DNA of 64,000 nucleotides from a virus, in IMG/VR virus record IMGVR_UViG_3300045747_000054, positions 114,733 to 178,732 of that record; one strand, 5' to 3'. The notes beneath the pieces were generated by a model that was given only the letters and a program-made list of their open reading frames with translations, had not been told where the DNA came from and did not search any database. Shown here piece after piece: positions 1 through 64,000 of the stretch. How positions within the stretch are numbered: the stretch's first letter is position 1; each line of letters starts with the position of its first letter. Position numbers and translations under genes: made by a program.

Positions 1-263
1 TCTTCTGACACTTCGGCTTCTTCCTGTGCAAGCTTCTTCATTCCTTCCTTTGAATCGGCTGCTGGTGGAGTGCCTGGTGGTGTTGCTGTTCCGACCGCTG
101 CTGCGGCACGGGAACCAACGTCGCCGCCTGATGGATCGGTCTGTGTAGATCCGCCAAGATCTACGACTTCTGCACCAATGGATGGCATTGGTTCTGAAGG
201 CGCAGCGGCTCTAGACTTTGCGAGTACGTCAGCGGCAGCTTCTGCTAATGTTCGAACTTTCAT
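1..263 (-). CDS. 22: Prohead core scaffold protein, gp22-like (partial, N-terminus)
   Basis: The gene starts at ATG 261-263 on the minus strand and runs off the left edge, so only about 87 codons are visible. The product begins MKVRTLAEAAADVLAKSRAA, then becomes Ala/Pro/Gly/Ser-rich, and turns Lys/Glu-rich near the edge (KEGMKKLAQEEAEVSE). In T4-like phages the gene directly after prohead protease 21 is 22, the scaffold core that is degraded by gp21. Position and low-complexity helical character fit that role, but no diagnostic motif is visible. A good Shine-Dalgarno (AAGGAG) and an exact late-promoter octamer lie just upstream. Identity rests mainly on synteny. Confidence 0.6.
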   Translation of the reverse strand, partial: MKVRTLAEAAADVLAKSRAAAPSEPMPSIGAEVVDLGGSTQTDPSGGDVGSRAAAAVGTATPPGTPPAADSKEGMKKLAQEEAEVSE

Positions 264-287
264 GAGTAAACTCCTTAGTTATATCTT

Positions 288-295
288 TATTTATA
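288..295 (-). promoter_or_regulatory. T4-type late promoter (TATAAATA) for gene 22
   Basis: The minus strand reads TATAAATA, a perfect match to the T4 late -10 octamer. It sits about 25 nt before the gp22-like start codon, in the short gap after gene 21. T4-like late promoters need only this element, read by a gp55-type sigma with a gp45 clamp. It probably gives extra transcription of the scaffold and the capsid genes beyond the edge. Confidence 0.75.
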
Positions 296-298
296 AAA

Positions 299-943
299 TT
301 ACAATTTTGAGATAAAATTCTCAAAAGCGCGTAGCTTGACTTCTTCCAGTTGCTTTGCTCTTGCTTTCTTAATGGTTTGCTGTAGGTAATTGACATCGGC
401 TTCTTTTACGATTCCGTTGTCCCACACCCATTCTTTGCCTTCCATTATTCCTTCAACAAACGCACCCGGTGCTGATGGGTCAGCTACAATATCTGCCGCT
501 GTGGCTAGATAGAAATCTTCCTGAACATGATTAATACCATTGATAGCCTTCAATGATCCCATTCCTCTTGATGATACTCCAAGCAATCCACCGCCTTCGA
601 TAATACCTTTTGCGATGCGACCCATTGGAGTATCAAGAATCTTTGCCTTACCTTCAAAAACGTTACCATTTTGTCTTAGGTTGGTGATTAGATGTGATAC
701 ACGCTCTAATCCAATTGCTGGTGTTTCTGGATGTCCAAGTTCTCCAAAAGCACGATTTTTGTTTACGTATTCTTCGTTATAACGCTTGACTTCTCTCTCA
801 AGAAGGTTACGAGCATATATTCTACCATTACGATTAGCCTTTTCGCTAACCAAAAATGGTCCCTGAATAAAGAGAGTCTTTACGCCACCGACATCTTCGG
901 TGAGATACTTGACTTCTTCAATTGTTTCTTTAATAAGCTTCAT
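299..943 (-). CDS. 21: Prohead core protease gp21
   Basis: This 214-residue serine protease of the T4 prohead protease family cuts scaffold and capsid proteins during head maturation. The catalytic His is in GELGHP (H71) and the Ser is in GVSSRGMGSL (S124/S125). The segment ADPSAPGAFV near residue 155 is also typical of T4 gp21. Length is close to T4 gp21 (about 212). The N-terminus (MKLIKETIEEV) contains an I-x-E site that could be self-cleaved, since the T4 enzyme prefers (I/L)-x-E. The gene lies between the basic internal-protein candidate and the scaffold gene, as in the T4 20-67-68-21-22 order. Confidence 0.95.
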   Translation of the reverse strand: MKLIKETIEEVKYLTEDVGGVKTLFIQGPFLVSEKANRNGRIYARNLLEREVKRYNEEYVNKNRAFGELGHPETPAIGLERVSHLITNLRQNGNVFEGKAKILDTPMGRIAKGIIEGGGLLGVSSRGMGSLKAINGINHVQEDFYLATAADIVADPSAPGAFVEGIMEGKEWVWDNGIVKEADVNYLQQTIKKARAKQLEEVKLRAFENFISKL

Positions 944-945
944 TT

Positions 946-1224
946 TTACCTTAACCCCATTGATGCTCTACGTTTCAACGATCTCTTTCTTTTTATCAAA
1001 GCGCGTGCCATCTTTGCTCTACGCTTAACTTTTGCTCTTCTCGCTCCACGCTTTCTATGCATTCTTTCGCTAGTACTCATTCTTATCAACTTTCCACCGC
1101 GAATCGTATAACCTTTTACACCAGAAACTTTCTTTCTTCTCTGTACTTTTCCGTTACGTATTCTCGCTCTGATAATACGAATTCTTTGTACCTCAGTGAG
1201 CAAGAACTCCTTGAACGTCTTCAT
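946..1224 (-). CDS. Small very basic capsid-internal protein candidate with capsid-targeting peptide
   Basis: This 92-residue protein begins MKTFKEFLLTE|V, closely resembling the capsid-targeting sequence of T4 internal proteins (MKTYQEFIAE|A in IPII). L-T-E matches the gp21 cleavage rule (L/I-x-E), so a mature product starting at V12 is predicted. The rest is overwhelmingly Arg/Lys (for example RARIRNGKVQRRKK and KRGARRAKVKRRAKMARALIK), with almost no acidic residues, which suits DNA binding inside the head. It lies beside gene 21, and its ATG overlaps the upstream stop by one base. Direct homology to a named protein is not recognised; packaging is inferred from the peptide and location. Confidence 0.8.
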   Translation of the reverse strand: MKTFKEFLLTEVQRIRIIRARIRNGKVQRRKKVSGVKGYTIRGGKLIRMSTSERMHRKRGARRAKVKRRAKMARALIKRKRSLKRRASMGLR

Positions 1225-1676
1225 TAGCCACCGACATATCTATTATCATTGTATTCAATGAACGCATTAGCATAACCAGCTTCTTTGTTAATAGTAATAA
1301 TTAGATCCAGTGTATCTAAGTTTGCAGCAGCATTGATCCACAATCCAAGTTCACCAGTAGGACCAGTTGCATTGTTCTGAACATATGCATCAAGAGTACC
1401 GGCATGTGATGTTCCGAAATTGTAAATCGGAGTATTTGCACTCGCCCCTGCCCAATACAACTGAGCGAATCCTGCAAGGTCTGATGCAAACTGAACCTGT
1501 GAGATACTCAACGAGCATACGTTGGAACTCTTTGATGTGTTCGCAAATGCAAGTGTGTTGGCTCTTACAATGGTTGTGTTGGAAGTTGTTGCTCCCGTGA
1601 AATATGCGGTAACTTTGACTCTGGCAGTCTGTCCGTTATCGAATATTACTTGTACTTCTGGTGCATTTGCTGCCAT
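1224..1676 (-). CDS. Conserved-looking virion protein of unknown function in the prohead cluster
   Basis: The product has 150 residues, begins MAANAPEVQVIFDNGQTA and is rich in Ala, Asn, Thr and beta-prone stretches. It has no transmembrane segment and no signal peptide. The composition (many TIVRANTLAFANTS-like runs) resembles phage surface beta-proteins, so a capsid decoration or head-associated protein is possible. It sits between two genes with internal-protein targeting peptides but lacks that peptide itself, so it is unlikely to follow the same packaging route. The stop overlaps the next start by one base. I do not recognise the family. Confidence 0.75.
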   Translation of the reverse strand: MAANAPEVQVIFDNGQTARVKVTAYFTGATTSNTTIVRANTLAFANTSKSSNVCSLSISQVQFASDLAGFAQLYWAGASANTPIYNFGTSHAGTLDAYVQNNATGPTGELGLWINAAANLDTLDLIITINKEAGYANAFIEYNDNRYVGG

Positions 1677-1688
1677 GTTAGTTTCCTA

Positions 1689-2159
1689 TTATATGGTTGT
1701 TGTAAAATCAACAACTTTCTTAAAATCTTGTGGAGAATTTCCCATCTGTCCTAAATTCTGCTTATTTCTCTTGTTCACCTTGCCGTGCAGATCGACAATA
1801 TTCTTTGCAGTCGATGGTTGTACAGTCGCAGTGGTTCCATTTGCAAACGTCACAATTCCAGGCTTATCCTTCTTCATGATTGCTCTTAAAGACTGGACAA
1901 TGGATTCATCAATCACAATTTGCAATGTATTTAGATCTTCTTTAACAATAGAACCATACCCTACTTTTCCACCAGACCCGGAATCTGGAAAGTATGGAAC
2001 ACTGACATCAAGGTTCATCTTGTCATTTCTGTAAAGAGCAACCTTGGCACCAGTAGGATAGTTACGAATACCCAAACGTCTCAATACAATCATAGCAGGA
2101 GGATCAGCCGCAGGGACTGCCTCATTTAATTCCTGAATGTATTGAGAGAATGTTTTCAT
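1689..2159 (-). CDS. Capsid-internal protein candidate with capsid-targeting peptide
   Basis: This is a 156-residue protein beginning MKTFSQYIQELNEAVPAADP. It aligns without gaps to the T4 internal-protein targeting peptide (MKTYQEFIAEA) and offers two gp21-type sites, I8-Q9-E10 and L11-N12-E13|A14. The remainder is a mixed alpha/beta soluble protein with a basic C-terminal third (HGKVNKRNKQNLGQ). A Gly/Ser-rich stretch lies near residue 60. No enzyme motif is visible. It lies between the 396-residue core protein and the 150-residue gene in the gene 68 position. Packaging and processing are inferences; a structural role in the prohead core is the alternative. Confidence 0.75.
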   Translation of the reverse strand: MKTFSQYIQELNEAVPAADPPAMIVLRRLGIRNYPTGAKVALYRNDKMNLDVSVPYFPDSGSGGKVGYGSIVKEDLNTLQIVIDESIVQSLRAIMKKDKPGIVTFANGTTATVQPSTAKNIVDLHGKVNKRNKQNLGQMGNSPQDFKKVVDFTTTI

Positions 2160-2162
2160 CTA

Positions 2163-3353
2163 TTATTCTTTTGGAAGCTTACCATTTGGACCATTGATAT
2201 TGCGATGCTTGGCAATGTCCTTCATTGCTCTTTGAGTTGATGCTGGAACCTTACCTCTTTTTGTAAGGTTTGTTGTTGTTCTCCAAGTTCCTCTTAGACC
2301 ACCAGATAGATCATTTTCTCCTTGGCGATATTTGCGAGTGCTCGGAGCATCCACAGCCTTGTCGGCAACATCAGTTCCTTTCTTACCCCACTTTCTTGCA
2401 ATCTTGTTTCTGAAACGATTGACTCTCTTTGAATCTTCCTTCGAAGCTTCATAGTCACTAGCAGTATTATGTAACGAACGAATAGCGTTTACGGCAGTCT
2501 TTAGAGAAACTTCATCAACCTTTTCTACTTCTTCATTTCTACGGAACGGACCAGCAGATGGTTTATATACACTGGTTGGATCTTCTAACTTAGAAGGTTT
2601 TGGTGAACTCTTTATTCTACTCTTAAAGATCTTTTCGTGATACGCCTTTTCTTTTTCGGCACCAGATTCACGATCATTACTAAAATGATCACTCCATTCT
2701 GGCTTTGCACCTTCATGCAGATCTTCTCTGTGATGCTCTTCCCAATGGGATGCAGCTTCATCACGAACACGCTTAGGGAACATTTCATGCCATTTGCCAA
2801 CGCCACTATATTCCTTATGATAGGATGCAGCAGCACGATCAGCATGATATCCCCAAAGCTTCTTTGCCTTTTCAGAGTCATAGACACCCTTGGCGTGCTT
2901 CTTCGCAAGATTCTTCATGATTGGTTCATGACTTGAACGGTGCAGGTGACTATCGTTATCTGCGTGAAGAACTAGTTCCTTCGCAGTGTCTGAAAGTTTG
3001 TGATATTCTTCGGATACTGTTTCTTCGTTTCTAGGATGATTCTTTTCCCAATTGGACTTTTCTTCTCTTCCCTTATTGAAACCATGAACAAAGGATTTCT
3101 TATGCTTTGAGTAGAGGTTGCTAATTTTGAATGCAGATTCGGCATCGTGATGACTATCGAATTCACGCCCTGCTCTAAATCCAGTTGCACGACCCCAATT
3201 GATACCTTCATCAACTCCAAAGATACCTTGTGCGAGTTCTTGCTTTCTTGATGCAAGTGCATCTGTGACCTTCTCCGCAACAACTGCATTGAAAGTGTCT
3301 ACGAAAGAATCTGCATCTTGCGCGTGTGCGAGTGTTACGAATTTAGTGGTCAT
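2163..3353 (-). CDS. Large prohead core protein: gp67-like N-terminus fused to a conserved phage domain
   Basis: The product has 396 residues. Residues 1-45 are paralogous to the whole small gene just upstream (26 of 45 positions identical, shared MTTKFV, VAEK, DAL and SRK), i.e. a gp67-type prohead-core signature. Residues about 119-212 (LSDTAKELVLHADNDSHLHR, KLWGYHADRAAASY, FPKRVRDEAASHW) match from memory a domain of unknown function found in many unrelated phages. The C-terminal 110 residues are strongly basic. It occupies the T4 gene 68 position between 67 and 21. It probably enters the prohead core and may be packaged; no catalytic motif is seen. Confidence 0.8.
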   Translation of the reverse strand: MTTKFVTLAHAQDADSFVDTFNAVVAEKVTDALASRKQELAQGIFGVDEGINWGRATGFRAGREFDSHHDAESAFKISNLYSKHKKSFVHGFNKGREEKSNWEKNHPRNEETVSEEYHKLSDTAKELVLHADNDSHLHRSSHEPIMKNLAKKHAKGVYDSEKAKKLWGYHADRAAASYHKEYSGVGKWHEMFPKRVRDEAASHWEEHHREDLHEGAKPEWSDHFSNDRESGAEKEKAYHEKIFKSRIKSSPKPSKLEDPTSVYKPSAGPFRRNEEVEKVDEVSLKTAVNAIRSLHNTASDYEASKEDSKRVNRFRNKIARKWGKKGTDVADKAVDAPSTRKYRQGENDLSGGLRGTWRTTTNLTKRGKVPASTQRAMKDIAKHRNINGPNGKLPKE

Positions 3354-3355
3354 TT

Positions 3356-3523
3356 TTATTCTTCTTCTGATTCTTGAACTGGAGAATTGAACATTGCGCG
3401 AGCAACATCAGCCTTGCGACTTTCTAGTGCATCAAATGCCTTTTCAGCAACGGCAGTTTCAAAGGCATCTCTAAATGATGATGCATCCTTGGTCTGTGCT
3501 AGTTCTACGAATTTAGTGGTCAT
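3356..3523 (-). CDS. 67: Small prohead core protein, gp67-like
   Basis: This 55-residue ORF starts at ATG 3521-3523 and stops at TAA 3356-3358, two bases before the next gene. The sequence MTTKFVELAQTKDASSFRDA continues to FDALESRKADVARAMF and ends in an acidic tail (QESEEE). T4 gp67 has the same plan: a short helix with an 'IDLIKEEKIAIARNF'-type segment followed by an acidic tail, and it directly follows portal gene 20. The function inferred from T4 is a prohead core component needed for correct head shape and cleaved by gp21. Confidence 0.8.
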   Translation of the reverse strand: MTTKFVELAQTKDASSFRDAFETAVAEKAFDALESRKADVARAMFNSPVQESEEE

Positions 3524-3544
3524 TTTCCTGTTCCTATAGTCTTG

Positions 3545-5149
3545 TTATTGCTGATTTCCGAACAATTTAGATACCTTTTTATTTATATCTTCTTTGTCGT
3601 CACCCTGCTTTCCTTGCCCACCACCATCAGGCTCTTCTTCTTCTGGAGTGCCCATTTCTGGTTGTGGTGCCATAGCAGCTTCTTCATCCATTTGCTCATT
3701 CATCTTTTCGATTTCATCTTCGTTCAATTGCAGGATGTTTTCCTGAACCCAACGCTTGGAATAGAATCTTCCGATGTATGGTTCAACCTGAACGAGAGTC
3801 TGCATTCTACCCTGTAGAAGTTCAGCTTCCTTGAGTTCTGTGAAGTTGTTGTCTTTGATGTAATCATAGTGAATTTGCTGCTTGAATTGATTCCATTCAT
3901 CCAATGTACAGACGCCCTTGAGGGCAAGCTGACGAGCCAGTAGTTCATCGAATAGAATGGAAAATCTTGAACGAAGCTTGTCTACGAACTTATCGAACTT
4001 GAGTTCATCGCGGGTGATTTCATTGGTGCGTCCCAACGAGAATCCAGTGCTTGCTTCAAGTCTCGAAATTGGCACATTGAGTGCCTTGTAAAGCTTCTTT
4101 TCGAAGTAAAATACGTCATCCATCTGACCGAGGTTTTGACCGGCAGGAAGTGTTGTGATTTCTGTAGACTTACCTTCACCACGGCGAGGCATCCAGAAAT
4201 CTTCCAACATCGACATGTGCTTGCGGTCATCACGTATTTCACCTGTGGAAGCATCATAGGTAAGCTTATTTCTAAACTTAGTCATGATGTCCTTGAGGTA
4301 TTGTTCTGCCTTCATCTTAGGCATGTTACCTACGTCAACGTAGAACACGCGACGTTCTGGTGCGCGAGAAACACGGTAGATAACGGTTGCATCTTCAACG
4401 AAGCGCAACTGATTCATAGGGCGTATTGCCTTATGAATGTATGAAAGTACTGTGGACTTTGCTGGATCATATAATCCAGAAGAAAGGTGAACTACAGAAT
4501 CATCTGATAGTTTAATACCACCTGCGTAGTTACCAAGAATCTGTGGAGACTGGACATTGTTGTTGACCATCTTCTCATTGTAGAGATAGAATGTTTCAAT
4601 CTTGTCAACGATATCAACACCATCTTTCTTGGACTTGTTAATATTACGAATCTTACGAATGCGGCGAGGATCAATATAGACTAGCTGTTGAATTCCTGCT
4701 CTTGGATTGTCGTTATCAATGACTACGTTATAGTATAGTCTGCCGTCAACATACCAACGACGGAAAATATCTGAACCAAAATTATTGAAATCTAGAAGTC
4801 TTTGAATTGTCGTGAACTCGTCACGAATCATTCCTTTGATTCTATCTGGAAGATCAAGACCATCTAGAACGATCTTTACAACATTGCCATGCTTATCATG
4901 GACAATTGCTTCGTTGATGATATCTTCCACAGCCTGTTCGATTTCTGGCTGCATTGCCATTGTGCGATACTTTGTGATTAGATCAACTTCGGTTCTGTAA
5001 GAACCATCCAGATCTACGTAAATTCCGTAGTGTGCGCCAGTCTGGATATTGATAGCACCATCTTCGACTTGTGGCGTTACGACTGATGGTAGAGTTTCTT
5101 CTTCATCATCCCTGACAAGCTTAAATCCGAATAACTTTAATTGAGCCAA
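3545..5149 (-). CDS. 20: Portal protein gp20
   Basis: This 534-residue T4-type portal vertex protein (T4 gp20 is 524) forms the dodecameric head entrance, nucleates head assembly and docks terminase and neck. Recognisable T4-family segments are YRTMAMQPEIEQAVEDIINE (about 62-81), YRVSRAPERRVFYVDVGN (about 257-274), DFWMPRRGEGKSTEI and TTLPAGQNLG. The C-terminal 60 residues are acidic and Gln/Gly-rich. The start chosen is TTG 5147-5149 (MAQLKLFG), 8 nt after a clear GGAG; no in-frame ATG gives a full-length protein. A strong hairpin lies upstream, between this gene and gene 19. Confidence 0.95.
   Translation of the reverse strand: MAQLKLFGFKLVRDDEEETLPSVVTPQVEDGAINIQTGAHYGIYVDLDGSYRTEVDLITKYRTMAMQPEIEQAVEDIINEAIVHDKHGNVVKIVLDGLDLPDRIKGMIRDEFTTIQRLLDFNNFGSDIFRRWYVDGRLYYNVVIDNDNPRAGIQQLVYIDPRRIRKIRNINKSKKDGVDIVDKIETFYLYNEKMVNNNVQSPQILGNYAGGIKLSDDSVVHLSSGLYDPAKSTVLSYIHKAIRPMNQLRFVEDATVIYRVSRAPERRVFYVDVGNMPKMKAEQYLKDIMTKFRNKLTYDASTGEIRDDRKHMSMLEDFWMPRRGEGKSTEITTLPAGQNLGQMDDVFYFEKKLYKALNVPISRLEASTGFSLGRTNEITRDELKFDKFVDKLRSRFSILFDELLARQLALKGVCTLDEWNQFKQQIHYDYIKDNNFTELKEAELLQGRMQTLVQVEPYIGRFYSKRWVQENILQLNEDEIEKMNEQMDEEAAMAPQPEMGTPEEEEPDGGGQGKQGDDKEDINKKVSKLFGNQQ
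3580..3587 (-). promoter_or_regulatory. T4-type late promoter (TATAAATA) inside the 3' end of gene 20
   Basis: The minus strand reads GATATAAATAAAAAG, an exact TATAAATA octamer within the last codons of the portal gene and 57 nt before the gp67-like ATG. It would boost expression of the prohead core genes 67 to 21. Confidence 0.6.
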
Positions 5150-5170
5150 AATAGTTTCTCCATATTATAT

Positions 5171-5198
5171 GGGGAGAGAACGAAAATGTTCTCTCCCC
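5171..5198 (-). terminator. Hairpin terminator between genes 19 and 20
   Basis: A perfect 11-bp stem, GGGGAGAGAAC paired with GTTCTCTCCCC, encloses a 6-nt loop immediately after gene 19 on the minus strand. The stem is GC-rich, but the downstream run is ATATAATATGG rather than a pure U-tract, so termination may be partial and allow read-through into gene 20. It could instead act as an RNA stabiliser or processing site. Confidence 0.6.
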
Positions 5199-5207
5199 TG
5201 CCAATCA

Positions 5208-5786
5208 TTAACCCAATAGACCGCGAACAACTCCACCCAATGCGGAGGTATTCTGCTGTGAAGTCCAGTACTGAACTGCGAGTGTTACTTGGAATTCTTC
5301 GATGGTATCGTTCTGACTCCAACTCAAATCAATTGGTTGAATATCAATTGGGAACATTCCAACGAAATCGTATGTCTTGATAACATCGCCTTTCTTGCCG
5401 TACTGAATTACAGTTGCGTTAACACCATACCCTCCATCTACCACTGCTGCGCTTGCTGCACGAACGTTGAATACTGGATCACTCATTCCGTTCATCCAAC
5501 GCTCAAATCCGTTACGAACAACGAAATCTTCGTCGTTCATAATAGAAATGTTCCACTCTTGAAAGGTTCTATTACCGGCTAGCTTGACTTCGCGACCGAA
5601 GTAGAATGCTGGTGTAAGACCAATAGTGGATCCCGGCAACTGCGCTGCATTACAGAAGAATGAAATCTTACGATTTACATCACCCTGTGCCGCAAAGCTT
5701 GGGAAGTTCATGCGAACTTCGAATAGATTAGGACGGGCACCGTCACCTACAATCTGTTGTCTAAAATCGTTAACGTTAAAGCTCAT
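5208..5786 (-). CDS. 19: Tail tube protein gp19
   Basis: This 192-residue tail tube subunit (T4 gp19 is 163) polymerises as hexameric rings inside the contractile sheath. It begins MSFNVNDFRQQIVGDGARPN; the segments AAQLPGSTIG and MFPIDIQPIDLSWSQNDTIE are typical of the family, the latter being the conserved C-terminal strand. The plus-strand gene at 59,786 (gp54) shares the same N-terminal MxFNxNDF signature and fold. Its ATG overlaps the stop of the upstream homing endonuclease by four bases (ATGA), so the two may be translationally coupled. Confidence 0.95.
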   Translation of the reverse strand: MSFNVNDFRQQIVGDGARPNLFEVRMNFPSFAAQGDVNRKISFFCNAAQLPGSTIGLTPAFYFGREVKLAGNRTFQEWNISIMNDEDFVVRNGFERWMNGMSDPVFNVRAASAAVVDGGYGVNATVIQYGKKGDVIKTYDFVGMFPIDIQPIDLSWSQNDTIEEFQVTLAVQYWTSQQNTSALGGVVRGLLG

Positions 5787-6307
5787 TTTAATAATTCTCC
5801 TGATATATTGGACTTTCTATTTGCCCAAATTTCTTTCATCTTGATACTCATTAAAGATGAATGTTGTGGACGTTTTATACCTTTTAAATACTCTCTAGGC
5901 TTTCCTTTTTGAGCAGCACTTATTTTCGCTCTAGTTTCCGCAGTATGAACTTTTCCTTTATGGGAAATAGACTTTTTCAAACGAGTAGCATCTGTATGAA
6001 CATATTTAGCAGCATCTGGTGATATAGAAATATTATCTGTTTTATTCAACCAATCAATATTTTGAACACACTTCATTCTTCTAAGAACTTTATGCTCCCA
6101 CTTTCTAGCCGAATTCACATTCGGAAAAATCTTTCTGACTTCTTGTATATCGGGAACACCATGATTTTTTATCATTTCCTTAACATACTTTGAACTAGAA
6201 AAATATGTCTTACATAATTCACTAGGATTACTTTTTTTAGAATAGCGAACACCGTAATAAAATTTACGGTGTTCTGACCAACCTATTAAGTATGTGTATG
6301 AAATCAT
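5783..6307 (-). CDS. Free-standing homing endonuclease (GIY-YIG-like with NUMOD3 tail)
   Basis: This 174-residue protein opens with YTYLIGWSEHRKFYYGVRYS, a variant of the GIY...YIG pattern in phage seg-type endonucleases. It continues with YFSSSKYVKEM and RKWEHKVLRRM, typical of a common phage homing-endonuclease family. Near residue 135, HTAETRAKISAAQKGKP is a NUMOD3 DNA-binding motif. It sits between sheath gene 18 and tube gene 19. The DNA is visibly more AT-rich than the flanks, and it overlaps gene 19 by four bases. It probably makes a double-strand break in uninvaded relatives near the 18/19 junction, spreading itself. No intron signature is evident. Confidence 0.85.
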   Translation of the reverse strand: MISYTYLIGWSEHRKFYYGVRYSKKSNPSELCKTYFSSSKYVKEMIKNHGVPDIQEVRKIFPNVNSARKWEHKVLRRMKCVQNIDWLNKTDNISISPDAAKYVHTDATRLKKSISHKGKVHTAETRAKISAAQKGKPREYLKGIKRPQHSSLMSIKMKEIWANRKSNISGELLK

Positions 6308-6310
6308 TTA

Positions 6311-8020
6311 TTAAAAGTGCCCAACAATCTCTTCAAAGGCAACGCCAGTGCGAACTGCTACGAAATTAAGCTGAATAAAGTTTACACTACGTGCTGGCTT
6401 AATGTAGATATCACCAACAAACTGGTTGGCATCAATGACATCTGGTGTGTTATTTGTGGTGTCACAAACTACACGGAAGTCATAGATACCGCGACGACCC
6501 TGAACAGTGCGTAGGAAAGGTTCTACCAAGTTGACAAATGCTGCTCTTGTAAATTCATCGTTGAATTCGAACAAGCTTGCCTTTGCTGCTCTTGAAATTG
6601 CCTTCTCTAGAACAATGAACAATCTACGAACATTGATACGATCAAAGGATGATGGACGAGCCAATAGGGTCTTATCACCGTATAGGATTGTTCCTTCACC
6701 CGGAAATGCGACAACTGGATTAATGCCAGCCTTGTAAAGCGTGTCGCGATCCTGCTTGTTAGGGTTGAATGCTAGCTTGATGACATTCTTAATAACACCA
6801 CGCTGATATCCTGCTGGTGAGAACCAAGGATCTCTCTGGTTATCTGTACGAGCGCAAAGACCGGCAATATCTCCGTTCAATGGAACCCAACGATACTTGT
6901 CATTGTACTTATCGTACATGTACTTCCAACCACTATCCATTACTGCGTATGAAGATGAAGTCATCGCATTTCTGTAAGCTGCAATTGCTGCTGCTGGTCC
7001 AGAAGTGTTCTGAGTTGCGGCAAGTGATGGGGAAACAAATGCCAAGCAGTCCATTCTACTTCCGGCAAGGTCAACGACATATTCAGAAACAGTCTGATCC
7101 GCACCACCCGTCATGATTAGTGAGATATCGACATATTCTGGATTTGCGAACAATGCATATGCAGATTCGATATTGGCAGTTACTGGAGTTCCATCCGCAC
7201 CACCTGTGAAGGATACTGTGTAAGTATTTCCTGCACCGAATGTGGAGGTTGATACTCCACCCCAATTTGTGGTGTTGGTTCCTGTTACTGCATCGTTTGC
7301 GATTGTGCTTGAGAAGTACACATAAAGTGACTGTCTGTATAGAACTTCCTTGTAGTAAGAACTTGCACCAGTGTCATCCTTGGCATCGACAGCCTTGGAG
7401 ATGTGTGAGTATCTTTCTAGAATTGTGTTTGCAGTTCCGGTGAATAGACCGTCTTGATCTACAACTACCATGTGCATTTCGTCGTTTGCTCCACCCTGTG
7501 CAGCAACATATACTGATGTACTTGGAGCAGAATCAAACGCACTTGAGTATGCCCAACTTGCGAATGCGGTTGCTGATGGGCAGACGGAAACCTGTAGAGA
7601 ATTTCCTAGTGCGCCAGCGTACTTAGCGATAAACGCTACGTTTGCAATTCCGGTAACATATTCGTTGTTGAAGTAGGCATCTTCATTCTTGACTAGAACA
7701 CCAGACACCACAACGTTTGCATTCGCATTCGCTGTTGCGACAGAGTTCAACTGACCGTTAGCAGAAGAACGAACAACCAACAGATCATTTGAATATGATA
7801 GGAAGCTTGCTGCGGTTAAGAATGTGATTGCATTATTGTCATTCGGAGCATCTAGCTTATTGACAAGATCGACTTCGGTTGATACGGAAACGATCTTTTC
7901 GACTGGTCCCCATGAAAAAAGTCCGGCAATCGCTCCAGTTGACACTGAAATTGCGGGAATGGAAGAAGTTAGGTCAATTTCAGATACATTGACGCCAGCG
8001 GAAACTTGGAAAGAACTCAT
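6311..8020 (-). CDS. 18: Contractile tail sheath protein gp18
   Basis: This 569-residue sheath subunit (T4 gp18 is 659) forms the contractile cylinder. The N-terminal strand GVNVSEIDLTSSIPAISVST and SWGPVEKIVSVSTEVDLVNK match T4-like sheath proteins. The C-terminal third has the conserved core DTLYKAGINPVVAFPGEGTI, FVNLVEPFLRTVQGRRGIYD and VGDIYIKPARSVNFIQLNF, the strands that link neighbouring subunits. The middle is a variable surface domain. An exact late promoter lies 44 nt upstream. Confidence 0.96.
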   Translation of the reverse strand: MSSFQVSAGVNVSEIDLTSSIPAISVSTGAIAGLFSWGPVEKIVSVSTEVDLVNKLDAPNDNNAITFLTAASFLSYSNDLLVVRSSANGQLNSVATANANANVVVSGVLVKNEDAYFNNEYVTGIANVAFIAKYAGALGNSLQVSVCPSATAFASWAYSSAFDSAPSTSVYVAAQGGANDEMHMVVVDQDGLFTGTANTILERYSHISKAVDAKDDTGASSYYKEVLYRQSLYVYFSSTIANDAVTGTNTTNWGGVSTSTFGAGNTYTVSFTGGADGTPVTANIESAYALFANPEYVDISLIMTGGADQTVSEYVVDLAGSRMDCLAFVSPSLAATQNTSGPAAAIAAYRNAMTSSSYAVMDSGWKYMYDKYNDKYRWVPLNGDIAGLCARTDNQRDPWFSPAGYQRGVIKNVIKLAFNPNKQDRDTLYKAGINPVVAFPGEGTILYGDKTLLARPSSFDRINVRRLFIVLEKAISRAAKASLFEFNDEFTRAAFVNLVEPFLRTVQGRRGIYDFRVVCDTTNNTPDVIDANQFVGDIYIKPARSVNFIQLNFVAVRTGVAFEEIVGHF

Positions 8021-8063
8021 GTGGGTACTCCTAATTGAAGGGGTTATATCAATATTTACTAGT

Positions 8064-8071
8064 ATTTATAA
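8064..8071 (-). promoter_or_regulatory. T4-type late promoter (TATAAATA) for gene 18
   Basis: The minus strand reads TATAAATACTAG in the 61-nt gap between genes 17 and 18, about 44 nt before the sheath ATG. The match to the T4 late consensus is exact. It gives separate high-level transcription of sheath and tube relative to the upstream terminase genes. Confidence 0.75.
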
Positions 8072-8081
8072 AAAATGGGTT

Positions 8082-9806
8082 TTATTGATTTCCGAAATCC
8101 TTGAAATATCCCCCGTAATAGTCTTCGGTATTCAAGCCATCACCTGGCATGACAGTTTCCCAAACTACACTGTCTTGTCTAAAGTATTTAGGGTTATCAG
8201 AAATGTCATCTGATGTTGCAGGAAGAGGGGGCATTTCATCTTCCATTGCTCGCATTCTTTCTTCGAATAGACGCTTTCTGATATCGTGATTGGTCATGTC
8301 TTTGAAGAATGGCTGAATCGTCAACCAACTGAATAGAACCAGACACATTACCAAGTCATCGTGCATACCTTCTTCGGCAGCATAGTAACCATTGTTCTTG
8401 ACCACGAACGTCGAAAGTTCTTCGATAATGTTGAAATCTGTAATAATGAGCTTCTGGTTTTCAATCAAATCTTTAAGAGCATTACATCCCTGACGCTTGA
8501 CCTTTTTGGTCGTTTTCAGACCCAATTGTTTGGTTCTGCCATGTGCAGTCAGATTATACTTACCATTCGATTCTTCACCGTGAAATACGTTCTCGTATTC
8601 CAGTTCATGACAGACCAGATCGACAACCTGACCACCAATATCGTTGTTTTCGACAACTAGCCATGCACTGTTATACCATTTTGCAGTATTAACAATTACG
8701 TTAGGAAAGAGTAGTGGAGATACCACATTGTTTTTGTACTTCGCGACAACCCTATAAGGATGTTCAGTGACATCTACCACTACAAATGCAGAATAGTCCA
8801 GACCACTGCCTCTAGAACAGTCTACTGACTGGACATAGAAATGATCTGGTTTTGGTTCTTCGTAAATCTCCAAGCCACCCAACATTTCCTTGAGTGCGCG
8901 AATGAATGCCATGTTCTTGAGTGCCGTTGCAGAAATGAGAGTTCCAGAGGACCCAAGGAATGAACATTCCATTTCCTGCATGTACTTCTGTTCTCCAAGT
9001 GCCTTCTTCTGTTGCGCTGCCCATTCTTCTGTACGACCAGGAACCTGACGCCAGTTTGCTTCAATTCCAATGAACCCGTTGATCCCTTGCTCTTGTTCTT
9101 TCCACATCTTGTAGAAGTGGTTCATACCATTAGGAGTGGAGGAAATTAGAACCTTTGATGTCTTACCTGATGAAATTGTTGGGTATACAGACGTAAAGAA
9201 TTCATCCGCAATGTTATTGGGAACGAATGCGTATTCATCGAGATACAGGAAGTTAATGGTGAATCCACGGGCTGCACTGGACGCAGTGGAGTCTGCGAAA
9301 ACTTTGCATTGGTTTTCCAATAGAATGAAACCTTTGTTCCATTCCTTGACACCCTGTTGAAGCCACATTGGAAGTGCTTCATAAGCAATTTGAATACGAT
9401 TAAGAATTTCTCTGGAGGTCTTTGCCTTGTTTGCAAGAATCGCAACAGTCTTGTCTTCACTGAAAAGAATATACCAAAGAATATAGGCAACAACCATCGT
9501 GGTCTTTCCGACCTGACGCCCTGCCTTCATAATAACAAATCGATTATCTTGTACTTTTTCGATGGCATCCTTCTGAAACGGATACAAATCGATAGGAACG
9601 AAACCACGATCAAGAGTAACAATCTTTACGTAATTCTGAGCAAAGTAAATTGGATCGACTTGGCACTTCTGATATTCTGTAATGTCGTCCTGCGACATTG
9701 CAACCGGAACCCCAATCTTCTTGAGTTGAGGGTTTCCTAAGTAAATATTTTTCTTTACTTTGGCTACAGTCGGACGATTAATCGTAGTTTTTTTATTACT
9801 TGCCAT
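8082..9806 (-). CDS. 17: Terminase large subunit gp17
   Basis: This 574-residue DNA packaging motor has an N-terminal ATPase and a C-terminal RNase H-like nuclease. Walker A is KAGRQVGKTT (94-103) and Walker B is NFLYLDEYAFVP with D190/E191. The coupling motif is SSTPNG (about 222-227). Nuclease acidic residues are visible in SVDCSRGSGLDYSAF (D329, D337) and MHDDLVM (D483/D484), the counterpart of the T4 HDD motif. It docks on portal gp20 and cuts concatemers. It overlaps terminase small subunit gene 16 by 11 bases, as in T4-like phages. Confidence 0.97.
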   Translation of the reverse strand: MASNKKTTINRPTVAKVKKNIYLGNPQLKKIGVPVAMSQDDITEYQKCQVDPIYFAQNYVKIVTLDRGFVPIDLYPFQKDAIEKVQDNRFVIMKAGRQVGKTTMVVAYILWYILFSEDKTVAILANKAKTSREILNRIQIAYEALPMWLQQGVKEWNKGFILLENQCKVFADSTASSAARGFTINFLYLDEYAFVPNNIADEFFTSVYPTISSGKTSKVLISSTPNGMNHFYKMWKEQEQGINGFIGIEANWRQVPGRTEEWAAQQKKALGEQKYMQEMECSFLGSSGTLISATALKNMAFIRALKEMLGGLEIYEEPKPDHFYVQSVDCSRGSGLDYSAFVVVDVTEHPYRVVAKYKNNVVSPLLFPNVIVNTAKWYNSAWLVVENNDIGGQVVDLVCHELEYENVFHGEESNGKYNLTAHGRTKQLGLKTTKKVKRQGCNALKDLIENQKLIITDFNIIEELSTFVVKNNGYYAAEEGMHDDLVMCLVLFSWLTIQPFFKDMTNHDIRKRLFEERMRAMEDEMPPLPATSDDISDNPKYFRQDSVVWETVMPGDGLNTEDYYGGYFKDFGNQ

Positions 9807-10254
9807 CTGATACTACAGAGTCATCGGATATCTGTTTTTCCTGTTCATTCTTGATCATTTTGAGCAATTCATGAGTACTGCCGACAAAAATTGCCTTATC
9901 GATGTTAACATCACCAGATCTTTCGCTTCCACTATCAACAAGTTCTCTTCTATCTTTTTGAATTTTCAATAACTTGTCTGTGTTGTCTGATTGAATCTTT
10001 AGTAACTGACCGAGAACTTCGGCACATCTAGGATGTTGTGTTTCTTTCAAAACATCCATAGTGAAGTTGATAGCCTCTAGACCTTTTTCGAGAACATTGT
10101 ATATTGAGTCTCTGGCATATGTGGCATCATTTTCCACTTCGTTTCCAACTGTAGTGGTGACAACTGGATTGGATTCTAACACCACAACAGGTTGTGGCTG
10201 TTGTTGGGGTTCCACATCAAAAGTTTCTGCAAGTGTATTATTAACTATTTCCAT
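9796..10254 (-). CDS. 16: Terminase small subunit gp16
   Basis: This 152-residue protein (T4 gp16 is 164) is a DNA-recognition and regulatory ring that stimulates the gp17 ATPase. The central helical pair (FTMDVLKETQHPRCAEVLGQ onward to KLLKIQKDRREL) and the C-terminal NIDKAIFVGSTHELLKMI correspond to the T4 segments NIQNATVFMGSPTELM and the preceding oligomerisation helices. The N-terminal 40 residues are Gln/Pro/Val-rich and disordered-looking. Position directly before gene 17 supports the call. Confidence 0.92.
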   Translation of the reverse strand: MEIVNNTLAETFDVEPQQQPQPVVVLESNPVVTTTVGNEVENDATYARDSIYNVLEKGLEAINFTMDVLKETQHPRCAEVLGQLLKIQSDNTDKLLKIQKDRRELVDSGSERSGDVNIDKAIFVGSTHELLKMIKNEQEKQISDDSVVSDGK

Positions 10255-10262
10255 GATGATCC

Positions 10263-11264
10263 TTATACATACTCAGTATTTACTTCCGTAAATCCGAAGT
10301 CATCATTCAAGTTGGCATTAAGTGGATTTGGAGTAATAACGATAGTGTCAAGTAACTTGGTCTGAGTTATTATGGTATTGGCATTATGAGACGCACTGCT
10401 TATGGTGCCATGTACATTTGCATTTGCATGGAAGTTTCCTACGGTGTTTGTCACAATGAGTTTTCCAGATATGCTGTCCCATGCGAGTACATCTGCCGTT
10501 GCAGTGGCATCTGGAAGTGAACTTCCCTGATATACCGTTTCTCCGAGTCTGAAATTTCCAGTTCCATTAGGATTTAGTAACATTTCGATATTATCCAAAT
10601 GCGACGTATTATAGAGGTATGTGTTTGCAGTGGCAGTTCTGATGATAGATCCAGAATTGATAGGTCCGAAGAAGTACGTCTTCATCTTGAACGATAGAGT
10701 CCAAGTCAGAATTCTGGTGGCACTATCTGCCGCTCCTTGGTAATTTGGATCGTATCTGACGGACTCAAGAATGATAGGAACGTTTTTAGAAATGCCCATG
10801 CTGTCTACGAACACCATCGAAAGAGTATAGTCTGGATTGAAGTACGGAAGAATCTGCTCGACAATCTGAGTGCCATCTTCCACATTACGAATGTAGAGAC
10901 TCAGTTCAAATCCTAGATTGTATGGAGTTCCAATGTACTGTTGATATGCTCCAGCCTGACCTGGAATCTGGCTGAATGAACTCAGATACGATGAAAGTTT
11001 TCTAGATGAGTCATAGGAAATGTCAGTCATTTCAAATGACATTCTTGGAAGATCTATCTGAGTTTCTTTGTGAAGATCGGGGTTGGCATAGAGTCTGGTA
11101 ATATAGTCTTCCTTACCAGCATAACTCAGAGGGACTGTGATTCTATCGATTTCAGTGGTTGTATCCTTGTCATAGGTCAACATCTGAATGTGCTTGAATA
11201 GCGTACCAAACGCAATAACGTTGCGTCTGATTGTTCTGTGATAGAAATGTTGATTCGAAAGCAT
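10263..11264 (-). CDS. 15: Tail sheath terminator / tail completion protein gp15, with added C-terminal module
   Basis: This 333-residue homologue of T4 gp15 (272) caps the assembled tail and connects it to the neck. T4-like segments are FYHRTIRRNVIAFGTLFKHI at the N-terminus, ITVPLSYAGKEDYITRLYAN, LPRMSFEMTDISYDSSRKL and IVEQILPYFNPDYTLSMVF. The C-terminal 90 residues are not in T4. They hold the GETVYQGSSL...LAWDSISGKLIVTNTVGNF module that also occurs in gp14, gp8 and the gp7-like protein here. A GATAAATA late-promoter-like element lies 25 nt upstream. Confidence 0.92.
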   Translation of the reverse strand: MLSNQHFYHRTIRRNVIAFGTLFKHIQMLTYDKDTTTEIDRITVPLSYAGKEDYITRLYANPDLHKETQIDLPRMSFEMTDISYDSSRKLSSYLSSFSQIPGQAGAYQQYIGTPYNLGFELSLYIRNVEDGTQIVEQILPYFNPDYTLSMVFVDSMGISKNVPIILESVRYDPNYQGAADSATRILTWTLSFKMKTYFFGPINSGSIIRTATANTYLYNTSHLDNIEMLLNPNGTGNFRLGETVYQGSSLPDATATADVLAWDSISGKLIVTNTVGNFHANANVHGTISSASHNANTIITQTKLLDTIVITPNPLNANLNDDFGFTEVNTEYV

Positions 11265-11288
11265 TAGTAGTTACCTTGATACATGTCT

Positions 11289-11296
11289 TATTTATC
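11289..11296 (-). promoter_or_regulatory. Probable late promoter (GATAAATA) for gene 15
   Basis: The minus strand reads TTGATAAATAAGAC, a 7/8 match to TATAAATA, 25 nt before the gp15 ATG. It overlaps the last codons of the preceding gene. Spacing equals that of the exact promoters at 288 and 32,912. Confidence 0.55.
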
Positions 11297-11876
11297 AATA
11301 CTTTTTGATCATGAACTGGAGTCTATTTCCTTTGTTCATTCCAATTTTCACCAATCTACCTCGTACATTACTAGCCAACAATCGTTCGACTGTATATCTC
11401 TCTCTTTGCTGACAGTAGTATAAATTGTTATTTCTGATATACCCTAGAATAGCATCATTTTGACCTAGTTGAGTAGTCAATCGACGTTTATCATCCATAC
11501 AGACTCTAGGAGTTCTTATTGTAGGATCTAGATCAGTCAACACTTGCAGATTAACAAGAGAATCGAACCAATATAGTTTTGGCTGACCACTTTGTACATA
11601 TGCCACAACTGGATTCATATTCTGATCGAATGTTAGAGATATTTCAGTAATGTGTGTTCCAGAGAATAATGTTGTTGGACTAACAGTATTTGCAGAAATA
11701 ATTACATTATTTCCAGTTAAGCGCAGTGTCCATAATTGAAAATTCAATCCTTTAGTGCCATCGTTCAATGCAATACCACCCATTTCATAATCCAATAAAT
11801 TATTAGTAGGTAGTTTATCTGCATCCAAAAATGGAGCATACTGTGTGATGGATGATATGTTATTTCCGGGGAGCAT
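11295..11876 (-). CDS. Phage tail-associated protein of unknown function
   Basis: The start is taken at ATG 11874-11876 (MLPGNNISSITQYAPF), which overlaps the upstream stop as TAATG. A longer frame reaching 11957 would overlap the upstream gene by 27 codons and has an unnatural Cys/Lys-rich extension. The product has 193 residues, predominantly beta. The segment QPKLYWFDSLVNLQV and the C-terminal pattern GQNDAILGYIRNNNLYYCQQ, then RYTVERLLA, are familiar from small proteins coded beside phage fibre genes. It probably belongs to the fibre cassette between genes 14 and 15, as adhesin or fibre accessory. Biochemical role is unknown. Confidence 0.75.
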   Translation of the reverse strand: MLPGNNISSITQYAPFLDADKLPTNNLLDYEMGGIALNDGTKGLNFQLWTLRLTGNNVIISANTVSPTTLFSGTHITEISLTFDQNMNPVVAYVQSGQPKLYWFDSLVNLQVLTDLDPTIRTPRVCMDDKRRLTTQLGQNDAILGYIRNNNLYYCQQRERYTVERLLASNVRGRLVKIGMNKGNRLQFMIKKY

Positions 11877-12793
11877 TAGTATCTTGATACACTTATGTTT
11901 ATAGTAAATGAAAGAGTTTGAGTTGGAAGTTTTAGTATGGCAGGACTTACACCACATTGGTATGAGAATAGAGAGGGAGTTGAAAATCCTGCGCCGCCAG
12001 CGATTCCGATTGCATTAATTCCATTTGAAAAGTTAGCAGCAGTTAGATCATAGAAGTAACTCATAGTAAGGAAAAAAGTACCAGTTGTGTAAGAACTTAG
12101 AGTTGCCTGTGAAACTTGATTGACGTAAGGAATACTCGTAATTGCTTGAACACCAGTATTTGACACACTGGATGCCATAGCAGTAGCACCTATTCCCCCT
12201 TCTGGATTCCAATATCTAGGGTTTCCAACTGTTGCTGCTCTCCAAGTGAAAGTGTGTGTATTTCCACTCACAACTGCCGTATGTGAATAATCACCAGCAA
12301 TTAATGCTGGATAAACTGACAAAGCATATGTGGCATCCAGAACCTCTCCAGTATTCAGAGAGATGGTAATAGGACTTCCAGAAACATCTAGAATCAATGC
12401 TCTAGAAGTCAAAGAAGTTCCAAGAGAATCTGGTGAAACACCAATCTCTGAAATATTAGTTGCACCACCAACTGCCGCAAATCTATACGTTGCGACTGAA
12501 GTGGATTCATATGGAGCAGATCCATTAGCACTTTGTGTTGAACTGGATCGAGTTGACGTAGACATTATTCTACTATCTAGAGTAGTTTGGGTGACAGTTG
12601 GAGTTGAAGTTCCAGATCCAACATGACAGTAGTTCATAACTACACCACCAGTAAAATAATTATCCAGTCCCTTGTTGGTTATGAGATTATCAAACCAACC
12701 CGTTTCCAGTCTTACTTCACCATCTGGTTTTCTTACTGTAAGCTTGTACTTTCCAGCAACTGATGAATTTAATTTTAGTTCTTCCATTTTCAT
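11876..12793 (-). CDS. Tail fibre-like adhesin
   Basis: The product has 305 residues. The N-terminal region (YKLTVRKPDGEVRLETGWFD, NLITNKGLDNYF, then CHVGSGTSTPTVTQTTLDSR) matches a widespread phage fibre domain from memory. The remainder is Ser/Thr/Ala/Gly-rich beta sequence ending LSFTINISVSRY, usual for a receptor-binding or distal fibre domain. There is no coiled coil, and no chaperone gene with it. Two in-frame ATGs lie 6 bases apart (12793 and 12787). It forms part of the 11.3-18.2 kb adhesin cassette inserted between neck genes. Confidence 0.75.
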   Translation of the reverse strand: MKMEELKLNSSVAGKYKLTVRKPDGEVRLETGWFDNLITNKGLDNYFTGGVVMNYCHVGSGTSTPTVTQTTLDSRIMSTSTRSSSTQSANGSAPYESTSVATYRFAAVGGATNISEIGVSPDSLGTSLTSRALILDVSGSPITISLNTGEVLDATYALSVYPALIAGDYSHTAVVSGNTHTFTWRAATVGNPRYWNPEGGIGATAMASSVSNTGVQAITSIPYVNQVSQATLSSYTTGTFFLTMSYFYDLTAANFSNGINAIGIAGGAGFSTPSLFSYQCGVSPAILKLPTQTLSFTINISVSRY

Positions 12794-12805
12794 AAACTCC
12801 GAATC

Positions 12806-13225
12806 TTAAGTAAGTGTACCAGAAACAAACGAAATATTAGCACTAACGTTCTCTCTTGGATAGTTGTCATATGAAACCAATATTCTTGTCAATGTTCCGT
12901 TAGCAAATTCAATATTAGCAGTGACATTATTATCTAGTTGGTTATTAGCATATGCCAAGAGGATAGTATGTAATGTTCCATTAGCAAATTCAATATTAGC
13001 AGTGACATTATTATCTAGTTGGTTATTAGCATATGCCAAGAGGATAGTATGTAATGTTCCATAAGAGAATGCAATGTTTGCCGAAACATTGTCAAGCAAT
13101 CTATCTCTTTCGACACCGTTATCAAATGCGATATTAGCAGTGACGTTTTCATATGCAATAATAGGGTATACGTTACTCGTTAAGAATAGATAACCTCCAC
13201 CACTAATATAAAACGTTGGAAACAT
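12806..13225 (-). CDS. Beta-repeat fibre protein
   Basis: This 139-residue protein is built almost entirely of tandem copies of NV(T/S)ANI(A/E/S)F..GTL...LLAYANNQLD with a 27-residue period. Five copies can be counted: the first shortened to about 19 residues, two nearly identical, the last truncated at the C-terminus. The N-terminal 30 residues are hydrophobic beta sequence. Such repeats suggest a beta-solenoid or stacked trimeric shaft. It lies in the fibre cassette with 6-12 bp gaps on both sides. Function is inferred from repeat nature and location only. Confidence 0.7.
   Translation of the reverse strand: MFPTFYISGGGYLFLTSNVYPIIAYENVTANIAFDNGVERDRLLDNVSANIAFSYGTLHTILLAYANNQLDNNVTANIEFANGTLHTILLAYANNQLDNNVTANIEFANGTLTRILVSYDNYPRENVSANISFVSGTLT
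12891..13052. repeat. 81-bp tandem repeat, two near-identical units
   Basis: Units start at 12,891 and 12,972, with a diverged third from 13,053. The two full copies differ at very few positions (for example aatgttccgt against aatgttccat). The period is 27 codons, so gain or loss of units keeps frame. It encodes the NVTANIEFANGTL repeat. Confidence 0.9.
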
Positions 13226-13231
13226 TCCGTA

Positions 13232-13666
13232 TTATCCATAATCTGCATTCATAGTACAAAGCAAAATGTCGTCACCCGCATCATACTGACAAGACAAAAG
13301 ATCTGTTGCATTTGGTGTAGAAGTAAGTGATGGCACGAATCCACCAGGAAACTTATACTTAGTGTCGAATGTTAGTATTCGATTTCCAATTGAATCCTCT
13401 TTTAGAATGATATTTATGACTTGTCCAGACAACATATTAGTTGGATTCATGAGCATGGCATTGTTATTCAGAACACACTTATGCACGTTGCCGAGAGAAG
13501 CATCTATGGCAATCTGACCAGCATTGACTACAACAGTATGAGCATTGGTTGCATTACCCTTGCTGAAATGATTGACAGTATTGAGATACGCAACGACGGC
13601 TAGAATTTGATCTAGAGTGACGTTATTGGCATCGCGAATCTGTTCTGTATATGGTGAATTTTGCAT
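13232..13666 (-). CDS. Fibre-cassette protein with phage tail-fibre C-terminal domain
   Basis: The product has 144 residues, with an N-terminal helix (QIRDANNVTLDQILAVVAYL) followed by a beta domain. The C-terminal half, SGQVINIILKEDSIGNRIL then TFDTKYKFPGGF...LTSTPNATDLLSC, resembles from memory a domain that ends many phage tail-fibre and surface proteins. Three Cys residues are spread through the beta domain. It is encoded between the beta-repeat protein and a 118-residue gene, 5-6 bp apart, so it is part of the same operon. A trimeric fibre tip or connector is likely, but not proven by sequence. Confidence 0.7.
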   Translation of the reverse strand: MQNSPYTEQIRDANNVTLDQILAVVAYLNTVNHFSKGNATNAHTVVVNAGQIAIDASLGNVHKCVLNNNAMLMNPTNMLSGQVINIILKEDSIGNRILTFDTKYKFPGGFVPSLTSTPNATDLLSCQYDAGDDILLCTMNADYG

Positions 13667-13671
13667 TGCTT

Positions 13672-14028
13672 TTATGGCTCGTTTGGATACTTGGTTATAG
13701 AACCACTATTAGGTGCTATGGTTTGCTTAGGGTCTCCAAGTGACTGGTATCTTATCATGTTGAAACTATCGAATGGATTTAATACTGCGTTTGATGAATG
13801 TGATATACTTATTACATTTAATGTTAACAATCCAGAGTTCGCAACATTTTGATTTGCATATCCTTGATCTATGGATATATTGCACGCAAGACTACAATAC
13901 TGTATCGTGGCAAATGGATTTGCCGAATTTGGAATTGTAATACGAGCGACATTAGCAAGAGAAGTTTCTCCACTCTGTGATACATTATCAGAATTCAAAC
14001 TTGGTAAAACTACTACTGTTGTAGTCAT
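13672..14028 (-). CDS. Small beta-rich protein of unknown function in the fibre cassette
   Basis: The product has 118 residues and begins MTTTVVVLPSLNSDNVSQSG. It is rich in Ser, Asn and hydrophobic beta residues, with no transmembrane segment or signal peptide. I do not recognise the family. Three bases separate its ATG from the upstream stop, and five bases separate its stop from the next ATG. This spacing points to co-expression with the adhesin genes around it. Confidence 0.65.
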   Translation of the reverse strand: MTTTVVVLPSLNSDNVSQSGETSLANVARITIPNSANPFATIQYCSLACNISIDQGYANQNVANSGLLTLNVISISHSSNAVLNPFDSFNMIRYQSLGDPKQTIAPNSGSITKYPNEP

Positions 14029-14031
14029 TGT

Positions 14032-15024
14032 TTACACCTGCAACATCCACGGAAAAGCTGTCGTACCGGGTCCAATCATCGAAGTAGCATTATATGTTAC
14101 ACCATTGATAACAATCTGTGTGGTGTCGCCTCTTATAACAGGAATACCACTTAGATAAATATCTTTTAATAATCCACGCATTCCTCCACTTGTCCCTTGG
14201 TTTGGGTTGTTTAAAGAAAATATCATTGCTCTGCCGAATAGCCAACGATTAGAAAAAGTTTCTTGTCCACCATATCCAATAGGATTCAATGTTTGCATAG
14301 TAGTATTTTTAGTCAACATGAAATTATATTGAGATACGGATGGCATAATATTTCTGGTAGCAGCACCTTCGATGGTTAATGCATTACCGTTTGTCAAGAG
14401 GTTAGCACCACCCCATCTATTCAGATTAAACATACCTATTGGGTATGGATCTAGTAATGGATTTAAGAATGTATCATACATTCCCACATAAAACGCAGGT
14501 CCATCATTAAACGTTTGTGTATTAGATGTAGTAAATATAACTCTATCGATATTAATACTTTGATAGAGTGTATATGAATATGTCGGTAGCGCGTTAGCAC
14601 CTATGGCACCAATTGTCATATGTCCAACATTTCCACCTGGAGTCAAAGGTAATCCAGATGAACCGAGGCTAACCCATCCATTTGACCCCTGTGGTGCCAT
14701 AGAACCATCACCCTGTCTAGGAACATAACCTAGTGCAACGTTAGATGCACCACCAGTCCATTGTTCCATACAAGTTATTGCAATGTTTGCATTAGAGACA
14801 TTATCCCAACCAAGACTGATATACCAATCTTTTCCAAGAGAGTTATTTCCTGCTGGACTTTTATAAACATTCCAAATCCAGCTATTAGAAGAGTTTGCGG
14901 CATTAGTTACTACATTCGTGGATGCCTTCACCCAACCGACATTCAGCATGTCAGGTTCCAGTCCAATTCTAATTAGATCGACTGCCGGAGAATTACTGCT
15001 TGAGATTATTGTTGTGCGATACAT
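14032..15024 (-). CDS. Fibre-cassette adhesin, paralogue of the next upstream gene
   Basis: This 330-residue beta-rich protein is clearly paralogous to the 337-residue product upstream. Shared segments include SDMLNVGWVKASTNV (here PDMLNVGWVKASTNV), IWNVYKSP, a GWDN.SNAN motif, a SI(N/T)IDRV(I/M) strand, a DP.PI segment and a C-terminal GLLKDIYL / GLIKDIWY match. The overall look is that of a jelly-roll or lectin-like adhesin, with many Trp, Asn and Gly. The two genes are 9 bp apart. Neither has a coiled coil or collagen repeat. Receptor binding is inferred from context. Confidence 0.7.
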   Translation of the reverse strand: MYRTTIISSSNSPAVDLIRIGLEPDMLNVGWVKASTNVVTNAANSSNSWIWNVYKSPAGNNSLGKDWYISLGWDNVSNANIAITCMEQWTGGASNVALGYVPRQGDGSMAPQGSNGWVSLGSSGLPLTPGGNVGHMTIGAIGANALPTYSYTLYQSINIDRVIFTTSNTQTFNDGPAFYVGMYDTFLNPLLDPYPIGMFNLNRWGGANLLTNGNALTIEGAATRNIMPSVSQYNFMLTKNTTMQTLNPIGYGGQETFSNRWLFGRAMIFSLNNPNQGTSGGMRGLLKDIYLSGIPVIRGDTTQIVINGVTYNATSMIGPGTTAFPWMLQV

Positions 15025-15033
15025 TGTTATTCC

Positions 15034-16047
15034 TTAGACATTTGCCATGTATGGGCGGATTGTTGTAGGATTTGCTGCTCCAAGAGTAATACTAGTCCAC
15101 CCAGAACCTCCAAGAGCGCAATATGCGTTGATGGTAACTCCATTCTGTATGAATTGAATAAGATCACCTCTGGTTGGAGTATTGATGTTAATATACCAGA
15201 TGTCTTTGATTAACCCACGAACCCCTACTGGCGTAGATGGATTCGATGAACCCCTTCCGGTGAGAACGCCTCTTGAAACTAAAAATCTATTAGTATATAC
15301 GTCTGTTGAATTTGAAAGAGTTTGAAATTGTCCAAAACAATTAAACAATGAAGTAACACCACCATAAAAATTGCTAGTACACGCAGAAGGTTGATTTGGC
15401 TCTCTTGTGAAAATCGCACCTGCCGTACTATAGTTTGGATATGGAAATGGAGCATTTGTATTGTACGCTAATGTGCTTCCCATATTATATAGAACAATAG
15501 GAACCGGATCTAGAGTATTTGCCATGAAACTTTCATACACACCAGCATAGAAGGATGCACCGGCATTTATATTGGATGCAGCATTTGACGTAAGAACCAT
15601 AACACGATCAATGGTTATTGAGTACCAATATGTTTCGTTAGTCTGTGAGAAATTCGAATCAGTCGTACCAGTTCCAAAATATCCAATATTCGAACCAGCC
15701 ACATTTGGTAGTGCCGATGGAAACGCATTGGCAGTTGCATTGGCTAATGGTGTTGGTGCAGTATTTGGACAATATTGTGATGCTGTGTTTGTGGTGGTAT
15801 TCCAGCTTTCAAATAGCGTGATCATCAGATTTGCATTCGATGTATTGTCCCATCCAAGTGCCACATAGAAATCTGTGAAAATTGAATTGTTCGTGCCGGG
15901 ACTCTTGTAGACATTCCAGATGTAACTACTGGAAGCAACATTGGTGGATGCCTTCACCCATCCGACATTTAGCATGTCAGATTCCATGAGTGAGATCACC
16001 AAATTTGGTGCTGGTGTCGGACTTACAAGTGTTCCAGTTCTAAACAT
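15034..16047 (-). CDS. Fibre-cassette adhesin, paralogue of the next downstream gene
   Basis: The product has 337 residues and begins MFRTGTLVSPTPAPNLVISL. It shares the same ordered set of motifs as its neighbour, including LNVGWVKASTNV near residue 28, IWNVYKSPG, GWDNTSNANLMIT, the SITIDRVMVLTSN strand and the C-terminal RGLIKDIWYINI. The middle (residues about 85-130, rich in Asn/Thr/Ala) and the region around residue 220 are the most divergent, the pattern expected for surface loops after duplication. It lies directly after the 718-residue collagen-like fibre. Function is unknown; probably an adhesin. Confidence 0.7.
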   Translation of the reverse strand: MFRTGTLVSPTPAPNLVISLMESDMLNVGWVKASTNVASSSYIWNVYKSPGTNNSIFTDFYVALGWDNTSNANLMITLFESWNTTTNTASQYCPNTAPTPLANATANAFPSALPNVAGSNIGYFGTGTTDSNFSQTNETYWYSITIDRVMVLTSNAASNINAGASFYAGVYESFMANTLDPVPIVLYNMGSTLAYNTNAPFPYPNYSTAGAIFTREPNQPSACTSNFYGGVTSLFNCFGQFQTLSNSTDVYTNRFLVSRGVLTGRGSSNPSTPVGVRGLIKDIWYININTPTRGDLIQFIQNGVTINAYCALGGSGWTSITLGAANPTTIRPYMANV

Positions 16048-16058
16048 TTATATTACCT

Positions 16059-18215
16059 TTAAGCAAATTTTTCAACACGCAATGATGCGAGATTGTATGA
16101 TTGTGAAACTCCGCCTCTGTTCTTGATTCCAATGAAGACATTATTGCTCGTAACATCATCATTTTCATAATAGAAAATATAACTCATTGTATAGTTATTC
16201 GAAGAAATGTCTGTTGCTGCAAGCATCAAAGATCCATTGTCATTAGATGATCCACGAACAACAATATCAAATAGACCAGTTACATTGGCAGTCACATAGA
16301 AGTAACTTACGATGCCTCTTTGAGCAACGTTGGCTACTGTATAGTATGTATATGAGGTATTGTAGTTCTGAGATCCAAGAGATAGGTTCAGAACTGTGAC
16401 TTTAGATGTTCCTCCACCACCACCAGTACCAGATCCAGTAGCTCCTTGTATACCTAAAGTTCCTTGAGTACCTTGCGCGGATCCTGCTGGACCTTGTACA
16501 CCTTGTGTTCCTGCGGTTCCTGCACCTTGTGTTCCCTGTAAACCAAATGGACCTTGTGTGCCCTGAACACCTTGAGTTCCTTGTGCAGTTCCTGCCTGTC
16601 CCTGAACACCCTGCGTACCTGCGGTTCCAGCACCTTGAGTTCCTTGTAAACCCAGAGATCCTTGAACACCCTGAGTTCCAGTTCCTGTTGTACCCTGCGT
16701 TCCTTGCGTTCCAACAGATCCAGCACCTTGAGTTCCTTGAGATCCGGTTCCAATAAGTCCCTGAGATCCTTGGATACCGAATGTTCCCTGAGATCCTTGT
16801 GAACCAGTGGATCCGGTACCTTGTGTTCCTTGAACACCCTGAGTACCTAAACCTTGAGTTCCTTGTGATCCCTGAGTTCCCTTTTCACCTTGAACACCCT
16901 GTGATCCTTGAATACCAAGAGTTCCCTGTGATCCTTGCGATCCTGTCGAACCCTGTGTTCCTTGAGATGTCCCACCGATACCTTGAACACCTAGAGTTCC
17001 TTGAACACCTTGTGTACCAGATCCAGTTGTTCCTTGAGTACCTTGAGAAGTTCCAGAAAGACCTTGTACTCCAAGAGTTCCTTGTATACCCTGAACACCC
17101 GGACTTCCAACACCCTGTGTTCCTTGAATACCCTGAGATCCTGTAGAACCAGCACCTTGAGTTCCTTGCGTTCCCTGAGAAGTTCCACCGATTCCCTGAA
17201 CACCTAATGTTCCTTGAACACCTTGTGAACCAATACCGAGCGGACCTTGTGTTCCCTGTGTTCCCTGTGCAGATCCTGCTTGACCTTGAATTGAAACTCC
17301 CTGAGTTCCTTGTGTTCCTTGTAGACCAAATGCACCTTGTGTTCCTTGTGCAGTTCCTGCCTGACCTTGAATAGCAACACCTTGGGTACCCTGAGATCCA
17401 ATATAACCCTGTGTTCCGAGAACACCTTGAACTCCCTGAGATCCTGTGCGACCTTGGGCACCTTGAGTGCCGAAAGATCCTTGAATACCAGTAGTACCTT
17501 GAATACCCTGTGTTCCAAATGTACCCTGTGTTCCTTGAACACCACCGAAACCTTGCGTACCAGTGAATCCTTGAATACCCTGATCACCCATTGGACCACG
17601 ATCACCGATACCGATGATCCCAGTGAATGCATAGAAATTTCTGGATTCGATCAATTCACCAACGACACAATTTGTAGTGAATGTCAGTACGTTTCCGTTG
17701 ACTGTATAATGATCAGATGGAACTTGAAGAATACCATTTCTGGTCACGAATGAAAGGTTATCACCGGCAACATTTGCAGAAAGATAGAATGTGTTTTGAC
17801 CGGCAGTAGATGTGAATGTATCACTACCAATTGCGACTCTTCCGTTACCACTGACGGAATCAATCCAGACATTGACTCTGCCGTTGGCATAGTCATCTGT
17901 GATAGACATTATGATATTGTTGCCACTACTAAAATCAATCGTACTCGTACTGTTTACGAATACATTGTTATTCTGAATTACAACCGCACCACCAATACCA
18001 GACCAGTTTCCATCTTTGAAACCTTCGAACTGGTGTATTTCATCATTATAGCGAATATACCCATTGGCACCTTCGGGTCTTTCGGCAATCGTGCCGACTG
18101 GAAGTGCAAAAGCATCTGTAGCTGCCGATGCGTCGATGACAACATTGGCAACATTAGCACCGCCGAGTGCCATACCCTTATCGGTAAAACTTACTCCACT
18201 GGTGTTAGCTGCCAT
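16059..18215 (-). CDS. Collagen-like tail fibre protein (718 residues)
   Basis: Residues 1-200 hold typical fibre N-terminal domains: ALPVGTIAERPEGANGYIRY followed by EIHQFEGFKDGNW, then DTFTSTAGQNTFYLSANVAG. Residues about 206-592 are Gly-X-Y repeats (GTQGVQGTLGVQG style), Gln being the usual Y residue and Pro rare. The last 115 residues form a globular head (SKVTVLNLSLGSQN...NLASLRVEKFA). Collagen-like triple helices are known in phage fibres and imply a trimer. GG.GGG linkers precede the head. It is the first gene of the 14-15 cassette, three bases from gene 14. It is probably an auxiliary or long fibre shaft with a distal head. Confidence 0.85.
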   Translation of the reverse strand: MAANTSGVSFTDKGMALGGANVANVVIDASAATDAFALPVGTIAERPEGANGYIRYNDEIHQFEGFKDGNWSGIGGAVVIQNNNVFVNSTSTIDFSSGNNIIMSITDDYANGRVNVWIDSVSGNGRVAIGSDTFTSTAGQNTFYLSANVAGDNLSFVTRNGILQVPSDHYTVNGNVLTFTTNCVVGELIESRNFYAFTGIIGIGDRGPMGDQGIQGFTGTQGFGGVQGTQGTFGTQGIQGTTGIQGSFGTQGAQGRTGSQGVQGVLGTQGYIGSQGTQGVAIQGQAGTAQGTQGAFGLQGTQGTQGVSIQGQAGSAQGTQGTQGPLGIGSQGVQGTLGVQGIGGTSQGTQGTQGAGSTGSQGIQGTQGVGSPGVQGIQGTLGVQGLSGTSQGTQGTTGSGTQGVQGTLGVQGIGGTSQGTQGSTGSQGSQGTLGIQGSQGVQGEKGTQGSQGTQGLGTQGVQGTQGTGSTGSQGSQGTFGIQGSQGLIGTGSQGTQGAGSVGTQGTQGTTGTGTQGVQGSLGLQGTQGAGTAGTQGVQGQAGTAQGTQGVQGTQGPFGLQGTQGAGTAGTQGVQGPAGSAQGTQGTLGIQGATGSGTGGGGGTSKVTVLNLSLGSQNYNTSYTYYTVANVAQRGIVSYFYVTANVTGLFDIVVRGSSNDNGSLMLAATDISSNNYTMSYIFYYENDDVTSNNVFIGIKNRGGVSQSYNLASLRVEKFA

Positions 18216-18217
18216 GA

Positions 18218-19090
18218 TTATTCAGGAGTTCCGAAGGGGTTTTTCTCACTGAAGTCTAAGAACGTATTCGCAAGCGTCTTTAGTTCACTGTTGTTGTCCA
18301 ACCCATCATTAGTATTGTCAAGCATATCGAGAGTACTCAAGGTGTAATTGGCACCAGATGTTGCTCCATGTATTACGTTGTTTGGTATGAATATTCCGTT
18401 GATATTCTTGATTCTCAACAACAATGTTGGTTTATCCCAAGATACAACAATACCTGATGCTGTAGCACTATTAGCAGAAGCACCTTGATATACTGTTTCA
18501 GTAGCAACATATGTCAAATTAGCATTTGCACCAACTGAACTCATTTGGAAATCGTATGTGAACACTTGTGTATCTACTGCATCATCAATTTCAACGATAC
18601 CAGAATCAACTGTTTCGTTGCTGTAACGAAATCTCTCACAAATGAGTTCGAATCCATAAAAATTCTTGTTTCCAAATGCATAGAAGAAATGTTCCTGATT
18701 GACAAACTTGATTTCGAAGAGTGCCTGAAAATTAGTGAGCCAAAGTAAGTCACCTTCACGGGGTCTGGAATATGTAGAAGGGACGCGAGCCTTGAATGCT
18801 CTGGTGGTGACTAGAAAACGCATTTGGTGTTGTATTTCAAGACCAAACTTGGAGAACATTTCTTGTCCTTCAAAGTTATCTACGTTCTTGACGTAGACTT
18901 CTACTGGATATGCTTCATCGAATTTCTTCGTTGGATCATCACCAAACAAAAGATCCACAGAAGACTTGGAAGTACGTGGCATGTAGAATGAGTCTATCCC
19001 ATATTGTTTGACTACTTCGCCTATAAGATCCTCATATAATCTTTGTTCTGGTTTGGAGTTGAAATTATTAAAAAATAGATTTGTTGGAAT
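18218..19090 (-). CDS. 14: Neck protein gp14 (start codon uncertain, probably ATT)
   Basis: This homologue of T4 gp14 (256) joins head to tail with gp13. Recognisable segments are VDLLFGDDPTKKFDEAYPVE, FEGQEMFSKFGLEIQ and PREGDLLW. The first ATG (18,980-18,982) begins at MPRTSK, but 36 open codons upstream encode LFFNNFNSKPEQRLYEDLIG then EVVKQYGIDSFY, the conserved N-terminus of T4-like gp14. No ATG, GTG or TTG occurs there. ATT at 19,088-19,090 (xPTNLFFNNF), 10-11 nt after AAAGG, is the best fit and gives 290 residues. The C-terminal third carries a VYQGAS module. A protein from the ATG would be 254 residues. Confidence 0.85.
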   Translation of the reverse strand: MPTNLFFNNFNSKPEQRLYEDLIGEVVKQYGIDSFYMPRTSKSSVDLLFGDDPTKKFDEAYPVEVYVKNVDNFEGQEMFSKFGLEIQHQMRFLVTTRAFKARVPSTYSRPREGDLLWLTNFQALFEIKFVNQEHFFYAFGNKNFYGFELICERFRYSNETVDSGIVEIDDAVDTQVFTYDFQMSSVGANANLTYVATETVYQGASANSATASGIVVSWDKPTLLLRIKNINGIFIPNNVIHGATSGANYTLSTLDMLDNTNDGLDNNSELKTLANTFLDFSEKNPFGTPE

Positions 19091-19104
19091 TTGTGCAAAT
19101 ACCT

Positions 19105-19626
19105 TTAGATTATTTTCTTACAAGAGTAGCCTTTCGACTTCCCTGTACTAGACATACAACTTTTATTCAAATCGTTCTCTTTACAGAATTTAGCCATATT
19201 ACGAATAATATGAATTTCTCCATTAGGAAATGTTACTTTCCAATTTCTTGAAATAGAATTTGATACTTTCTCTAGATATTCTGATGTAAATCTCTTATTC
19301 AAATTATTTGTGTGTTGTTCACTACGAACAGCTTTTCTACCTTTCATTTTAGCACTATGCTCTGGTCTTTTCTTTCCATAATATGGATGTTCTTTTCCTT
19401 TTAAGCGTCGTGCATTACGACTACCAAGTTTTGCTGCTTCTAGAACAGCTTCTTCGTGACCTATAATACCAGCAAGTCCCCTCCAAGCAATACGGTCTTC
19501 TTCTCGACCATATTGTTCAAATAGTATGCGATGTGCTTCAGCATGTTCTGCAACAGTCAACTTCACCAAATTTGATGGATCATCTGTGCCGCCAGCATGT
19601 TTAGGTATAATATGATGCTTATGCAT
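19105..19626 (-). CDS. HNH homing endonuclease
   Basis: This 173-residue protein has the HNH core at its N-terminus: HKHHIIPKHAGGTDDPSNLV then LTVAEHAEAHRILF. The middle has NUMOD3-like GKKRPEHSAKMKGR. The C-terminal NWKVTFPNGEIHIIRNMAKF followed by CKENDLNKSCMSS is a helix-turn-helix of the NUMOD1 type. Start ATG 19,624-19,626 lies 4 nt after the gene 13 stop; an earlier ATG at 19,686 would overlap gene 13. It is AT-rich and inserted exactly between genes 13 and 14, apparently removing gene 14's normal start region. It is probably a free-standing mobile endonuclease; no intron boundaries fit. Confidence 0.88.
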   Translation of the reverse strand: MHKHHIIPKHAGGTDDPSNLVKLTVAEHAEAHRILFEQYGREEDRIAWRGLAGIIGHEEAVLEAAKLGSRNARRLKGKEHPYYGKKRPEHSAKMKGRKAVRSEQHTNNLNKRFTSEYLEKVSNSISRNWKVTFPNGEIHIIRNMAKFCKENDLNKSCMSSTGKSKGYSCKKII

Positions 19627-19630
19627 AATC

Positions 19631-20389
19631 TTAGCCCGTAAGAAATTCGGCGGGCATTTCGTAGGCGTCCCTAAGTTCTTTTTCAAGTTCTATACATGCA
19701 TTATTAGCTTCATCATAAATCTGCTGACCATTTAGTACGATTCCACCTGGCAACTGAACGCCTTGGAATTTTTTAGTGTTAGTTCCCCACTGACGCTTTA
19801 GCAATGCGGTGGTGTATCTCTTGAGCCAATTGTCATTCCAGAAAAGTGTAGTATCTTCTGCAAGAGTCATCCAGACTTCCGCAATCAAATATCCTCCAGC
19901 CTGAACTTTTCCACCCCAATCGACATCGACGTACAACTGATTATCATATCGATTATATCTAATTGGCTGTTCACCAATGAATAATAGTTCTAGTGTACGA
20001 ATGTGCTGGTTGGCTAGTTCGAAGTATACATAATCAGCCGAAGTGAAGTCATAGAGTTCGTTCAAACGAACCTGATAGTTGATATCGAACATGTTGAAGC
20101 CGTTGGTGGCAGCAGAGTTGACTCCATTTGTAGATAGACTGAAAATACGGTTTACGCCGATAACCTTCGAATCTACTGGAATCCACTTATTCGTAATGTC
20201 GGTCTGTGTGACCTGATGCTTCATGTACATCTTCTTCACAGCATCATAGTGGAAATGCTGGAATTGATCAATTGCCTGATCAATACGATCATCGATCTGA
20301 TCGTCATCCAGATTGATTTCAATTACTGGAAAACCTAGTTCTCTAAGGCAATAATCCTTAAGAGTCTGTCTGCTATTTGGTACTGCCAT
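19631..20389 (-). CDS. 13: Neck protein gp13
   Basis: This 252-residue head-completion neck protein works with gp14 to connect the portal to the tail. It begins MAVPNSRQTLKDYCLRELGF and has DDDQIDDRIDQAIDQFQHFH, both signature segments of T4-like gp13. The C-terminal part has YTTALLKRQWGTNTKKFQGV and ends ELRDAYEMPAEFLTG, the usual gp13 terminus, so the protein appears complete despite the endonuclease gene 4 nt downstream. T4 gp13 is longer (309), but many T4-like relatives have this shorter form. A TAAATAAATA element lies 32 nt upstream. Confidence 0.92.
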   Translation of the reverse strand: MAVPNSRQTLKDYCLRELGFPVIEINLDDDQIDDRIDQAIDQFQHFHYDAVKKMYMKHQVTQTDITNKWIPVDSKVIGVNRIFSLSTNGVNSAATNGFNMFDINYQVRLNELYDFTSADYVYFELANQHIRTLELLFIGEQPIRYNRYDNQLYVDVDWGGKVQAGGYLIAEVWMTLAEDTTLFWNDNWLKRYTTALLKRQWGTNTKKFQGVQLPGGIVLNGQQIYDEANNACIELEKELRDAYEMPAEFLTG

Positions 20390-20420
20390 TTTGGTTCCAT
20401 ATCTTGCTATGATTAAAAAG

Positions 20421-20430
20421 TATTTATTTA
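20421..20430 (-). promoter_or_regulatory. Probable late promoter (TAAATAAATA) for genes 13, HNH and 14
   Basis: The minus strand reads ATTAAATAAATACTT, a near match to TATAAATA, 32 nt before the gp13 ATG and overlapping the stop region of the sulfotransferase-like gene. Its place at a module boundary supports promoter function. Confidence 0.5.
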
Positions 20431-21119
20431 ATCGCCAACGTCTTATTTATCTCTGTAATCCACTCCAGAACTTGCTCCGAATTCGTGACTGTAGTCTTTT
20501 TATCATAAGGCAGTTTTACGAAAATGCCTCCCATATTGAACCCAAAATCATCTATTTTTACCGATGGAATTTGTACACCATTATATAAATCTTCGTAAAA
20601 CAACGTTTGATGCTCAAAATGGAGAGAATAGGTATCCCAGAGTGTTCCGCGCCATTTCTTGCGTTTTAGGTACTTTTCCACTTCCTCTTTTGTAATGGTA
20701 ATACCGGAATTTTCCGATACCATTTCATAAAATTTCTTCTTTCGTTCTTCAAATGTATGTGGTGGATCTCTGTAAAGATGTGGTATTTTCCACCAGTCTG
20801 GAAAGTTACCTTTCGACCTCTCCATGAACACATAACTCAGTAATTGTTCGAATGTATCTTTTCGTGTAGTTCTGATCAAGACCGTAGATGATTTCAGTTT
20901 ATGAAGTACTTCTAGAATCGGATATCTATGAGTGTGATAGACTCTATTGATAGAGTATCGTTCTAGATTACCTTCTATATTATTATTCCATTCAGTATCT
21001 GTAATATTCTCGTTTTCCCATTCCACATACTCATACTCTATTCCAAGAATCTCAGAAAGAGTGATAGCAGTCCATGTACTACCAGATCTTTCTTCGGCAA
21101 ATACCCAAACACTCTTCAT
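20424..21119 (-). CDS. Sulfotransferase-like enzyme
   Basis: The product has 231 residues. The N-terminus, KSVWVFAEERSGSTWTAITL, fits the 5'-phosphosulfate-binding P-loop of PAPS-dependent sulfotransferases (PKSGTTWL-type). The segment TVLIRTTRKDTFEQLLSYVF near residue 79 fits the second PAPS-binding motif (RxxRD...S). It is cytoplasmic, with no membrane segment. A sulfotransferase moves sulfate from PAPS to a hydroxyl on a sugar, lipid or protein; the acceptor here is unknown. Its position directly after the giant fibre and its small partners suggests modification of fibre or host surface glycan. It overlaps the upstream gene by four bases (ATGA). A P-loop kinase is a less likely alternative. 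Confidence 0.75.
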   Translation of the reverse strand: MKSVWVFAEERSGSTWTAITLSEILGIEYEYVEWENENITDTEWNNNIEGNLERYSINRVYHTHRYPILEVLHKLKSSTVLIRTTRKDTFEQLLSYVFMERSKGNFPDWWKIPHLYRDPPHTFEERKKKFYEMVSENSGITITKEEVEKYLKRKKWRGTLWDTYSLHFEHQTLFYEDLYNGVQIPSVKIDDFGFNMGGIFVKLPYDKKTTVTNSEQVLEWITEINKTLAIK

Positions 21120-21613
21120 AGAACATTAATTAGAAATAATTTTGCGTCACCATCGATAGTGTAAGTATAATCTCTTGCTTTGATTAGATTCATATCAGTC
21201 GCATTCAGAATAGTTCCATTGTCATTTGCTGTTACGTTACCTTCTAGAACCACAACATGTGTATTTACTGGAACAGTAGTTTGTGTAGTAAGTGCAAGAT
21301 ACTGTGTTGAAAGATCTCCATTATCATTATGTAGACACCACCATTCACACGCTCCACTTAAAGAACATATTTGGTATTCATTCAAGACGTTATAGTGAGT
21401 ATCTTTCACAAAATCGAAGAACCCATTATATCGTGTCCCTATCAAAGATGTGTCAAAAGCATCAGTCACAGTTAAAGTCCCTTTATAGAAGGTGGCTTTC
21501 ACTGATGTATGAATCTCTCCATTTTGACCAAATTTCCAAACTGGAACATTATCTACCCACACTCTGTAGATATAGAAACCCGGACTATAATCATATTTTA
21601 TTAGTGTCTTCAT
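21116..21613 (-). CDS. Unknown fibre-cluster protein
   Basis: The start is ATG 21,611-21,613 (MKTLIKYDYSPGFYIYRVWV), 7 nt after GGAG; a longer frame to 21,646 would overlap the small gene upstream. The 165-residue product is rich in aromatic beta strands, has a CEWWC motif near residue 100 (ACEWWCLHND) and a VPVNTHVVVLEGNV strand pair like a cupin-style barrel. That is a weak resemblance only. Its stop overlaps the sulfotransferase start by four bases, so the two are probably translationally coupled. It may be a fibre accessory, or a protein working with the enzyme downstream. Confidence 0.6.
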   Translation of the reverse strand: MKTLIKYDYSPGFYIYRVWVDNVPVWKFGQNGEIHTSVKATFYKGTLTVTDAFDTSLIGTRYNGFFDFVKDTHYNVLNEYQICSLSGACEWWCLHNDNGDLSTQYLALTTQTTVPVNTHVVVLEGNVTANDNGTILNATDMNLIKARDYTYTIDGDAKLFLINVL

Positions 21614-21614
21614 T

Positions 21615-21752
21615 TTATAACTCCACCACTGCTGTTTCAGTGACAAACATCATACCTTCAACCGGATCATCATATTGTTCTATGATAGTTTGTGTTGATG
21701 TTGGAAGATTATTTGGTTGTGGAGTTGCTTCTGTACTTAATGCTATGTTCAT
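21615..21752 (-). CDS. Small unknown protein (45 residues)
   Basis: The short frame starts at ATG 21,750-21,752 after a strong AGGGG ribosome-binding site and stops at TAA 21,615-21,617, one base before the next ATG. The product begins MNIALSTEATPQPNNLPTST and ends MMFVTETAVVEL. It fills the only space between its neighbours and has good spacing on both sides, so it is likely translated. It has no recognisable domain. Confidence 0.6.
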   Translation of the reverse strand: MNIALSTEATPQPNNLPTSTQTIIEQYDDPVEGMMFVTETAVVEL

Positions 21753-21761
21753 TATTTTCCC

Positions 21762-22307
21762 CTAAAGAACTAGTCCAACAGTCACATTTTGAGTGGTAGC
21801 AGCGCCAAGATTATCCACAAACCACGGTGCTGGTCTACCTGTAGCTGTTCCTATATTCCACATATATCTTATAGTTGTTCCAGAGATTATGATGTTATTA
21901 CAGTCTGCGGTATCATATTCTATGTATGTACCTATAGAACTACTATTAGTATTTGCCATTGTAATTAGTCTTTGAATCATTCCATTTGATGGTGCTAAAG
22001 TACTACCAGCAGCGTTATATAGAAATAATGTCAAATAAGTTCTTGTAGTTAATCCTCCGGGTCCACCATCCATGTAAGTATACACCATCGCATCGGCACT
22101 AGAAAGAGCCACATTACCATTGACAGTATTTGCTGCCATACTCGATGGTCTTATCTGAACATTACCACTAACAACTCCAATAGTAGTGTTAGCTCTAAAA
22201 TATGTTTCTGTCGTCGTTTTGGTTTTTGTTATTGGCGTGTCCGAGGAAGTCACATTTCCTTTATAGAATAAAATAGTGGATTGTGGAAAACAATTGACAA
22301 TATACAT
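21762..22307 (-). CDS. Unknown fibre-associated protein
   Basis: The product has 181 residues and begins MYIVNCFPQSTILFYKGNVT. It is beta-rich, with NVTSSD, GNVQIRPSSM and NGNVALSSADAMVYTY strands, many Thr and Asn, and a C-terminal IRYMWNIGTATG segment. Its ATG overlaps the stop of the giant collagen-like gene, which strongly suggests that the two are made together. No family is recognised. A distal tip protein, a fibre-folding partner or a connector are all possible. Confidence 0.65.
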   Translation of the reverse strand: MYIVNCFPQSTILFYKGNVTSSDTPITKTKTTTETYFRANTTIGVVSGNVQIRPSSMAANTVNGNVALSSADAMVYTYMDGGPGGLTTRTYLTLFLYNAAGSTLAPSNGMIQRLITMANTNSSSIGTYIEYDTADCNNIIISGTTIRYMWNIGTATGRPAPWFVDNLGAATTQNVTVGLVL

Positions 22308-25300
22308 TATGAAATACCTATACCGCTAATATACCACTCGTCTGCCGCAACTTTCATGATTGTCGCAATGCTATTCGCAGCCAAGTTTCTAGTTGGTGAT
22401 GCTGCGTTAGTTACTGACAACGAAGTTCCAAAGAATCTTATGGTTGTTGCAGAGAATGCTGTATTTATTTGCAAGTTTCCAGCACCACTTCCATTTACAA
22501 TGGTAAGAATGGTTCCAATTGTAAATGCGGTGTTGGCATTAGTATTAACTCTATAGTTGTGTGCTGTAGCACTGGTGTGATATACAACGTTTGCAGCATC
22601 TGGAAGTTTAAAGTCATAGTTTGCATTCTGAATATTTTGAGTTAGGTTCGTTGGACCCTGTGGACCAAGATTTCCTTGTGTACCTTGTGTACCAGCACCA
22701 GTTGCACCCTGTGTACCCTGAGTTCCTGTACCAGTGTTTCCTACAGTACCTTGTGTACCCTGAGTTCCTGTTCCAGCAGTTCCCTGAGTTCCTGTGCCAG
22801 TTGCTCCGAGTGTTCCTTGAGTACCTTGTGTTCCTGTTCCAGTTAGACCTTGAGTACCATTAGTTCCAGATGAACCTTGAGTTCCTTGTGTTCCTGCACC
22901 AGTTAGACCCTGAGTTCCTTGTGATCCAGTTGCACCTAGAGTTCCTTGTACACCTTGAGATCCAGTGGTTCCAAGTGTTCCTTGCGATCCTTGAGTTCCC
23001 TTTTCACCTTGTACACCTTGAGAACCTTGAGATCCAGTGGCACCTAGAGTTCCTTGGGTTCCTTGTGATCCAGTTGCTCCGAGTGTTCCTTGAGTGCCTT
23101 GTGATCCAGTGGCACCTAGAGTTCCTTGGGTTCCTTGTGATCCAGTTGCTCCGAGTGTTCCTTGAGTGCCTTGTGATCCAGTGGCACCTAGAGTTCCTTG
23201 AGTTCCTTGAGTTCCCTTTTCACCTTGTACACCCTGTGTTCCTTGAGATCCAGTGGCACCTAGAGTTCCTTGAGTGCCTTGTGATCCAGTGGCACCTAGA
23301 GTTCCTTGTACACCTTGAGAACCAAGTGTACCCTGAGTTCCCTTTTCACCCTGAACACCCTGTGTTCCTTGAGATCCAGTGGCACCTAGAGTTCCTTGAG
23401 TGCCTTGTGATCCAGTGGCACCTAGAGTTCCTTGTACACCCTGTGAACCAGTTGTTCCTAATGTGCCCTGTGTGCCTTGAGATCCTGTAGCACCTAGAGT
23501 TCCTTGGGTTCCTTGTGATCCAACTGCGCCCTGAGTTCCCTTTTCACCTTGAACACCCTGTGTACCTTGAGTTCCGGTAGTTCCAATTGTTCCCTGAACA
23601 CCTTGTGACCCTAAATCTCCTGCGCGAGCAAAGAACACAACCAGTGCTTCACTGGCAGTAAATGTTGTTCCAGAAATAAAGGTAACGGTTAGATCGTAAT
23701 ATCCTGCTGCCAATGTAGCAATACTTACAAAGAATTTGAGTGCAGATCCATCAGAAGGAATATTACTTTCGAAAGTAATGATACCCCTGTTAGTTGGATT
23801 TGTACTGTCGTCTAGTGCAGCTAACCACGCAGACCAGTCAGTGCTGAAAACGTCTGTATTAGTTACGTAGATGTGTGTTGCGCTCGCAATACTTCCCATA
23901 ACCTGATTGAATCTTACACCACCAGCACTTGTTGTTCCTGCCGCAGTTGAAGATGCATCATAGAAATATCTTAGACCACCTTTATCTCCAGATGCGCCTT
24001 GTGATCCCTGAGAACCAGTCGTACCCTGTGTACCTTGTGATCCAGTTGTACCCTGAGTGCCGACAGCACCTTGAGTTCCCTTTTCACCTTGAACACCTTG
24101 TGATCCTTGAGTGCCGACAGCACCTTGAGTTCCTAGAGTTCCCTGTACTCCTTGTGTTCCAACAGCACCCTGAGTTCCCTTTTCACCTTGAACACCTTGG
24201 GTGCCTTGAGAACCAGTCGCACCTAATGTTCCTTGAACACCTTGTGATCCTGTGGCACCAAGAGTTCCTTGAGTGCCTTGTGATCCTGTAGCACCAAGTG
24301 TTCCTTGAGTTCCTTGTGATCCAGTTGCTCCCAATGTACCCTGAACACCTTGTGATCCTTGAGTTCCCTTTTCACCTTGAACACCTTGTGTTCCTTGTGT
24401 ACCTAGAGTTCCCTGAACACCTTGTGAACCTTGGCTACCTGTTGCTCCAAGAGTTCCTTGTGATCCCTGTGTTCCTGTTAAACCTTGTGTCCCGATTGTT
24501 CCTTGTGTTCCCTGAGAACCAGTTGCACCGAATGTTCCTTGTGTGCCCTGTGTTCCAACAGCACCTTGAGTACCTTGTAATCCTGTTGCGCCTTGAGTTC
24601 CAACAGTTCCTTGAGTACCCTGTGTTCCCTTTTCACCTTGGACACCCTGTGTACCTTGTGAACCAGTCGCACCAAGTGTTCCTTGTGTTCCTTGACTTCC
24701 TGTAGCTCCTAGAGTTCCTTGTGTTCCTTGACTTCCAGTTGCTCCAAGTGTACCCTGAACACCTTGTGATCCAACAGTACCCTGAGTTCCGAATGTTCCT
24801 TGTGATCCCTGAGTTCCAATAGAACCTTGAACACCTTGTGATCCTGTTGCTCCAAGTGTACCCTGAACACCTTGTAATCCTGTAGCACCAAGAGTTCCTT
24901 GTGTTCCTTGTGAACCAACATTTCCTGTTGGTACAATTGTCCACGCAGTAAACGTACCAGATCCACCAATATAATCCGTAGTCCAACCTAATGTTGTTGT
25001 GGCATAACTAGTAATCAAACCTTCCATAAAGTTTGTTGGAGTTGCAGTGTTGTAAACACGAATGCGTTCTCCAACCTGAAATGCATTTGTTCCAGCCGCT
25101 TGAGAAACTGTAAGAGTGGATGCTCCAAGTGCTATTGTATCAGATGTTGTTGATGTTAGACCAAAGTATCCAGCACCAAGAGTTCCTTGTAGACCTTGTA
25201 CACCTAAAGTTCCCTGAGTTCCCTGTGAACCTACAGTACCTTGAACTCCTAGAGTACCTTGAGTTCCCTGTGATCCTGTAGCACCTAATGTGCCTTGAGT

Positions 25301-28300
25301 TCCCTGTAAACCAACAGCACCTTGAGTTCCTAGTGTTCCTTGTGATCCTTGAGTTCCCACAGCACCTTGAACGCCTAATGCACCCTGTGTTCCTTGAGAA
25401 CCAGTTAGACCCTGTGTTCCAACAGCACCTTGAGTTCCAAGTGTTCCTTGTAGACCTTGAGTTCCCTTTTCACCCTGAACACCTTGAATACCTTGAACTC
25501 CAAGAGTTCCTTGAACACCTTGTGATCCTACGAATCCTTGTGTACCGAATGTTCCTTGAGTACCCTGAATACCCAATGTTCCTTGTGAACCCTGTGATCC
25601 AACTGTACCTTGAGTTCCAAGAGTTCCTTGAATACCTTGAGAACCAAGAGTACCCTGAGATCCTTGAGAACCAACAAAACCTTGAGTTCCTAGTGTGCCC
25701 TGTAGACCCTGTGTTCCAATTGTACCTTGTGTGCCCTGAGAACCAGTTATGCCCTGTGATCCAACAGTTCCTTGAGTTCCCTGAGAACCTGTTGATCCAA
25801 GTGTTCCTTGAGTGCCCTGAGAACCAACAGTTCCCTGAGATCCTTGAGAACCAACAGAACCTTGAGTTCCTAGTGTGCCCTGTAGACCCTGAGTTCCCTT
25901 TTCACCTTGAACACCCTGAGAACCTTGAGTTCCAGTTAGACCCTGTACGCCTAATGTACCTTGTGAACCAGTAGTTCCCTGTGTACCCTGAGTTCCTAGT
26001 GTTCCTTGAACGCCTAATGCACCCTGTGTTCCTTGAGAACCAGTTAGACCCTGTGTTCCAACAGCACCTTGAGTTCCAAGTGTTCCTTGTAGACCTTGTG
26101 ATCCAACTGCACCCTGAGTGCCTTGTGATCCAACGGTGCCTTGTGTACCAAATGTTCCTTGTAGCCCCTGTACACCTAGAGTTCCTTGTGAACCTTGCGT
26201 ACCAACCAGACCTTGACTTCCAAGAGTTCCTTGAATACCTTGAGAACCAAGAGTACCCTGAGTGCCTTGTGTACCAACAGCACCCTGAGTTCCAATAGTT
26301 CCTTGAGATCCTTGTGTTCCCTTTTCACCCTGAACACCTTGAGATCCTTGTGTGCCGACAGCACCTTGAATTCCTTGAGTTCCTTGAGAACCAGTTGATC
26401 CAAGTGTACCTTGAACACCCTGTGAACCAGTTGTTCCTAATGTGCCCTGTGTGCCTTGAGATCCTGTAGCACCTAGAGTTCCTTGTGTACCCTGTGTTCC
26501 CTTTTCACCTTGAACACCCTGTGATCCTTGTGATCCGGTGGTTCCAAGTGTACCTTGCATTCCTTGAATACCAATAGTTCCTTGTGTACCCTGTAAACCA
26601 GTTGTTCCCTGTGTTCCTATGATAGCAGAAGTATTGACACTGAATGAAACATTTGTTTGACGAGTTCCATTTGCAGTAGCCGAAACGTTTATTGTAGAGG
26701 TATTGTTAAAGTTGAGGTTGGCATTCGCAAGTATTAAATTTCCACTGGCATAAACAGCAACAGTATTTGCTGCATTGTTTGCTTGGTCTACAAGATCCCA
26801 CTGCGAACCAAATGGTCCAACGGTTAATGATTTGAAAAACTGTACGTTGCCTCGTAACTGAATATTTGGACCAGAAGAATGTCCAATCCAGATGCCATTA
26901 AGAGATCCATTCGGATCAGTTAATACGGACAAGAAATCTTGGGTAACTCCAGATTCAGAATACACACTTCCAAAGAAATTATTTCCACTAGCCCAATACT
27001 TGAATGCTGTATTCCATACACTAGTCTGAGAATCACTATAATATATTGTACCTGGGTTAGTTGTAAATGAAGTGGCATACGATACATCTGGAATAATACT
27101 TCCAACGACATGTATGCCATAAGTGTTAGAATTATAAGTTGCAAATGTATTTGTTGCAACATTAAATGTTAAATTTATAGAACCGGCAGGTGAACCTTGA
27201 TTGTTGAATATGATCTGAGTATTTGCGCCACCAACAGGACCGACAAGACCTTGTGTACCTTGTAAACCAAAAGTTCCCTGTGATCCTTGAGTTCCTACGG
27301 TACCTTGTGTACCAAGAGTTCCTTGTGAACCTTGAGTTCCTTTTTCACCTTGTACACCTTGTGTACCCTGAGATCCAGTTGTTCCAAGTGTTCCTTGTGT
27401 ACCCTGAGAACCAGTTGTACCAAGAGTTCCTTGTGAACCTTGAGTCCCTTTTTCACCTTGGACGCCTTGTGTACCTTGTGATCCTGTGGCACCAAGAGTT
27501 CCCTGAACACCTTGTGATCCTTGAGAACCAGTAGCTCCTAGAGTACCTTGTGTACCCTGTGATCCAGTGACTCCAATTGTTCCTTGTGTACCTTGTGATC
27601 CTGTAGTTCCCAAAGTTCCTTGGGTACCTTGACTTCCAGTTGCTCCAAGTGTACCTTGAGATCCCTGAGTTCCCTTTTCACCTTGGACACCTTGTGATCC
27701 CTGTGTTCCAACAGAACCTTGTGATCCTAGAGTACCTTGTGTTCCTTGTGAACCTGTTACACCAATTGTTCCTTGAGTGCCCTGAGTTCCTTTTTCACCT
27801 TGAACACCTTGCGAACCTTGAGTACCAACAGTTCCTTGCGTACCTTGTGATCCAGTTGCTCCGGTTGTACCTTGAGGACCAGTGACGTTACCAGCATCTG
27901 CAAATCCACCAACAGGTCCAGTTCCCGTATATGTCCACAAGTGACCAGTATCTGTTGCAATGAATCCATCACCTAAAACTGGAGAAGGATCGGCAGCAGC
28001 GAAGTTAGGAGCATTAGCAGTTGGAACGGAACCTTTAATATTAATAGATGTTCCATCATTACCTTTAACACCTTGGACACCCTGCATACCTTGTACACCA
28101 AGAGTACCTTGTGTACCTTGAATAGATGTGCCTTGTGTTCCCTGAGTTCCTTTTTCACCTTGAACACCTTGCGAACCTTGAGTACCAGTGGTTCCTTGTG
28201 ATCCAATGGTTCCTTGTGTTCCTTGTGTTCCCTGAGATCCTGTAGCACCTAGAGTTCCTTGTACACCTTGTGTTCCCTGTGATCCAGTGGTTCCTTGAGA

Positions 28301-31300
28301 ACCTAGTGTTCCTTGTAATCCCTGTGATCCAATAGTTCCTTGAGTGCCCTGAGAACCAGTTGCACCAAGTGTTCCTTGCGATCCTTGAGTACCCTTTTCA
28401 CCTTGAACACCCTGAGAACCTTGAGTACCAAATGTACCCTGAGAACCTTGAGTTCCAGTTGATCCTAATGAACCTTGAACACCTTGAGATCCTTGTGAAC
28501 CTATCGTTCCTTGCGAACCTACAGTTCCTTGTAATCCCTGAGTACCAGTAGTTCCCTGTGATCCAATAGTTCCTTGTGTGCCTTGTGACCCCGTGGCACC
28601 TAATGTTCCTTGCGTACCCTGAGAACCAACAGTCCCCTGAGATCCTTGAGAACCAGTTACTCCGAGTGTACCTTGGACACCCTGTATTCCAGTTAGACCT
28701 TGTACACCAAGAGTTCCTTGTAATCCTTGAGTTCCAAGTGTTCCTTGTGTACCCTGTAATCCTACAGTACCTTGAGTTCCGAATGTACCTTGAGTTCCCT
28801 GTGATCCTAGAATACCTTGAGTTCCAAGTGTTCCTTGTAGACCCTGTGATCCTACAATTCCTTGTGATCCTAGTGTTCCTTGTGAGCCAACAATTCCTTG
28901 TGATCCTTGTGTTCCAGTTAGACCTTGCGAACCAAGTGTGCCTTGAGTGCCTTGTGTTCCAGTCGCACCGATTGTGCCCTGAGTTCCCTGTGATCCAGTG
29001 GTTCCTAGAGTTCCTTGAACTCCCTGCGATCCTTGTAATCCCTGTGTTCCAGTTAGACCTTGAGATCCAATTGTTCCTTGTAAACCTTGTGAACCAGTTG
29101 ATCCTTGAGTACCTTGTGAACCTTGAGATCCTGTTAAACCTTGAGATCCACTTGCACCTTGCAAACCCTGAGAACCTGTTGCTCCAAGTGTGCCCTGTGT
29201 TCCTTGTGAACCTAGAGTTCCTTGTAATCCCTGTGTTCCTTGCGATCCAGTTGCACCTAGAGTTCCTTGTGAACCTTGAGATCCTGTAGCGCCAAGTGTT
29301 CCTTGAGTGCCTTGTGAACCAGTTGCTCCTAGTGTTCCCTGTACACCTTGAGTTCCAATTGTCCCCTGTACACCTTGTGATCCCTGTGAACCAACAGAAC
29401 CTTGAGTGCCTTGTGTTCCAGTTAGACCTTGTGATCCAATTGTTCCTTGAGTGCCCTGAGAACCATTAGTTCCAATTGTACCTTGGGTACCCTGAGTTCC
29501 TTTTTCACCTTGAACACCTTGCGAACCTTGTGTGCCAACCCCACCCTGTGTTCCTTGAGATCCATTTGTTCCAGTCGTACCTTGAGGTCCGGTTACGTTT
29601 CCTGCGTCTGTGAATCCACCAACAGGACCACTTCCAGTATATGTCCACAAATGTCCTGTGTCTGTTGCAATATATCCATCACCAAGAGTTGGAGAAGGAT
29701 CGGCTGCTGCGAAGTTCGAAGCATTGGCAGTTGGAACAGAACCCTTAATGTTGATAGATGTTCCATCATTACCCTTGACACCCTGAACACCTTGCATTCC
29801 CTGCGAACCTGTTGTACCTTGTGCAGATCCAATGACACTGAACGCAATATTTGCATTTCCAGAAACACCAGAACTTACGACAACTGATACTGTAGCAGTG
29901 TTAACGAAATTTAGTGATTGGTTATTGAGAGTAGATCCACCATTCGAAGATACCGATACACTGTTCGCTGCTGTATTAATCGAGTTAGCAAGATCCATTC
30001 CAGAAACAGTCACGAACGTTTTTGCATTTACAACACCAGTAGTTGCAAGAAGATTTCCTGTCGAAGTATTACCAGTAACTGTAAGTGCAGTTCCAGTTCC
30101 AGATACAGTCTTTATCGTGACGCCAGTTGCAGAAACGTTCAGTACATAGTTTCCGTTTGCCATCAAGGCAACACCACTATTACCGCTTACCTGTAACTGT
30201 GTAAAGTTTCTTGAGTTTGCTCCGATATATCCCGCTGCAATATTCCAACCCGCTTGTGCGCCTTGTGCAGCAACATAGAAATTTAAGAATCTGGATATAC
30301 CAGTTCCGAGAGTATCATTCCAAATATTTACTGGTGCTGTATTGGCAGCAGAACCATCGAAATAGAATGTAGCAGAACCATTCTGCACTGTGATCATTTC
30401 ATACTTGTTGATCATCCACGGATATGTGGTGTTTAAATTATTTGGTGGACCAGCATAATTTGTTTCATATAATGTGAGTGCTGGACCAGTTACAGAAGGT
30501 TCTACTGTGAAAGATCCAGTCGCAGCAGAGAATGATCCTGGAAATATTACTGCGCCACCAAAAAGGGACATTCCAACCGTGCTATTCACACTGAAATTCA
30601 TGTATGATTGACCAGTAGCATTACCGATCCCACCCGGACCTCTTAGATTGAAATTTGCTATTCCAGTATCAGTAGTACTAGCAATATAATCATAACTAAT
30701 TTCTATATCATTTACGTTGGTTGGTGCATCATTTGGTGGAATAGTTAATCCAACTTTTAGAGCGCCATAAATTCCCAATGAATAATCGGTTGCCCCAGAA
30801 CTCTGGAAAAATGCTTTATCACCAAATGTCATGGTGTTTGATGCAATGTTATATGTTAGATATGGAGATCCATTGGCAATACCATTATTGTTAAACAATA
30901 TTTGAGTATTGGCACCACCAGTCGGACCAATTAAACCTTGAGTTCCCTGTGAACCAGATGTACCTTGGGTTCCTTTTTCACCCTGAATACCCTGCACACC
31001 TTGTGATCCTGTTGCACCTAATGTACCCTGCACACCTTGTGAACCAGTTGCTCCAAGTGTTCCTTGAACACCTTGTGATCCTTGAGTTCCCTTTTCACCT
31101 TGAACACCCTGAGTTCCTTGTGAACCAGTTGCACCTAATGTGCCCTGAGTTCCTTGTGTTCCGGCAGATCCAGCACCTTGTGTTCCCTGTAAACCTAGAG
31201 TTCCTTGAACACCTTGTGTACCAGCAGTTCCGGCACCCTGAGTTCCTTGAATACCGAATGTTCCCTGCGACCCTTGTGTGCCTACAGAACCTGCACCTTG

Positions 31301-32887
31301 TGTTCCTTGTACTCCCGTTCCAGTAAGACCCTGAACACCAAGAGTCCCTTGTGTGCCCTGAGTTCCAGTACCAGTTAGACCTTGTGTTCCTTGTGTACCA
31401 GTTCCAGTTAGACCTTGTGATCCTTGTGAACCATTAACACCAGAGGTTCCTTGTGTACCTTGAGTTCCAGATCCAGTTAGACCTTGTGTTCCCTGTGATC
31501 CAGTAGAACCTAGTGTTCCTTGTGTACCTTGAGAACCTGCACCTGTTGCACCTTGTGTACCTTGAGTACCGGCAGTACCCGCACCTTGTGTTCCTTGAAT
31601 ACCTTGTGTACCGGGAGTTCCAACACCTTGTGTTCCTTGAATACCTTGAACACCAAGAGTTCCTTGAACACCCTGTGCGCCAGTTCCAGTAAGACCTTGT
31701 GTTCCGAATGTTCCTTGCAGACCTTGTGATCCAATAGTACCCTGTGTTCCTTGTGTACCAGATCCAGTAAGACCTTGTGTTCCAAGTGTTCCTTGTAATC
31801 CTTGTGAACCAACGATACCTTGAGTGCCAAGTGTTCCTTGTAGACCTTGAGTTCCTTTTTCACCTTGGACACCTTGAGATCCTTGTGAACCAGTTGTTCC
31901 TTGAGATCCTACAGCACCTTGAGTTCCTTGTGAACCTTGTGAACCTGTTGTTCCAAGAGTTCCTTGAATACCTTGAGAACCAGTTGCACCTAATGTGCCC
32001 TGAGTTCCCTGTGTTCCTTTTTCACCCTGAACACCTTGTGATCCTTGAGTTCCGAATGTTCCTTGTGAACCAACAGTTCCCTGTGTTCCCTTTTCACCTT
32101 GGACACCTTGTGTTCCCTGAGTACCAATGGTTCCCTGTGATCCAACAGTTCCCTGAGTACCTTGTGATCCTGTGACACCTAATGAACCTTGAACACCCTG
32201 AGATCCCTGAGATCCTGTTGTTCCCTGAGTTCCTTGTGATCCTGTTGCACCTTGAGTGCCTTGTGTGCCGAACGAACCTTGTGTTCCAGTTGTACCCTGC
32301 GATCCTTGTGATCCAGTCGCACCTTGAGTGCCTTGTGTTCCCTGCGTGCCGAATGAACCTTGGGTACCAGTTAGACCTTGTGAACCTGTTGTTCCCTGAG
32401 TTCCTTGCAATCCAACAGAACCTTGTGTTCCAACTGAACCCTGTACACCAAATGTTCCTTGAGATCCTTGTGAACCAACAGTGCCTTGTGTACCTTGTGC
32501 GCCGACTGCACCTTGTGTACCAAATGCTCCTTGAGTTCCAGTGAAACCTTGAATTCCAATTGCACCTTGAACACCTTGTGATCCAGTCAGTCCAATGGAT
32601 CCTTGTGCGCCTTGTGGACCTGAGATGTTTCCACCATCAACCCAAAGAGATCCACTCCAAACCCAAAGATGTCCATTGTCAATTGCGATGTAAGAATCAC
32701 CAGCAGAACCAACATAAGAACTTGGATATCCAGGAAGTGAAGTAAATGTTGGAACACTTCCTTTGATTACGATACCAGATCCAGCAATACCTTGTGCACC
32801 AGTCGCTCCAATACCTTGAACACCCTGCACACCTTGTGCGCCGGGAGGTAATTGGCTGGCTAATACTTGCTCGATTGGAAATGTCAT
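22307..32887 (-). CDS. Giant multi-domain collagen-like fibre protein (3526 residues)
   Basis: One uninterrupted frame fills 10.6 kb. Six Gly-X-Y blocks (residues about 93-652, 1103-1600, 1673-1886, 2093-2575, 2656-2966, 3093-3413) total roughly 2,400 residues, mostly GTQ, GSQ, GTL and GAT triplets with periodic GEKGTQG. Between them lie globular domains: a KGSVPT...GHLW domain three times (about 41-93, 1030-1103, 1600-1673), domains at about 653-1023, 1886-2093, 2575-2656 and 2966-3093, and a C-terminal head ending ADEWYISGIGIS. Gly-X-Y proteins trimerise as triple helices. The size and late promoter point to a very long virion fibre. It sits where T4 has genes 9-12. Attachment site and receptor are unknown. 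Confidence 0.85.
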   Translation of the reverse strand: MTFPIEQVLASQLPPGAQGVQGVQGIGATGAQGIAGSGIVIKGSVPTFTSLPGYPSSYVGSAGDSYIAIDNGHLWVWSGSLWVDGGNISGPQGAQGSIGLTGSQGVQGAIGIQGFTGTQGAFGTQGAVGAQGTQGTVGSQGSQGTFGVQGSVGTQGSVGLQGTQGTTGSQGLTGTQGSFGTQGTQGTQGATGSQGSQGTTGTQGSFGTQGTQGATGSQGTQGTTGSQGSQGVQGSLGVTGSQGTQGTVGSQGTIGTQGTQGVQGEKGTQGTVGSQGTFGTQGSQGVQGEKGTQGTQGTLGATGSQGIQGTLGTTGSQGSQGTQGAVGSQGTTGSQGSQGVQGEKGTQGLQGTLGTQGIVGSQGLQGTLGTQGLTGSGTQGTQGTIGSQGLQGTFGTQGLTGTGAQGVQGTLGVQGIQGTQGVGTPGTQGIQGTQGAGTAGTQGTQGATGAGSQGTQGTLGSTGSQGTQGLTGSGTQGTQGTSGVNGSQGSQGLTGTGTQGTQGLTGTGTQGTQGTLGVQGLTGTGVQGTQGAGSVGTQGSQGTFGIQGTQGAGTAGTQGVQGTLGLQGTQGAGSAGTQGTQGTLGATGSQGTQGVQGEKGTQGSQGVQGTLGATGSQGVQGTLGATGSQGVQGIQGEKGTQGTSGSQGTQGLIGPTGGANTQILFNNNGIANGSPYLTYNIASNTMTFGDKAFFQSSGATDYSLGIYGALKVGLTIPPNDAPTNVNDIEISYDYIASTTDTGIANFNLRGPGGIGNATGQSYMNFSVNSTVGMSLFGGAVIFPGSFSAATGSFTVEPSVTGPALTLYETNYAGPPNNLNTTYPWMINKYEMITVQNGSATFYFDGSAANTAPVNIWNDTLGTGISRFLNFYVAAQGAQAGWNIAAGYIGANSRNFTQLQVSGNSGVALMANGNYVLNVSATGVTIKTVSGTGTALTVTGNTSTGNLLATTGVVNAKTFVTVSGMDLANSINTAANSVSVSSNGGSTLNNQSLNFVNTATVSVVVSSGVSGNANIAFSVIGSAQGTTGSQGMQGVQGVKGNDGTSINIKGSVPTANASNFAAADPSPTLGDGYIATDTGHLWTYTGSGPVGGFTDAGNVTGPQGTTGTNGSQGTQGGVGTQGSQGVQGEKGTQGTQGTIGTNGSQGTQGTIGSQGLTGTQGTQGSVGSQGSQGVQGTIGTQGVQGTLGATGSQGTQGTLGATGSQGSQGTLGATGSQGTQGLQGTLGSQGTQGTLGATGSQGLQGASGSQGLTGSQGSQGTQGSTGSQGLQGTIGSQGLTGTQGLQGSQGVQGTLGTTGSQGTQGTIGATGTQGTQGTLGSQGLTGTQGSQGIVGSQGTLGSQGIVGSQGLQGTLGTQGILGSQGTQGTFGTQGTVGLQGTQGTLGTQGLQGTLGVQGLTGIQGVQGTLGVTGSQGSQGTVGSQGTQGTLGATGSQGTQGTIGSQGTTGTQGLQGTVGSQGTIGSQGSQGVQGSLGSTGTQGSQGTFGTQGSQGVQGEKGTQGSQGTLGATGSQGTQGTIGSQGLQGTLGSQGTTGSQGTQGVQGTLGATGSQGTQGTQGTIGSQGTTGTQGSQGVQGEKGTQGTQGTSIQGTQGTLGVQGMQGVQGVKGNDGTSINIKGSVPTANAPNFAAADPSPVLGDGFIATDTGHLWTYTGTGPVGGFADAGNVTGPQGTTGATGSQGTQGTVGTQGSQGVQGEKGTQGTQGTIGVTGSQGTQGTLGSQGSVGTQGSQGVQGEKGTQGSQGTLGATGSQGTQGTLGTTGSQGTQGTIGVTGSQGTQGTLGATGSQGSQGVQGTLGATGSQGTQGVQGEKGTQGSQGTLGTTGSQGTQGTLGTTGSQGTQGVQGEKGTQGSQGTLGTQGTVGTQGSQGTFGLQGTQGLVGPVGGANTQIIFNNQGSPAGSINLTFNVATNTFATYNSNTYGIHVVGSIIPDVSYATSFTTNPGTIYYSDSQTSVWNTAFKYWASGNNFFGSVYSESGVTQDFLSVLTDPNGSLNGIWIGHSSGPNIQLRGNVQFFKSLTVGPFGSQWDLVDQANNAANTVAVYASGNLILANANLNFNNTSTINVSATANGTRQTNVSFSVNTSAIIGTQGTTGLQGTQGTIGIQGMQGTLGTTGSQGSQGVQGEKGTQGTQGTLGATGSQGTQGTLGTTGSQGVQGTLGSTGSQGTQGIQGAVGTQGSQGVQGEKGTQGSQGTIGTQGAVGTQGTQGTLGSQGIQGTLGSQGLVGTQGSQGTLGVQGLQGTFGTQGTVGSQGTQGAVGSQGLQGTLGTQGAVGTQGLTGSQGTQGALGVQGTLGTQGTQGTTGSQGTLGVQGLTGTQGSQGVQGEKGTQGLQGTLGTQGSVGSQGSQGTVGSQGTQGTLGSTGSQGTQGTVGSQGITGSQGTQGTIGTQGLQGTLGTQGFVGSQGSQGTLGSQGIQGTLGTQGTVGSQGSQGTLGIQGTQGTFGTQGFVGSQGVQGTLGVQGIQGVQGEKGTQGLQGTLGTQGAVGTQGLTGSQGTQGALGVQGAVGTQGSQGTLGTQGAVGLQGTQGTLGATGSQGTQGTLGVQGTVGSQGTQGTLGVQGLQGTLGAGYFGLTSTTSDTIALGASTLTVSQAAGTNAFQVGERIRVYNTATPTNFMEGLITSYATTTLGWTTDYIGGSGTFTAWTIVPTGNVGSQGTQGTLGATGLQGVQGTLGATGSQGVQGSIGTQGSQGTFGTQGTVGSQGVQGTLGATGSQGTQGTLGATGSQGTQGTLGATGSQGTQGVQGEKGTQGTQGTVGTQGATGLQGTQGAVGTQGTQGTFGATGSQGTQGTIGTQGLTGTQGSQGTLGATGSQGSQGVQGTLGTQGTQGVQGEKGTQGSQGVQGTLGATGSQGTQGTLGATGSQGTQGTLGATGSQGVQGTLGATGSQGTQGVQGEKGTQGAVGTQGVQGTLGTQGAVGTQGSQGVQGEKGTQGAVGTQGTTGSQGTQGTTGSQGSQGASGDKGGLRYFYDASSTAAGTTSAGGVRFNQVMGSIASATHIYVTNTDVFSTDWSAWLAALDDSTNPTNRGIITFESNIPSDGSALKFFVSIATLAAGYYDLTVTFISGTTFTASEALVVFFARAGDLGSQGVQGTIGTTGTQGTQGVQGEKGTQGAVGSQGTQGTLGATGSQGTQGTLGTTGSQGVQGTLGATGSQGTQGTLGATGSQGTQGVQGEKGTQGTLGSQGVQGTLGATGSQGTQGTLGATGSQGTQGVQGEKGTQGTQGTLGATGSQGTQGTLGATGSQGTQGTLGATGSQGTQGTLGATGSQGTQGTLGATGSQGSQGVQGEKGTQGSQGTLGTTGSQGVQGTLGATGSQGTQGLTGAGTQGTQGSSGTNGTQGLTGTGTQGTQGTLGATGTGTQGTAGTGTQGTQGTVGNTGTGTQGTQGATGAGTQGTQGNLGPQGPTNLTQNIQNANYDFKLPDAANVVYHTSATAHNYRVNTNANTAFTIGTILTIVNGSGAGNLQINTAFSATTIRFFGTSLSVTNAASPTRNLAANSIATIMKVAADEWYISGIGIS
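22650..32640. repeat. Collagen-coding repeat arrays with 9-bp periodicity
   Basis: The six Gly-X-Y coding blocks show strict 9-bp periodicity and many longer direct repeats, such as the 12-residue unit GTQGTLGATGSQ. Two 72-bp units at 23,041-23,112 and 23,113-23,184 are identical. A 95-bp segment at 25,365-25,459 recurs at 26,004-26,098, offset 639 bp (71 x 9). Such arrays expand and contract in frame and are hard to assemble from short reads. Confidence 0.9.
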
Positions 32888-32911
32888 TTAGAAATCGTTC
32901 CTGTTTCTTTC

Positions 32912-32919
32912 TATTTATA
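32912..32919 (-). promoter_or_regulatory. T4-type late promoter (TATAAATA) for the giant fibre gene
   Basis: The minus strand reads ATCTATAAATAGAAAG. It is an exact octamer 25 nt before the 10.6-kb gene, overlapping the stop region of the upstream collagen-like gene. It gives the giant fibre and its downstream partners their own late transcription. Confidence 0.75.
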
Positions 32920-35900
32920 GATCAGTTTCAATATACAAACTGATGAAATCCAATCCTACAACCTGAGCAGCAGAGTTATTTGTTCTGAATTGTTGTACTG
33001 TTAACAATGTATTTCCGAATGGCATATTCACACCAGTATTTGACAACACCGTAGAATACGTATTCAATGTAGGATTAGTCATATCCATAATTTGAATTCC
33101 GATTGTATTTGAGTTTGGGGCAGCGAACATCGAAAAATCCCAAACGTTTACGTTTCCTACGTTGCAACGTAATCCAGTGTCTATGATAAGAGCACTAGTG
33201 TTTGTTGCATTTCCTATGATAGAAAGATTGTTAGAACTTGGTACCTGACCAATTCCAATAAAATTTTGAATTGTCAATGGATTGTTAGTGTTAGACAATG
33301 CAGTAGTAGTTGCAGAAAGTCCAATTAACATCGTTGCATTTGTGACTGGTGCTGGATCAGAAATTCCAAAACGTGAAACGAAAGTAAATCCGCCTTGACC
33401 AGTAGTGTTTCCTCTCAACCAACTTGCTGTAGCAACACGCAATGAACATGCACCACCAGCAACGGCAGTTGAAAGATATCCAATACGTCTTAGTGAATGA
33501 TATAAAGTGGTTGCCAATACGGTTCTTGCGGTTGCAGTTCCTGCCATTGTAGGAGGTAAAATACCAATAGTGTTTGCAGCACCAGTTCCGTTTCCAGTCC
33601 AGTGCATATATCCGACATGATTACGACCAAAAAATGGTTGTACTGGTGAATCTAATCCAGAAGGTCCAACCCAAGATGGTAACACTCTTCCTGCAATACT
33701 CCTTCCGAATAATGTTATAGTATTTGTTGCTGGAGTTGGTGGCTGCGTGTTTGCTGCATATAAGTTGATACCAGTATTAAGAGATGATCCAGTCTTTCCG
33801 ATTATTAGAATATTATTTCCAGTATCAAAAGTAAGATCAGGATCTCCAGCAAGAACTCCACCAAAATTAATTTGAATTTCGTTTGTATTACCGGACGCAT
33901 CCGTAAATTCTGGATTCATTAATCTCCAAGTACCACCAGAAACAGTGTTGTAAACTAGTTGCATTACATAACCAGTTGGTCCGGTATCACCAACAACTAG
34001 TGGAGTATTATCATCTCTCGTAATGGTTTTAGCACCGAGTCCATTTGGATTGAATGTTGGTGTAGTTGTAGTATTGTTTCCTGCCGAATCCAATAGTACG
34101 AACAGCCCATCATACAATGATGCCAGTGCTGGACTGTAAGTTGCAGTGATCGTATCTGTACCAGTTGCGTCTGCGTATGGAACAACGTTTCCACTAGGTC
34201 CGACACCTCCTACAGTTCCTTGAACACCCTGTGTTCCTGCACCGGCAACACCTTGAACACCCTGTGATCCTGTTCCAGTAAGACCTTGAGTTCCCTGTGT
34301 TCCTGCACCAGTTGCACCTTGAGTACCTTGTGTTCCGGTTCCAATTGTACCCTGAGTGCCTTGGGTACCTGCACCTGTAAGTCCTTGTGTTCCTATACGA
34401 CCCTGAACACCCTGTGTTCCTTGTGAACCAGTTCCAGTCAGACCTTGTGTTCCTTGTGTTCCTGCACCTGTTAGACCTTGAGTTCCTTGTGTTCCGGTTC
34501 CAGTTAGACCTTGAGTTCCTTGTGTTCCGGTTCCAGTCAGACCCTGAGTTCCTTGTGATCCTTGTGATCCAGTTCCAGACGCACCTTGAGTGCCTTGTGA
34601 TCCGGTGTCACCAGTTGTTCCTTGAACACCTTGAGTTCCTGCACCAGCAACACCCTGTGTTCCTTGTGAACCAGTTCCAGTCAGACCTTGTGTTCCTTGC
34701 ACTCCTGCACCAGTTGCACCTTGAACGCCTTGTGATCCGGTTCCAGTTAGACCTTGAGTTCCTTGTGTTCCAGTTCCAGTTGTACCCTGAGTTCCTTGCG
34801 AACCTGTTACACCAATTGTTCCTTGGGTACCTTGTGTTCCTGTTCCAGTCAGACCTTGAGTACCTTGTGATCCAGAGACACCGAGTGTTCCTTGAACACC
34901 TTGTGTTCCAGTTCCAGTCAATCCTTGAGTTCCCTGTGTACCAGTTCCTGTAAGACCTTGAGTGCCTTGTGTACCAGTTCCTGTAAGACCTTGAGTTCCC
35001 TGTGAACCAGTAGCACCCAATGTTCCCTGAGTACCTTGAGATCCAGTTGCACCTAGAGTTCCTTGAACACCTTGCGATCCAGTTGTTCCAAGTGTTCCTT
35101 GTAGACCTTGAGTTCCGGTTCCAGTAAGACCCTGAGTTCCTTGAGATCCTGTTGATCCAAGTGTACCCTGAGTTCCTTGCACTCCCGCACCAGTAAGTCC
35201 TTGGACACCTTGTGATCCCTGAATTCCAGTTAGACCTTGTGATCCAATAGCACCTTGTGTACCTTGAGTTCCTACAGAACCCGCACCCTGAGTTCCCTGT
35301 GTTCCTGCACCAGTTAAACCCTGAGTACCTTGCGAACCAATTGTTCCAAGAGTTCCCTGAACACCTTGTGATCCAGTTCCGGTAAGACCCTGAGTTCCTT
35401 GTAATCCAGTCGCACCTAGAGTTCCCTGTGTTCCTTGTGTTCCTTGTGTACCAGAACCAGTAAGACCTTGTGTTCCTTGTGTACCGGCAGTACCAGCACC
35501 TTGTGTTCCTTGAACACCTTGTGAGCCAGTTCCAATAAGTCCTTGTGTTCCTTGAGATCCAGAAGAACCTAATGTACCTTGAGTTCCCTGTGTTCCTGCA
35601 CCAGTTAGACCCTGAGTTCCCTGCGATCCTGTTGCTCCTAGAGTTCCCTGCGATCCTTGCGATCCAGAGGTACCTAATGTTCCTTGTGTGCCTTGAGAAC
35701 CAGTGGTTCCAAGTGTTCCTTGTGTGCCTTGAGTTCCCTTTTCACCTTGAACACCTTGTGTTCCCTGCGAACCAGTTCCAGTAAGTCCTTGAACACCTTG
35801 TGAACCAGTTCCTGTAAGTCCTTGAGTTCCCTGTGTTCCTGCACCAGTTGCACCTTGAGTGCCTTGTGTTCCGGTTGTTCCAAGAGTTCCTTGAGAACCC

Positions 35901-37537
35901 TGTGTTCCTTGTGAACCTGTTCCAGTGAGTCCCTGAACTCCAAGAGTTCCTTGAGATCCTTGTGTTCCCTTTTCACCCTGAACACCTTGCGTTCCTTGTG
36001 ATCCAGTTCCGGTAAGACCCTGAGTTCCTTGTAATCCAGTCGCACCTAGAGTCCCTTGTGTTCCTTGTACACCAGCACCAGTTGCACCTTGAGTGCCTTG
36101 TATTCCTGTTCCAGTAAATCCTTGAACACCGAGAGTTCCTTGAGTGCCTTGTGAACCACTTCCAGTTGCACCCTGAGTTCCTTGAGTACCAGCAGTTCCA
36201 GCACCCTGAGTTCCTTGAACACCTTGTGTTCCAGAACCAGTAAGACCTTGTGTTCCAAATGTACCTTGTAAACCTTGTGTACCAATAGTTCCCTGAGTAC
36301 CTTGTGTACCCGCACCTGTAAGACCTTGTGTTCCTTGTGTACCAATAGTTCCTAGAGTTCCTTGAGTACCTTGTACTCCAGCACCAGTTGCACCTTGAGT
36401 GCCTTGTCTGCCCTGAGTTCCTTGCATTCCCTGAACGCCTTGCGTTCCTTGAGTACCAGAACCAGTAAGACCCTGAACACCTTGTGATCCAATGGATCCT
36501 TGTGTGCCGAGAGTTCCTTGTGATCCTTGAGTACCAGAACCAGTAAGACCCTGAACACCTTGAGTGCCAATGGTTCCCTGAATACCGATAGTACCTTGAA
36601 CGCCTTGTACTCCTGCACCAGTTATACCTTGCGAACCTGTTACACCAAGAGTACCTTGTGTACCTTGTGCAGATCCTGCTCGACCTTGAACACCTTGTGT
36701 ACCTGCCGTCCCGGCACCCTGAGTTCCCTGTGATCCTTGAGTTCCTGGTGAACCAGCACCTTGAGTTCCCTGTGCGCCAGAACCAGTTGGTCCCTGAACA
36801 CCTTGAACACCAGTGGTTGCAGTTACTTCCCAAGTATTAACAGATGGATTACCGTTGAAAATAAGTTCGACAGTAATTCCGGTAATATCAATTCTCATGT
36901 CATCTGAAATGTGTTCTATTGTAGAACCATTTCTTGCAATGAACAAACTATTTGCACTCCACATATTACCATCGGTAATTTGGATATATGCACCACTAGT
37001 TGGATTTAATGGAAGTGTTACAGTGAATGAACCAGATGAAGTATCTGCAATGATTCTATCACCATCGACGGCAGTGTAATCAGCAGTCTTTAATGCCCAT
37101 GCTTGTAGCGCACCAGTAACACCCTGAGTACCAAATACACCTTGCGCTCCAGAAGTACCTTGAGTACCTTGCGCTCCTGTGGTTCCCTGAACTGCTCCGA
37201 TATAATCAAAGGATATATTTGCATTTCCAGAGAATGGTCCAGACCCTGGAACCACACTTACAACTATGGAAGATGTATTTCTAAAATTTAGATGTTGTGC
37301 ATATAGTGCATTCGCACCGTCTTGATATACAGAAACAGTGTTGGCTGCACTGTTGGCAGTGTCATAGGCATCACCGACAACCTCGACTGTCGATGCTACT
37401 TGAACTGGAACAGAATTTGAATCACCGATGTAAAGAGTGTTAGCCGCAAAAGAATATGCTAGTTCACCATATGCAAGAGAATTTGGTGCAGCATTAGCGG
37501 TAGATCTTTTTATCTGAATGATTGTGTTCTGAGTCAT
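32915..37537 (-). CDS. Collagen-like tail fibre protein (1540 residues)
   Basis: The N-terminus (IIQIKRSTANAAPNSLAYGE then LAYSFAANTLYIGDS) is a domain common to T4-like fibre proteins of aquatic phages and probably mediates virion attachment. A LNFRNTSSIVV...GNANISFDYIG beta-module follows (about 80-115), then a short collagen piece, a globular domain (about 143-245), a long Gly-X-Y region (about 245-1110) and a 430-residue C-terminal region starting SGNVVPYADATGTD. The collagen part is regularly broken by two-residue units (LTGTGTQG, TGAGTQG). It lies upstream of the giant fibre, with its own small partner genes upstream. Its role is probably a fibre segment or a separate fibre. Confidence 0.85.
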   Translation of the reverse strand: MTQNTIIQIKRSTANAAPNSLAYGELAYSFAANTLYIGDSNSVPVQVASTVEVVGDAYDTANSAANTVSVYQDGANALYAQHLNFRNTSSIVVSVVPGSGPFSGNANISFDYIGAVQGTTGAQGTQGTSGAQGVFGTQGVTGALQAWALKTADYTAVDGDRIIADTSSGSFTVTLPLNPTSGAYIQITDGNMWSANSLFIARNGSTIEHISDDMRIDITGITVELIFNGNPSVNTWEVTATTGVQGVQGPTGSGAQGTQGAGSPGTQGSQGTQGAGTAGTQGVQGRAGSAQGTQGTLGVTGSQGITGAGVQGVQGTIGIQGTIGTQGVQGLTGSGTQGSQGTLGTQGSIGSQGVQGLTGSGTQGTQGVQGMQGTQGRQGTQGATGAGVQGTQGTLGTIGTQGTQGLTGAGTQGTQGTIGTQGLQGTFGTQGLTGSGTQGVQGTQGAGTAGTQGTQGATGSGSQGTQGTLGVQGFTGTGIQGTQGATGAGVQGTQGTLGATGLQGTQGLTGTGSQGTQGVQGEKGTQGSQGTLGVQGLTGTGSQGTQGSQGTLGTTGTQGTQGATGAGTQGTQGLTGTGSQGVQGLTGTGSQGTQGVQGEKGTQGTQGTLGTTGSQGTQGTLGTSGSQGSQGTLGATGSQGTQGLTGAGTQGTQGTLGSSGSQGTQGLIGTGSQGVQGTQGAGTAGTQGTQGLTGSGTQGTQGTQGTLGATGLQGTQGLTGTGSQGVQGTLGTIGSQGTQGLTGAGTQGTQGAGSVGTQGTQGAIGSQGLTGIQGSQGVQGLTGAGVQGTQGTLGSTGSQGTQGLTGTGTQGLQGTLGTTGSQGVQGTLGATGSQGTQGTLGATGSQGTQGLTGTGTQGTQGLTGTGTQGTQGLTGTGTQGVQGTLGVSGSQGTQGLTGTGTQGTQGTIGVTGSQGTQGTTGTGTQGTQGLTGTGSQGVQGATGAGVQGTQGLTGTGSQGTQGVAGAGTQGVQGTTGDTGSQGTQGASGTGSQGSQGTQGLTGTGTQGTQGLTGTGTQGTQGLTGAGTQGTQGLTGTGSQGTQGVQGRIGTQGLTGAGTQGTQGTIGTGTQGTQGATGAGTQGTQGLTGTGSQGVQGVAGAGTQGVQGTVGGVGPSGNVVPYADATGTDTITATYSPALASLYDGLFVLLDSAGNNTTTTPTFNPNGLGAKTITRDDNTPLVVGDTGPTGYVMQLVYNTVSGGTWRLMNPEFTDASGNTNEIQINFGGVLAGDPDLTFDTGNNILIIGKTGSSLNTGINLYAANTQPPTPATNTITLFGRSIAGRVLPSWVGPSGLDSPVQPFFGRNHVGYMHWTGNGTGAANTIGILPPTMAGTATARTVLATTLYHSLRRIGYLSTAVAGGACSLRVATASWLRGNTTGQGGFTFVSRFGISDPAPVTNATMLIGLSATTTALSNTNNPLTIQNFIGIGQVPSSNNLSIIGNATNTSALIIDTGLRCNVGNVNVWDFSMFAAPNSNTIGIQIMDMTNPTLNTYSTVLSNTGVNMPFGNTLLTVQQFRTNNSAAQVVGLDFISLYIETDL

Positions 37538-37540
37538 GGT

Positions 37541-37780
37541 TTAGAATATTCCACCATCAATATCTGGAAGAGTCTCAATGATGTAAGAATTAGTATTTGC
37601 ATTAAATACTAGAACATCTCCGTTACGTTGACCAGATACATTCACATTATTAAGATCTCCTAAGCCAAGTGGTCCTGCCACTGGAGCCTTGGTAAAATTG
37701 ACTTTGGCGATTTTGTTATGCGTATCAACAACAACTTTCCCAAGACCAACTTTGGACTTGTTTGAAAGAACTACTTTCAT
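37541..37780 (-). CDS. Small fibre-associated protein
   Basis: The product has 79 residues. The C-terminal half, LGDLNNVNVSGQRNGDVLVF then NTNSYIIETLP, is a motif often found in phage fibre or fibre-linker proteins from memory. The N-terminal half is basic. It overlaps the upstream gene by four bases (ATGA) and is three bases from the 1540-residue fibre gene, so the three probably form one translational unit. It is likely a connector or trimer cap of the collagen fibre. Confidence 0.7.
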   Translation of the reverse strand: MKVVLSNKSKVGLGKVVVDTHNKIAKVNFTKAPVAGPLGLGDLNNVNVSGQRNGDVLVFNANTNSYIIETLPDIDGGIF

Positions 37781-38112
37781 CTTGAAACGCTCGGATTGAT
37801 TGTTAGAATTCCTTCGACAACTCTGGTTGTTATATTACGCAAATCTGTCATTTTTATATCATATACGTAACGACCGTATGGAATGTTTGCTGTATTAGCA
37901 CTATCCATCCAAACCGTTACATTACCATTGTTGGCATCAGCAGTATTGAATAAAAAAGATGCACTAGTATTTGCTGATGTATAAGCCTTTCGAATTTGAC
38001 CATTGAAGACGTAGCCATGCACATTTATCGTGGTTCCGTCATCCGCGATAAGGTCTAAATCTGTCTCGAAATCGGTCCCTTGATCGATGCAAAGGTCTGA
38101 ATATGCGCCCAT
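37777..38112 (-). CDS. Small virion protein of the fibre operon
   Basis: The product has 111 residues and begins MGAYSDLCIDQGTDFETDLD. A strand pattern DQGTDFE...DL, then GY.FNGQIRKAYTSANTSA, occurs in short structural proteins coded upstream of fibres in T4-like phages of aquatic bacteria, as far as I recall. It appears to be a single beta domain. It is the first gene after an exact late promoter (38,149-38,156) and heads the operon for the 1540-residue fibre. A baseplate-to-fibre adaptor is plausible. Confidence 0.7.
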   Translation of the reverse strand: MGAYSDLCIDQGTDFETDLDLIADDGTTINVHGYVFNGQIRKAYTSANTSASFLFNTADANNGNVTVWMDSANTANIPYGRYVYDIKMTDLRNITTRVVEGILTINPSVSR

Positions 38113-38148
38113 TTTATGATATCCATAATAGTTTGGTATTACAAAGTC

Positions 38149-38156
38149 TATTTATA
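38149..38156 (-). promoter_or_regulatory. T4-type late promoter (TATAAATA) for the 1540-residue fibre operon
   Basis: The minus strand reads GATATAAATAGAC in the 62-nt gap between the 164- and 111-residue genes, 37 nt before the ATG. Match to the late octamer is exact. Confidence 0.75.
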
Positions 38157-38174
38157 TCACAGGGGTATTGGGTG

Positions 38175-38669
38175 TTAAACGAATTCTACCGCTACTGTAG
38201 CCCCATTTGCGTAAGATGCAAATGGGTCTGATGTTGTCCAAGACCAACTAGACGAAGAGAAAGATGCAGAAGATCTGCTCAATTTATTGTCAAAATTTCC
38301 ACCAAAAACAAGATAAGTCCATCCAGTATTAGTGGATCCTGTGATAGAAAGTTTGAATATGCCATTAACTAGATCACTATATGCCGAAGTAATTGCACTT
38401 CCATAAATCGCAGAAACTCCAGAAGATATACTTCCAGAAAAATGCGCTCCAGTTCCAAATCCTCTATTATCCCAAACAGACACTTTGGTAGTACCACTAC
38501 TTTCACCAATAGTGACCGATTGAGTATCTAGAACTCTATAATCTTCCCACGCAGTTCCACTCCAGATCTTTGGATTTGCATAAACCCAAGTTGATCCATT
38601 CCAAATCTTAGGATATTTGTAAAATGGTGGTGTCCATGCTGATCCATCCCATATACGACTGACTGACAT
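38175..38669 (-). CDS. Trp-repeat fibre-cassette protein
   Basis: The product has 164 residues. The N-terminal 45 residues hold three copies of an IW-G--W motif (RIWDGSAWTP, KIWNGSTWVY, KIWSGTAWED), a small Trp-Gly repeat common at the ends of phage appendage proteins. The rest is a Ser/Thr/Gly-rich beta domain, with SSASFSSSSWSWTTSD near the C-terminus. Its ATG directly follows the stop of the 444-residue fibre gene. A receptor-binding or tip domain is likely; no homologue is recognised by name. Confidence 0.7.
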   Translation of the reverse strand: MSVSRIWDGSAWTPPFYKYPKIWNGSTWVYANPKIWSGTAWEDYRVLDTQSVTIGESSGTTKVSVWDNRGFGTGAHFSGSISSGVSAIYGSAITSAYSDLVNGIFKLSITGSTNTGWTYLVFGGNFDNKLSRSSASFSSSSWSWTTSDPFASYANGATVAVEFV

Positions 38670-40004
38670 TTAAACACCAATCGCTAGATAGTGTACTGTT
38701 GCAGTTGAAGGAGTACCAGTACTAGAGTCACCTTGTAGCATTGCGTTGAATGTTGAAGAATTGAAACTGACCAATTGTGCCCAGAAATCGTAATTTCCGG
38801 CAGCACTATTAGCTGAGTTAACTGCCGTTAATTGAATGTTGTATACTGTCGTGAATGCGACTCCAGAAGCATAAGAGAATGAAGCTCCACCAGTTAGAGA
38901 ACATGTGACGGTTCCCCATGCCATTTTCATTCCATTTGGTAGTTTTGTCCATCCAGAAGCAGCTAGAGTTCCACTAAATCCGGCAGTAGCATTTAGATCG
39001 AACCAAACGTCACCGACATTGTTTGCAGTTGGTGTTGCTGTGGCAACAAAAACTTCTCCACCAGATGTGTATCCACCACTTACATGTCTTAGATTTGGCG
39101 CACCACCTCCACCACCTCCACCACCTGATGTTCCTTGTGGACCTGTTGCTCCGAGAGTTCCTTGAACACCCTGTGAGCCTCCACCGCCACCGCCGCCGCC
39201 ATCAGCACCCTGAATACCTCTGGTTCCTTGAACACTAGTTCCAGAAGTTCCTTGAACACTATTACCTCTAGTTCCTTGAATACCTTGAGCAGATCCACCA
39301 ACTACTGCAAAAGATATGTTAGCATTGCCAAGAGATCCAGCACCAACAGAAACACTTATGGTTGGAGAGTTTACAAAATTCAATTTAACTGCGGTCATGG
39401 CACTAGTACCATTTGCAGTTACTGTTGCAGTTTGATCTGCATTAGCTGCTAATGACCACGCAGTTTGTGCTGCATGATATGCAGTGTTTACTGCTAAAGA
39501 TGATGCTACATTAATAGAACTTGTAGAGTTTACAGAATCAGATACATTTGATTTGGTCAATATCGTTGACCATAAAGAAGTGTTACTTGAATTCGAAGTT
39601 AGCTGCCAAATGTTATGTCCAGAGTCAAATTGAATAACAGCATTTCCATTTGAACCACCTTGTTGAACAACAATAGATCCATTTCCATTGGAAGGCAGTG
39701 TGCTTCTGAGTATTACAGATTCGGAAGTTAGCAACCACTGACCGTTAATTATTTGATCATTTGATACAACAATATTGTTTGCCCAAATAGTATTAGCCAC
39801 AGTAATATCGGAAGAAACTGCAATGCCAGTTCCATTACTTCTACTTACATGGAGAGTGCCGTTGTCAAGAAAGAAATCTCCAGTTTCTTTATGGAAATCT
39901 CCTTTGACTATCAGGTTAGCAAGGTCGATTAGACTATTTGTATCATTTCTCCAATGATCAAAGGTGTTTGCTAATGTAACATTAGGTATATTTGCGTATG
40001 CCAT
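38670..40004 (-). CDS. Tail fibre protein with short collagen-like and poly-Gly segments
   Basis: The product has 444 residues. The N-terminus (ANTFDHWRNDTNSLIDLANL) resembles the attachment region of T4-like fibre proteins. A LNFVNSPTISVSVG...GNANISFAVVG beta-module lies at about 208-238. A short collagen-like stretch (about 243-300: QGIQGTRGNSVQGTSG) is broken by two Gly runs of nine and eight residues. The C-terminal 140 residues form a globular head (GWTKLPNGMKMAWGTVTCSL) of the kind that ends many fibre proteins. It is a third collagen-type fibre with a very short shaft. The ATG overlaps the small coiled-coil gene's stop by one base. Confidence 0.8.
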   Translation of the reverse strand: MAYANIPNVTLANTFDHWRNDTNSLIDLANLIVKGDFHKETGDFFLDNGTLHVSRSNGTGIAVSSDITVANTIWANNIVVSNDQIINGQWLLTSESVILRSTLPSNGNGSIVVQQGGSNGNAVIQFDSGHNIWQLTSNSSNTSLWSTILTKSNVSDSVNSTSSINVASSLAVNTAYHAAQTAWSLAANADQTATVTANGTSAMTAVKLNFVNSPTISVSVGAGSLGNANISFAVVGGSAQGIQGTRGNSVQGTSGTSVQGTRGIQGADGGGGGGGGSQGVQGTLGATGPQGTSGGGGGGGGAPNLRHVSGGYTSGGEVFVATATPTANNVGDVWFDLNATAGFSGTLAASGWTKLPNGMKMAWGTVTCSLTGGASFSYASGVAFTTVYNIQLTAVNSANSAAGNYDFWAQLVSFNSSTFNAMLQGDSSTGTPSTATVHYLAIGV

Positions 40005-40213
40005 TAATTGACCCTGCCTAGTGATCTAATCATTTCTTTAATTTCCGAGATATCGTTCTTGAGACTATCTATCTGTGTTTGTAGACGCTCTTGTTTATTC
40101 TTTTCAAACATAATTTGTTCATGTTTCTTCAAGACAGAAGTATCTGTGTGCAATATAGCACCCGTTTCCATGTCTCTGACCAACTCTTTATGTTCTTTTA
40201 CTTTAGCGTACAT
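40004..40213 (-). CDS. Small coiled-coil virion protein
   Basis: The product has 69 residues and begins MYAKVKEHKELVRDMETGAI. The first 25 residues (KELVRDMETGAILHTD) form a motif I recall in short proteins of T4-like phages beside DUF4815 genes. Residues 30-65 form a charged coiled coil (QERLQTQIDSLKNDISEIKE). It lies one base after the large baseplate protein and immediately before the fibre gene. This suits a trimeric connector between baseplate and fibre, but that is inference. Confidence 0.7.
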   Translation of the reverse strand: MYAKVKEHKELVRDMETGAILHTDTSVLKKHEQIMFEKNKQERLQTQIDSLKNDISEIKEMIRSLGRVN

Positions 40214-40214
40214 T

Positions 40215-42908
40215 CTATCCCGCTGGAAGAGCAGTGGCTCTCATATTCTGAATGATTGGTGGAACACTAGGGTCAGCCGCAGTCATAACCAACTTGATTG
40301 CGAAATACTTGAAGTTTCCACCTAGAGGATATGTCACTCCATTTTCAATATAGAACAATTTAGTGCTTGTCTCATCTGGTCTAAAAATCAATTCTACTGG
40401 TGTCAACGTATCAGGAGAAATATTATTACTCTGTAGATACATCCTCTTCCACTTCTTATTATCAAAACTATCTGGATCAGATCCAGAAAGAACTTTATAG
40501 TAGGCTACTACATTAGTGCCTTGTGGTCTGATTGCATCGACATATACTCTCAAATCTCCTGCATCGAATCCATCCGCTAGAACAATTTTCTTAGTTAGAT
40601 ATCTAGCCAATGCATTTCCGCCAGAAGTACCATCTTCCGAAATAATAACTGCTGTGGCATTAGAAGTTCCAGCACCACTGATAGTGATGGTTGGAGATTC
40701 AACATATCCACTACCAGGATTGGTTACAATGATTGCACTAACAACATTTGGAACGGTGTTGATAGCATATGCAGTTGCTGTTGTTCCGAGAGGCAATTGT
40801 GGAGCAGAAATTGTCACAATTACGTTGGCTACGTTACTATAGTTACCACCACTTAGTAATGTGATATTTTCATTGTAGATTCCACAATCATTGATTAGAT
40901 ATTCTTCTGTGATCAATGAGAGTCTTTCACTATTGAACATAGGGGATATGTCCGAATCATTTGTTCCGACAGTCACCTCGATGAACATAGAGTTTGCATT
41001 TCCAGCAAAAATCTCTCTCTTTCTATTTGTGGTTACAGAAGATGTCTTTAAGTCTGAACTGAAATTATAAATCTTATCTCTTTCAATTGCAGTGAATACC
41101 GAATCCATAACCTGTGTTCTTGCCAATGTAGATCTGAAGGCATATTGCAATGTTGTATTTGGGAACGTGATGTCACTGCTGTGAAGCATCATGTTGTGAA
41201 TACCGACATTAGATATTGGAGGAACAACGTTGAATAACAATGAAGATTGAGATCCACTGCTGAATACTGCCTTATTGATTACGAACATCATGTCTTCGTT
41301 TTGGAACGGAGTCCAAGTAGAAGCATTCTGGCTTCTAAAGAAACTTCCAATATATGGTTGTTCACTGACTCTTCTCTTGTTCGGATCTCCAATGACAGTC
41401 TGACCCAATTCCGCGACCCACACTTCATATGAAGGAGAATCAGAGTACACCACTATAGCATATTCTTGATTTGGTGACAAGTAAACTGGATTTGAGAATG
41501 AGAACTTAGTTAGTGTTGTCGCATTAGAAGAACTTGGAAACGTAGTAATGCCATCTGTGATATTTACGTTTTCACATGGAATTGTAATAGCTGCCAGTAC
41601 ACTTTCTGTTGGATATCCATTAGAAGTTGTGACAATTTTGACTGTTACTGGAAGTTGTATGTCATTGGTTACTCTATTTGGCTTATTCTTAAAGAATAGG
41701 TCTATAGATGAAACGAAAATACCATAATCAGTCTTGTTGGTATTCGGTTGCGGAGTAAAGAATGTTTGTGCCACAGGATCTCTGAGTCTTCCTTTGCCAC
41801 TATTTGGAATATTAGCAATAGGAGATGGAGTCGATGGAGTCGTAAAACGATTCTGTGGTGGAGATACTGGTGCTGGTGGAACAACCGGAGTCATCTTATC
41901 AAATGATTCTAGTATTCCAGATGCAACAAACTTACTCGTCGCCAACATCTGATTATCTGGATCATTCTTGTTGAGAGTGTCTGTGATTGTGAAAACTCTT
42001 TCACCAGTTCTAAACTTGTAGGTATTTGTTTCTGGAAGTTGATATATTCCAGCAATTGTTCCCTGTTCATCCACATATGAAACACCCAACGAATATGTGG
42101 TATTTCCAGTGATTCCAGTAATTGCAGTATCTAATACAAGGTTAGATCCATTGATCGTGTTGACTCTTGCGCTTTGACCTAATCCACTGCCGGATGTTAC
42201 ATATACAGTATTTCCTAGAGCAGTAGATGGTGGTGGTGATGCCAAACATAGAACTGTGGAAGTGGCATTTGTTCTTGGTACTACACCATGATTGTGTTCA
42301 TATGATGCAACAGTAAAGAAGCTACCAGTCTTGGTAGAAACTACCATATTGCCACTATTGAACTTGGTGTTGAACACTAAGCTAGTGATATTCGCAGACT
42401 TTCCATTTCCTAAGTTATAGAGGAAGCGCGCAGTGCCTACGTTACTTGCGGTACCATTGATAGGCTTGACTACAAGTATTCCATCACTAAACTTGAAGAA
42501 TTCAACTCTTGCCGAGAATGTGTTGGACGAAATTGCACCATTTGGAGACGAATAGATTATATCCCCATAATTGAAGTCTGTCGAACTAAATGTATTAGCA
42601 CCAATGGCTGCTACATTCAGAGATGTATAATTATCATTTACGTAAATTGTATTACGTCCATAAATTGGAGACGTAGCAATTACTGTAGCATATCCTCTCG
42701 TTGTGCTACAGTACAATCCTTCTGATTGTGTATATGCGCTTGCCAAATAACCAGCAGTAAGAACGATCTTCGAAGATTTCTGAACGAAATTATCTACATT
42801 AGTGTCATCAAAAAAGAAGTGCGCTGCCTTATCTGGCTTTAGATTATTCGCAACAAACAGAACCTCTTTGGATCTGATATATGGAATTACAGTAGTAGTG
42901 TTTGCCAT
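40215..42908 (-). CDS. Baseplate-associated structural protein, second half of a DUF4815-type system
   Basis: This 897-residue beta-rich protein has segments near residue 375 onward (LRDPVAQTFFTPQPNTN, IDLFFKNKP, PVYLSPNQEYAIVVYSDSPS, SQNASTWTPFQNEDMMFVI). From memory these belong to the C-terminal half of long DUF4815 virion proteins in cyanophage-like T4 relatives. Here they are a separate gene directly after the DUF4815 gene. A GGNYSN...NPGSGYVESPTI module lies near residue 700. Together with its partner it probably replaces the T4 gp9-gp11 peripheral baseplate and anchors fibres. Confidence 0.8.
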   Translation of the reverse strand: MANTTTVIPYIRSKEVLFVANNLKPDKAAHFFFDDTNVDNFVQKSSKIVLTAGYLASAYTQSEGLYCSTTRGYATVIATSPIYGRNTIYVNDNYTSLNVAAIGANTFSSTDFNYGDIIYSSPNGAISSNTFSARVEFFKFSDGILVVKPINGTASNVGTARFLYNLGNGKSANITSLVFNTKFNSGNMVVSTKTGSFFTVASYEHNHGVVPRTNATSTVLCLASPPPSTALGNTVYVTSGSGLGQSARVNTINGSNLVLDTAITGITGNTTYSLGVSYVDEQGTIAGIYQLPETNTYKFRTGERVFTITDTLNKNDPDNQMLATSKFVASGILESFDKMTPVVPPAPVSPPQNRFTTPSTPSPIANIPNSGKGRLRDPVAQTFFTPQPNTNKTDYGIFVSSIDLFFKNKPNRVTNDIQLPVTVKIVTTSNGYPTESVLAAITIPCENVNITDGITTFPSSSNATTLTKFSFSNPVYLSPNQEYAIVVYSDSPSYEVWVAELGQTVIGDPNKRRVSEQPYIGSFFRSQNASTWTPFQNEDMMFVINKAVFSSGSQSSLLFNVVPPISNVGIHNMMLHSSDITFPNTTLQYAFRSTLARTQVMDSVFTAIERDKIYNFSSDLKTSSVTTNRKREIFAGNANSMFIEVTVGTNDSDISPMFNSERLSLITEEYLINDCGIYNENITLLSGGNYSNVANVIVTISAPQLPLGTTATAYAINTVPNVVSAIIVTNPGSGYVESPTITISGAGTSNATAVIISEDGTSGGNALARYLTKKIVLADGFDAGDLRVYVDAIRPQGTNVVAYYKVLSGSDPDSFDNKKWKRMYLQSNNISPDTLTPVELIFRPDETSTKLFYIENGVTYPLGGNFKYFAIKLVMTAADPSVPPIIQNMRATALPAG

Positions 42909-42921
42909 TTATTTACCTTAA

Positions 42922-45900
42922 TTATAGCAGCTTGACCGAGCCACCAGATGCTCTAGCGCCGCCGCCAGCAGCCAGAGTCAAACTATTCGAAATTGCCGGT
43001 GCAGTGATAGTCTTCTGGACGACAGCAGATGGAACAGAAGTCTGAATCAACGATGCCGTAGTATTCGTAGTACTCCAGTATTTATTCCAGTTTATAAACC
43101 CATATCCAAGATAATTCAATCCAGAACCGATACCAATTCCACCGACAACATACGATGCACCATGTCCAATACTGAAAATTGGATTGTTTGTTGATAGAGT
43201 CGAAGTGATTCCACCAGTTGTTGGTAGTGCTGTGGTTCCAGCCAATGGTGGTGTCGATACAGACACAACATCTGTTGGTGGAGATACAACAACTGGAACC
43301 AATGTAGTACTCATCCAATAGTCACTATCTGGAGTTAGTCGAACGCTGCCGTCAAATTGACCAAATAGATATGGCTGAACACTTATAGACTTAGTAGCAG
43401 TATTCTGCACAATCGCAGGAGTTTCAGTGAATGATAGGCAGAATGTCTTATCATTTTCCTGATATAGAGAACCACTACTCGAAACTAGATTCAACTCAGT
43501 AGCAGTTGTTATCTTGTATGGCTTGAGTTCATTAAAAGATAACTGGCAGATCAAATCTGGATTCTTGTTATCTGCGATATTGAATCCATCGAATTGATCA
43601 ACTAGAATACCATACTTTTCTTTCTGTAGAGCAGAATCTTGATACAATACTGATTGATTTCTAGCACTTTCTTCAAGCAAGCTCAAAGATGTGTAGTATT
43701 CGATATGTTCAATTCTCTTTTCCAAGCTACCAATATCACGCATTGTGTAACGACGATTTTCAAAATATGACAACTTAATATCGCGAATATCAGCAGTATA
43801 TGGTGGAATATAGATTGTATAGAGTGTCATTCCGTTATCAGAGTCACTTGGAGTGTGAGGTACGATAGCTGGAGTGCCAGTTAGAAGCTTGAATTCTTTG
43901 TCCTGAGTCGCAATCAACTTATCTATTCTTGGTAGATAGAATGCATAACTCAAATTCATAGGATCATCTTGATCTGGAATATACAGACCATTAATATTGA
44001 AACTTGATACGTTTGCATCGGTTCCGATTGTTCTAGTTGGTCTAAAGTCAATAGCATCTCTTAGAGAGAACGATCCAATTGTCTTTGAACTGTATAGTGG
44101 AATCTGATTATTACTATACGCGGACAGTGAATATGAATCAGCACTAAAATAACCCTGCTTATCATCATGATCAAAATATTGTGCCATCACAACAATTTGA
44201 CCTGCTGGTGGTTGTGCGGTATCTCTTAAAGTAATAAATGCATGATCATAGTAATTATCATTTTGACCACTATCAAACATATAATTTGAAGTGATATCGA
44301 TGGCATTTGTAGTATTTGGAGGATATAGAATATTTCCAGAATCATAGATTGCAATGATGTTTATTACATCTGGAACATAGAGAGATTGTGGAACACCAGG
44401 AACTCTTTGAATTGTTGTGTTACTTGTAAACCAGACATATCCATTTGCTTTATCGATATATGTATTGGCATCACCGTTTACTGGCGCACCATTGGTGTAC
44501 AAATCAGTAGTAGCCAAAGTGGTATTTGCAGTATTGCCGTAAAGTGTCTTAGACCTTCTGTTACCAGAAATTTCCGAATTCTTTACTCTGACATTAACCA
44601 ATACATCAGCAGCAAAGTCTCCAGAATAACCACTGAATAATTTCATTTCAGTTTCTGATATTCTATATATGCTTGCCTGTGCTGGTCCACCAACACTAGG
44701 TCCATTTACAAAATCAATTGGTGTTCCGTTGATTGCAACGTTAGAGTTTGCACTATTAGTTACAAATACTGAAAAATTCAGATTACTAGTGACTGGAGAA
44801 AGATTCTGTCCATCAGAACCATAATAGAAAGATTCGTATGGACCTAATTCCGAGCTAATTGTTGCGTTTGCACCTATGAATGTGACATTCTTAATTAGCT
44901 TCTTGTGCATGAATTCAGCACTTGTTATGCTGCCTTGGGCAATATATGACTCTGGAAATCTGAATAGAAGTTTGTTTAGATTTGTAGCCTGAACAAATGT
45001 ATTTCCACCCACACTCTTACCAGAAACATCAATATCCATACACGCTTTACCATCAAGAGTGTCTGGTCGTCCTGCTGATGATTGTGTACTATATATACGT
45101 TTCGCTACATCATATACTATTGGTGTTTGTACGACAGAATCAATATCTTTTACAGAGAAATTGAGTGATACTATCGTACTTGAATCTGGAACCACAGAGA
45201 AATTTCTATCTACTGTGGCGATTTGTGTGGTACCATCATATGATATAATCTTTCTGATATCACCAATAGCAGTTCCGTCAATAACGCTGATATCAATATT
45301 ATCATATGCTCCACTCTGACTTGCGGCATTGGAATACGCATTGTTGCCAAACTGAATTGTGTTCAGTGTAGGTGTACCTGTAACTCCAAGTATCAATGGA
45401 GAAGTGTTTAGGTCTAGAAGATATGCATAATATGTAATATCTCCAGCTTTCACAATGTTTCTTATCTTTGTTGTACCAATCTTAGTCGAACGATAATCTT
45501 GTAGAGTATCTGTGTTTATGATACCAGATTGTACTGTATGTAAATCTACTGTTTCAAATGCCGCAATGTCGAAAGAAGTTAAAAATCCAGCATATACGTT
45601 AGATACTGTAACGTAATTTCCATATTCCAAGGATAAATCATAATCCGAACTTGTACTTGTTGTTCTCGCCTTATCTACTGGAATCTTGGTTGTTGCGATA
45701 GTTTCGAATTCAAATCCTTTGACATATCCTTTACCAGCATCGATTGCAAGATCGAATACGGCAGTATTTGCAGTATTTGCTTCTGGTGAAGCTTGCCATG
45801 CAACTACAGTGTAGTCACCAGATTGGTCATAGGTTCTTCTGGCAAGAGTCTTTTCTATATCAGAGTATAATGGGTAATCAACTTGCTTTGTGATAGTCCC

Positions 45901-46680
45901 ATTTTCAACACGAAGAAGCTCGAAGAACTGGCTATCATCAACAGAATCCAGAGTTCTCTTAGAGAGAACTAGATTGAACTGGAATCGATCAGCACCCGGT
46001 GCCTGATAGTTGAAGGAACCCTGTGCAGGATCTAATAGTGATGAATCTTGTGAAACATCAATAATTGTCTCGTCAATCTGTAGTCCGACTCTGTATGTTG
46101 GGGTGGATCCATATGGGTCTAGCACGATTGTCTGTGGAGACACGTAGACAAAGTAGCCACCGACGTAGAAAATACCTTCGTTAATAGAAACAACAGAACC
46201 TGTAGTATTCGCATTAGAAGAAATTAGTGTTGCTTTGATCGTTGTATCGACTGGAACTTGAATTGATTCACCATCACCAAGTTCAGTTCCTCTCAAATAA
46301 CGAATCATTAGAGTTGGGTATTGCTGTGTTTCATCCACAGCCAAGACATAAGCTGCCTTGTTATTTACAATTCCATCATTCGTAATAACCTGATTGTTAA
46401 AGCTGGATGGAATGATATCACTTAGGTTATATTGCTGTTCTACTTTTATGGACTTAACTTTGGTGTCTATCGATAGATGACCACCATGAACTGGCGAACC
46501 ATCTTGGAAAACGTGATCACCGAATGACTTGATCTGATTCTGTAAGATAGATTGGATTTGGGTCAATTCTCTGGCTTGGACTGCTTGCCCAGGCTTGAAG
46601 AGAATTCGCATGTAATTACTATCCTTCGGACCACCAGTGGCTTCAAAGTCATCGTAATATGGGTTATTGTTAAAATCCAT
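42922..46680 (-). CDS. DUF4815-type baseplate / fibre-anchoring structural protein
   Basis: This 1252-residue protein has an N-terminus (MDFNNNPYYDDFE, then MRILFKPGQAVQARELTQIQ, SILQNQIKSFGDHVFQDGS) that is the conserved start of DUF4815 virion proteins. It continues with repeated beta domains. Near residue 1010 it has DIRDIKLSYFENRRYTMRDI and a helix (SLEKRIEHIEYYTSLSLLEE), the usual end of the DUF4815 core. The C-terminus is Gly/Ala/Ser-rich. In T4-like aquatic phages such proteins occupy the gene 10 region. Known homologues are often fused to the next gene's product; here they are 13 bp apart. Confidence 0.85.
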   Translation of the reverse strand: MDFNNNPYYDDFEATGGPKDSNYMRILFKPGQAVQARELTQIQSILQNQIKSFGDHVFQDGSPVHGGHLSIDTKVKSIKVEQQYNLSDIIPSSFNNQVITNDGIVNNKAAYVLAVDETQQYPTLMIRYLRGTELGDGESIQVPVDTTIKATLISSNANTTGSVVSINEGIFYVGGYFVYVSPQTIVLDPYGSTPTYRVGLQIDETIIDVSQDSSLLDPAQGSFNYQAPGADRFQFNLVLSKRTLDSVDDSQFFELLRVENGTITKQVDYPLYSDIEKTLARRTYDQSGDYTVVAWQASPEANTANTAVFDLAIDAGKGYVKGFEFETIATTKIPVDKARTTSTSSDYDLSLEYGNYVTVSNVYAGFLTSFDIAAFETVDLHTVQSGIINTDTLQDYRSTKIGTTKIRNIVKAGDITYYAYLLDLNTSPLILGVTGTPTLNTIQFGNNAYSNAASQSGAYDNIDISVIDGTAIGDIRKIISYDGTTQIATVDRNFSVVPDSSTIVSLNFSVKDIDSVVQTPIVYDVAKRIYSTQSSAGRPDTLDGKACMDIDVSGKSVGGNTFVQATNLNKLLFRFPESYIAQGSITSAEFMHKKLIKNVTFIGANATISSELGPYESFYYGSDGQNLSPVTSNLNFSVFVTNSANSNVAINGTPIDFVNGPSVGGPAQASIYRISETEMKLFSGYSGDFAADVLVNVRVKNSEISGNRRSKTLYGNTANTTLATTDLYTNGAPVNGDANTYIDKANGYVWFTSNTTIQRVPGVPQSLYVPDVINIIAIYDSGNILYPPNTTNAIDITSNYMFDSGQNDNYYDHAFITLRDTAQPPAGQIVVMAQYFDHDDKQGYFSADSYSLSAYSNNQIPLYSSKTIGSFSLRDAIDFRPTRTIGTDANVSSFNINGLYIPDQDDPMNLSYAFYLPRIDKLIATQDKEFKLLTGTPAIVPHTPSDSDNGMTLYTIYIPPYTADIRDIKLSYFENRRYTMRDIGSLEKRIEHIEYYTSLSLLEESARNQSVLYQDSALQKEKYGILVDQFDGFNIADNKNPDLICQLSFNELKPYKITTATELNLVSSSGSLYQENDKTFCLSFTETPAIVQNTATKSISVQPYLFGQFDGSVRLTPDSDYWMSTTLVPVVVSPPTDVVSVSTPPLAGTTALPTTGGITSTLSTNNPIFSIGHGASYVVGGIGIGSGLNYLGYGFINWNKYWSTTNTTASLIQTSVPSAVVQKTITAPAISNSLTLAAGGGARASGGSVKLL

Positions 46681-46690
46681 TATTTGTTAC

Positions 46691-48283
46691 CTAAAAAGAG
46701 AGAACCAGTTTGATCTGTTCTGTTTGATATGGACTACGCACAATTGGAAGCCTGTTTTCTATATATAGGGTTTCACCCGAATATAGTCTATATGCCGGTG
46801 GTGAGAGAGTGAATGCCGTTACTGCATTTAGCTGTACAGTTCCCTTTATAGGGGTAGAATTGGCGAAGGTTCCCTGAACATTAGTTAGCCACAATTCGTT
46901 ATCTGTCGTTCTCCAGTTTACAACGATTCCAGAGAATGTCGCAGTAGCCAAAGAACTTCCTTGGTACACGGTTTCATCCAATCTGAAATTTGAGTTGGCT
47001 GGTGGAGAAGCAATTCTTGCGATATATGTGGTTGTGTAATTAATGTTGTTCAAGTAACTTCCGTCTACTGAACTCTTTGGGTTTCGCATTATCATTACCT
47101 GACGATAATCGAAAGCATCCAGATTTGTTGTTGTTGGAATGGTTCCATTCTCATCGGCATCCAAATTCACACTAATCATCAAATTTGTTGCACCCAATTC
47201 ATATGCCGAGTTCGAACCATGTCCATTTTGTGGTCCAATAACGGCAACGATATTTGCATTGCTGGTTCCAGTATCTGTTATAGTAATGATTGCGTTGGTA
47301 TATCCAGAACCACCATTCAAAACATGAATCTTGTCAATGACACCATTCACAACATTAGCGGTTAGGTTTGCAGAAACTCCATCACCAACTACGGTTATGA
47401 TATTGGCAGAAGTGCAACTTCCGTTTGCCTGATATCCCGCACCACCATTGATAATCTTGATAATATCAAGTCTTCCGTCTACAGCATTGGTTACTACGGC
47501 AGTCTCGGACAGTACTGGCATCCAATCTTTGGTGAAGAACTTTTCCTTCACTCCAGATGGAATGGTATACATGTATTTCCACTTATATCCATCTCCAGTT
47601 TCGATATATGGATTTTCTGGAAGCTGTCCATCGATGGTAATCTCTGGCATACTGGTTGAATACGCTGAAAACTTATTATAGAGGCACTTGAATACCTGAT
47701 CTCTGGTGTTTCTTACATAGAAGCTATTCGCAAATTTTGGATAGCTTCCTTGATTTTTGTATATTGAATTGGAGGAATAGTTGGCACTGAATACACTGTT
47801 CACAACAAGCTGAACGTTACTAGTTATCGATACTACTTCCTTAGTTACTAATGGAGAAGTGTTAGAATCTCCATACATGGTAACAAAATCACCTACAGAT
47901 AGGTTAGATGTGAAGTTGGTTCCGGTTCCTATGATCAAATTGGAACTTACGTTCGCATTGGCTGTTCCAGTCAATGGAGAGTAGCTATTGTAAGCATAAA
48001 GATCTAGTGTTTCTGTATATTCAGAATAAATTGTATTGGATTTCCAATCTACTCTTGGAATTACAAGAGACATATCAGATGCGGTTGTTCTCTTTAAAGC
48101 AATCATGTCTAACATAGCAGAATTGAGATCAGATGTAGTCTCTGTTGGCTGTGGCGCAACATTAAGATCCCAAGTCAATGGTCTAGAAATGCCAATATAG
48201 GCATTAGATGTACTTCCAGTCAGCATCTCTTTGTATGCTGTGGCTGACAGAACTCTATTTTTGATTGTGTTTAAGTTTTTCAT
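46691..48283 (-). CDS. 8: Baseplate wedge protein gp8
   Basis: This 530-residue homologue of T4 gp8 (334), a wedge component, has insertions. The N-terminus (YIGISRPLTWDLNVAPQPTE then MSLVIPRVDWKSN) parallels T4 'FGRSEPW...VIPRRDW'. ETGDGYKWKYMYTIP parallels EPGDGYVWEYLFEIP, and the C-terminus GETLYIENRLPI...QTEQIKLVLSF matches GEMIYMENRPPI...TEEINILFTF almost residue for residue. Two modules absent from T4 are inserted: a double GG-GY repeat (about 275-330) and a RLDETVYQGSSLATAT module (about 430-470). Confidence 0.92.
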   Translation of the reverse strand: MKNLNTIKNRVLSATAYKEMLTGSTSNAYIGISRPLTWDLNVAPQPTETTSDLNSAMLDMIALKRTTASDMSLVIPRVDWKSNTIYSEYTETLDLYAYNSYSPLTGTANANVSSNLIIGTGTNFTSNLSVGDFVTMYGDSNTSPLVTKEVVSITSNVQLVVNSVFSANYSSNSIYKNQGSYPKFANSFYVRNTRDQVFKCLYNKFSAYSTSMPEITIDGQLPENPYIETGDGYKWKYMYTIPSGVKEKFFTKDWMPVLSETAVVTNAVDGRLDIIKIINGGAGYQANGSCTSANIITVVGDGVSANLTANVVNGVIDKIHVLNGGSGYTNAIITITDTGTSNANIVAVIGPQNGHGSNSAYELGATNLMISVNLDADENGTIPTTTNLDAFDYRQVMIMRNPKSSVDGSYLNNINYTTTYIARIASPPANSNFRLDETVYQGSSLATATFSGIVVNWRTTDNELWLTNVQGTFANSTPIKGTVQLNAVTAFTLSPPAYRLYSGETLYIENRLPIVRSPYQTEQIKLVLSF

Positions 48284-48295
48284 GTTTCTATTTAT

Positions 48296-50920
48296 TTACC
48301 CACCAGTTGAGACTATTTGGTAAGATACGTTGTTGAAGGTTGGATAGATGAACCAAGGATATACATTATTCAATGTTACTGTCGTTGGTGTGTCACCATC
48401 TAGCGTTAATATATTCCCAGTTACACCTATAATACTATTAAAATATATTGTTCCGCCGACGTTGTATGAGATAATATCGGTTGCGCTAACAACAGTTTGT
48501 CCTACGCTATCTACAACCACTATTGTTGTATCTCCATTCGAAGCAATTAAACTACCACTACCAACAATCCTAGTGTTACTTTCTAGTACTAGTTGATTAG
48601 CCGAGGCTATTGAAGATATGATCTTCACCTGTACATTTGAATTATTCGAACTGATAACCAACAAGTCATTAGCTTTGGCACTGGTAAATGCAGTGCCAGA
48701 GAATCCTTGTACGATTCCAGTTGGAGAGAAAGAATCTGTTGTAATAGTACCGACATTTCCATTGGAAATGATCTTGTCTAGATCAGAAGTAACCCCATCT
48801 TCATATTCAACGATATTAAGAAGTTGGTTATAGCCGAGTAGTTTCATTCCAGATGGGTGGATAATATCCAGCAATGCCTGTCTGTATTCTTCCAATGCCT
48901 TTTCGGCAATGACGACATACGAATAGTTGTGATACTTGACAGCATCCTGTAGTCTCTTATCCGCACTCAAGAATCCGTCTGTGTTCAGATAGAATCCATC
49001 ATATCGAATCAATCCATTCAGGAACTCTGCATTTGCTTTTGCAAGACCGTTTCCATAGGAAACTGCATTGGAAATTCCAGCATTGAATGTGGCAAACTTC
49101 AAGTTAGCCGAAGTATTAATAGCACCAGAGTAATCGTATAGTCTGATTTGAGAATTACTAGTATTGTATGATTCGACCGTTGCATAGTATGTATAGGTGT
49201 TAAGGTTTGCACCTTGATATACGAAATCTCCACCTTTGATCATACCGAACTGATCACCGACATTACTCAAGATAAGATCACTAATTCTTAGAGATACTCT
49301 TGGAGTGTCTATATAACCAGATCCTCTACTTGTGAATCTGAAATCTTTGATTCTCCCAATATCGTCTACAGTTGGAGTTAGGTTTGCACCTTCACCATAA
49401 CGATATGCAACTAATATTGCACCACCTCCACCACTTATATCACTATCTATTGCAACATCAGTAGTTCTATATCCTTCTCCGCCATTAATTACACTAGCAG
49501 AAATTATAACTCCATCGACATCTGTGGTAAAATCAAATGTTGCTCCACGACCATTTCCAATACCACTAATATAAATTGTGTCTGTAGTGTTATCGTATCC
49601 ACCGCCACCATTAAGAATTTCTATATTGGCAATCGTTCCTAGATCTAGAATATATTGTCGAGTGTTAGCCCAATTGCTAAAGTTAGTTGGGCTACTTGCA
49701 ATATTTGGATAATATAGATATGACAAATCTGTATTGAACGCAGAAGTTGGAGTAATGGTTGGTACTTGTGAATATCCACCACCACCATTCTCCAAAAATA
49801 CGGATTTGATTGGTGCAATAGTCAAAACTTCAGTAGATAATGCTCTACTCAAAGCAGTATTGATGTTTGCACTGGACATATTTGGAAATAGGTATGACGC
49901 GGTATTTAAATGAACATTTGCATAGGCATATATTGAATCTGTGACTACTCGGAATGCAACAGAATTATCTGCATCGATTTCTGATATGATTGCATTCGCA
50001 CCACTTCCATTATCACCTATCTGTGATGTGATAGTGATGATGCTGTTTGTCCATTGTCTGAATCCATATCCACCGTCATTAACTACTATGGACTGAATCT
50101 GTCCTGTGGTTACATTGTTGACGTATGCGACTGCCTTTGAAGCTGTCGCAGTATTACCTAATCCATTCACGAAGACAACTGGATCTCCAGTTCTGTATCT
50201 CAATCCTCTATTTCTTGGATCTATTTTTAGATTCGAAATAGATCCGATGATCTGTTCTGAGAATATGACTACCATATTTCCGTTAATATCAGGAACACTA
50301 ATTTCGAGATTCTCACCATTATTAAATGTGCGATTTAGATTCGAAATATAGAGTTCGAAAATATCGGCATTAGTTCCAGAATCGATGGTTCTGTACGCCG
50401 ATTCTATAATACAACTTGCTCTTGATACTGAGCCAAATGCCAATCTCTTGTCTAGTGTGCTTACATCGAAAGATGAACTGGTATTTGATGTGGTAAGTCT
50501 CAATGCAAGTGGAAGTTTCCACTTACCATCCGATGCCTTTAGAATATTTTCTTTTGGATATAGAACGTCGATATCCTGCTTGTACAAGACTCTGAATAGG
50601 AACTTGAGAGATTCTTCACTACCTTTCTTCTGATAGAATTCGCGAATCTGTTTGATAAGCTTTGGCTTGTCTGCTAGAATATCTTCTGGAAAATATGGTA
50701 GAAATTCATTTCTAAAATGCTGAATAAATTCGTCCGTAGTCGCATCGATATCAGAATAGTCCAGCAGTTTTCGAGTCTGATATAAGACCTTTCCAGTGTT
50801 TACGTCATCCAACCACTGATAATATGCCTTTACGAAATTGACAAATGCAGGATGATCAGACTTGATAAAGTCTGGTATCTGATTATCAATCAGTAAAGAT
50901 ATTTTATTAGGAGTTGTCAT
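48296..50920 (-). CDS. 7: Baseplate wedge protein, gp7-like
   Basis: This 874-residue protein has an N-terminal domain (QIPDFIKSDHPAFVNFVKAY then YQWLDD, PYFPEDI, REFYQKKGSEESLKFLFRVL) that corresponds to the C-terminal domain of T4 gp7 (YIQYLSDGYGTQYNN ... STKGIEASYKFLFKVLYNEE). The C-terminal part (AEKALEEYRQALLDIIHPSG) also matches this baseplate family. The middle contains several GG-GY repeats (NDGGYGFRQW, NGGGGYSQVP, NGGGGYDNTT, NGGEGYRTT) and a GGDFVYQGAN module. It is shorter and differently ordered than T4 gp7 (1032) but in the same position, between 6 and 8. Confidence 0.82.
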   Translation of the reverse strand: MTTPNKISLLIDNQIPDFIKSDHPAFVNFVKAYYQWLDDVNTGKVLYQTRKLLDYSDIDATTDEFIQHFRNEFLPYFPEDILADKPKLIKQIREFYQKKGSEESLKFLFRVLYKQDIDVLYPKENILKASDGKWKLPLALRLTTSNTSSSFDVSTLDKRLAFGSVSRASCIIESAYRTIDSGTNADIFELYISNLNRTFNNGENLEISVPDINGNMVVIFSEQIIGSISNLKIDPRNRGLRYRTGDPVVFVNGLGNTATASKAVAYVNNVTTGQIQSIVVNDGGYGFRQWTNSIITITSQIGDNGSGANAIISEIDADNSVAFRVVTDSIYAYANVHLNTASYLFPNMSSANINTALSRALSTEVLTIAPIKSVFLENGGGGYSQVPTITPTSAFNTDLSYLYYPNIASSPTNFSNWANTRQYILDLGTIANIEILNGGGGYDNTTDTIYISGIGNGRGATFDFTTDVDGVIISASVINGGEGYRTTDVAIDSDISGGGGAILVAYRYGEGANLTPTVDDIGRIKDFRFTSRGSGYIDTPRVSLRISDLILSNVGDQFGMIKGGDFVYQGANLNTYTYYATVESYNTSNSQIRLYDYSGAINTSANLKFATFNAGISNAVSYGNGLAKANAEFLNGLIRYDGFYLNTDGFLSADKRLQDAVKYHNYSYVVIAEKALEEYRQALLDIIHPSGMKLLGYNQLLNIVEYEDGVTSDLDKIISNGNVGTITTDSFSPTGIVQGFSGTAFTSAKANDLLVISSNNSNVQVKIISSIASANQLVLESNTRIVGSGSLIASNGDTTIVVVDSVGQTVVSATDIISYNVGGTIYFNSIIGVTGNILTLDGDTPTTVTLNNVYPWFIYPTFNNVSYQIVSTGG

Positions 50921-50923
50921 TTA

Positions 50924-52984
50924 TTAAACTGTCCTAATATTCACTGTAATTGCTGATGTATCATAAGGATCTAACGAGATTATGGTGGACTGTGATGACT
51001 TGAAATCCAGCTTATTTGGCTTGGAGTGAATCTTCAAGACCTTGAGTGGTTCACTAATATCTATTGGATTGAAATTTGACAATACCATCTTTCCATTTAC
51101 GTAGTCGATTGTACCAGCATTTGCATCTAGAATTTTCTTGACACCATTACCATCGAAATAGTAACTTCTTAGAATACCAGTTTGACCTTGAATCGTAGCC
51201 GTAATCTGTGCCGTGGTTGTAGGGAAATCATTTACTGCTGGAATGATAGACAATACGGCAGTGGTATAACCGACACCGGGATTCGTAATCACTACATTCT
51301 TTAGTTTTCCGTTGACGATAACAGCAGTCATCGCAGCACCAGTACCGTCTCCATCAATAACAATCGATGGAGTCTTTGTGTAGTTGGCACCCGGAATTAC
51401 GATACTGACACTTTCAATTCCAGAGAAGGATTCTGGTGTTTCTTCTAGGAAGATACTTCTTTCGATACCAGAAAAATCATTCTGAGTATATGCAGGTGTA
51501 CTGAATATTCTATCAAGAGCGGTCGCGCCTCTTCTTAGTTCAGTCTTGAAATCCAGTGTGTAGGTTTCTGAGGTTCCCATTACTGGACTTAGACGCTTCT
51601 GAATATAGACATCTGCCGTAGATGATTGAATCGAAGGATCGGTGTCATCGATGTATCTTAGCAACTTCGAAAGCTTGAAGGTAGACTGGAAGTTATTCAG
51701 AGTGTCTACTGCAAAATTGCTGATTGACTGTTTAATCGCAGCCTGTATCTGTCCAGAATTCATGGTTGTTTGGCGAGGATCATAGGTTACGTCAGCAGTG
51801 ATCATTACGTAGTTGTAGTTTACGTCTACGAATTCTGGTGTTACAGTCATGACACTGAAATTTCTGATAACGTCAGTAATCAAATATTGTTTCTCTACTT
51901 CTGTTACTTGATAGCCAAGCTTTGGTTTTGCCGCAACGTAAACCTTGCCATATACTGGTGGTGTCACTTCTTCGCCACCCCAAACATTGACCGCATCGAA
52001 GTATGGGTACTTCTTGTTGATCATGGTAATGTAATCGTATTTGGTTACTGCACGATTGTTTGAGATGAACGATTTTGGTGCAGCAAACTTGATGTCGTCT
52101 ACCAGTTCTCTGATGGAACCACCGGCAGATTTGACGTATGTTGTGGTATTAGAAATAGATCCAGCAAGAAGTGGAGTCAATAACTTAAACACTTCCAGAC
52201 CATTGGCAGCATCACCAAGACTATTGATGTATGAGACTGCCACCAGATTGCCGTCCTGCAATCCAGCACCGAAGATATCATCACCAAAATAGATCCTGTA
52301 ATTCCCGTTCTGTCCTTCTTCAAGATAATAGACTTGACTGGTTGTAAGAACTTCGGTTGAATCGGTGGCTAGTGTGTATGTGTTTTTTGATAGTTCTGTC
52401 GAGGACTTCTGGACAATAACTTGTAATGTAGATGTATCGATATTTGCATCTGGAAGCTCAAAGATCTGCTTTGGATTTGTTTGGCTATCGACTACGAATA
52501 CGTATGATGCCAATGAACCTTCCTTGATTTTCACATCATTGAACTGGAATACGTTTCCGACATTCGAAGTTACATAGGTATCAGTTGATAAGAATATGTA
52601 AGACTTTCCATCGGAAGACTGGCTGCTGAATGATGAAAATCTTGGTAGAGTCAATGTAGTTGTTGGGTCTGAATTGGCTTTAGTTATGGCAACGTTTACT
52701 AGTGCAAGAGACGATGTAGTTGATCTTGGAGTATAACCAATCAATTTTGCATGTGATACGGCAGACTGTCTTAGTGCAGATGAATCTAGGAACATTTCAT
52801 TGGCTACCATATTGAGGTAGAATGAGTTGTAGTGGGTGTTGTAGGCTAGAATGTCCAATAGGATGTTAATACCAGCACCTTCAAAATCAAAGTCTGAGAA
52901 CTCTGATTGAGACTTAAGATATGTCTTCAGATTACTCTTGATTAGATCGAAATCAAGATCTGCTACATTTAGTTTCGTTGCCAT
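50924..52984 (-). CDS. 6: Baseplate wedge protein gp6
   Basis: This 686-residue protein (T4 gp6 is 660) forms the inner baseplate ring and is related to the gpJ/J-like baseplate family. The N-terminus LNVADLDFDLIKSNLKTYLK then FDFEGAGINILLDILAYNTH is the family hallmark, followed by ANEMFLDSSALRQSAVSHAK. The middle has VDDIKFAAPKSFISNNRAVT, KYDYITMINKKYPYFDAVNV and WGGEEVTPPVYGKVYVAAKP, again classic gp6. Near residue 530 a GIESVSIVIPGANYTKTPSI...NPGVGYTTAV module is inserted. It is encoded between gp25 and gp7, exactly as expected for the wedge operon. Confidence 0.95.
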   Translation of the reverse strand: MATKLNVADLDFDLIKSNLKTYLKSQSEFSDFDFEGAGINILLDILAYNTHYNSFYLNMVANEMFLDSSALRQSAVSHAKLIGYTPRSTTSSLALVNVAITKANSDPTTTLTLPRFSSFSSQSSDGKSYIFLSTDTYVTSNVGNVFQFNDVKIKEGSLASYVFVVDSQTNPKQIFELPDANIDTSTLQVIVQKSSTELSKNTYTLATDSTEVLTTSQVYYLEEGQNGNYRIYFGDDIFGAGLQDGNLVAVSYINSLGDAANGLEVFKLLTPLLAGSISNTTTYVKSAGGSIRELVDDIKFAAPKSFISNNRAVTKYDYITMINKKYPYFDAVNVWGGEEVTPPVYGKVYVAAKPKLGYQVTEVEKQYLITDVIRNFSVMTVTPEFVDVNYNYVMITADVTYDPRQTTMNSGQIQAAIKQSISNFAVDTLNNFQSTFKLSKLLRYIDDTDPSIQSSTADVYIQKRLSPVMGTSETYTLDFKTELRRGATALDRIFSTPAYTQNDFSGIERSIFLEETPESFSGIESVSIVIPGANYTKTPSIVIDGDGTGAAMTAVIVNGKLKNVVITNPGVGYTTAVLSIIPAVNDFPTTTAQITATIQGQTGILRSYYFDGNGVKKILDANAGTIDYVNGKMVLSNFNPIDISEPLKVLKIHSKPNKLDFKSSQSTIISLDPYDTSAITVNIRTV

Positions 52985-52994
52985 TTACTATATC

Positions 52995-53387
52995 CTATCT
53001 TAAACGTTCTAGGAAGAACGTAACTGTTATTGGCTCTGCTACATTAGACATGAAGAATTCGATGGTAACATCAAACCCATTTCCATCAGTATTCTCCACT
53101 ACATAGACGTTCTGTAAATCGACTCTAGGCTCGAAATTGGTAATAACATCTGTTATTTCCTTCGCCAGAATCTGTGCAACAACCGGATCTATTGGTTCGA
53201 AGAGCATTTTTCTGACATTCGACCCTATTTCTGGATGGAATGGTTTTTCATAGTGATTGAGAAGAATCAGGTTCGTGAGTGACTGCATAATAGCATTTAC
53301 ACCCACTTTCTTATTCACATCCTTTTTGACGGGATGTGGAATAAAATTAAGGTCTAAGTCTTTATATACTCTGCTTGATTGTGCCAT
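52995..53387 (-). CDS. 25: Baseplate wedge protein gp25
   Basis: This 130-residue gp25/TssE-family protein (T4 gp25 is 132) links wedge and sheath and triggers sheath assembly. The family's EPR-type motif is seen in ITNFEPRVDLQNV (about 87-99). LNHYEKPFHPEIGSNVRKML (about 43-62) is the conserved central segment with the invariant G-x-x-R/L pattern. The N-terminus DLDLNFIPHPVKKDVNKKVG is also typical. A GATAAATA late-promoter-like element lies 26 nt upstream, so the wedge genes 25-6-7-8 may form one unit. Confidence 0.96.
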   Translation of the reverse strand: MAQSSRVYKDLDLNFIPHPVKKDVNKKVGVNAIMQSLTNLILLNHYEKPFHPEIGSNVRKMLFEPIDPVVAQILAKEITDVITNFEPRVDLQNVYVVENTDGNGFDVTIEFFMSNVAEPITVTFFLERLR

Positions 53388-53412
53388 TATCGTTGTTTCT
53401 TCCAGTATTCTT

Positions 53413-53420
53413 TATTTATC
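53413..53420 (-). promoter_or_regulatory. Probable late promoter (GATAAATA) for gene 25
   Basis: The minus strand reads GTGATAAATAAAG, 26 nt before the gp25 ATG and just before the gene 5 stop. It is a 7/8 match to TATAAATA at the spacing used by the exact promoters. Confidence 0.55.
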
Positions 53421-53423
53421 ACG

Positions 53424-55487
53424 CTATGCAACCGCAGTTGGCTTGAGATTTACAAGCTGGTTTCTGGCATAGGTTGCATGGTCTTTTAGGGTTCCATATG
53501 GCATTGCAGACTTCAATGTTCCATCGGCGTAGGCAATATGGATCCAACCCGGACCACCAGTGGTAGTATATTCCAACAAGAATTGTTTGGAGATCTTTCC
53601 AACTAATGAGAATATTTCTGTCGCAGCATCAAATGCCGAGATCGAAACACCATTTTTCTTGATTGCTGAGAAATCAACCGCTCTTGCCAAATCGTGGTCA
53701 GATGGCTTATAAACGCCAGCAGTAGTGTGCGAAGCACCAGATGGTAGGTCTGCTTCACCTCTTCTATAGCAAGAGGTGATGGTGAATGTGAATCCTGCTG
53801 CCAATATTGGTTCTACAATGTTCTCAGATAGCTTGACAATATTGCATAGTAGTTCTGCTTGAGTTAGACCATACTGATCCTGTAGCTTTCTACTTCCACC
53901 TTGTGTATAGTCTGCTAATGTGAAGTTCTTGGATACCTGTACTTGCTTATAATCATCCTTTAGGGTGACAGATCCACAAACAACAGCCTTATTTGTTCCA
54001 CCAGCAGGTGGTGTCACACCGTCGCCATCTTGAGTTAATGGAGCAGTATCTGTAGCTGGCAATCCGGCGTCTGCGAGTATCTTATTGTATGTTTCTTTTG
54101 GCATTTCAAAATCGTCGTTGACTGATATGATTTCAAAATGAGTCGATCCGGCATCGATATATGCAGGAGCATCTGTTTTGGTGTTTCTTGCTTCTGGTGC
54201 TGGAATTCCAGCAGCGGATCCAGTTGCTGCCGAAGAAGCACCACCCGGAGAAGCTGCACCTTTCTTGATACTAACATCACCACCATCAATCTTGACTATT
54301 CCTCCGTTGACATCTACTGTACCGCCACCCATTTTGACGGATGTACCCTTAAGGTTCATCGTGCCGCCAGCTTGGAAGTTACCAGATCCTCCAGCAGTCA
54401 GATTCAGTTCACCATCAGAAGAAACCTTTGTTGATCCTCCACTGATATTCAATTCATCAGATGCAGTTAGATGCTGAGTTTTTGCAATAACTGTGGCATC
54501 GTCAGTGATATCGATATTCAGAGATTTTGCCTTGATGTTTAGTTCTTCTCCGACACTAAGATTCATCTTTCCACTAACTTTGACATCTAAGTTGTTTCCA
54601 CCTTCAAGGTATATGTCGCCACTGGCATGAATAAGAACGTCAGAATCGACAGTCAACATTGCCTTTCCAACAATATAAACGTGATCATCACAAAGGACAA
54701 TCTTGAAGTTGTTTCTAACTATCTCTTCAATCTTTGAGCCGGTTGGATAGTATTCCTGAAAGGATCCAGTTCTGTGTGCCAGCGTTATTCTTTCGGCACC
54801 CGGTGTGTCGTCAAATTCCAGAGAATGACCAGATTCTGTTTCTAGAACTTGGTTGAATGGATACTTTGGTGAATATGCTGGAGGTGGTTCTTTGAATTTC
54901 GTGTCATTCGCAGTCTTGATGAATGGATATGTCTTGTTCTTTCTTGAGGAAATCACATCATATGAATGTAAATCATTTCTTGAAAGACCAGTAATAGAAG
55001 GTCTATTGGTCTGATCCGCATGAGGATATCTCAGAGATTCGACTACTTCACTGTTTGCAGTATTAGCCTCGGAAATCTGTATTCCAGTCCCATCAGTCTT
55101 ATAGGTTCTGGATACTACTTTCTTAGGTGATTTCTTGATTACTTCTGGAGTACGAATATCGTTGAATCCGACAGCAGAAGTTGCAGGATCAGCATTGAAG
55201 TTTGGTATGATTCCCATCATAATAGGAACCTGTGCATTTCTTCCATCTGCGAAGAAACCGAATACCATATCAGCCTCTTTTGGAGTGGTAAATGTACCAG
55301 TGTTGAGAGCATTGACTGGATGTGCCCAAGGTAGATGCTCTGACGGAATATCAGATAGACTTGCCGAATTCCATCCAAAGATACGAACTTGGCAACGCCC
55401 TAATCCTAGTGGATCGCTGCGATTTTCAACGATACCCATCCACCAGACAAAACCATCCAGACCAGCATAATTCTTTTCTAAACTCAT
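53424..55487 (-). CDS. 5: Baseplate hub / spike protein gp5 with C-terminal M15-type peptidase domain
   Basis: This is a 687-residue protein. The N-terminal OB-fold (FVWWMGIVENRSDPLGLGRC then QVRIFGWNSAS, LPWAHPVNAL) is the gp5/VgrG type. The middle has repeated octad-like strands (SVGEELNIKAKSLNIDITDD, VSSDGELNLTAGGSG, VDVNGGIVKIDGGDVSI), typical of the triple beta-helix needle. No T4-lysozyme ExxxxxxxxDxxxxxT signature is seen. Instead residues about 575-655 carry SCYRRG, S-x-H-(x6)-D (S596/H598/D605; the usual Gly is Ala601) and PGWIHIAY (H650), the Zn-ligand layout of M15 peptidases. It probably cleaves peptidoglycan cross-peptides during injection. Confidence 0.88.
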   Translation of the reverse strand: MSLEKNYAGLDGFVWWMGIVENRSDPLGLGRCQVRIFGWNSASLSDIPSEHLPWAHPVNALNTGTFTTPKEADMVFGFFADGRNAQVPIMMGIIPNFNADPATSAVGFNDIRTPEVIKKSPKKVVSRTYKTDGTGIQISEANTANSEVVESLRYPHADQTNRPSITGLSRNDLHSYDVISSRKNKTYPFIKTANDTKFKEPPPAYSPKYPFNQVLETESGHSLEFDDTPGAERITLAHRTGSFQEYYPTGSKIEEIVRNNFKIVLCDDHVYIVGKAMLTVDSDVLIHASGDIYLEGGNNLDVKVSGKMNLSVGEELNIKAKSLNIDITDDATVIAKTQHLTASDELNISGGSTKVSSDGELNLTAGGSGNFQAGGTMNLKGTSVKMGGGTVDVNGGIVKIDGGDVSIKKGAASPGGASSAATGSAAGIPAPEARNTKTDAPAYIDAGSTHFEIISVNDDFEMPKETYNKILADAGLPATDTAPLTQDGDGVTPPAGGTNKAVVCGSVTLKDDYKQVQVSKNFTLADYTQGGSRKLQDQYGLTQAELLCNIVKLSENIVEPILAAGFTFTITSCYRRGEADLPSGASHTTAGVYKPSDHDLARAVDFSAIKKNGVSISAFDAATEIFSLVGKISKQFLLEYTTTGGPGWIHIAYADGTLKSAMPYGTLKDHATYARNQLVNLKPTAVA

Positions 55488-56764
55488 GATTTAATTAACT
55501 CGTTCAACTTCGTGGAGTTGTTAACTGGAACAGGCATATAATCGCTGATACTATCTGATAGCAATTCTATGGAACAGGTATACACATCACCAATGAATCT
55601 GTGGTGTACTGCCGATACTAGATATTTTCCACTTCTGACTTTGTTTAACTCTACTGCCTGTTCTTGTGGATTATACTTCTGAACTTCAACATCGATAACC
55701 ATACCAGTTTTCAATAGAATGTCACCGGGAACAGTTCCGATCATCTTGAACAAATGTAACTGTCCAAGTTTTGATATAGTCTGACACATCCAATCTTGAG
55801 GAACGGCAGGATTTACATTTGGATCCGAATCCTTTACTACAACATACTTCATCATATTTGAATAGCTATCGTAGAATGTAGTTCCGAGGCGATTCTTAAA
55901 TCCATTCAGGGTTACTTCTTTATTAAGGATACCAGTATTTTTTAAATCTACTGAATTAAATTTGAATGGCTTGAATTGCTTGGTGATTATGTCAAGTGTA
56001 TTTAACGATGATGAAAATGAACCATAGCGACTCGCTTTCATGATATCGAAATCTTCAATGATTTTTAAGTATGTAAACGTATAAGAGTTTTTAATCACAT
56101 CACCATCAGTCTTATCTCTTTCGGAATAGGTAGCATATGACGGTTTAGCTAGAAGGTCTTCGTAAGATGAGAAATTAAATCCATCACGATTTTCATAAAA
56201 GAAATACAAAGTCCCTTTAGGAGAATATGCGCGAGTACCCAACCACATAATTGCCTCGAAAGGATTCATTCTTGGGATAATAATGTCATAGTTGCTACTG
56301 GTCTGAGTTATGTGCCCAATCTTCTTTTTATCCACTTTTAAATAGTTAAGTAATATATCATTCACCATTGCACTTATATTCAAGCCTTTGTACGATTTAG
56401 AAATCATGATTTGTGGAGAAAGTATCATTTCCTCAGAACATAGGTGTAAGGTATAGTTCTGAACACCACCATCAGAATCCCTATCAGATATTTTGTAAAT
56501 TCTGAATACTTTTTTCATCGGTTTGTTTAGAGTTGGCTTATCTAATTCCAATTCTATAAATTCATTTCCATGAAGTTTAAAAGTTGAAATGAGTTCGGCA
56601 CCATCACCAAGACGGATCATTCCAGTCATACAAGGACTAAAAAGGTCTTCATAAAGATTAAGTTCAATTATGGTCTGACTGATATCCAGTACTTCACCAC
56701 CACTAGTATAGAGGTTAGCTTTGGATAGTTTGTAAGAATATGTTGTATGTAAGGCTTCTGTCAT
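55484..56764 (-). CDS. 27: Baseplate central hub protein gp27
   Basis: This 426-residue protein (T4 gp27 is 391) forms the hub trimer that holds gp5. The strands DISQTIIELNLYEDLFSPCM then TGMIRLGDGAELIS form the first tube-like domain shared with tail tube proteins; FRIYKISDRDSDGGVQNYTL continues it. Later LIPRMNPF-like RMNPFEAIMWLGTRAYSPKG and the C-terminal GKYLVSAVHHRFIGDVYTCS followed by IELLSDS are the conserved hub segments. Its stop overlaps the gp5 start by four bases, an arrangement fitting equal production of hub and spike. Confidence 0.88.
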   Translation of the reverse strand: MTEALHTTYSYKLSKANLYTSGGEVLDISQTIIELNLYEDLFSPCMTGMIRLGDGAELISTFKLHGNEFIELELDKPTLNKPMKKVFRIYKISDRDSDGGVQNYTLHLCSEEMILSPQIMISKSYKGLNISAMVNDILLNYLKVDKKKIGHITQTSSNYDIIIPRMNPFEAIMWLGTRAYSPKGTLYFFYENRDGFNFSSYEDLLAKPSYATYSERDKTDGDVIKNSYTFTYLKIIEDFDIMKASRYGSFSSSLNTLDIITKQFKPFKFNSVDLKNTGILNKEVTLNGFKNRLGTTFYDSYSNMMKYVVVKDSDPNVNPAVPQDWMCQTISKLGQLHLFKMIGTVPGDILLKTGMVIDVEVQKYNPQEQAVELNKVRSGKYLVSAVHHRFIGDVYTCSIELLSDSISDYMPVPVNNSTKLNELIKS

Positions 56765-56765
56765 T

Positions 56766-57443
56766 TTATGTCAGTAGATTAGCGAATTCATTTTCAATAC
56801 GTCCAGCAAAATCTGCATCAACTACGTTCACGCTTCTCTTGTCTTCATTAACAGATACCTCATAATCATATGCAGTAACTGCAACGTGATTTGTTGTTAT
56901 TGTTATATCGACATTGATTCCATCAGAATCTGGAATTAAAATACTCTCTGTACTTATAGGTATGATCGGCGTATTCAGAGTAGCAAGTGTATTTGGTAGT
57001 ATTGAATTTGTCGAATTATCATAATATGATGTGGTCAATTCTGTTGTATAAAGTTGACTGTCTATAGCACCATTCTTGTTGGTAGTTACAGTAACCTGTT
57101 TTTCATGATGGTGTATCTGAGACTGAGCATTTGCTATAGAACCATACTTGTCAGTTAAGTAATTATCAAATGCCTGATACTTTAACGGAACATCATAGTA
57201 CGGATCAATATATTCATTGGCAAACATCACCATCCAATAACGATTCGGATCACCATATAGCTTATGAGAAATAATTTCAGGTGTGTCTCCTTCATTCATA
57301 TCATAAGCATAAAATAATTGACTGTTATTCAATACTTCTTTGACGAACTTTACCTTGGTAAATATGTTGGTTACTGTTTTGAAATCTACTAGCTTATCAT
57401 CTAGTGTATACAACATCTTTCCAAAATTTTCGAAGTAATTCAT
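56766..57443 (-). CDS. 53: Baseplate wedge protein gp53
   Basis: This 225-residue protein (T4 gp53 is 196) staples neighbouring wedges together. The segment YAYDMNEGDTPEIISHKLYG then DPNRYWMVMFANEYIDPYYD is the LysM-like signature of gp53. The C-terminal half (about 110-200) is a more variable beta domain rich in Thr, Asn and Ile. It is one base away from gp27 and two bases from gp48, all in one operon after the divergent promoter region. Call is secure from the LysM-like core and location. Confidence 0.92.
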   Translation of the reverse strand: MNYFENFGKMLYTLDDKLVDFKTVTNIFTKVKFVKEVLNNSQLFYAYDMNEGDTPEIISHKLYGDPNRYWMVMFANEYIDPYYDVPLKYQAFDNYLTDKYGSIANAQSQIHHHEKQVTVTTNKNGAIDSQLYTTELTTSYYDNSTNSILPNTLATLNTPIIPISTESILIPDSDGINVDITITTNHVAVTAYDYEVSVNEDKRSVNVVDADFAGRIENEFANLLT

Positions 57444-57445
57444 CT

Positions 57446-58651
57446 TTAGAATCCTCTATCAACAATTTCGCGAGTAATAACTTCAACTTCCTTGAAGGTA
57501 AGCTGCATACTGATGTCGATTGGGGCACCATCCGTGAATGTTGCAAATTGTCCTGCTGCCGAATAGTTTACTGATATGTCTTCTAACACACAAGTAGAGA
57601 CTTTTCCAATATAGTCATTCTCTCCATCCTTGAAACAATATTGAATATCAAATTGACCGGGTGGAATATAGTATGATCCATTAGTTGCTGTTGCTATTTC
57701 TGGTGCAGCATATTTTCTGAAAGTATTAATAATTTGCTTTATAGTATCGGCTTCACTTTTATCTCTTGGTTGAAATTTGAACTCGTAAATGAACGAACGA
57801 AAATCTGTCATTCTATACATCATTTCAACTTGAGGATTTAAGGTTTTTCCCTTACTTCTTAGAAGGAAATCAGTAAATCCACCACCAACAGTACCAGTGG
57901 CTTCTGCCAATGCTCCTTTAGCTTCGGTAGCAGCAGGATTACTCATTACTTCGCCAAATGCCTTTCCAACTCCAAATCCATCTTGTACATTACCATTTAA
58001 TTTATTGTAACCAGCCTCTAGTGCCCCCGCGCCTCTTTGCGCTGCACCAAGATCACCCAATGCCGATGTTAAAGATGCAGTTTCATAGCTATGTGAATAT
58101 CTGTGAAAAACGGTATCTGGCATGTATATTGCAACAGCCTCTTTGATTCTATTGAATCTTGGTTTCTTTACTATATCTTGTGCCACTTCCGAAACTAAAC
58201 CAGCAGCGGCACCAGTAATTCCAGCCGAAGCAGTTTTTGCACCAAGGTCTGCTGCATCGGTTACAATTGTTCCATGACCAACAGAAGAAGAAATTCCAGT
58301 AAGAATCTGTTTTGAGGCAACAACAGCACCAAGTTCTACTCCACTACTCGTTATTGCTTTGTTTGTCTGTAGACCAGATTTTCCAGTAATATTAGCATTC
58401 TGATTTGCAATAGAAACTATATCACCGCTCACTTTATTTCCAGTAACATAATACTTAGATGGATCTGGTAGGTTAATATAGAAGATCATATAATTTGGAA
58501 CTTCGCTTCCTAACCCGCTTGCTGGATACTTGGTGTGTGTAAAGTCATATGCATCATTCTTTCCAAGAACAGATAATGGACCGCGTTGCACCGTTCCAGA
58601 TGGATTAGTTGGCGTATTTACTTGCATATTCATTGTGGAAGGTGATGCCAT
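57446..58651 (-). CDS. 48: Baseplate tail tube cap protein gp48
   Basis: This 401-residue protein (T4 gp48 is 364) caps the hub so the tail tube can start. Conserved segments are VPNYMIFYINLPDPSKYYV near the N-terminus, AVAIYMPDTVFHRYSHSYET, NPQVEMMYRMTDFRSFIYEF then KFQPRDKSEADTIKQIINTF, and YIPPGQFDIQYCF...TCVLEDISVNYSAAGQF. The middle (about 90-170) is Ala/Gly-rich and probably flexible. It is the first gene of the minus-strand baseplate operon, about 24 nt from one half of the divergent promoter palindrome. The other initiator, gp54, is on the opposite strand. Confidence 0.88.
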   Translation of the reverse strand: MASPSTMNMQVNTPTNPSGTVQRGPLSVLGKNDAYDFTHTKYPASGLGSEVPNYMIFYINLPDPSKYYVTGNKVSGDIVSIANQNANITGKSGLQTNKAITSSGVELGAVVASKQILTGISSSVGHGTIVTDAADLGAKTASAGITGAAAGLVSEVAQDIVKKPRFNRIKEAVAIYMPDTVFHRYSHSYETASLTSALGDLGAAQRGAGALEAGYNKLNGNVQDGFGVGKAFGEVMSNPAATEAKGALAEATGTVGGGFTDFLLRSKGKTLNPQVEMMYRMTDFRSFIYEFKFQPRDKSEADTIKQIINTFRKYAAPEIATATNGSYYIPPGQFDIQYCFKDGENDYIGKVSTCVLEDISVNYSAAGQFATFTDGAPIDISMQLTFKEVEVITREIVDRGF

Positions 58652-58674
58652 TTAGAATGTCCTGATTAGAATGA

Positions 58675-58697
58675 TTTATTTAGGGGCACTAAATAAA
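58675..58697. promoter_or_regulatory. Divergent late promoters forming a 9-bp inverted repeat
   Basis: TTTATTTAG and CTAAATAAA flank a 5-nt spacer (GGGCA), a perfect palindrome in the 68-bp gap between divergent genes 48 and 4. Each arm gives CTAAATAA on its own coding strand, 22-24 nt before the ATG, and resembles the TATAAATA late octamer. They probably drive the minus-strand baseplate and the plus-strand gp4 operon at once. Confidence 0.65.
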
Positions 58698-58719
58698 CGA
58701 AAAGGCTCAATATATTTAT

Positions 58720-59157
58720 ATGGCATACTCAGGTAGATACCACCCAAAGAATCCTTCCAAATACGCTGGCGACCCTGCCTCTATTTGGTATAGAAGCCTA
58801 TGGGAAAGAAGAGTGATGACATGGTTAGATGATGATCCGAATGTTCTGGAATGGTCTAGCGAAGAATTAGTCATTCCCTATATCTCGCCAATGGATAACA
58901 GAGTACATAGGTATTTTCCTGATTTCTCTGTAAAAGTACGATCCAAATCTGGAGAAATTAAGAAAATGGTGGTGGAAGTCAAGCCCGAGAAGCAAACTAA
59001 ACCACCAGTCAAAAAGAAGAAAGTGACCAGAGGGTACATAACCGAAATAGCCACTTGGGGTGTTAACGAAGCCAAATGGAAGGCAGCTACAGATTACTGT
59101 CTAGATAGAGGGTGGGAATTCAAAATTATAACCGAAAAAGAGATATTTCAAAAATAA
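58720..59157 (+). CDS. 4: Head completion protein gp4
   Basis: This 145-residue head completion protein (T4 gp4 is 150) is needed before tail joining. MAYSGRYHPKNPSKYAGDPA then YRSLWERRVMTWLDDDPNVL is the family signature. It has a PD-(D/E)xK nuclease layout: FPDF (D68) and VEVKP (E86, K88), with E29 in LWERR as a possible further ligand. This suggests a role on protruding DNA at the portal. It is the first gene of the plus-strand operon; its TAA overlaps the next ATG (TAATG). Confidence 0.93.
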   Translation: MAYSGRYHPKNPSKYAGDPASIWYRSLWERRVMTWLDDDPNVLEWSSEELVIPYISPMDNRVHRYFPDFSVKVRSKSGEIKKMVVEVKPEKQTKPPVKKKKVTRGYITEIATWGVNEAKWKAATDYCLDRGWEFKIITEKEIFQK

Positions 59158-59786
59158 TGGCAATCAAGAAATCAAAACTGCTGGACAAGATAAACGCCAA
59201 CCTATCGGCAACTGGTATGCCTCTGAGGACTACGGATGCTCGTCTATGGCTGAGAAATAACCTCAAGAGCCTTGTGGTGGATCAGCGTGCCATGCTCAAA
59301 GACCGAAAGAGAATGGCAACCAGAATCTTTCCAGGAAAGATGTATTTCTTCAATTACGATCCAAAATTGAAAGAAACGCTGCCTTACTACGATAGATTTC
59401 CTCTAGTCATACCCATCGAAAGATACCCAGATGGTTTTCTGGGAATCAATCTACATTATCTACCTATCAAGTATAGAATCATACTTCTTGATAAACTATA
59501 CAACACACTAAATAATGAGAAATATGACGAAACTACGAAGCTTAGAGTTAACTATACATTACTGAGTGGGACTAGTAGATTCAAAGAATTCCAACCATGC
59601 CTAAAGCGTTATTTGAGTTCTCATCTAAAGTCAAGACTTGTCGAGATCGAACCCAATAGTTGGGAGACAGCAATATTTCTTCCTGTTGAGAGATTTGTTG
59701 GTAAAAGCGCGGCAGCAGTACAGAGAGAATCCGTTAGAGACATATCTCATTACAATCAGAGCGATGAAAACGAAGAGAACAAGTAA
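59157..59786 (+). CDS. Conserved T4-like phage protein beside gp4, possibly DNA end protector gp2
   Basis: The start is ATG 59,157-59,159 (MAIKKSKLLDKINANLSATG), overlapping the gp4 stop as TAATG; an earlier ATG inside gp4 is unlikely. The 209-residue product has a helical basic N-terminus, then KMYFFNYDPKLKETLPYYDR followed by FPLVIPIERYPDGFLGINLH, a motif conserved in T4-like phages as I recall. It ends with ERFVGKSAAAVQRESVR. In T4 gene 2 (end protector, gp64 group) adjoins gene 4, so this may be its counterpart, but I cannot confirm homology. It is part of the head/tail operon. Confidence 0.7.
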   Translation: MAIKKSKLLDKINANLSATGMPLRTTDARLWLRNNLKSLVVDQRAMLKDRKRMATRIFPGKMYFFNYDPKLKETLPYYDRFPLVIPIERYPDGFLGINLHYLPIKYRIILLDKLYNTLNNEKYDETTKLRVNYTLLSGTSRFKEFQPCLKRYLSSHLKSRLVEIEPNSWETAIFLPVERFVGKSAAAVQRESVRDISHYNQSDENEENK

Positions 59787-60694
59787 TGGCATTTAATATC
59801 AACGATTTCAGTAGTCATGTCATTAAGTATGGAGAATTTGCCAAGACTGACAAGTTTGATGTATTGGTTGGAGTACCAGCACAATTACAAAAACTAAATC
59901 TTGGTTTTGGTGATAAAGAACTTATCATGCAGTGCGATACTGCCGAGTTGCCTGGTGTTGCAATCAACATGGCAGAATTCCGTCATTATGGATTCATCAA
60001 GAGAATTCCTCACCATCTAAGTTATCCAGAAATCACTTTAGGATTCTATTGCAATGGAAGAATGCTAGAAAAGAACTTCTTCGATAAGTGGGTACAGGCA
60101 ATGATTCCTTCTACACCAGACGGTATTGATAATGGTCTGGTTAACTATTTCAACGTTAACGATTACATATCCAAGCTTACGATCAGACAGTACTCGCACA
60201 TTGCAGATGGTACCAAGGCACTAAATGGTGTTACAGTGAACTCCGGTCCTCAGACATTTCTAGAAAGAGTCGAAGGTGCCGTGAAGAGTGCTGCAATTAA
60301 CTCGGTAATGGGCAAGGCTGAACAGTTAATTGCACCAGTCGGCGCACTATTGAGTCAGACAAAAATGAAGGATAATACTCGTCAGGATTCAGACCAATTC
60401 AATCCAGACATCATCTACGAATGCGTCATCGAAGACGCAATTCCAGTATCGATAGGTTCCCTACCACTAAACTGGTCGGATGATTCCATCCATAGATTGA
60501 TGGTCACATTCGCATACAAGAAGTGGTACAGCACAACCACACACGCCACAGACAACTTTCCAGATGCAGTCAGTAACATTCCTGGAGTTCCACTACAGAA
60601 AGATTTGAGAAATGATTTGAAGAATAGACTCTACAATAACGTATCCAATAAGGCAGGAAGCGTTGTCAGTGGAACACTGAATAAACTATTTTGA
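59786..60694 (+). CDS. 54: Baseplate tail tube initiator gp54
   Basis: This 302-residue protein (T4 gp54 is 320) sits on gp48 and starts polymerisation of gp19. It begins MAFNINDFSSHVIKYGEFAK, similar to the tube protein. It has CDTAELPGVAINMAEFRHYG then RIPHHLSYPEITLGFYCNGR, ending with the tube-type strand ECVIEDAIPVSIGSLPLNWS and LMVTFAYKKWYS. The central helix region (about 165-205) is specific to the initiator. The ATG overlaps the preceding stop region. Presence on the plus strand with gp26 and the tape measure fits a tail-initiation operon. Confidence 0.88.
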   Translation: MAFNINDFSSHVIKYGEFAKTDKFDVLVGVPAQLQKLNLGFGDKELIMQCDTAELPGVAINMAEFRHYGFIKRIPHHLSYPEITLGFYCNGRMLEKNFFDKWVQAMIPSTPDGIDNGLVNYFNVNDYISKLTIRQYSHIADGTKALNGVTVNSGPQTFLERVEGAVKSAAINSVMGKAEQLIAPVGALLSQTKMKDNTRQDSDQFNPDIIYECVIEDAIPVSIGSLPLNWSDDSIHRLMVTFAYKKWYSTTTHATDNFPDAVSNIPGVPLQKDLRNDLKNRLYNNVSNKAGSVVSGTLNKLF

Positions 60695-60710
60695 ATAATG
60701 AGGTAATATA

Positions 60711-61424
60711 ATGAGTTTGCCAAAGATCCAGTATCCGATATATGAAGCGAAGATTCTTTCCAGAGAAAAGCCTATAAAGTTTAGACCCTTTCTGGTGAAA
60801 GAACAGAAGCTTCTCATGATGGCAGTCGAATCCAAAAGCATGGATACTGTTGTTGACTCCATCAAACAGATTATTAACAATTGCGCTCTAGAAGAGTTGG
60901 ATGTAGATTCACTCTCTATGGTGGATGTCGAACTATTCTTTCTCAATCTAAGAGGAAGGTCTGTTGGGGAAACCATTGATGTATTCTTCAAGTGTAAGAA
61001 CTTGGTCGAAGATCAAGAATGTGGAATGGTTATCGATGTAAATGTAGACATTCTAAAAGATGTTACTGTTAAGAATGTTGGTATATCCAACAAGATCATG
61101 TTCACTGATAAAATCGGTGTCATGATGAAGTACCCAACACTAGAGTTTCTAAAGATTGTAGAATCAGAAGAGAACGTCAGCAACAAAATGATTGCTATGT
61201 GTATAGACAAGATTTTCGATGATGATGAAGTCTATGATCCAAAGGATGCCACACCAGAAGAAGTCGATGAATTCTTGACCAACATCAAAGAAGATGTATA
61301 CGAGAAATTACAAAACTTCATAAAGAACGCACCAACAATTCACTATTCTAACCAACACATTTGCACAAAATGTGGATTCGAACATACAGTCAAGTTGGAG
61401 GGACTGAACGATTTTTTTACCTAA
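60711..61424 (+). CDS. 26: Baseplate hub assembly protein gp26 / tail assembly chaperone-like (zero-frame product)
   Basis: The product has 237 residues. The N-terminus LPKIQYPIYEAKILSREKPI then KFRPFLVKEQKLLMMAVESK is the T4 gp26 baseplate family signature. The central INNCALEELDVDSLSMVDVE and FFLNLRGRSVGET are also typical, and a C-terminal zinc-ribbon-like CTKCGFEHTVKLEGL follows (only two cysteines in the second knuckle). The gene ends GLNDFFT at TAA 61,422-61,424. Six codons before the stop region there is a 7-T run (61,412-61,418) at which a -1 shift would join a conserved 69-residue extension. It lies directly before the tape-measure-like gene. Confidence 0.88.
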   Translation: MSLPKIQYPIYEAKILSREKPIKFRPFLVKEQKLLMMAVESKSMDTVVDSIKQIINNCALEELDVDSLSMVDVELFFLNLRGRSVGETIDVFFKCKNLVEDQECGMVIDVNVDILKDVTVKNVGISNKIMFTDKIGVMMKYPTLEFLKIVESEENVSNKMIAMCIDKIFDDDEVYDPKDATPEEVDEFLTNIKEDVYEKLQNFIKNAPTIHYSNQHICTKCGFEHTVKLEGLNDFFT

Positions 61425-61627
61425 GCTTTGGTAATGATAGTTTGAAGACATATTACAGCACCACGTTCACGATGATTAATGATCACAAATACTCATTGAC
61501 CGATCTTGAAAATATGCTACCTTGGGAAAGAGATATGTACGTTACCATGCTCGTAAGCAAGATTAGAGAAGAGAACGAAAGAATCAAGTTGGAAAATCAA
61601 CAGAAGAGAGCAACTAGAAGAAGATGA
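61361..61627 (+). CDS. -1 frame extension of gp26 (gp51-like / tail assembly chaperone C-terminus)
   Basis: The open frame is -1 relative to gp26 and runs to TGA 61,625-61,627, overlapping the tape-measure ATG (ATGA). The meaningful part begins at 61,418 (YLSFGNDSLKTYYSTTFTMI, then LTDLENMLPWERDMYVTMLV, a helical charged tail). It resembles from memory short proteins after gp26 in T4-like phages ('YYxTxF...LxxMxPWER'). The in-frame ATG at 61,361 lies inside gp26 with no ribosome-binding site and would add an unrelated MHKMWIRTYSQVGGTER leader, and the next ATG removes conserved residues. Production as a 305-residue fusion by frameshift is therefore more likely. Confidence 0.7.
   Translation: MHKMWIRTYSQVGGTERFFYLSFGNDSLKTYYSTTFTMINDHKYSLTDLENMLPWERDMYVTMLVSKIREENERIKLENQQKRATRRR
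61412..61418 (+). promoter_or_regulatory. Putative -1 ribosomal frameshift site (T TTT TTT)
   Basis: Zero-frame codons are GAT TTT TTT ACC TAA, so the heptamer T TTT TTT is in the X XXY YYZ register, with the stop one codon later. A -1 slip reads on as TAC CTA AGC TTT GGT and continues for 69 residues to 61,627. A gpG/gpGT-like role is inferred from the position immediately upstream of the tape measure. Confidence 0.65.
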
Positions 61628-63540
61628 AAAAGACTAAAACTGGACTAGGACTCAAGGCAGTAGGCAATAAACTCACTCAAACCAAAGGAAAACTTGGTGG
61701 TAAAGGTGATAAGAAAGTTGTTGCTGGAAGCTATGAAGAATATTCCAAAAAGCAGAATTCTGAAAGAGAGTCTTACGATACATTGAAATATGGTGGTAAA
61801 GGCACTGCCAGAAAATTCCTTCATGGATTCACTGCCGGTGTTGTTGGTGAAAAGAATGCATCTTCTTTATCAGAGAGATTTGGTAATAAGAATGAACAAG
61901 AAGAGGCATATCAGAATCTACGTGGAAAGTCTACTGATATGGGTAAGACTACACCTGTCAGTGGCGTAGCCGATACTAAGACTGAAAAGATAGTAAAAAC
62001 AGGAACTAGTAAGATTCTCGGTGAAGTTGATTCAGTTGACAGCAAGGTAGAAAAGATAGGAGCATCTGTTCAGAAAATAGAGACTTCTATGGCAGTGGCA
62101 CAAGATCCAGATGCTCCATTGTCGGATAAGAATGATCCACTATACAAAGAATTCGCTGCCTTCCTAAAGAAGCGCGGTGGCAAAGGTGTGGACATTGAAG
62201 AAAGAATGAAGACATCTTGGGGTTCCACAGAAGAAGAAAGAATGAAGAATCTTCTTAGTGGAAAGAAGTATGAGAGAAAAGAGAGTCCTACTCTAGAAAA
62301 GCTTCCTGTTCAACCAAATCAAGAACCCACCGTTGACAAGCTGAATAAAGATGAAGTAGTTCCTGCTACAGAGGTTGCTAAAGAAGGTCTTGATAGACCA
62401 AGAAGACAGAAATCTGGAAGAAGATCCAGATATAGTTATGAAGATGATACTCCAAAGACATATGCAGACTACTCTAAAAAGAGAAAGAAAGAGCAGGAAG
62501 CAGAAGAAACTCTTAGATATGGTGGCAAAGGTGCAGGAAGAAAGTTCCTATATGGATTCACTGCTGGTCTTATTGGTGAAAAGAATGCCAGTAGTATCGC
62601 TGAAAAGCATGGTAACAAACAGCAACAAGAAGAAGCATACCAAACTCTCAAGCCAAAAGATCGTGGAGCATCTGCTGGTATTGGAGATCAGGCTAAAGCT
62701 GAAGAAGCAAGAAAAGAAGATGATAAGAAAGAACAAGATGCAAAAGAAGAAAAAAAGAAAGAAGAGTTAAAGAAAGAACTTGACGGAATTAAAGAAACAG
62801 TAGAGAAATCTTCTAGAGACGGTCTTGGTAAGATTATGGGATTTATAGGAACTGCTATCAAAGGATTAATGGCAGTAGTCGGTCCTGCACTTGCCGCTCT
62901 ATCAGAAATGTTACTACCAATAATTGCTGTAGTCGGTGCCGGTATTGCTGGATATAAGATTGCAAAAGCTTTAGGTGCAGACAAGGCAGGTGCTGCTATT
63001 GCCAGTGGATTTGGTAAGCTAACTGGTCAAGATGCAGAAGCAAATAAAGCTGCACATGGAAATGAAATTTCTCATGAAGAGATGACAAAGAGACAAAATG
63101 CCAAACTTGAAGGAACTGGATACACATGGGCAGGACCGGGAAAGTTCAAGGATAAAGACGGTAATATTGTCAGTAACGATAAACTTCCAAAAGACGTTCA
63201 GGAAAAAATCGCTGGCAAAGATTTCCAGTCTCAGGATGCTGCATTAACCAGAAAAGAATATGCAAATTCTCAAAAGGGAACCACACAAGTACAGTCTAAG
63301 GCTAAAGAAGATGCCGTATCTCAACCATCGGCAGAGAACAAGCAACTATCAGATAGCAGAAATAAGAATACAACTACTGTAGTTAATGTTCCTGCAAAAC
63401 AACAGGCACCAAATGTCATTCAATCGAATAAAGATAGTGGTGGAATCATTATAATACGTAACACAGAACCTTCTGTGGCAACATACGTTGCATCAATCTT
63501 TGATCATCCAGTGGTACATCCCGGCATCTACAAGATGTAA
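61624..63540 (+). CDS. 29: Tape measure protein-like (gp29-type) with internal duplication
   Basis: This 638-residue protein (T4 gp29 is 590) is the probable tail-length ruler inside the tube. It is Lys/Glu/Ala-rich and mostly helical. A hydrophobic pair of segments at about 400-465 (GFIGTAIKGLMAVVGPALAA then LLPIIAVVGAGIAGYKIAKA) is typical of tape-measure proteins that enter the host membrane. Residues 36-102 and 279-345 are a gap-free duplication (core YGGKGTARKFLHGFTAG / YGGKGAGRKFLYGFTAG). The C-terminus ends VATYVASIFDHPVVHPGIYK. Location after gp54 and the frameshift cassette supports the role; direct similarity to T4 gp29 is not visible by eye. Confidence 0.75.
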   Translation: MKKTKTGLGLKAVGNKLTQTKGKLGGKGDKKVVAGSYEEYSKKQNSERESYDTLKYGGKGTARKFLHGFTAGVVGEKNASSLSERFGNKNEQEEAYQNLRGKSTDMGKTTPVSGVADTKTEKIVKTGTSKILGEVDSVDSKVEKIGASVQKIETSMAVAQDPDAPLSDKNDPLYKEFAAFLKKRGGKGVDIEERMKTSWGSTEEERMKNLLSGKKYERKESPTLEKLPVQPNQEPTVDKLNKDEVVPATEVAKEGLDRPRRQKSGRRSRYSYEDDTPKTYADYSKKRKKEQEAEETLRYGGKGAGRKFLYGFTAGLIGEKNASSIAEKHGNKQQQEEAYQTLKPKDRGASAGIGDQAKAEEARKEDDKKEQDAKEEKKKEELKKELDGIKETVEKSSRDGLGKIMGFIGTAIKGLMAVVGPALAALSEMLLPIIAVVGAGIAGYKIAKALGADKAGAAIASGFGKLTGQDAEANKAAHGNEISHEEMTKRQNAKLEGTGYTWAGPGKFKDKDGNIVSNDKLPKDVQEKIAGKDFQSQDAALTRKEYANSQKGTTQVQSKAKEDAVSQPSAENKQLSDSRNKNTTTVVNVPAKQQAPNVIQSNKDSGGIIIIRNTEPSVATYVASIFDHPVVHPGIYKM

Positions 63541-63541
63541 A

Positions 63542-63570
63542 AAAGGGGAGGACATTTCTGCCTCCCCTTT
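63542..63570. terminator. Bidirectional intrinsic terminator between convergent genes 29 and 32
   Basis: AAAGGGGAGG pairs perfectly with CCTCCCCTTT (10 bp) around a 9-nt loop, right after the tape-measure stop. It has A-rich and T-rich flanks on both sides, so it can end transcription of the plus-strand operon and of the minus-strand gene 32. The stem is the most stable seen in the window. Confidence 0.8.
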
Positions 63571-63603
63571 AATCCCAAAGGAACCATTTACCCTCTGTGA
63601 TTT

Positions 63604-64000
63604 TTACTCAGCTTCTGCAAGATCCTTGAAGTAGTTGAGTGTGTCGTCAGACGCAGGAGTTCCACCATCGAATGGTGCTTCTGTCTGTACGTCATCGAGT
63701 TCAACATCTTCCGCACTCTTGGTGCGATTCTTGTTTCCACCACCTAGAACAGCATCAAGGCGTGCCTTGAGTTGTGCGTAGGACTTGAAGAGTTCTGGAT
63801 CAACAAACGCCTTCAATGAATGACCCTGCTTCCAGACAACTTCGATTTCTTCATCGCTATTGGCGATTGGTCCAGTTTCTCCAACAAACTCTGACTTATC
63901 ATAGTTGCGGTATCCCTCAACCTGACGAATCTTGAGCTTGAAGTTAGCACCTTCCCATAGATTGAATGGATCGAACTTTAGAAATTCTTCATCCATAGAA
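63604..64000 (-). CDS. 32: Single-stranded DNA-binding protein gp32 (partial, C-terminal part)
   Basis: The frame is open to the right edge; about 132 C-terminal residues are present. LWEGANFKLKIRQVEGYRNY then DKSEFV corresponds to T4 gp32 '[25 protein letters not shown]', the end of the core ssDNA-binding domain. The tail is Ser/Asp/Glu-rich (SAEDVELDDVQTEAPFDG, DTLNYFKDLAEAE), the acidic C-terminal peptide through which gp32 recruits replication and recombination partners. The ATG at 63,994-63,996 is internal to the domain, not the start. Gene 32 marks the transition to replication genes beyond the window. Confidence 0.92.
   Translation of the reverse strand, partial: SMDEEFLKFDPFNLWEGANFKLKIRQVEGYRNYDKSEFVGETGPIANSDEEIEVVWKQGHSLKAFVDPELFKSYAQLKARLDAVLGGGNKNRTKSAEDVELDDVQTEAPFDGGTPASDDTLNYFKDLAEAE

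Follow-up and report, generated by a model that had tools for sequence, protein, structure and literature searches.

Whether an open frame of 10.6 kb built largely of Gly-X-Y triplets encodes one very long phage fibre, and whether collagen-type helices could form in it almost without proline, are the questions raised by this locus. The stretch of DNA analysed herein (64,000 nt, hereafter the window) corresponds to positions 114733-178732 of a linear virus record of 178.7 kb. A first-pass annotation had placed one 3526-codon open frame at 22307-32887, and exactly this frame was found, on the minus strand, with an ATG start and a TAA stop (P0001, 3526 aa). Reading of the same interval on the plus strand was rejected, as stops were present throughout. 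P0001 starts 27 nt after the end of a paralogous upstream gene for a collagen-like fibre (P0002, 1540 aa, 32915..37537, minus strand), and its stop overlaps the ATG of the next gene (TAATG), which encodes a 181-aa protein of unknown function (21762..22307, minus strand). Chance cannot account for a frame of 3526 codons in perfect glycine phase.

The Pfam search of P0001 returned Collagen (PF01391) as the sole family, with 974 bits (cut-off 27.2), an E value of 7e-302, and 23 matching stretches, and glycine occupied each third residue over runs of up to 163 triplets. When runs of at least four triplets were counted, 2406 residues were in Gly-X-Y register, in agreement with the roughly 2,400 proposed earlier, and the six triple-helix blocks of that proposal were recovered as six large blocks of Gly-X-Y sequence, 219-570 aa in length. 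All lie on the minus strand. Block 1 comprises residues 90-659 (570 aa, 30911..32620), block 2 residues 1100-1614 (515 aa, 28046..29590), and block 3 residues 1670-1888 (219 aa, 27224..27880), with longest uninterrupted runs of 96, 163, and 73 triplets, respectively. Blocks 4, 5, and 6 comprise residues 2091-2573 (483 aa, 25169..26617), 2655-2972 (318 aa, 23972..24925), and 3090-3413 (324 aa, 22649..23620), with longest uninterrupted runs of 161, 106, and 81 triplets, respectively.

As first described, proline was rare (0.3% of block residues) and Gln was dominant at Y (58%, followed by Thr at 12%), while X was mostly Thr (45%) and Ser (23%). Proline made up 0.6% of X and charged residues about 3%, and 95.4% of the triplets contained neither proline nor charge. 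In viral collagens, X is Pro in 22% and Asp/Glu in 35% of cases; for Gram-positive collagens the Pro share at X is 31% (PMC3368898). P0001 lies far below the norm of about 20-30% Pro at X in described bacterial and viral collagens, which is a compositional norm and not a membership criterion for PF01391. Compared with characterised collagens, its composition is extreme. Charged triplets recur almost entirely within one regular motif, GVQGEKGTQG; 24 GEK triplets lie within 22649-32620 (3 to 5 per block), and an exact codon-degenerate search revealed this motif in one other IMG/VR contig, L198.

The stability of such a helix without hydroxyproline had been put forward as an open question. In general it is not, since the bacterial Scl2 melts at about 36 C, largely owing to charged and polar residues (PMC8968730), and EPclA, a prophage collagen of E. 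coli O157, is a trimeric dumbbell with a triple-helix transition at 42 C (PMC3368898). The question stands in a narrower form, for a helix with neither proline nor charge. As 95% of the triplets lack both, the known stabilising contributions would be nearly absent, and a triple helix at ambient temperature is not assured.

The same near-absence of proline and charge favours a reading in which the fibre is real but its Gly-X-Y blocks form polyglycine-II bundles or disordered flexible linkers, with a shaft much shorter than 0.7 micrometre. We regard this as unlikely, though it deserves real weight. Polyglycine-II sandwiches of Gly-X-X repeats occur in the T-even phage adhesin S16 gp38, a precedent at a phage fibre, and adhesins of this type resemble P0001 in their repeats and in having little proline. 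P0002, with frequent Gly-X-Gly interruptions that are often 11 residues apart, points the same way. However, the sandwiches require turns every 10-15 residues, and S16 gp38-type adhesins consist of short strands with turns, whereas the runs in P0001 continue for 73-163 triplets; short Gly-rich strands with turns between them were not what P0001 contained, P0002 being less clear. Moreover, collagen is recognised by just such a strict glycine phase combined with variable X and Y, and other hydroxyproline-free bacterial and viral collagens accept Gln, Thr, and Ser at Y (PMC3368898, PMC8968730). A PDB match to 8zxl ('spindlefibril/axialfibril', 418 bits), which has GAPGSQGAPGLQ-type repeats, shows only that solved Gly-X-Y chains tolerate Gln at Y.

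If the blocks are collagen-type helices, as we prefer, the earlier estimate of a fully extended shaft near 0.7 micrometre is arithmetically sound (2406 x 0.29 nm = 698 nm), and a rise of 0.29 nm per residue agrees with electron microscopy of the phage collagen EPclA (PMC3368898). The estimate presumes a continuous helix in every block and a straight fibre; the shaft would be shorter than about 0.7 micrometre if bent or partly unfolded.

The first-pass annotation counted seven or more domains interrupting the Gly-X-Y register, and we found seven non-collagen segments that precede or separate the blocks, in addition to a C-terminal head, all on the minus strand. Three of the segments are copies of a 55-62 aa module located before GPQG collagen starts. 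The N-terminal copy (residues 28-89, 32621..32806) is 45% identical to the other two, and the second (residues 1045-1099, 29591..29755) is 92% identical to the third (residues 1615-1669, 27881..28045); the module is also present in other viral fibre ORFs. The N-terminus of P0001 consists of about 15 residues ahead of the first collagen, without a family match, and the fibre ORFs of contigs L042 and L043 have similarly short N-termini. The insert at residues 660-1023 (29819..30910) had no close relatives in IMG/VR or annotated phages; its ends resemble phage-fibre motifs common to the insert at residues 1889-2090 (26618..27223) and P0002. Spacer domain F (residues 2574-2654, 24926..25168) has homologues in fibre ORFs of L042, L043, L148, L039, and L178.

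Spacer domain G (residues 2973-3089, 23621..23971), a beta-domain of viral collagen-like proteins, belongs to a family of ~120 aa whose 196 copies are spread over 91 loci, frequently with several in one protein. It has no Pfam family, the copy in the window had no PHROG match, and tblastn found none in annotated phages. An AlphaFold2 model of the domain (pLDDT 88) had no Foldseek match in the PDB (best E 0.22). In BFVD, the model matched 40 predicted viral structures with E values up to 0.001. Most of these carry the name collagen triple helix repeat protein, and their sources are uncultured and Synechococcus phages as well as giant viruses of protists. Judging from these comparisons, domain G is an undescribed and widespread viral domain that punctuates collagen arrays.

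The end of P0001 had been read as a fibre-type head, and this was borne out. The same tip as that of the head (residues 3414-3526, 22310..22648) was found at the ends of other phage fibres, including the C-terminus of a 270-aa protein from a different kind of phage. No relatives were found with the head as a single-sequence query, and three were found with a two-sequence alignment. The predicted model (pLDDT 78) folds like phage spike tips, with Foldseek matches to the Pa223 capsid spike (E 2.8e-4), a KP1-type baseplate chain (5.4e-4), and the Solidus tailspike (4.4e-3). The self-cleaving C-terminal S74 chaperone (PF13884) was absent from P0001 in the Pfam search; it is carried by the collagen ORF of the relative L026.

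The window contains T4-type families for portal, sheath, tube, terminase, neck, baseplate wedge, hub lysozyme, major head protein, DNA polymerase, and helicase, and its terminase is ~50% identical to those of Synechococcus myophages. By its gene content, the source phage is T4-like and cyanophage-related. Along the minus strand, the baseplate genes and two large proteins of the baseplate region (phrog_358; DUF4815 in one of them) are followed by a fibre protein of 444 aa (38670..40004), which includes a short collagen-like stretch and is homologous to a 352-aa fibre of the syntenic relative L198. Then come a 164-aa protein, a 111-aa protein similar to T5 L-shaped tail-fibre assembly proteins (37777..38112; phrog_3304, E 1e-19) just upstream of P0002, and P0002 and P0001 themselves. 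Small proteins, neck gp13, an HNH-type gene, neck gp14, and a third collagen-like fibre (P0003, 718 aa, 16059..18215, minus strand) complete the order. In pelagi- and cyanomyophages, the interval from VrlC to gp14 is the host recognition cluster, in which triple collagen repeats occur among putative receptor-binding proteins (PMC7029224). The P0001 interval, from the baseplate/VrlC-type region to neck gp13/gp14, corresponds to this cluster. P0001 lies in a structural and host-recognition module of a tailed phage, which it shares with three smaller collagen-bearing proteins (P0002, P0003, and the 444-aa fibre).

P0003 has an orthologue in L009, a contig of nearly the same virus, with a DNA identity of about 92%, the adjoining 2.8 kb being 96% identical. 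The dN/dS between the orthologues was 0.057 in the N-terminus and 0.11 in the collagen part, and no indel was found across 197 collagen codons. P0002 contains an 876-residue array in which Gly-X-Gly interruptions are frequent and recur at spacings of 11, 14, 23, and 26 residues, whereas the blocks of P0001 are uninterrupted.

Several other features of the window were recorded. HNH/homing-endonuclease-like genes are located at 19105-19686, between gp13 and gp14, and at 5783-6307, between tube and sheath. A second tail-tube-like protein (302 aa, phrog_45) is encoded at 59786-60694 on the plus strand, the opposite strand to the main tube gene (5208-5786). A 638-aa protein with Glu/Asp/Lys-rich repeats (61624-63540, plus strand) adjoins tube and hub genes and has no family match; it is a possible candidate for the tape-measure protein. 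An 81-bp tandem repeat (98% identical) was present at 12891-13090, within a small tail-fibre-like gene (12806-13225). The gene at 20424-21119, without a Pfam match, has an RSGSTW start resembling sulfotransferase-family proteins of the relatives L026 and L198.

This setting bears on whether the protein is made for some other place than the virion tail, as a released or cell-surface adhesive fibre or as capsid decoration. We consider this improbable, because the gene lies within the late structural cluster beside baseplate and fibre-assembly-like genes, the annotated phage homologues are in the majority tail or fibre proteins, and no secretion signal was evident when the N-terminus was read by eye. 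What speaks for it is that the N-terminus has no recognised attachment domain, that among PDB structures the head is matched best by the capsid spike of Pa223, and that collagen-like proteins are also found outside tails, for example in giant viruses.

A tail fibre of this length presupposes that the array itself is real. The window is free of Ns, and its exact repeats reach 98 bp at most, indicating that the array could be resolved by 150-base reads or k-mers of at least 99. An independent, 96%-identical contig (L009) covers only the last 47 bases of P0001. In a frame-blind comparison of 72-base copies, in-frame repeat copies differed at codon positions 1, 2, and 3 in 1937, 1071, and 5075 cases, respectively, and no off-frame matches with at least 75% identity over 72 bases were found. 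The third-position bias of the in-frame divergence and the lack of off-frame matches indicate that selection on the protein maintains the repeats. An assembly or chimera artefact, with a wrong array length or several genes fused, is very improbable: although the region is repetitive, the metagenomic record linear, and contigs of relatives often stop within collagen arrays, the absence of Ns and of exact repeats beyond 98 bp, the single frame kept throughout, the third-position-biased divergence, the coherent domain order, and the comparable ORF of 3488 aa known from LR756501.1, an independent genome of 735 kb, all speak against it. If longer true repeats were collapsed, 3526 codons would be a lower bound, as collapse would make the true gene longer and not shorter.

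P0001 is best read, with fair though not complete confidence, as a receptor-binding fibre (tail or side) of a T4-like phage, homotrimeric and very long. The frame, its domain layout, the constraint on the repeats, the position of the gene, and the homology of the head were seen directly, while we infer the trimer, the triple helix, the folding direction, the attachment to the virion, and the binding of receptors. The collagen-like fibre first proposed is supported in its six blocks, its domains, and its head, and its gene is located in the tail-fibre region of such a phage. The Pfam match and the perfect glycine phase, the protein-level constraint on the repeats of P0001 and on the collagen part of its paralogue P0003, the surrounding T4-type head, neck, sheath, baseplate, and hub genes with their host recognition cluster position, the collagen genes of S-CRM01, DSL-LC02, and L198 in comparable positions, and a head with a spike-like fold common to phage fibre tips all argue for this reading. 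The lack of a recognised virion-attachment domain at the N-terminus counts against it, as does the scarcity of triplets with proline or charge.

In this receptor-binding fibre, the C-terminal head would nucleate the three chains, after which the Gln/Thr/Ser-rich Gly-X-Y blocks would zip into collagen-type triple helices, and the interleaved beta-domains may clamp the helices in register and join them as hinges. The N-terminus would be anchored either to the baseplate or to the end of P0002, with the head and spacer modules contacting the host surface. C-terminal trimerisation, helical shafts, clamp or hinge domains, and tail attachment are proposed by analogy with EPclA, Sp5 ORF67, and 80alpha FibU. 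The fibre probably serves to reach and grip host cells. It would act as a flexible tether, perhaps several hundred nanometres in length, with which the virion could find cells where they are sparse or extend through layers at the surface.

A Gly-Thr-Gln DNA pattern was found in 112 stretches in IMG/VR compared with 5 in 84,980 prokaryote genomes, indicating that such arrays are mainly a viral trait. The longest complete ORF at these viral loci was 2004 aa, and many of the contigs end inside arrays. Proline made up 1.3% of X over 9867 triplets; as the loci were selected by the motif, their Thr and Gln composition is biased and the rest partly so. Relatives of P0001 at the same locus are shorter versions. 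In L198, a baseplate protein 46% identical to that of the window is followed by collagen fibres of 352 and 1231 aa. Sulfotransferase-family proteins are encoded close to collagen fibre genes in L026 (6551-7324, strong) and L198 (441-1115, weak). In L026, three RCC1-like repeat proteins (7331-12811; one by Pfam, two by eye) adjoin the collagen fibre in the host-recognition cluster.

The cited characterised collagens hold their three chains together by Pro/Hyp or dense charge. It is conceivable, and we propose it only tentatively, that aquatic phages share a class of fibres of Gly-Thr-Gln and Gly-Thr-Ser types, with shafts that lack both proline and charged residues and tethers several times the phage length. 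These might be stabilised in an uncharacterised way, by dense hydrogen-bond and hydration ladders of Gln, Thr, and Ser, by the sheer length over which the helix cooperates, by the few charged GVQGEKGTQG marks, and by clamp domains, G among them. If this is true, some T4-like phages would carry fibres several times their own tail length, and the modelling of adsorption range to sparse cells would change. Two points are of interest, namely the stabilisation of a proline-free and charge-free triple helix and domain G, which is viral, widespread, and without Pfam family or PDB match, and which deserves a name and a solved structure.

Among known systems, the E. coli O157 prophage collagens (EPclA and Sp5 ORF67) resemble P0001 in having a Gly-X-Y stalk with terminal domains. 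Their trimer and tail location have been demonstrated, with ORF67 of phage Sp5 localised to the tail ends by immuno-EM (PMC3368898, PMC5155283). EPclA also has only about 111 collagen residues, with 48% Pro at X and many charges (PMC3368898), unlike P0001. FibU, on the baseplate of Staphylococcus phage 80alpha, is likewise a thin, collagen-like fibre bearing a knob, but its about 30 collagen residues span about 9 nm and it is dispensable for infectivity (PMC7048315). S-CRM01, which infects Synechococcus, and the metagenome-assembled DSL-LC02 (PMC10611076) are T4-like aquatic phages (Kyanoviridae) with collagen-like fibre genes rich in Gln at Y. These genes follow the hub/baseplate genes in DSL-LC02, and the annotated collagen-repeat genes of S-CRM01 lie in the same baseplate-to-neck interval; however, the proteins have only 236-873 aa, one of 578 aa being encoded by S-CRM01, and Pro at X is higher in S-CRM01 (17-35%).

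Of the same scale is LR756501.1, an uncultured 735-kb huge phage. At about 394-431 kb it carries three neighbouring ORFs (814, 2830, and 3488 aa) that are collagen-like, unannotated, and built of Gly-Thr-Ser repeats. The largest is almost proline-free and has 2558 Gly-X-Y residues, a longest run of 308 triplets, 77% Thr at X, and 80% Ser at Y. Unlike P0001, it has Ser instead of Gln at Y, a different N-terminus and head, and no domain G match at E<0.01, and it belongs to a very different phage. The idea that P0001 is the largest phage collagen was therefore dropped, and the uniqueness implied by the first-pass annotation does not hold for size or for lack of proline. On present comparisons, P0001 is an extreme example of an already known kind of phage fibre.

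Follow-up and report, generated by a model that had tools for sequence, protein, structure and literature searches.

The window analysed here is a stretch of 64,000 nucleotides from a virus, covering positions 114,733 to 178,732 of IMG/VR record IMGVR_UViG_3300045747_000054. As shown in Table 1, a gp26 homologue lies between a tail tube gene and a large downstream ORF, and a second reading frame with a gp51 domain continues from its 3' end in the -1 register.

Table 1. Positions of genes and sequence elements around the 3' end of gp26, numbered along the window.
Feature	Position	Strand	Basis or remark
Tail tube protein, upstream neighbour	59786..60694	+	phrog_45 E 3.1e-26, PF23849 E 1e-6
gp26 homologue (237 aa), probable short tail assembly chaperone (TAC-N)	60711..61424	+	PF12322, phrog_150, AlphaFold model
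In-frame ATG of the -1 frame	61370..61372	+	judged not used: lacks an SD-like site; cut off by TGA in L002
GGAGG, Shine-Dalgarno (SD)-like, probable frameshift stimulator	61397..61401	+	10 nt upstream of heptamer
Slippery heptamer T TTT TTT	61412..61418	+	register invariant across relatives
-1 extension, gp51 domain (TAC-C)	61418..61627	+	69 codons plus TGA; phrog_634, substitution bias, T4 gp51 alignment
Zero-frame stop TAA of gp26	61422..61424	+	one codon (ACC) past heptamer
638-aa ORF, downstream neighbour, candidate tape measure	61624..63540	+	position, length, one hydrophobic stretch only

The gp26 product gave a full-length match to Pfam PF12322 (E 9.6e-54, 182.8 bits, profile positions 3-218 of 219) and also matched phrog_150 (E 4.7e-57). 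The -1 extension matched phrog_634 (PHROG 634, 'baseplate hub assembly catalyst', which is gp51) with an E value of 2.5e-22, and the gp51-domain HMM matched T4 gp51 at residues 206-244. An AlphaFold model of gp26, built from a 56-row alignment, reached a pLDDT of 90.5 and was compared with known structures by VIA-align. The top rows were 3klu (YqbN; Z 7.1, rmsd 4.1, 85 residues), 3fgx_A (Z 7.1) and 2ob9_B, the HK97 tail assembly chaperone (Z 6.8, rmsd 4.0, 84 residues), followed by 5ir0_B (Z 4.3), after which the next rows fell to 2.0. The alignment to the chaperone fold covers the N-terminal 90 residues only, and a Z near 7 can be common according to the tool's own warning. Because of the Z gap below the top rows and the identity of 2ob9, the apparent resemblance of the gp26 model to the HK97 chaperone is supportive, not decisive. 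Foldseek against the PDB returned nothing at E 0.001 or better (2ob9_B had E 4.4), and the gp26 profile matched no solved structure by sequence up to E 1. In a viral structure library, the top named matches of the model were gp26-type baseplate hub proteins.

Two side observations were made on gp26. Residues C218 and C221 are nearly invariant, as is C104, and they possibly form a metal site; S-PM2 and P-TIM40 gp26 lack the conserved cysteines. The entry 5ir0_B, which resembles residues 8-90 of the model, is ORF19 of a Vibrio cholerae PICI-like element, and this satellite perhaps has a tail chaperone-like protein of its own.

The original prediction had placed a T run in slip register one codon ahead of the gp26 stop, with a 69-residue continuation in the -1 frame, and direct reading of the window bore out both. 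The local sequence is GAT TTT TTT ACC TAA, in which the heptamer T TTT TTT stands in perfect X XXY YYZ register in the gp26 frame. Read from TAC (61418-61420), the -1 frame ends at TGA (61625-61627), exactly 69 residues past F236, and this TGA overlaps the ATG of the downstream ORF at 61624. The 3' end of gp26 and a -1 ORF thus share an X XXY YYZ heptamer, which is the layout of tail assembly chaperone frameshifts. Among the 81 window ORFs of 100 aa or more, two had an in-register XXXYYYZ within their last four codons, and gp26 alone had T TTT TTN there, so the slip site at the gp26 end occurs more than chance would give. It had also been claimed that the extension has no usable start codon. 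Potential starts do exist in the -1 frame, namely the ATG at 61370 and TTGs at 61361 and 61442; what stood is that none of them has an SD-like site. In L002, the nearest relative with 92% gp26 identity, an in-frame TGA lies between the corresponding ATG and the gp51 domain.

The tape measure gene that was said to adjoin the site is so far represented by a large ORF in the right place, and its identification as the tape measure is drawn from place and size. The 638-aa ORF had no Pfam or PHROG match and no tblastn match among 50,697 phage records, and a search of viral contigs gave 54 pattern hits and zero relatives. T4 gp29 found no match in the window's genome, in a search that had no positive control and hence is uninformative. 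In 27 hand-picked loci an ORF starts near the gp51 stop, mostly of 600-1290 aa where complete; it is shorter in L032, L043, L054, L063 and L073, and HTVC008M has a gap there. Read by eye, the 638-aa ORF itself seems internally duplicated, with YEEYSKKQ...GEKNASSLSERFGNK near its start and YADYSKKR...GEKNASSIAEKHGNK near its middle.

Conservation of the locus was examined in 160 loci from viral contigs, 17 annotated isolate regions and the window (178 in all). Four loci that lost the gp26 stop to the contig end were dropped, leaving 174, and 20 more were repeats of the same 105-nt context, leaving 154 distinct around the stop. The original prediction had proposed looking for a conserved T run and -1 frame in aligned gp26 3' ends, and both were found: 148 of the 154 distinct loci have T TTT TTN in register no more than three codons from the stop, and in 145 of the 154 the gp51 domain is present in the -1 frame. 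The six loci without the run were Cygsa01, two Ackermannviridae, Vibrio K493 and two T4-type phages. Nine loci initially had no gp51 HMM match; L025, L148 and L155 end too soon, and L098 and L099 are two-gene phages. The other four, L088, L090, L091 and L096, have an open -1 frame with gp51-domain scores of 12.7, 12.0, 5.6 and 9.1 bits; the best of 200 shuffled controls reached 4.0 bits, which makes L091 doubtful.

We then used a set of 116 rows with gp26 identity below 80%, picked for a gp51 domain in the -1 frame. Since this set was selected for the domain, its counts speak for the run and not for the layout, for which the figure is 145/154. Of the 116 relatives, 115 have T TTT TTN, all with one codon register (T TTT TTC in 76, T TTT TTT in 35), and the gp26 stop follows one codon past the run in 100. 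The run is six Ts long in 79 rows and 7-9 in 36, and regardless of its length it begins at codon position 3 in 115/116. Ahead of Phe-Phe the amino acid differs between rows (Ser 47, Asp 32, Asn 32, Gly 2, Ala 1, Phe 1), yet every codon there has T as its last base; where it encodes Ser, it is AGT in 42 of 47 cases, compared with 19% of Ser codons overall. The first Phe (F235) is encoded by TTT in 115/115, whereas TTT makes up 50-87% at the other conserved Phe columns ahead of the run. The T-ending codons and the TTT bias are what a slip site leaves behind and do not reflect constraint on the protein. Because the rows are related to each other, no honest p-value can be attached to these counts, and the log10 P of -61 obtained for the NNT TTT pattern assumes independent rows and is not usable as a probability. 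In 11 hand-picked pairs, changes in the -1 frame were distributed over codon positions 1, 2 and 3 as 71/45/232. The -1 coding frame is thus under purifying selection.

Ahead of the slip site, the codons for Leu-Glu-Gly form the GGAGG of the window. GAGG was present in 58 of 115 rows, and in 50 of these 58 its end is 10 nt away from the heptamer. The Glu codon at the SD-like site was GAG in 53/90, compared with 13-27% at nine other conserved Glu columns, and the mean anti-SD pairing energy was -6.69 against -4.79 after synonymous randomisation, with none of 40 randomised sets as low. By analogy with dnaX, this SD-like element probably stimulates frameshifting. It also offers a testable prediction on how the ratio of the two chaperones is set, and so on tail assembly.

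RNA structure downstream of the heptamer was considered as a stimulator as well and was rejected. RNAalifold on 14 sequences gave no consensus pairs there, and the mean folding z was -0.92 (+12 to +92) and -0.62 (+12 to +62), barely under the three control stretches (-0.24 to +0.04); the window itself had +0.6 and -0.03. There is at most a weak tendency to downstream folding.

Taken together, the comparative evidence strongly favours the predicted programmed -1 frameshift joining gp26 to its extension. We conclude from sequence comparison that gp26 and gp51 are very probably a tail assembly chaperone pair expressed in this way, because the heptamer is fixed in register, the -1 frame is selected, no start codon is conserved and the run is absent where gp51 is a separate gene. 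The anatomy of the locus could also be read as translational coupling, in which ribosomes restart in the -1 frame near the TAA and the gp51 domain would be a small protein of its own. Such a restart is how gp51 is annotated in the S-PM2 and Cygsa01 records; Cygsa01, which has no run, carries TAATG, and the same TAATG occurs in 11 of the 116 relatives; in 6 of the 116 an ATG lies five bases beyond the first base of the stop codon. In total, 30 of 116 have a -1 frame start codon between -10 and +8 of the gp26 stop. The other 86, the window included, have no ATG, GTG or TTG in that interval, however, and in the -1 frame 75 of 116 have no ATG and 112 of 116 no ATG, GTG or TTG with an SD-like site. 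In 105/116 a -1 stop lies no more than 60 nt ahead of the gp26 stop; in the window the frame is open for 70 nt. Coupling moreover gives no reason why the run and its register are kept, the SD-like element lies by arithmetic about 22 nt before a TAATG start and so is too far away to start gp51, and in two-gene phages the domain occurs solely fused to a gp26-like part. We therefore regard coupling as quite unlikely.

The T run also invites explanations that do not involve the ribosome. If RNA polymerase slipped on it, mixed transcripts would result, and a homopolymer is indeed present, of 7-9 Ts in 36 of the 116 rows; yet there are only six Ts in 79, and polymerase slippage is indifferent to the codon register that nearly every row keeps, which leaves this mechanism very improbable. 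A sequencing error in the homopolymer could have split one gene in an assembled contig, and the window does come from an IMG/VR record with an error-prone T7. But the run is found in 148/154 distinct loci, the isolates S-PM2, P-SSM7 and Aeh1 among them, and most loci have T6C rather than T7, so that for this type of locus an artefact is refuted by isolate genomes and has next to no probability here.

Under programmed frameshifting, the majority of ribosomes would end gp26 at TAA and give the short form. A minority would slip back by one base, presumably with both Phe tRNAs on T TTT TTT, and would produce a 305-aa gp26-gp51 fusion. The GGAGG 10 nt upstream might aid the slip by pairing with 16S rRNA. 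By analogy with lambda G/GT, the short form would coat the tape measure and the long form would recruit tail tube subunits.

The frameshift reading also bears on annotation, as it fixes a locus that databases annotate as two genes or as one missing its partner. A joined gp26-gp51 product was annotated in none of the 15 isolate records examined that have a gp51-like frame behind gp26. Aeromonas phage Aeh1 (L086) has an unannotated gp51 domain at about position 2720, where the -1 frame follows T TTT TTC (21.7 bits). In P-SSM7 (L097), P-TIM40 (L082) and HTVC008M (L087), the annotated gp51 features are 96, 147 and 138 nt long and start well past the gp26 stop, so part of the domain is omitted in these records. 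In the available text of Sullivan et al. 2010, gp51 of cyanophages and marine vibriophage is described as missing the first 200 residues and Aeh1 as without gp51 (PMC3037559). The slip layout explains both the "missing 200 residues" and the "absence" in Aeh1, as far as that text describes them.

Four of the loci without the T run, L090 (T751), L096 (SenALZ1), L091 (K493) and L089 (Cygsa01), formed one clade with support 97/99. In place of the run they have ATTTTC or CTTTTC, but the -1 frame is open and encodes a gp51-like domain. TAATG occurs at the gp26 stop of K493 and Cygsa01; the run-less Ackermannviridae pair has no TAATG at the stop, and about 500 nt are unannotated there.

In T4, gp26 (208 aa) and gp51 (249 aa) are separate, divergently placed genes, whereas the window has a -1 extension of 69 residues without a conserved start and no separate gp51 of about 250 aa. 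A T4 gp51 query matched 1339 phage records, 1334 of them over at least 80% of its length. Compared directly as two sequences, T4 gp51 and T4 gp26 shared 20% identity over 161 aa (E 3e-6). The predicted 305-aa fusion aligned with T4 gp51 across the junction (residues 135-284 to 113-246, E 1.4e-5), and gp51 of Aeromonas phage 31 aligned with fusion residues 23-287. T TTT TTN was found in none of seven two-gene gp26 genes (T4, HMGUkp2, G2285, RB43, KARL-1, Aeromonas 31 and phiP4-3); RB43 and phiP4-3 do carry a different XXXYYYZ in register, no more than eight codons from the stop, and T4, HMGUkp2 and G2285 keep Phe-Phe as TTC TTT. The missing run, together with a gp51 that aligns with the fusion, indicated that a gene pair replaces the slip site in the T4-type lineage. 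In a gene tree of 34 hand-picked rows, the gp51 N-parts of two-gene phages fell on one side of a branch with support 100/100; the two-gene gp26 sequences grouped weakly (52/46), and long branches meet there (RB43, Aeromonas 31). The tree does not settle where the gp26/gp51 duplication is placed. We give about an even chance to a history in which the slip with SD-like element and T run is ancestral in the gp26/gp51 group, the T4-type phages turned to a gene pair once, and Ackermannviridae, Cygsa01 and K493 use a third, run-less mode.

Frameshifting of this kind was known beforehand. The original prediction knew of no frameshift described for gp26/gp51, and for the kind this fails: the available text of the Adele paper cites Vladimirov et al. 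2022 for poly-T slip signals that T4-like phages have in their TAC-N genes (PMC12846349). That study (Vladimirov, Gautam and Davidson 2022, Virology 566:9-15), on T4-like tail assembly chaperones, enters here by its title and through citations, and its chaperone genes are probably gp26 and gp51. PRFect, in its available text, likewise cites it for some T4-like phages having a short gene and a fused longer gene with no frameshift (PMC10885494). What is modestly new is the conserved SD-like element, the hidden gp51 domain of Aeh1 and the clade that lost the run; no mention of the element or the Aeh1 domain was found in the literature searched, to which Vladimirov et al. 2022 did not belong.

Among known slip sites, that of E. 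coli dnaX likewise has an SD-like element, placed about 10 nt ahead of its heptamer. The dnaX site has an A-rich heptamer plus a downstream hairpin, whereas the heptamer here is T-rich and a conserved hairpin was not found in the 14 sequences. The slip heptamer of lambda G/GT is GGGAAAG. Lambda likewise makes a short and a long tail chaperone by a -1 frameshift; here the site reads T TTT TTY, and the stop comes one codon past it. The lambda chaperones act on the tape measure and tube proteins, and long-tailed phages, T4 excepted, share conserved G-T frameshifting, according to the available text of Atkins et al. 2016 (PMC5009743). The tail assembly chaperones of Pakpunavirus Adele and the Vandenendeviridae likewise depend on a -1 slip, at a T-rich motif ahead of their tape measure gene, but these are other phage families and their motif is an invariant GTTTTT, compared with T TTT TTN here (PMC12846349, available text). 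Compared with T4, which has two genes, the phage of the window has one locus and a slip site.
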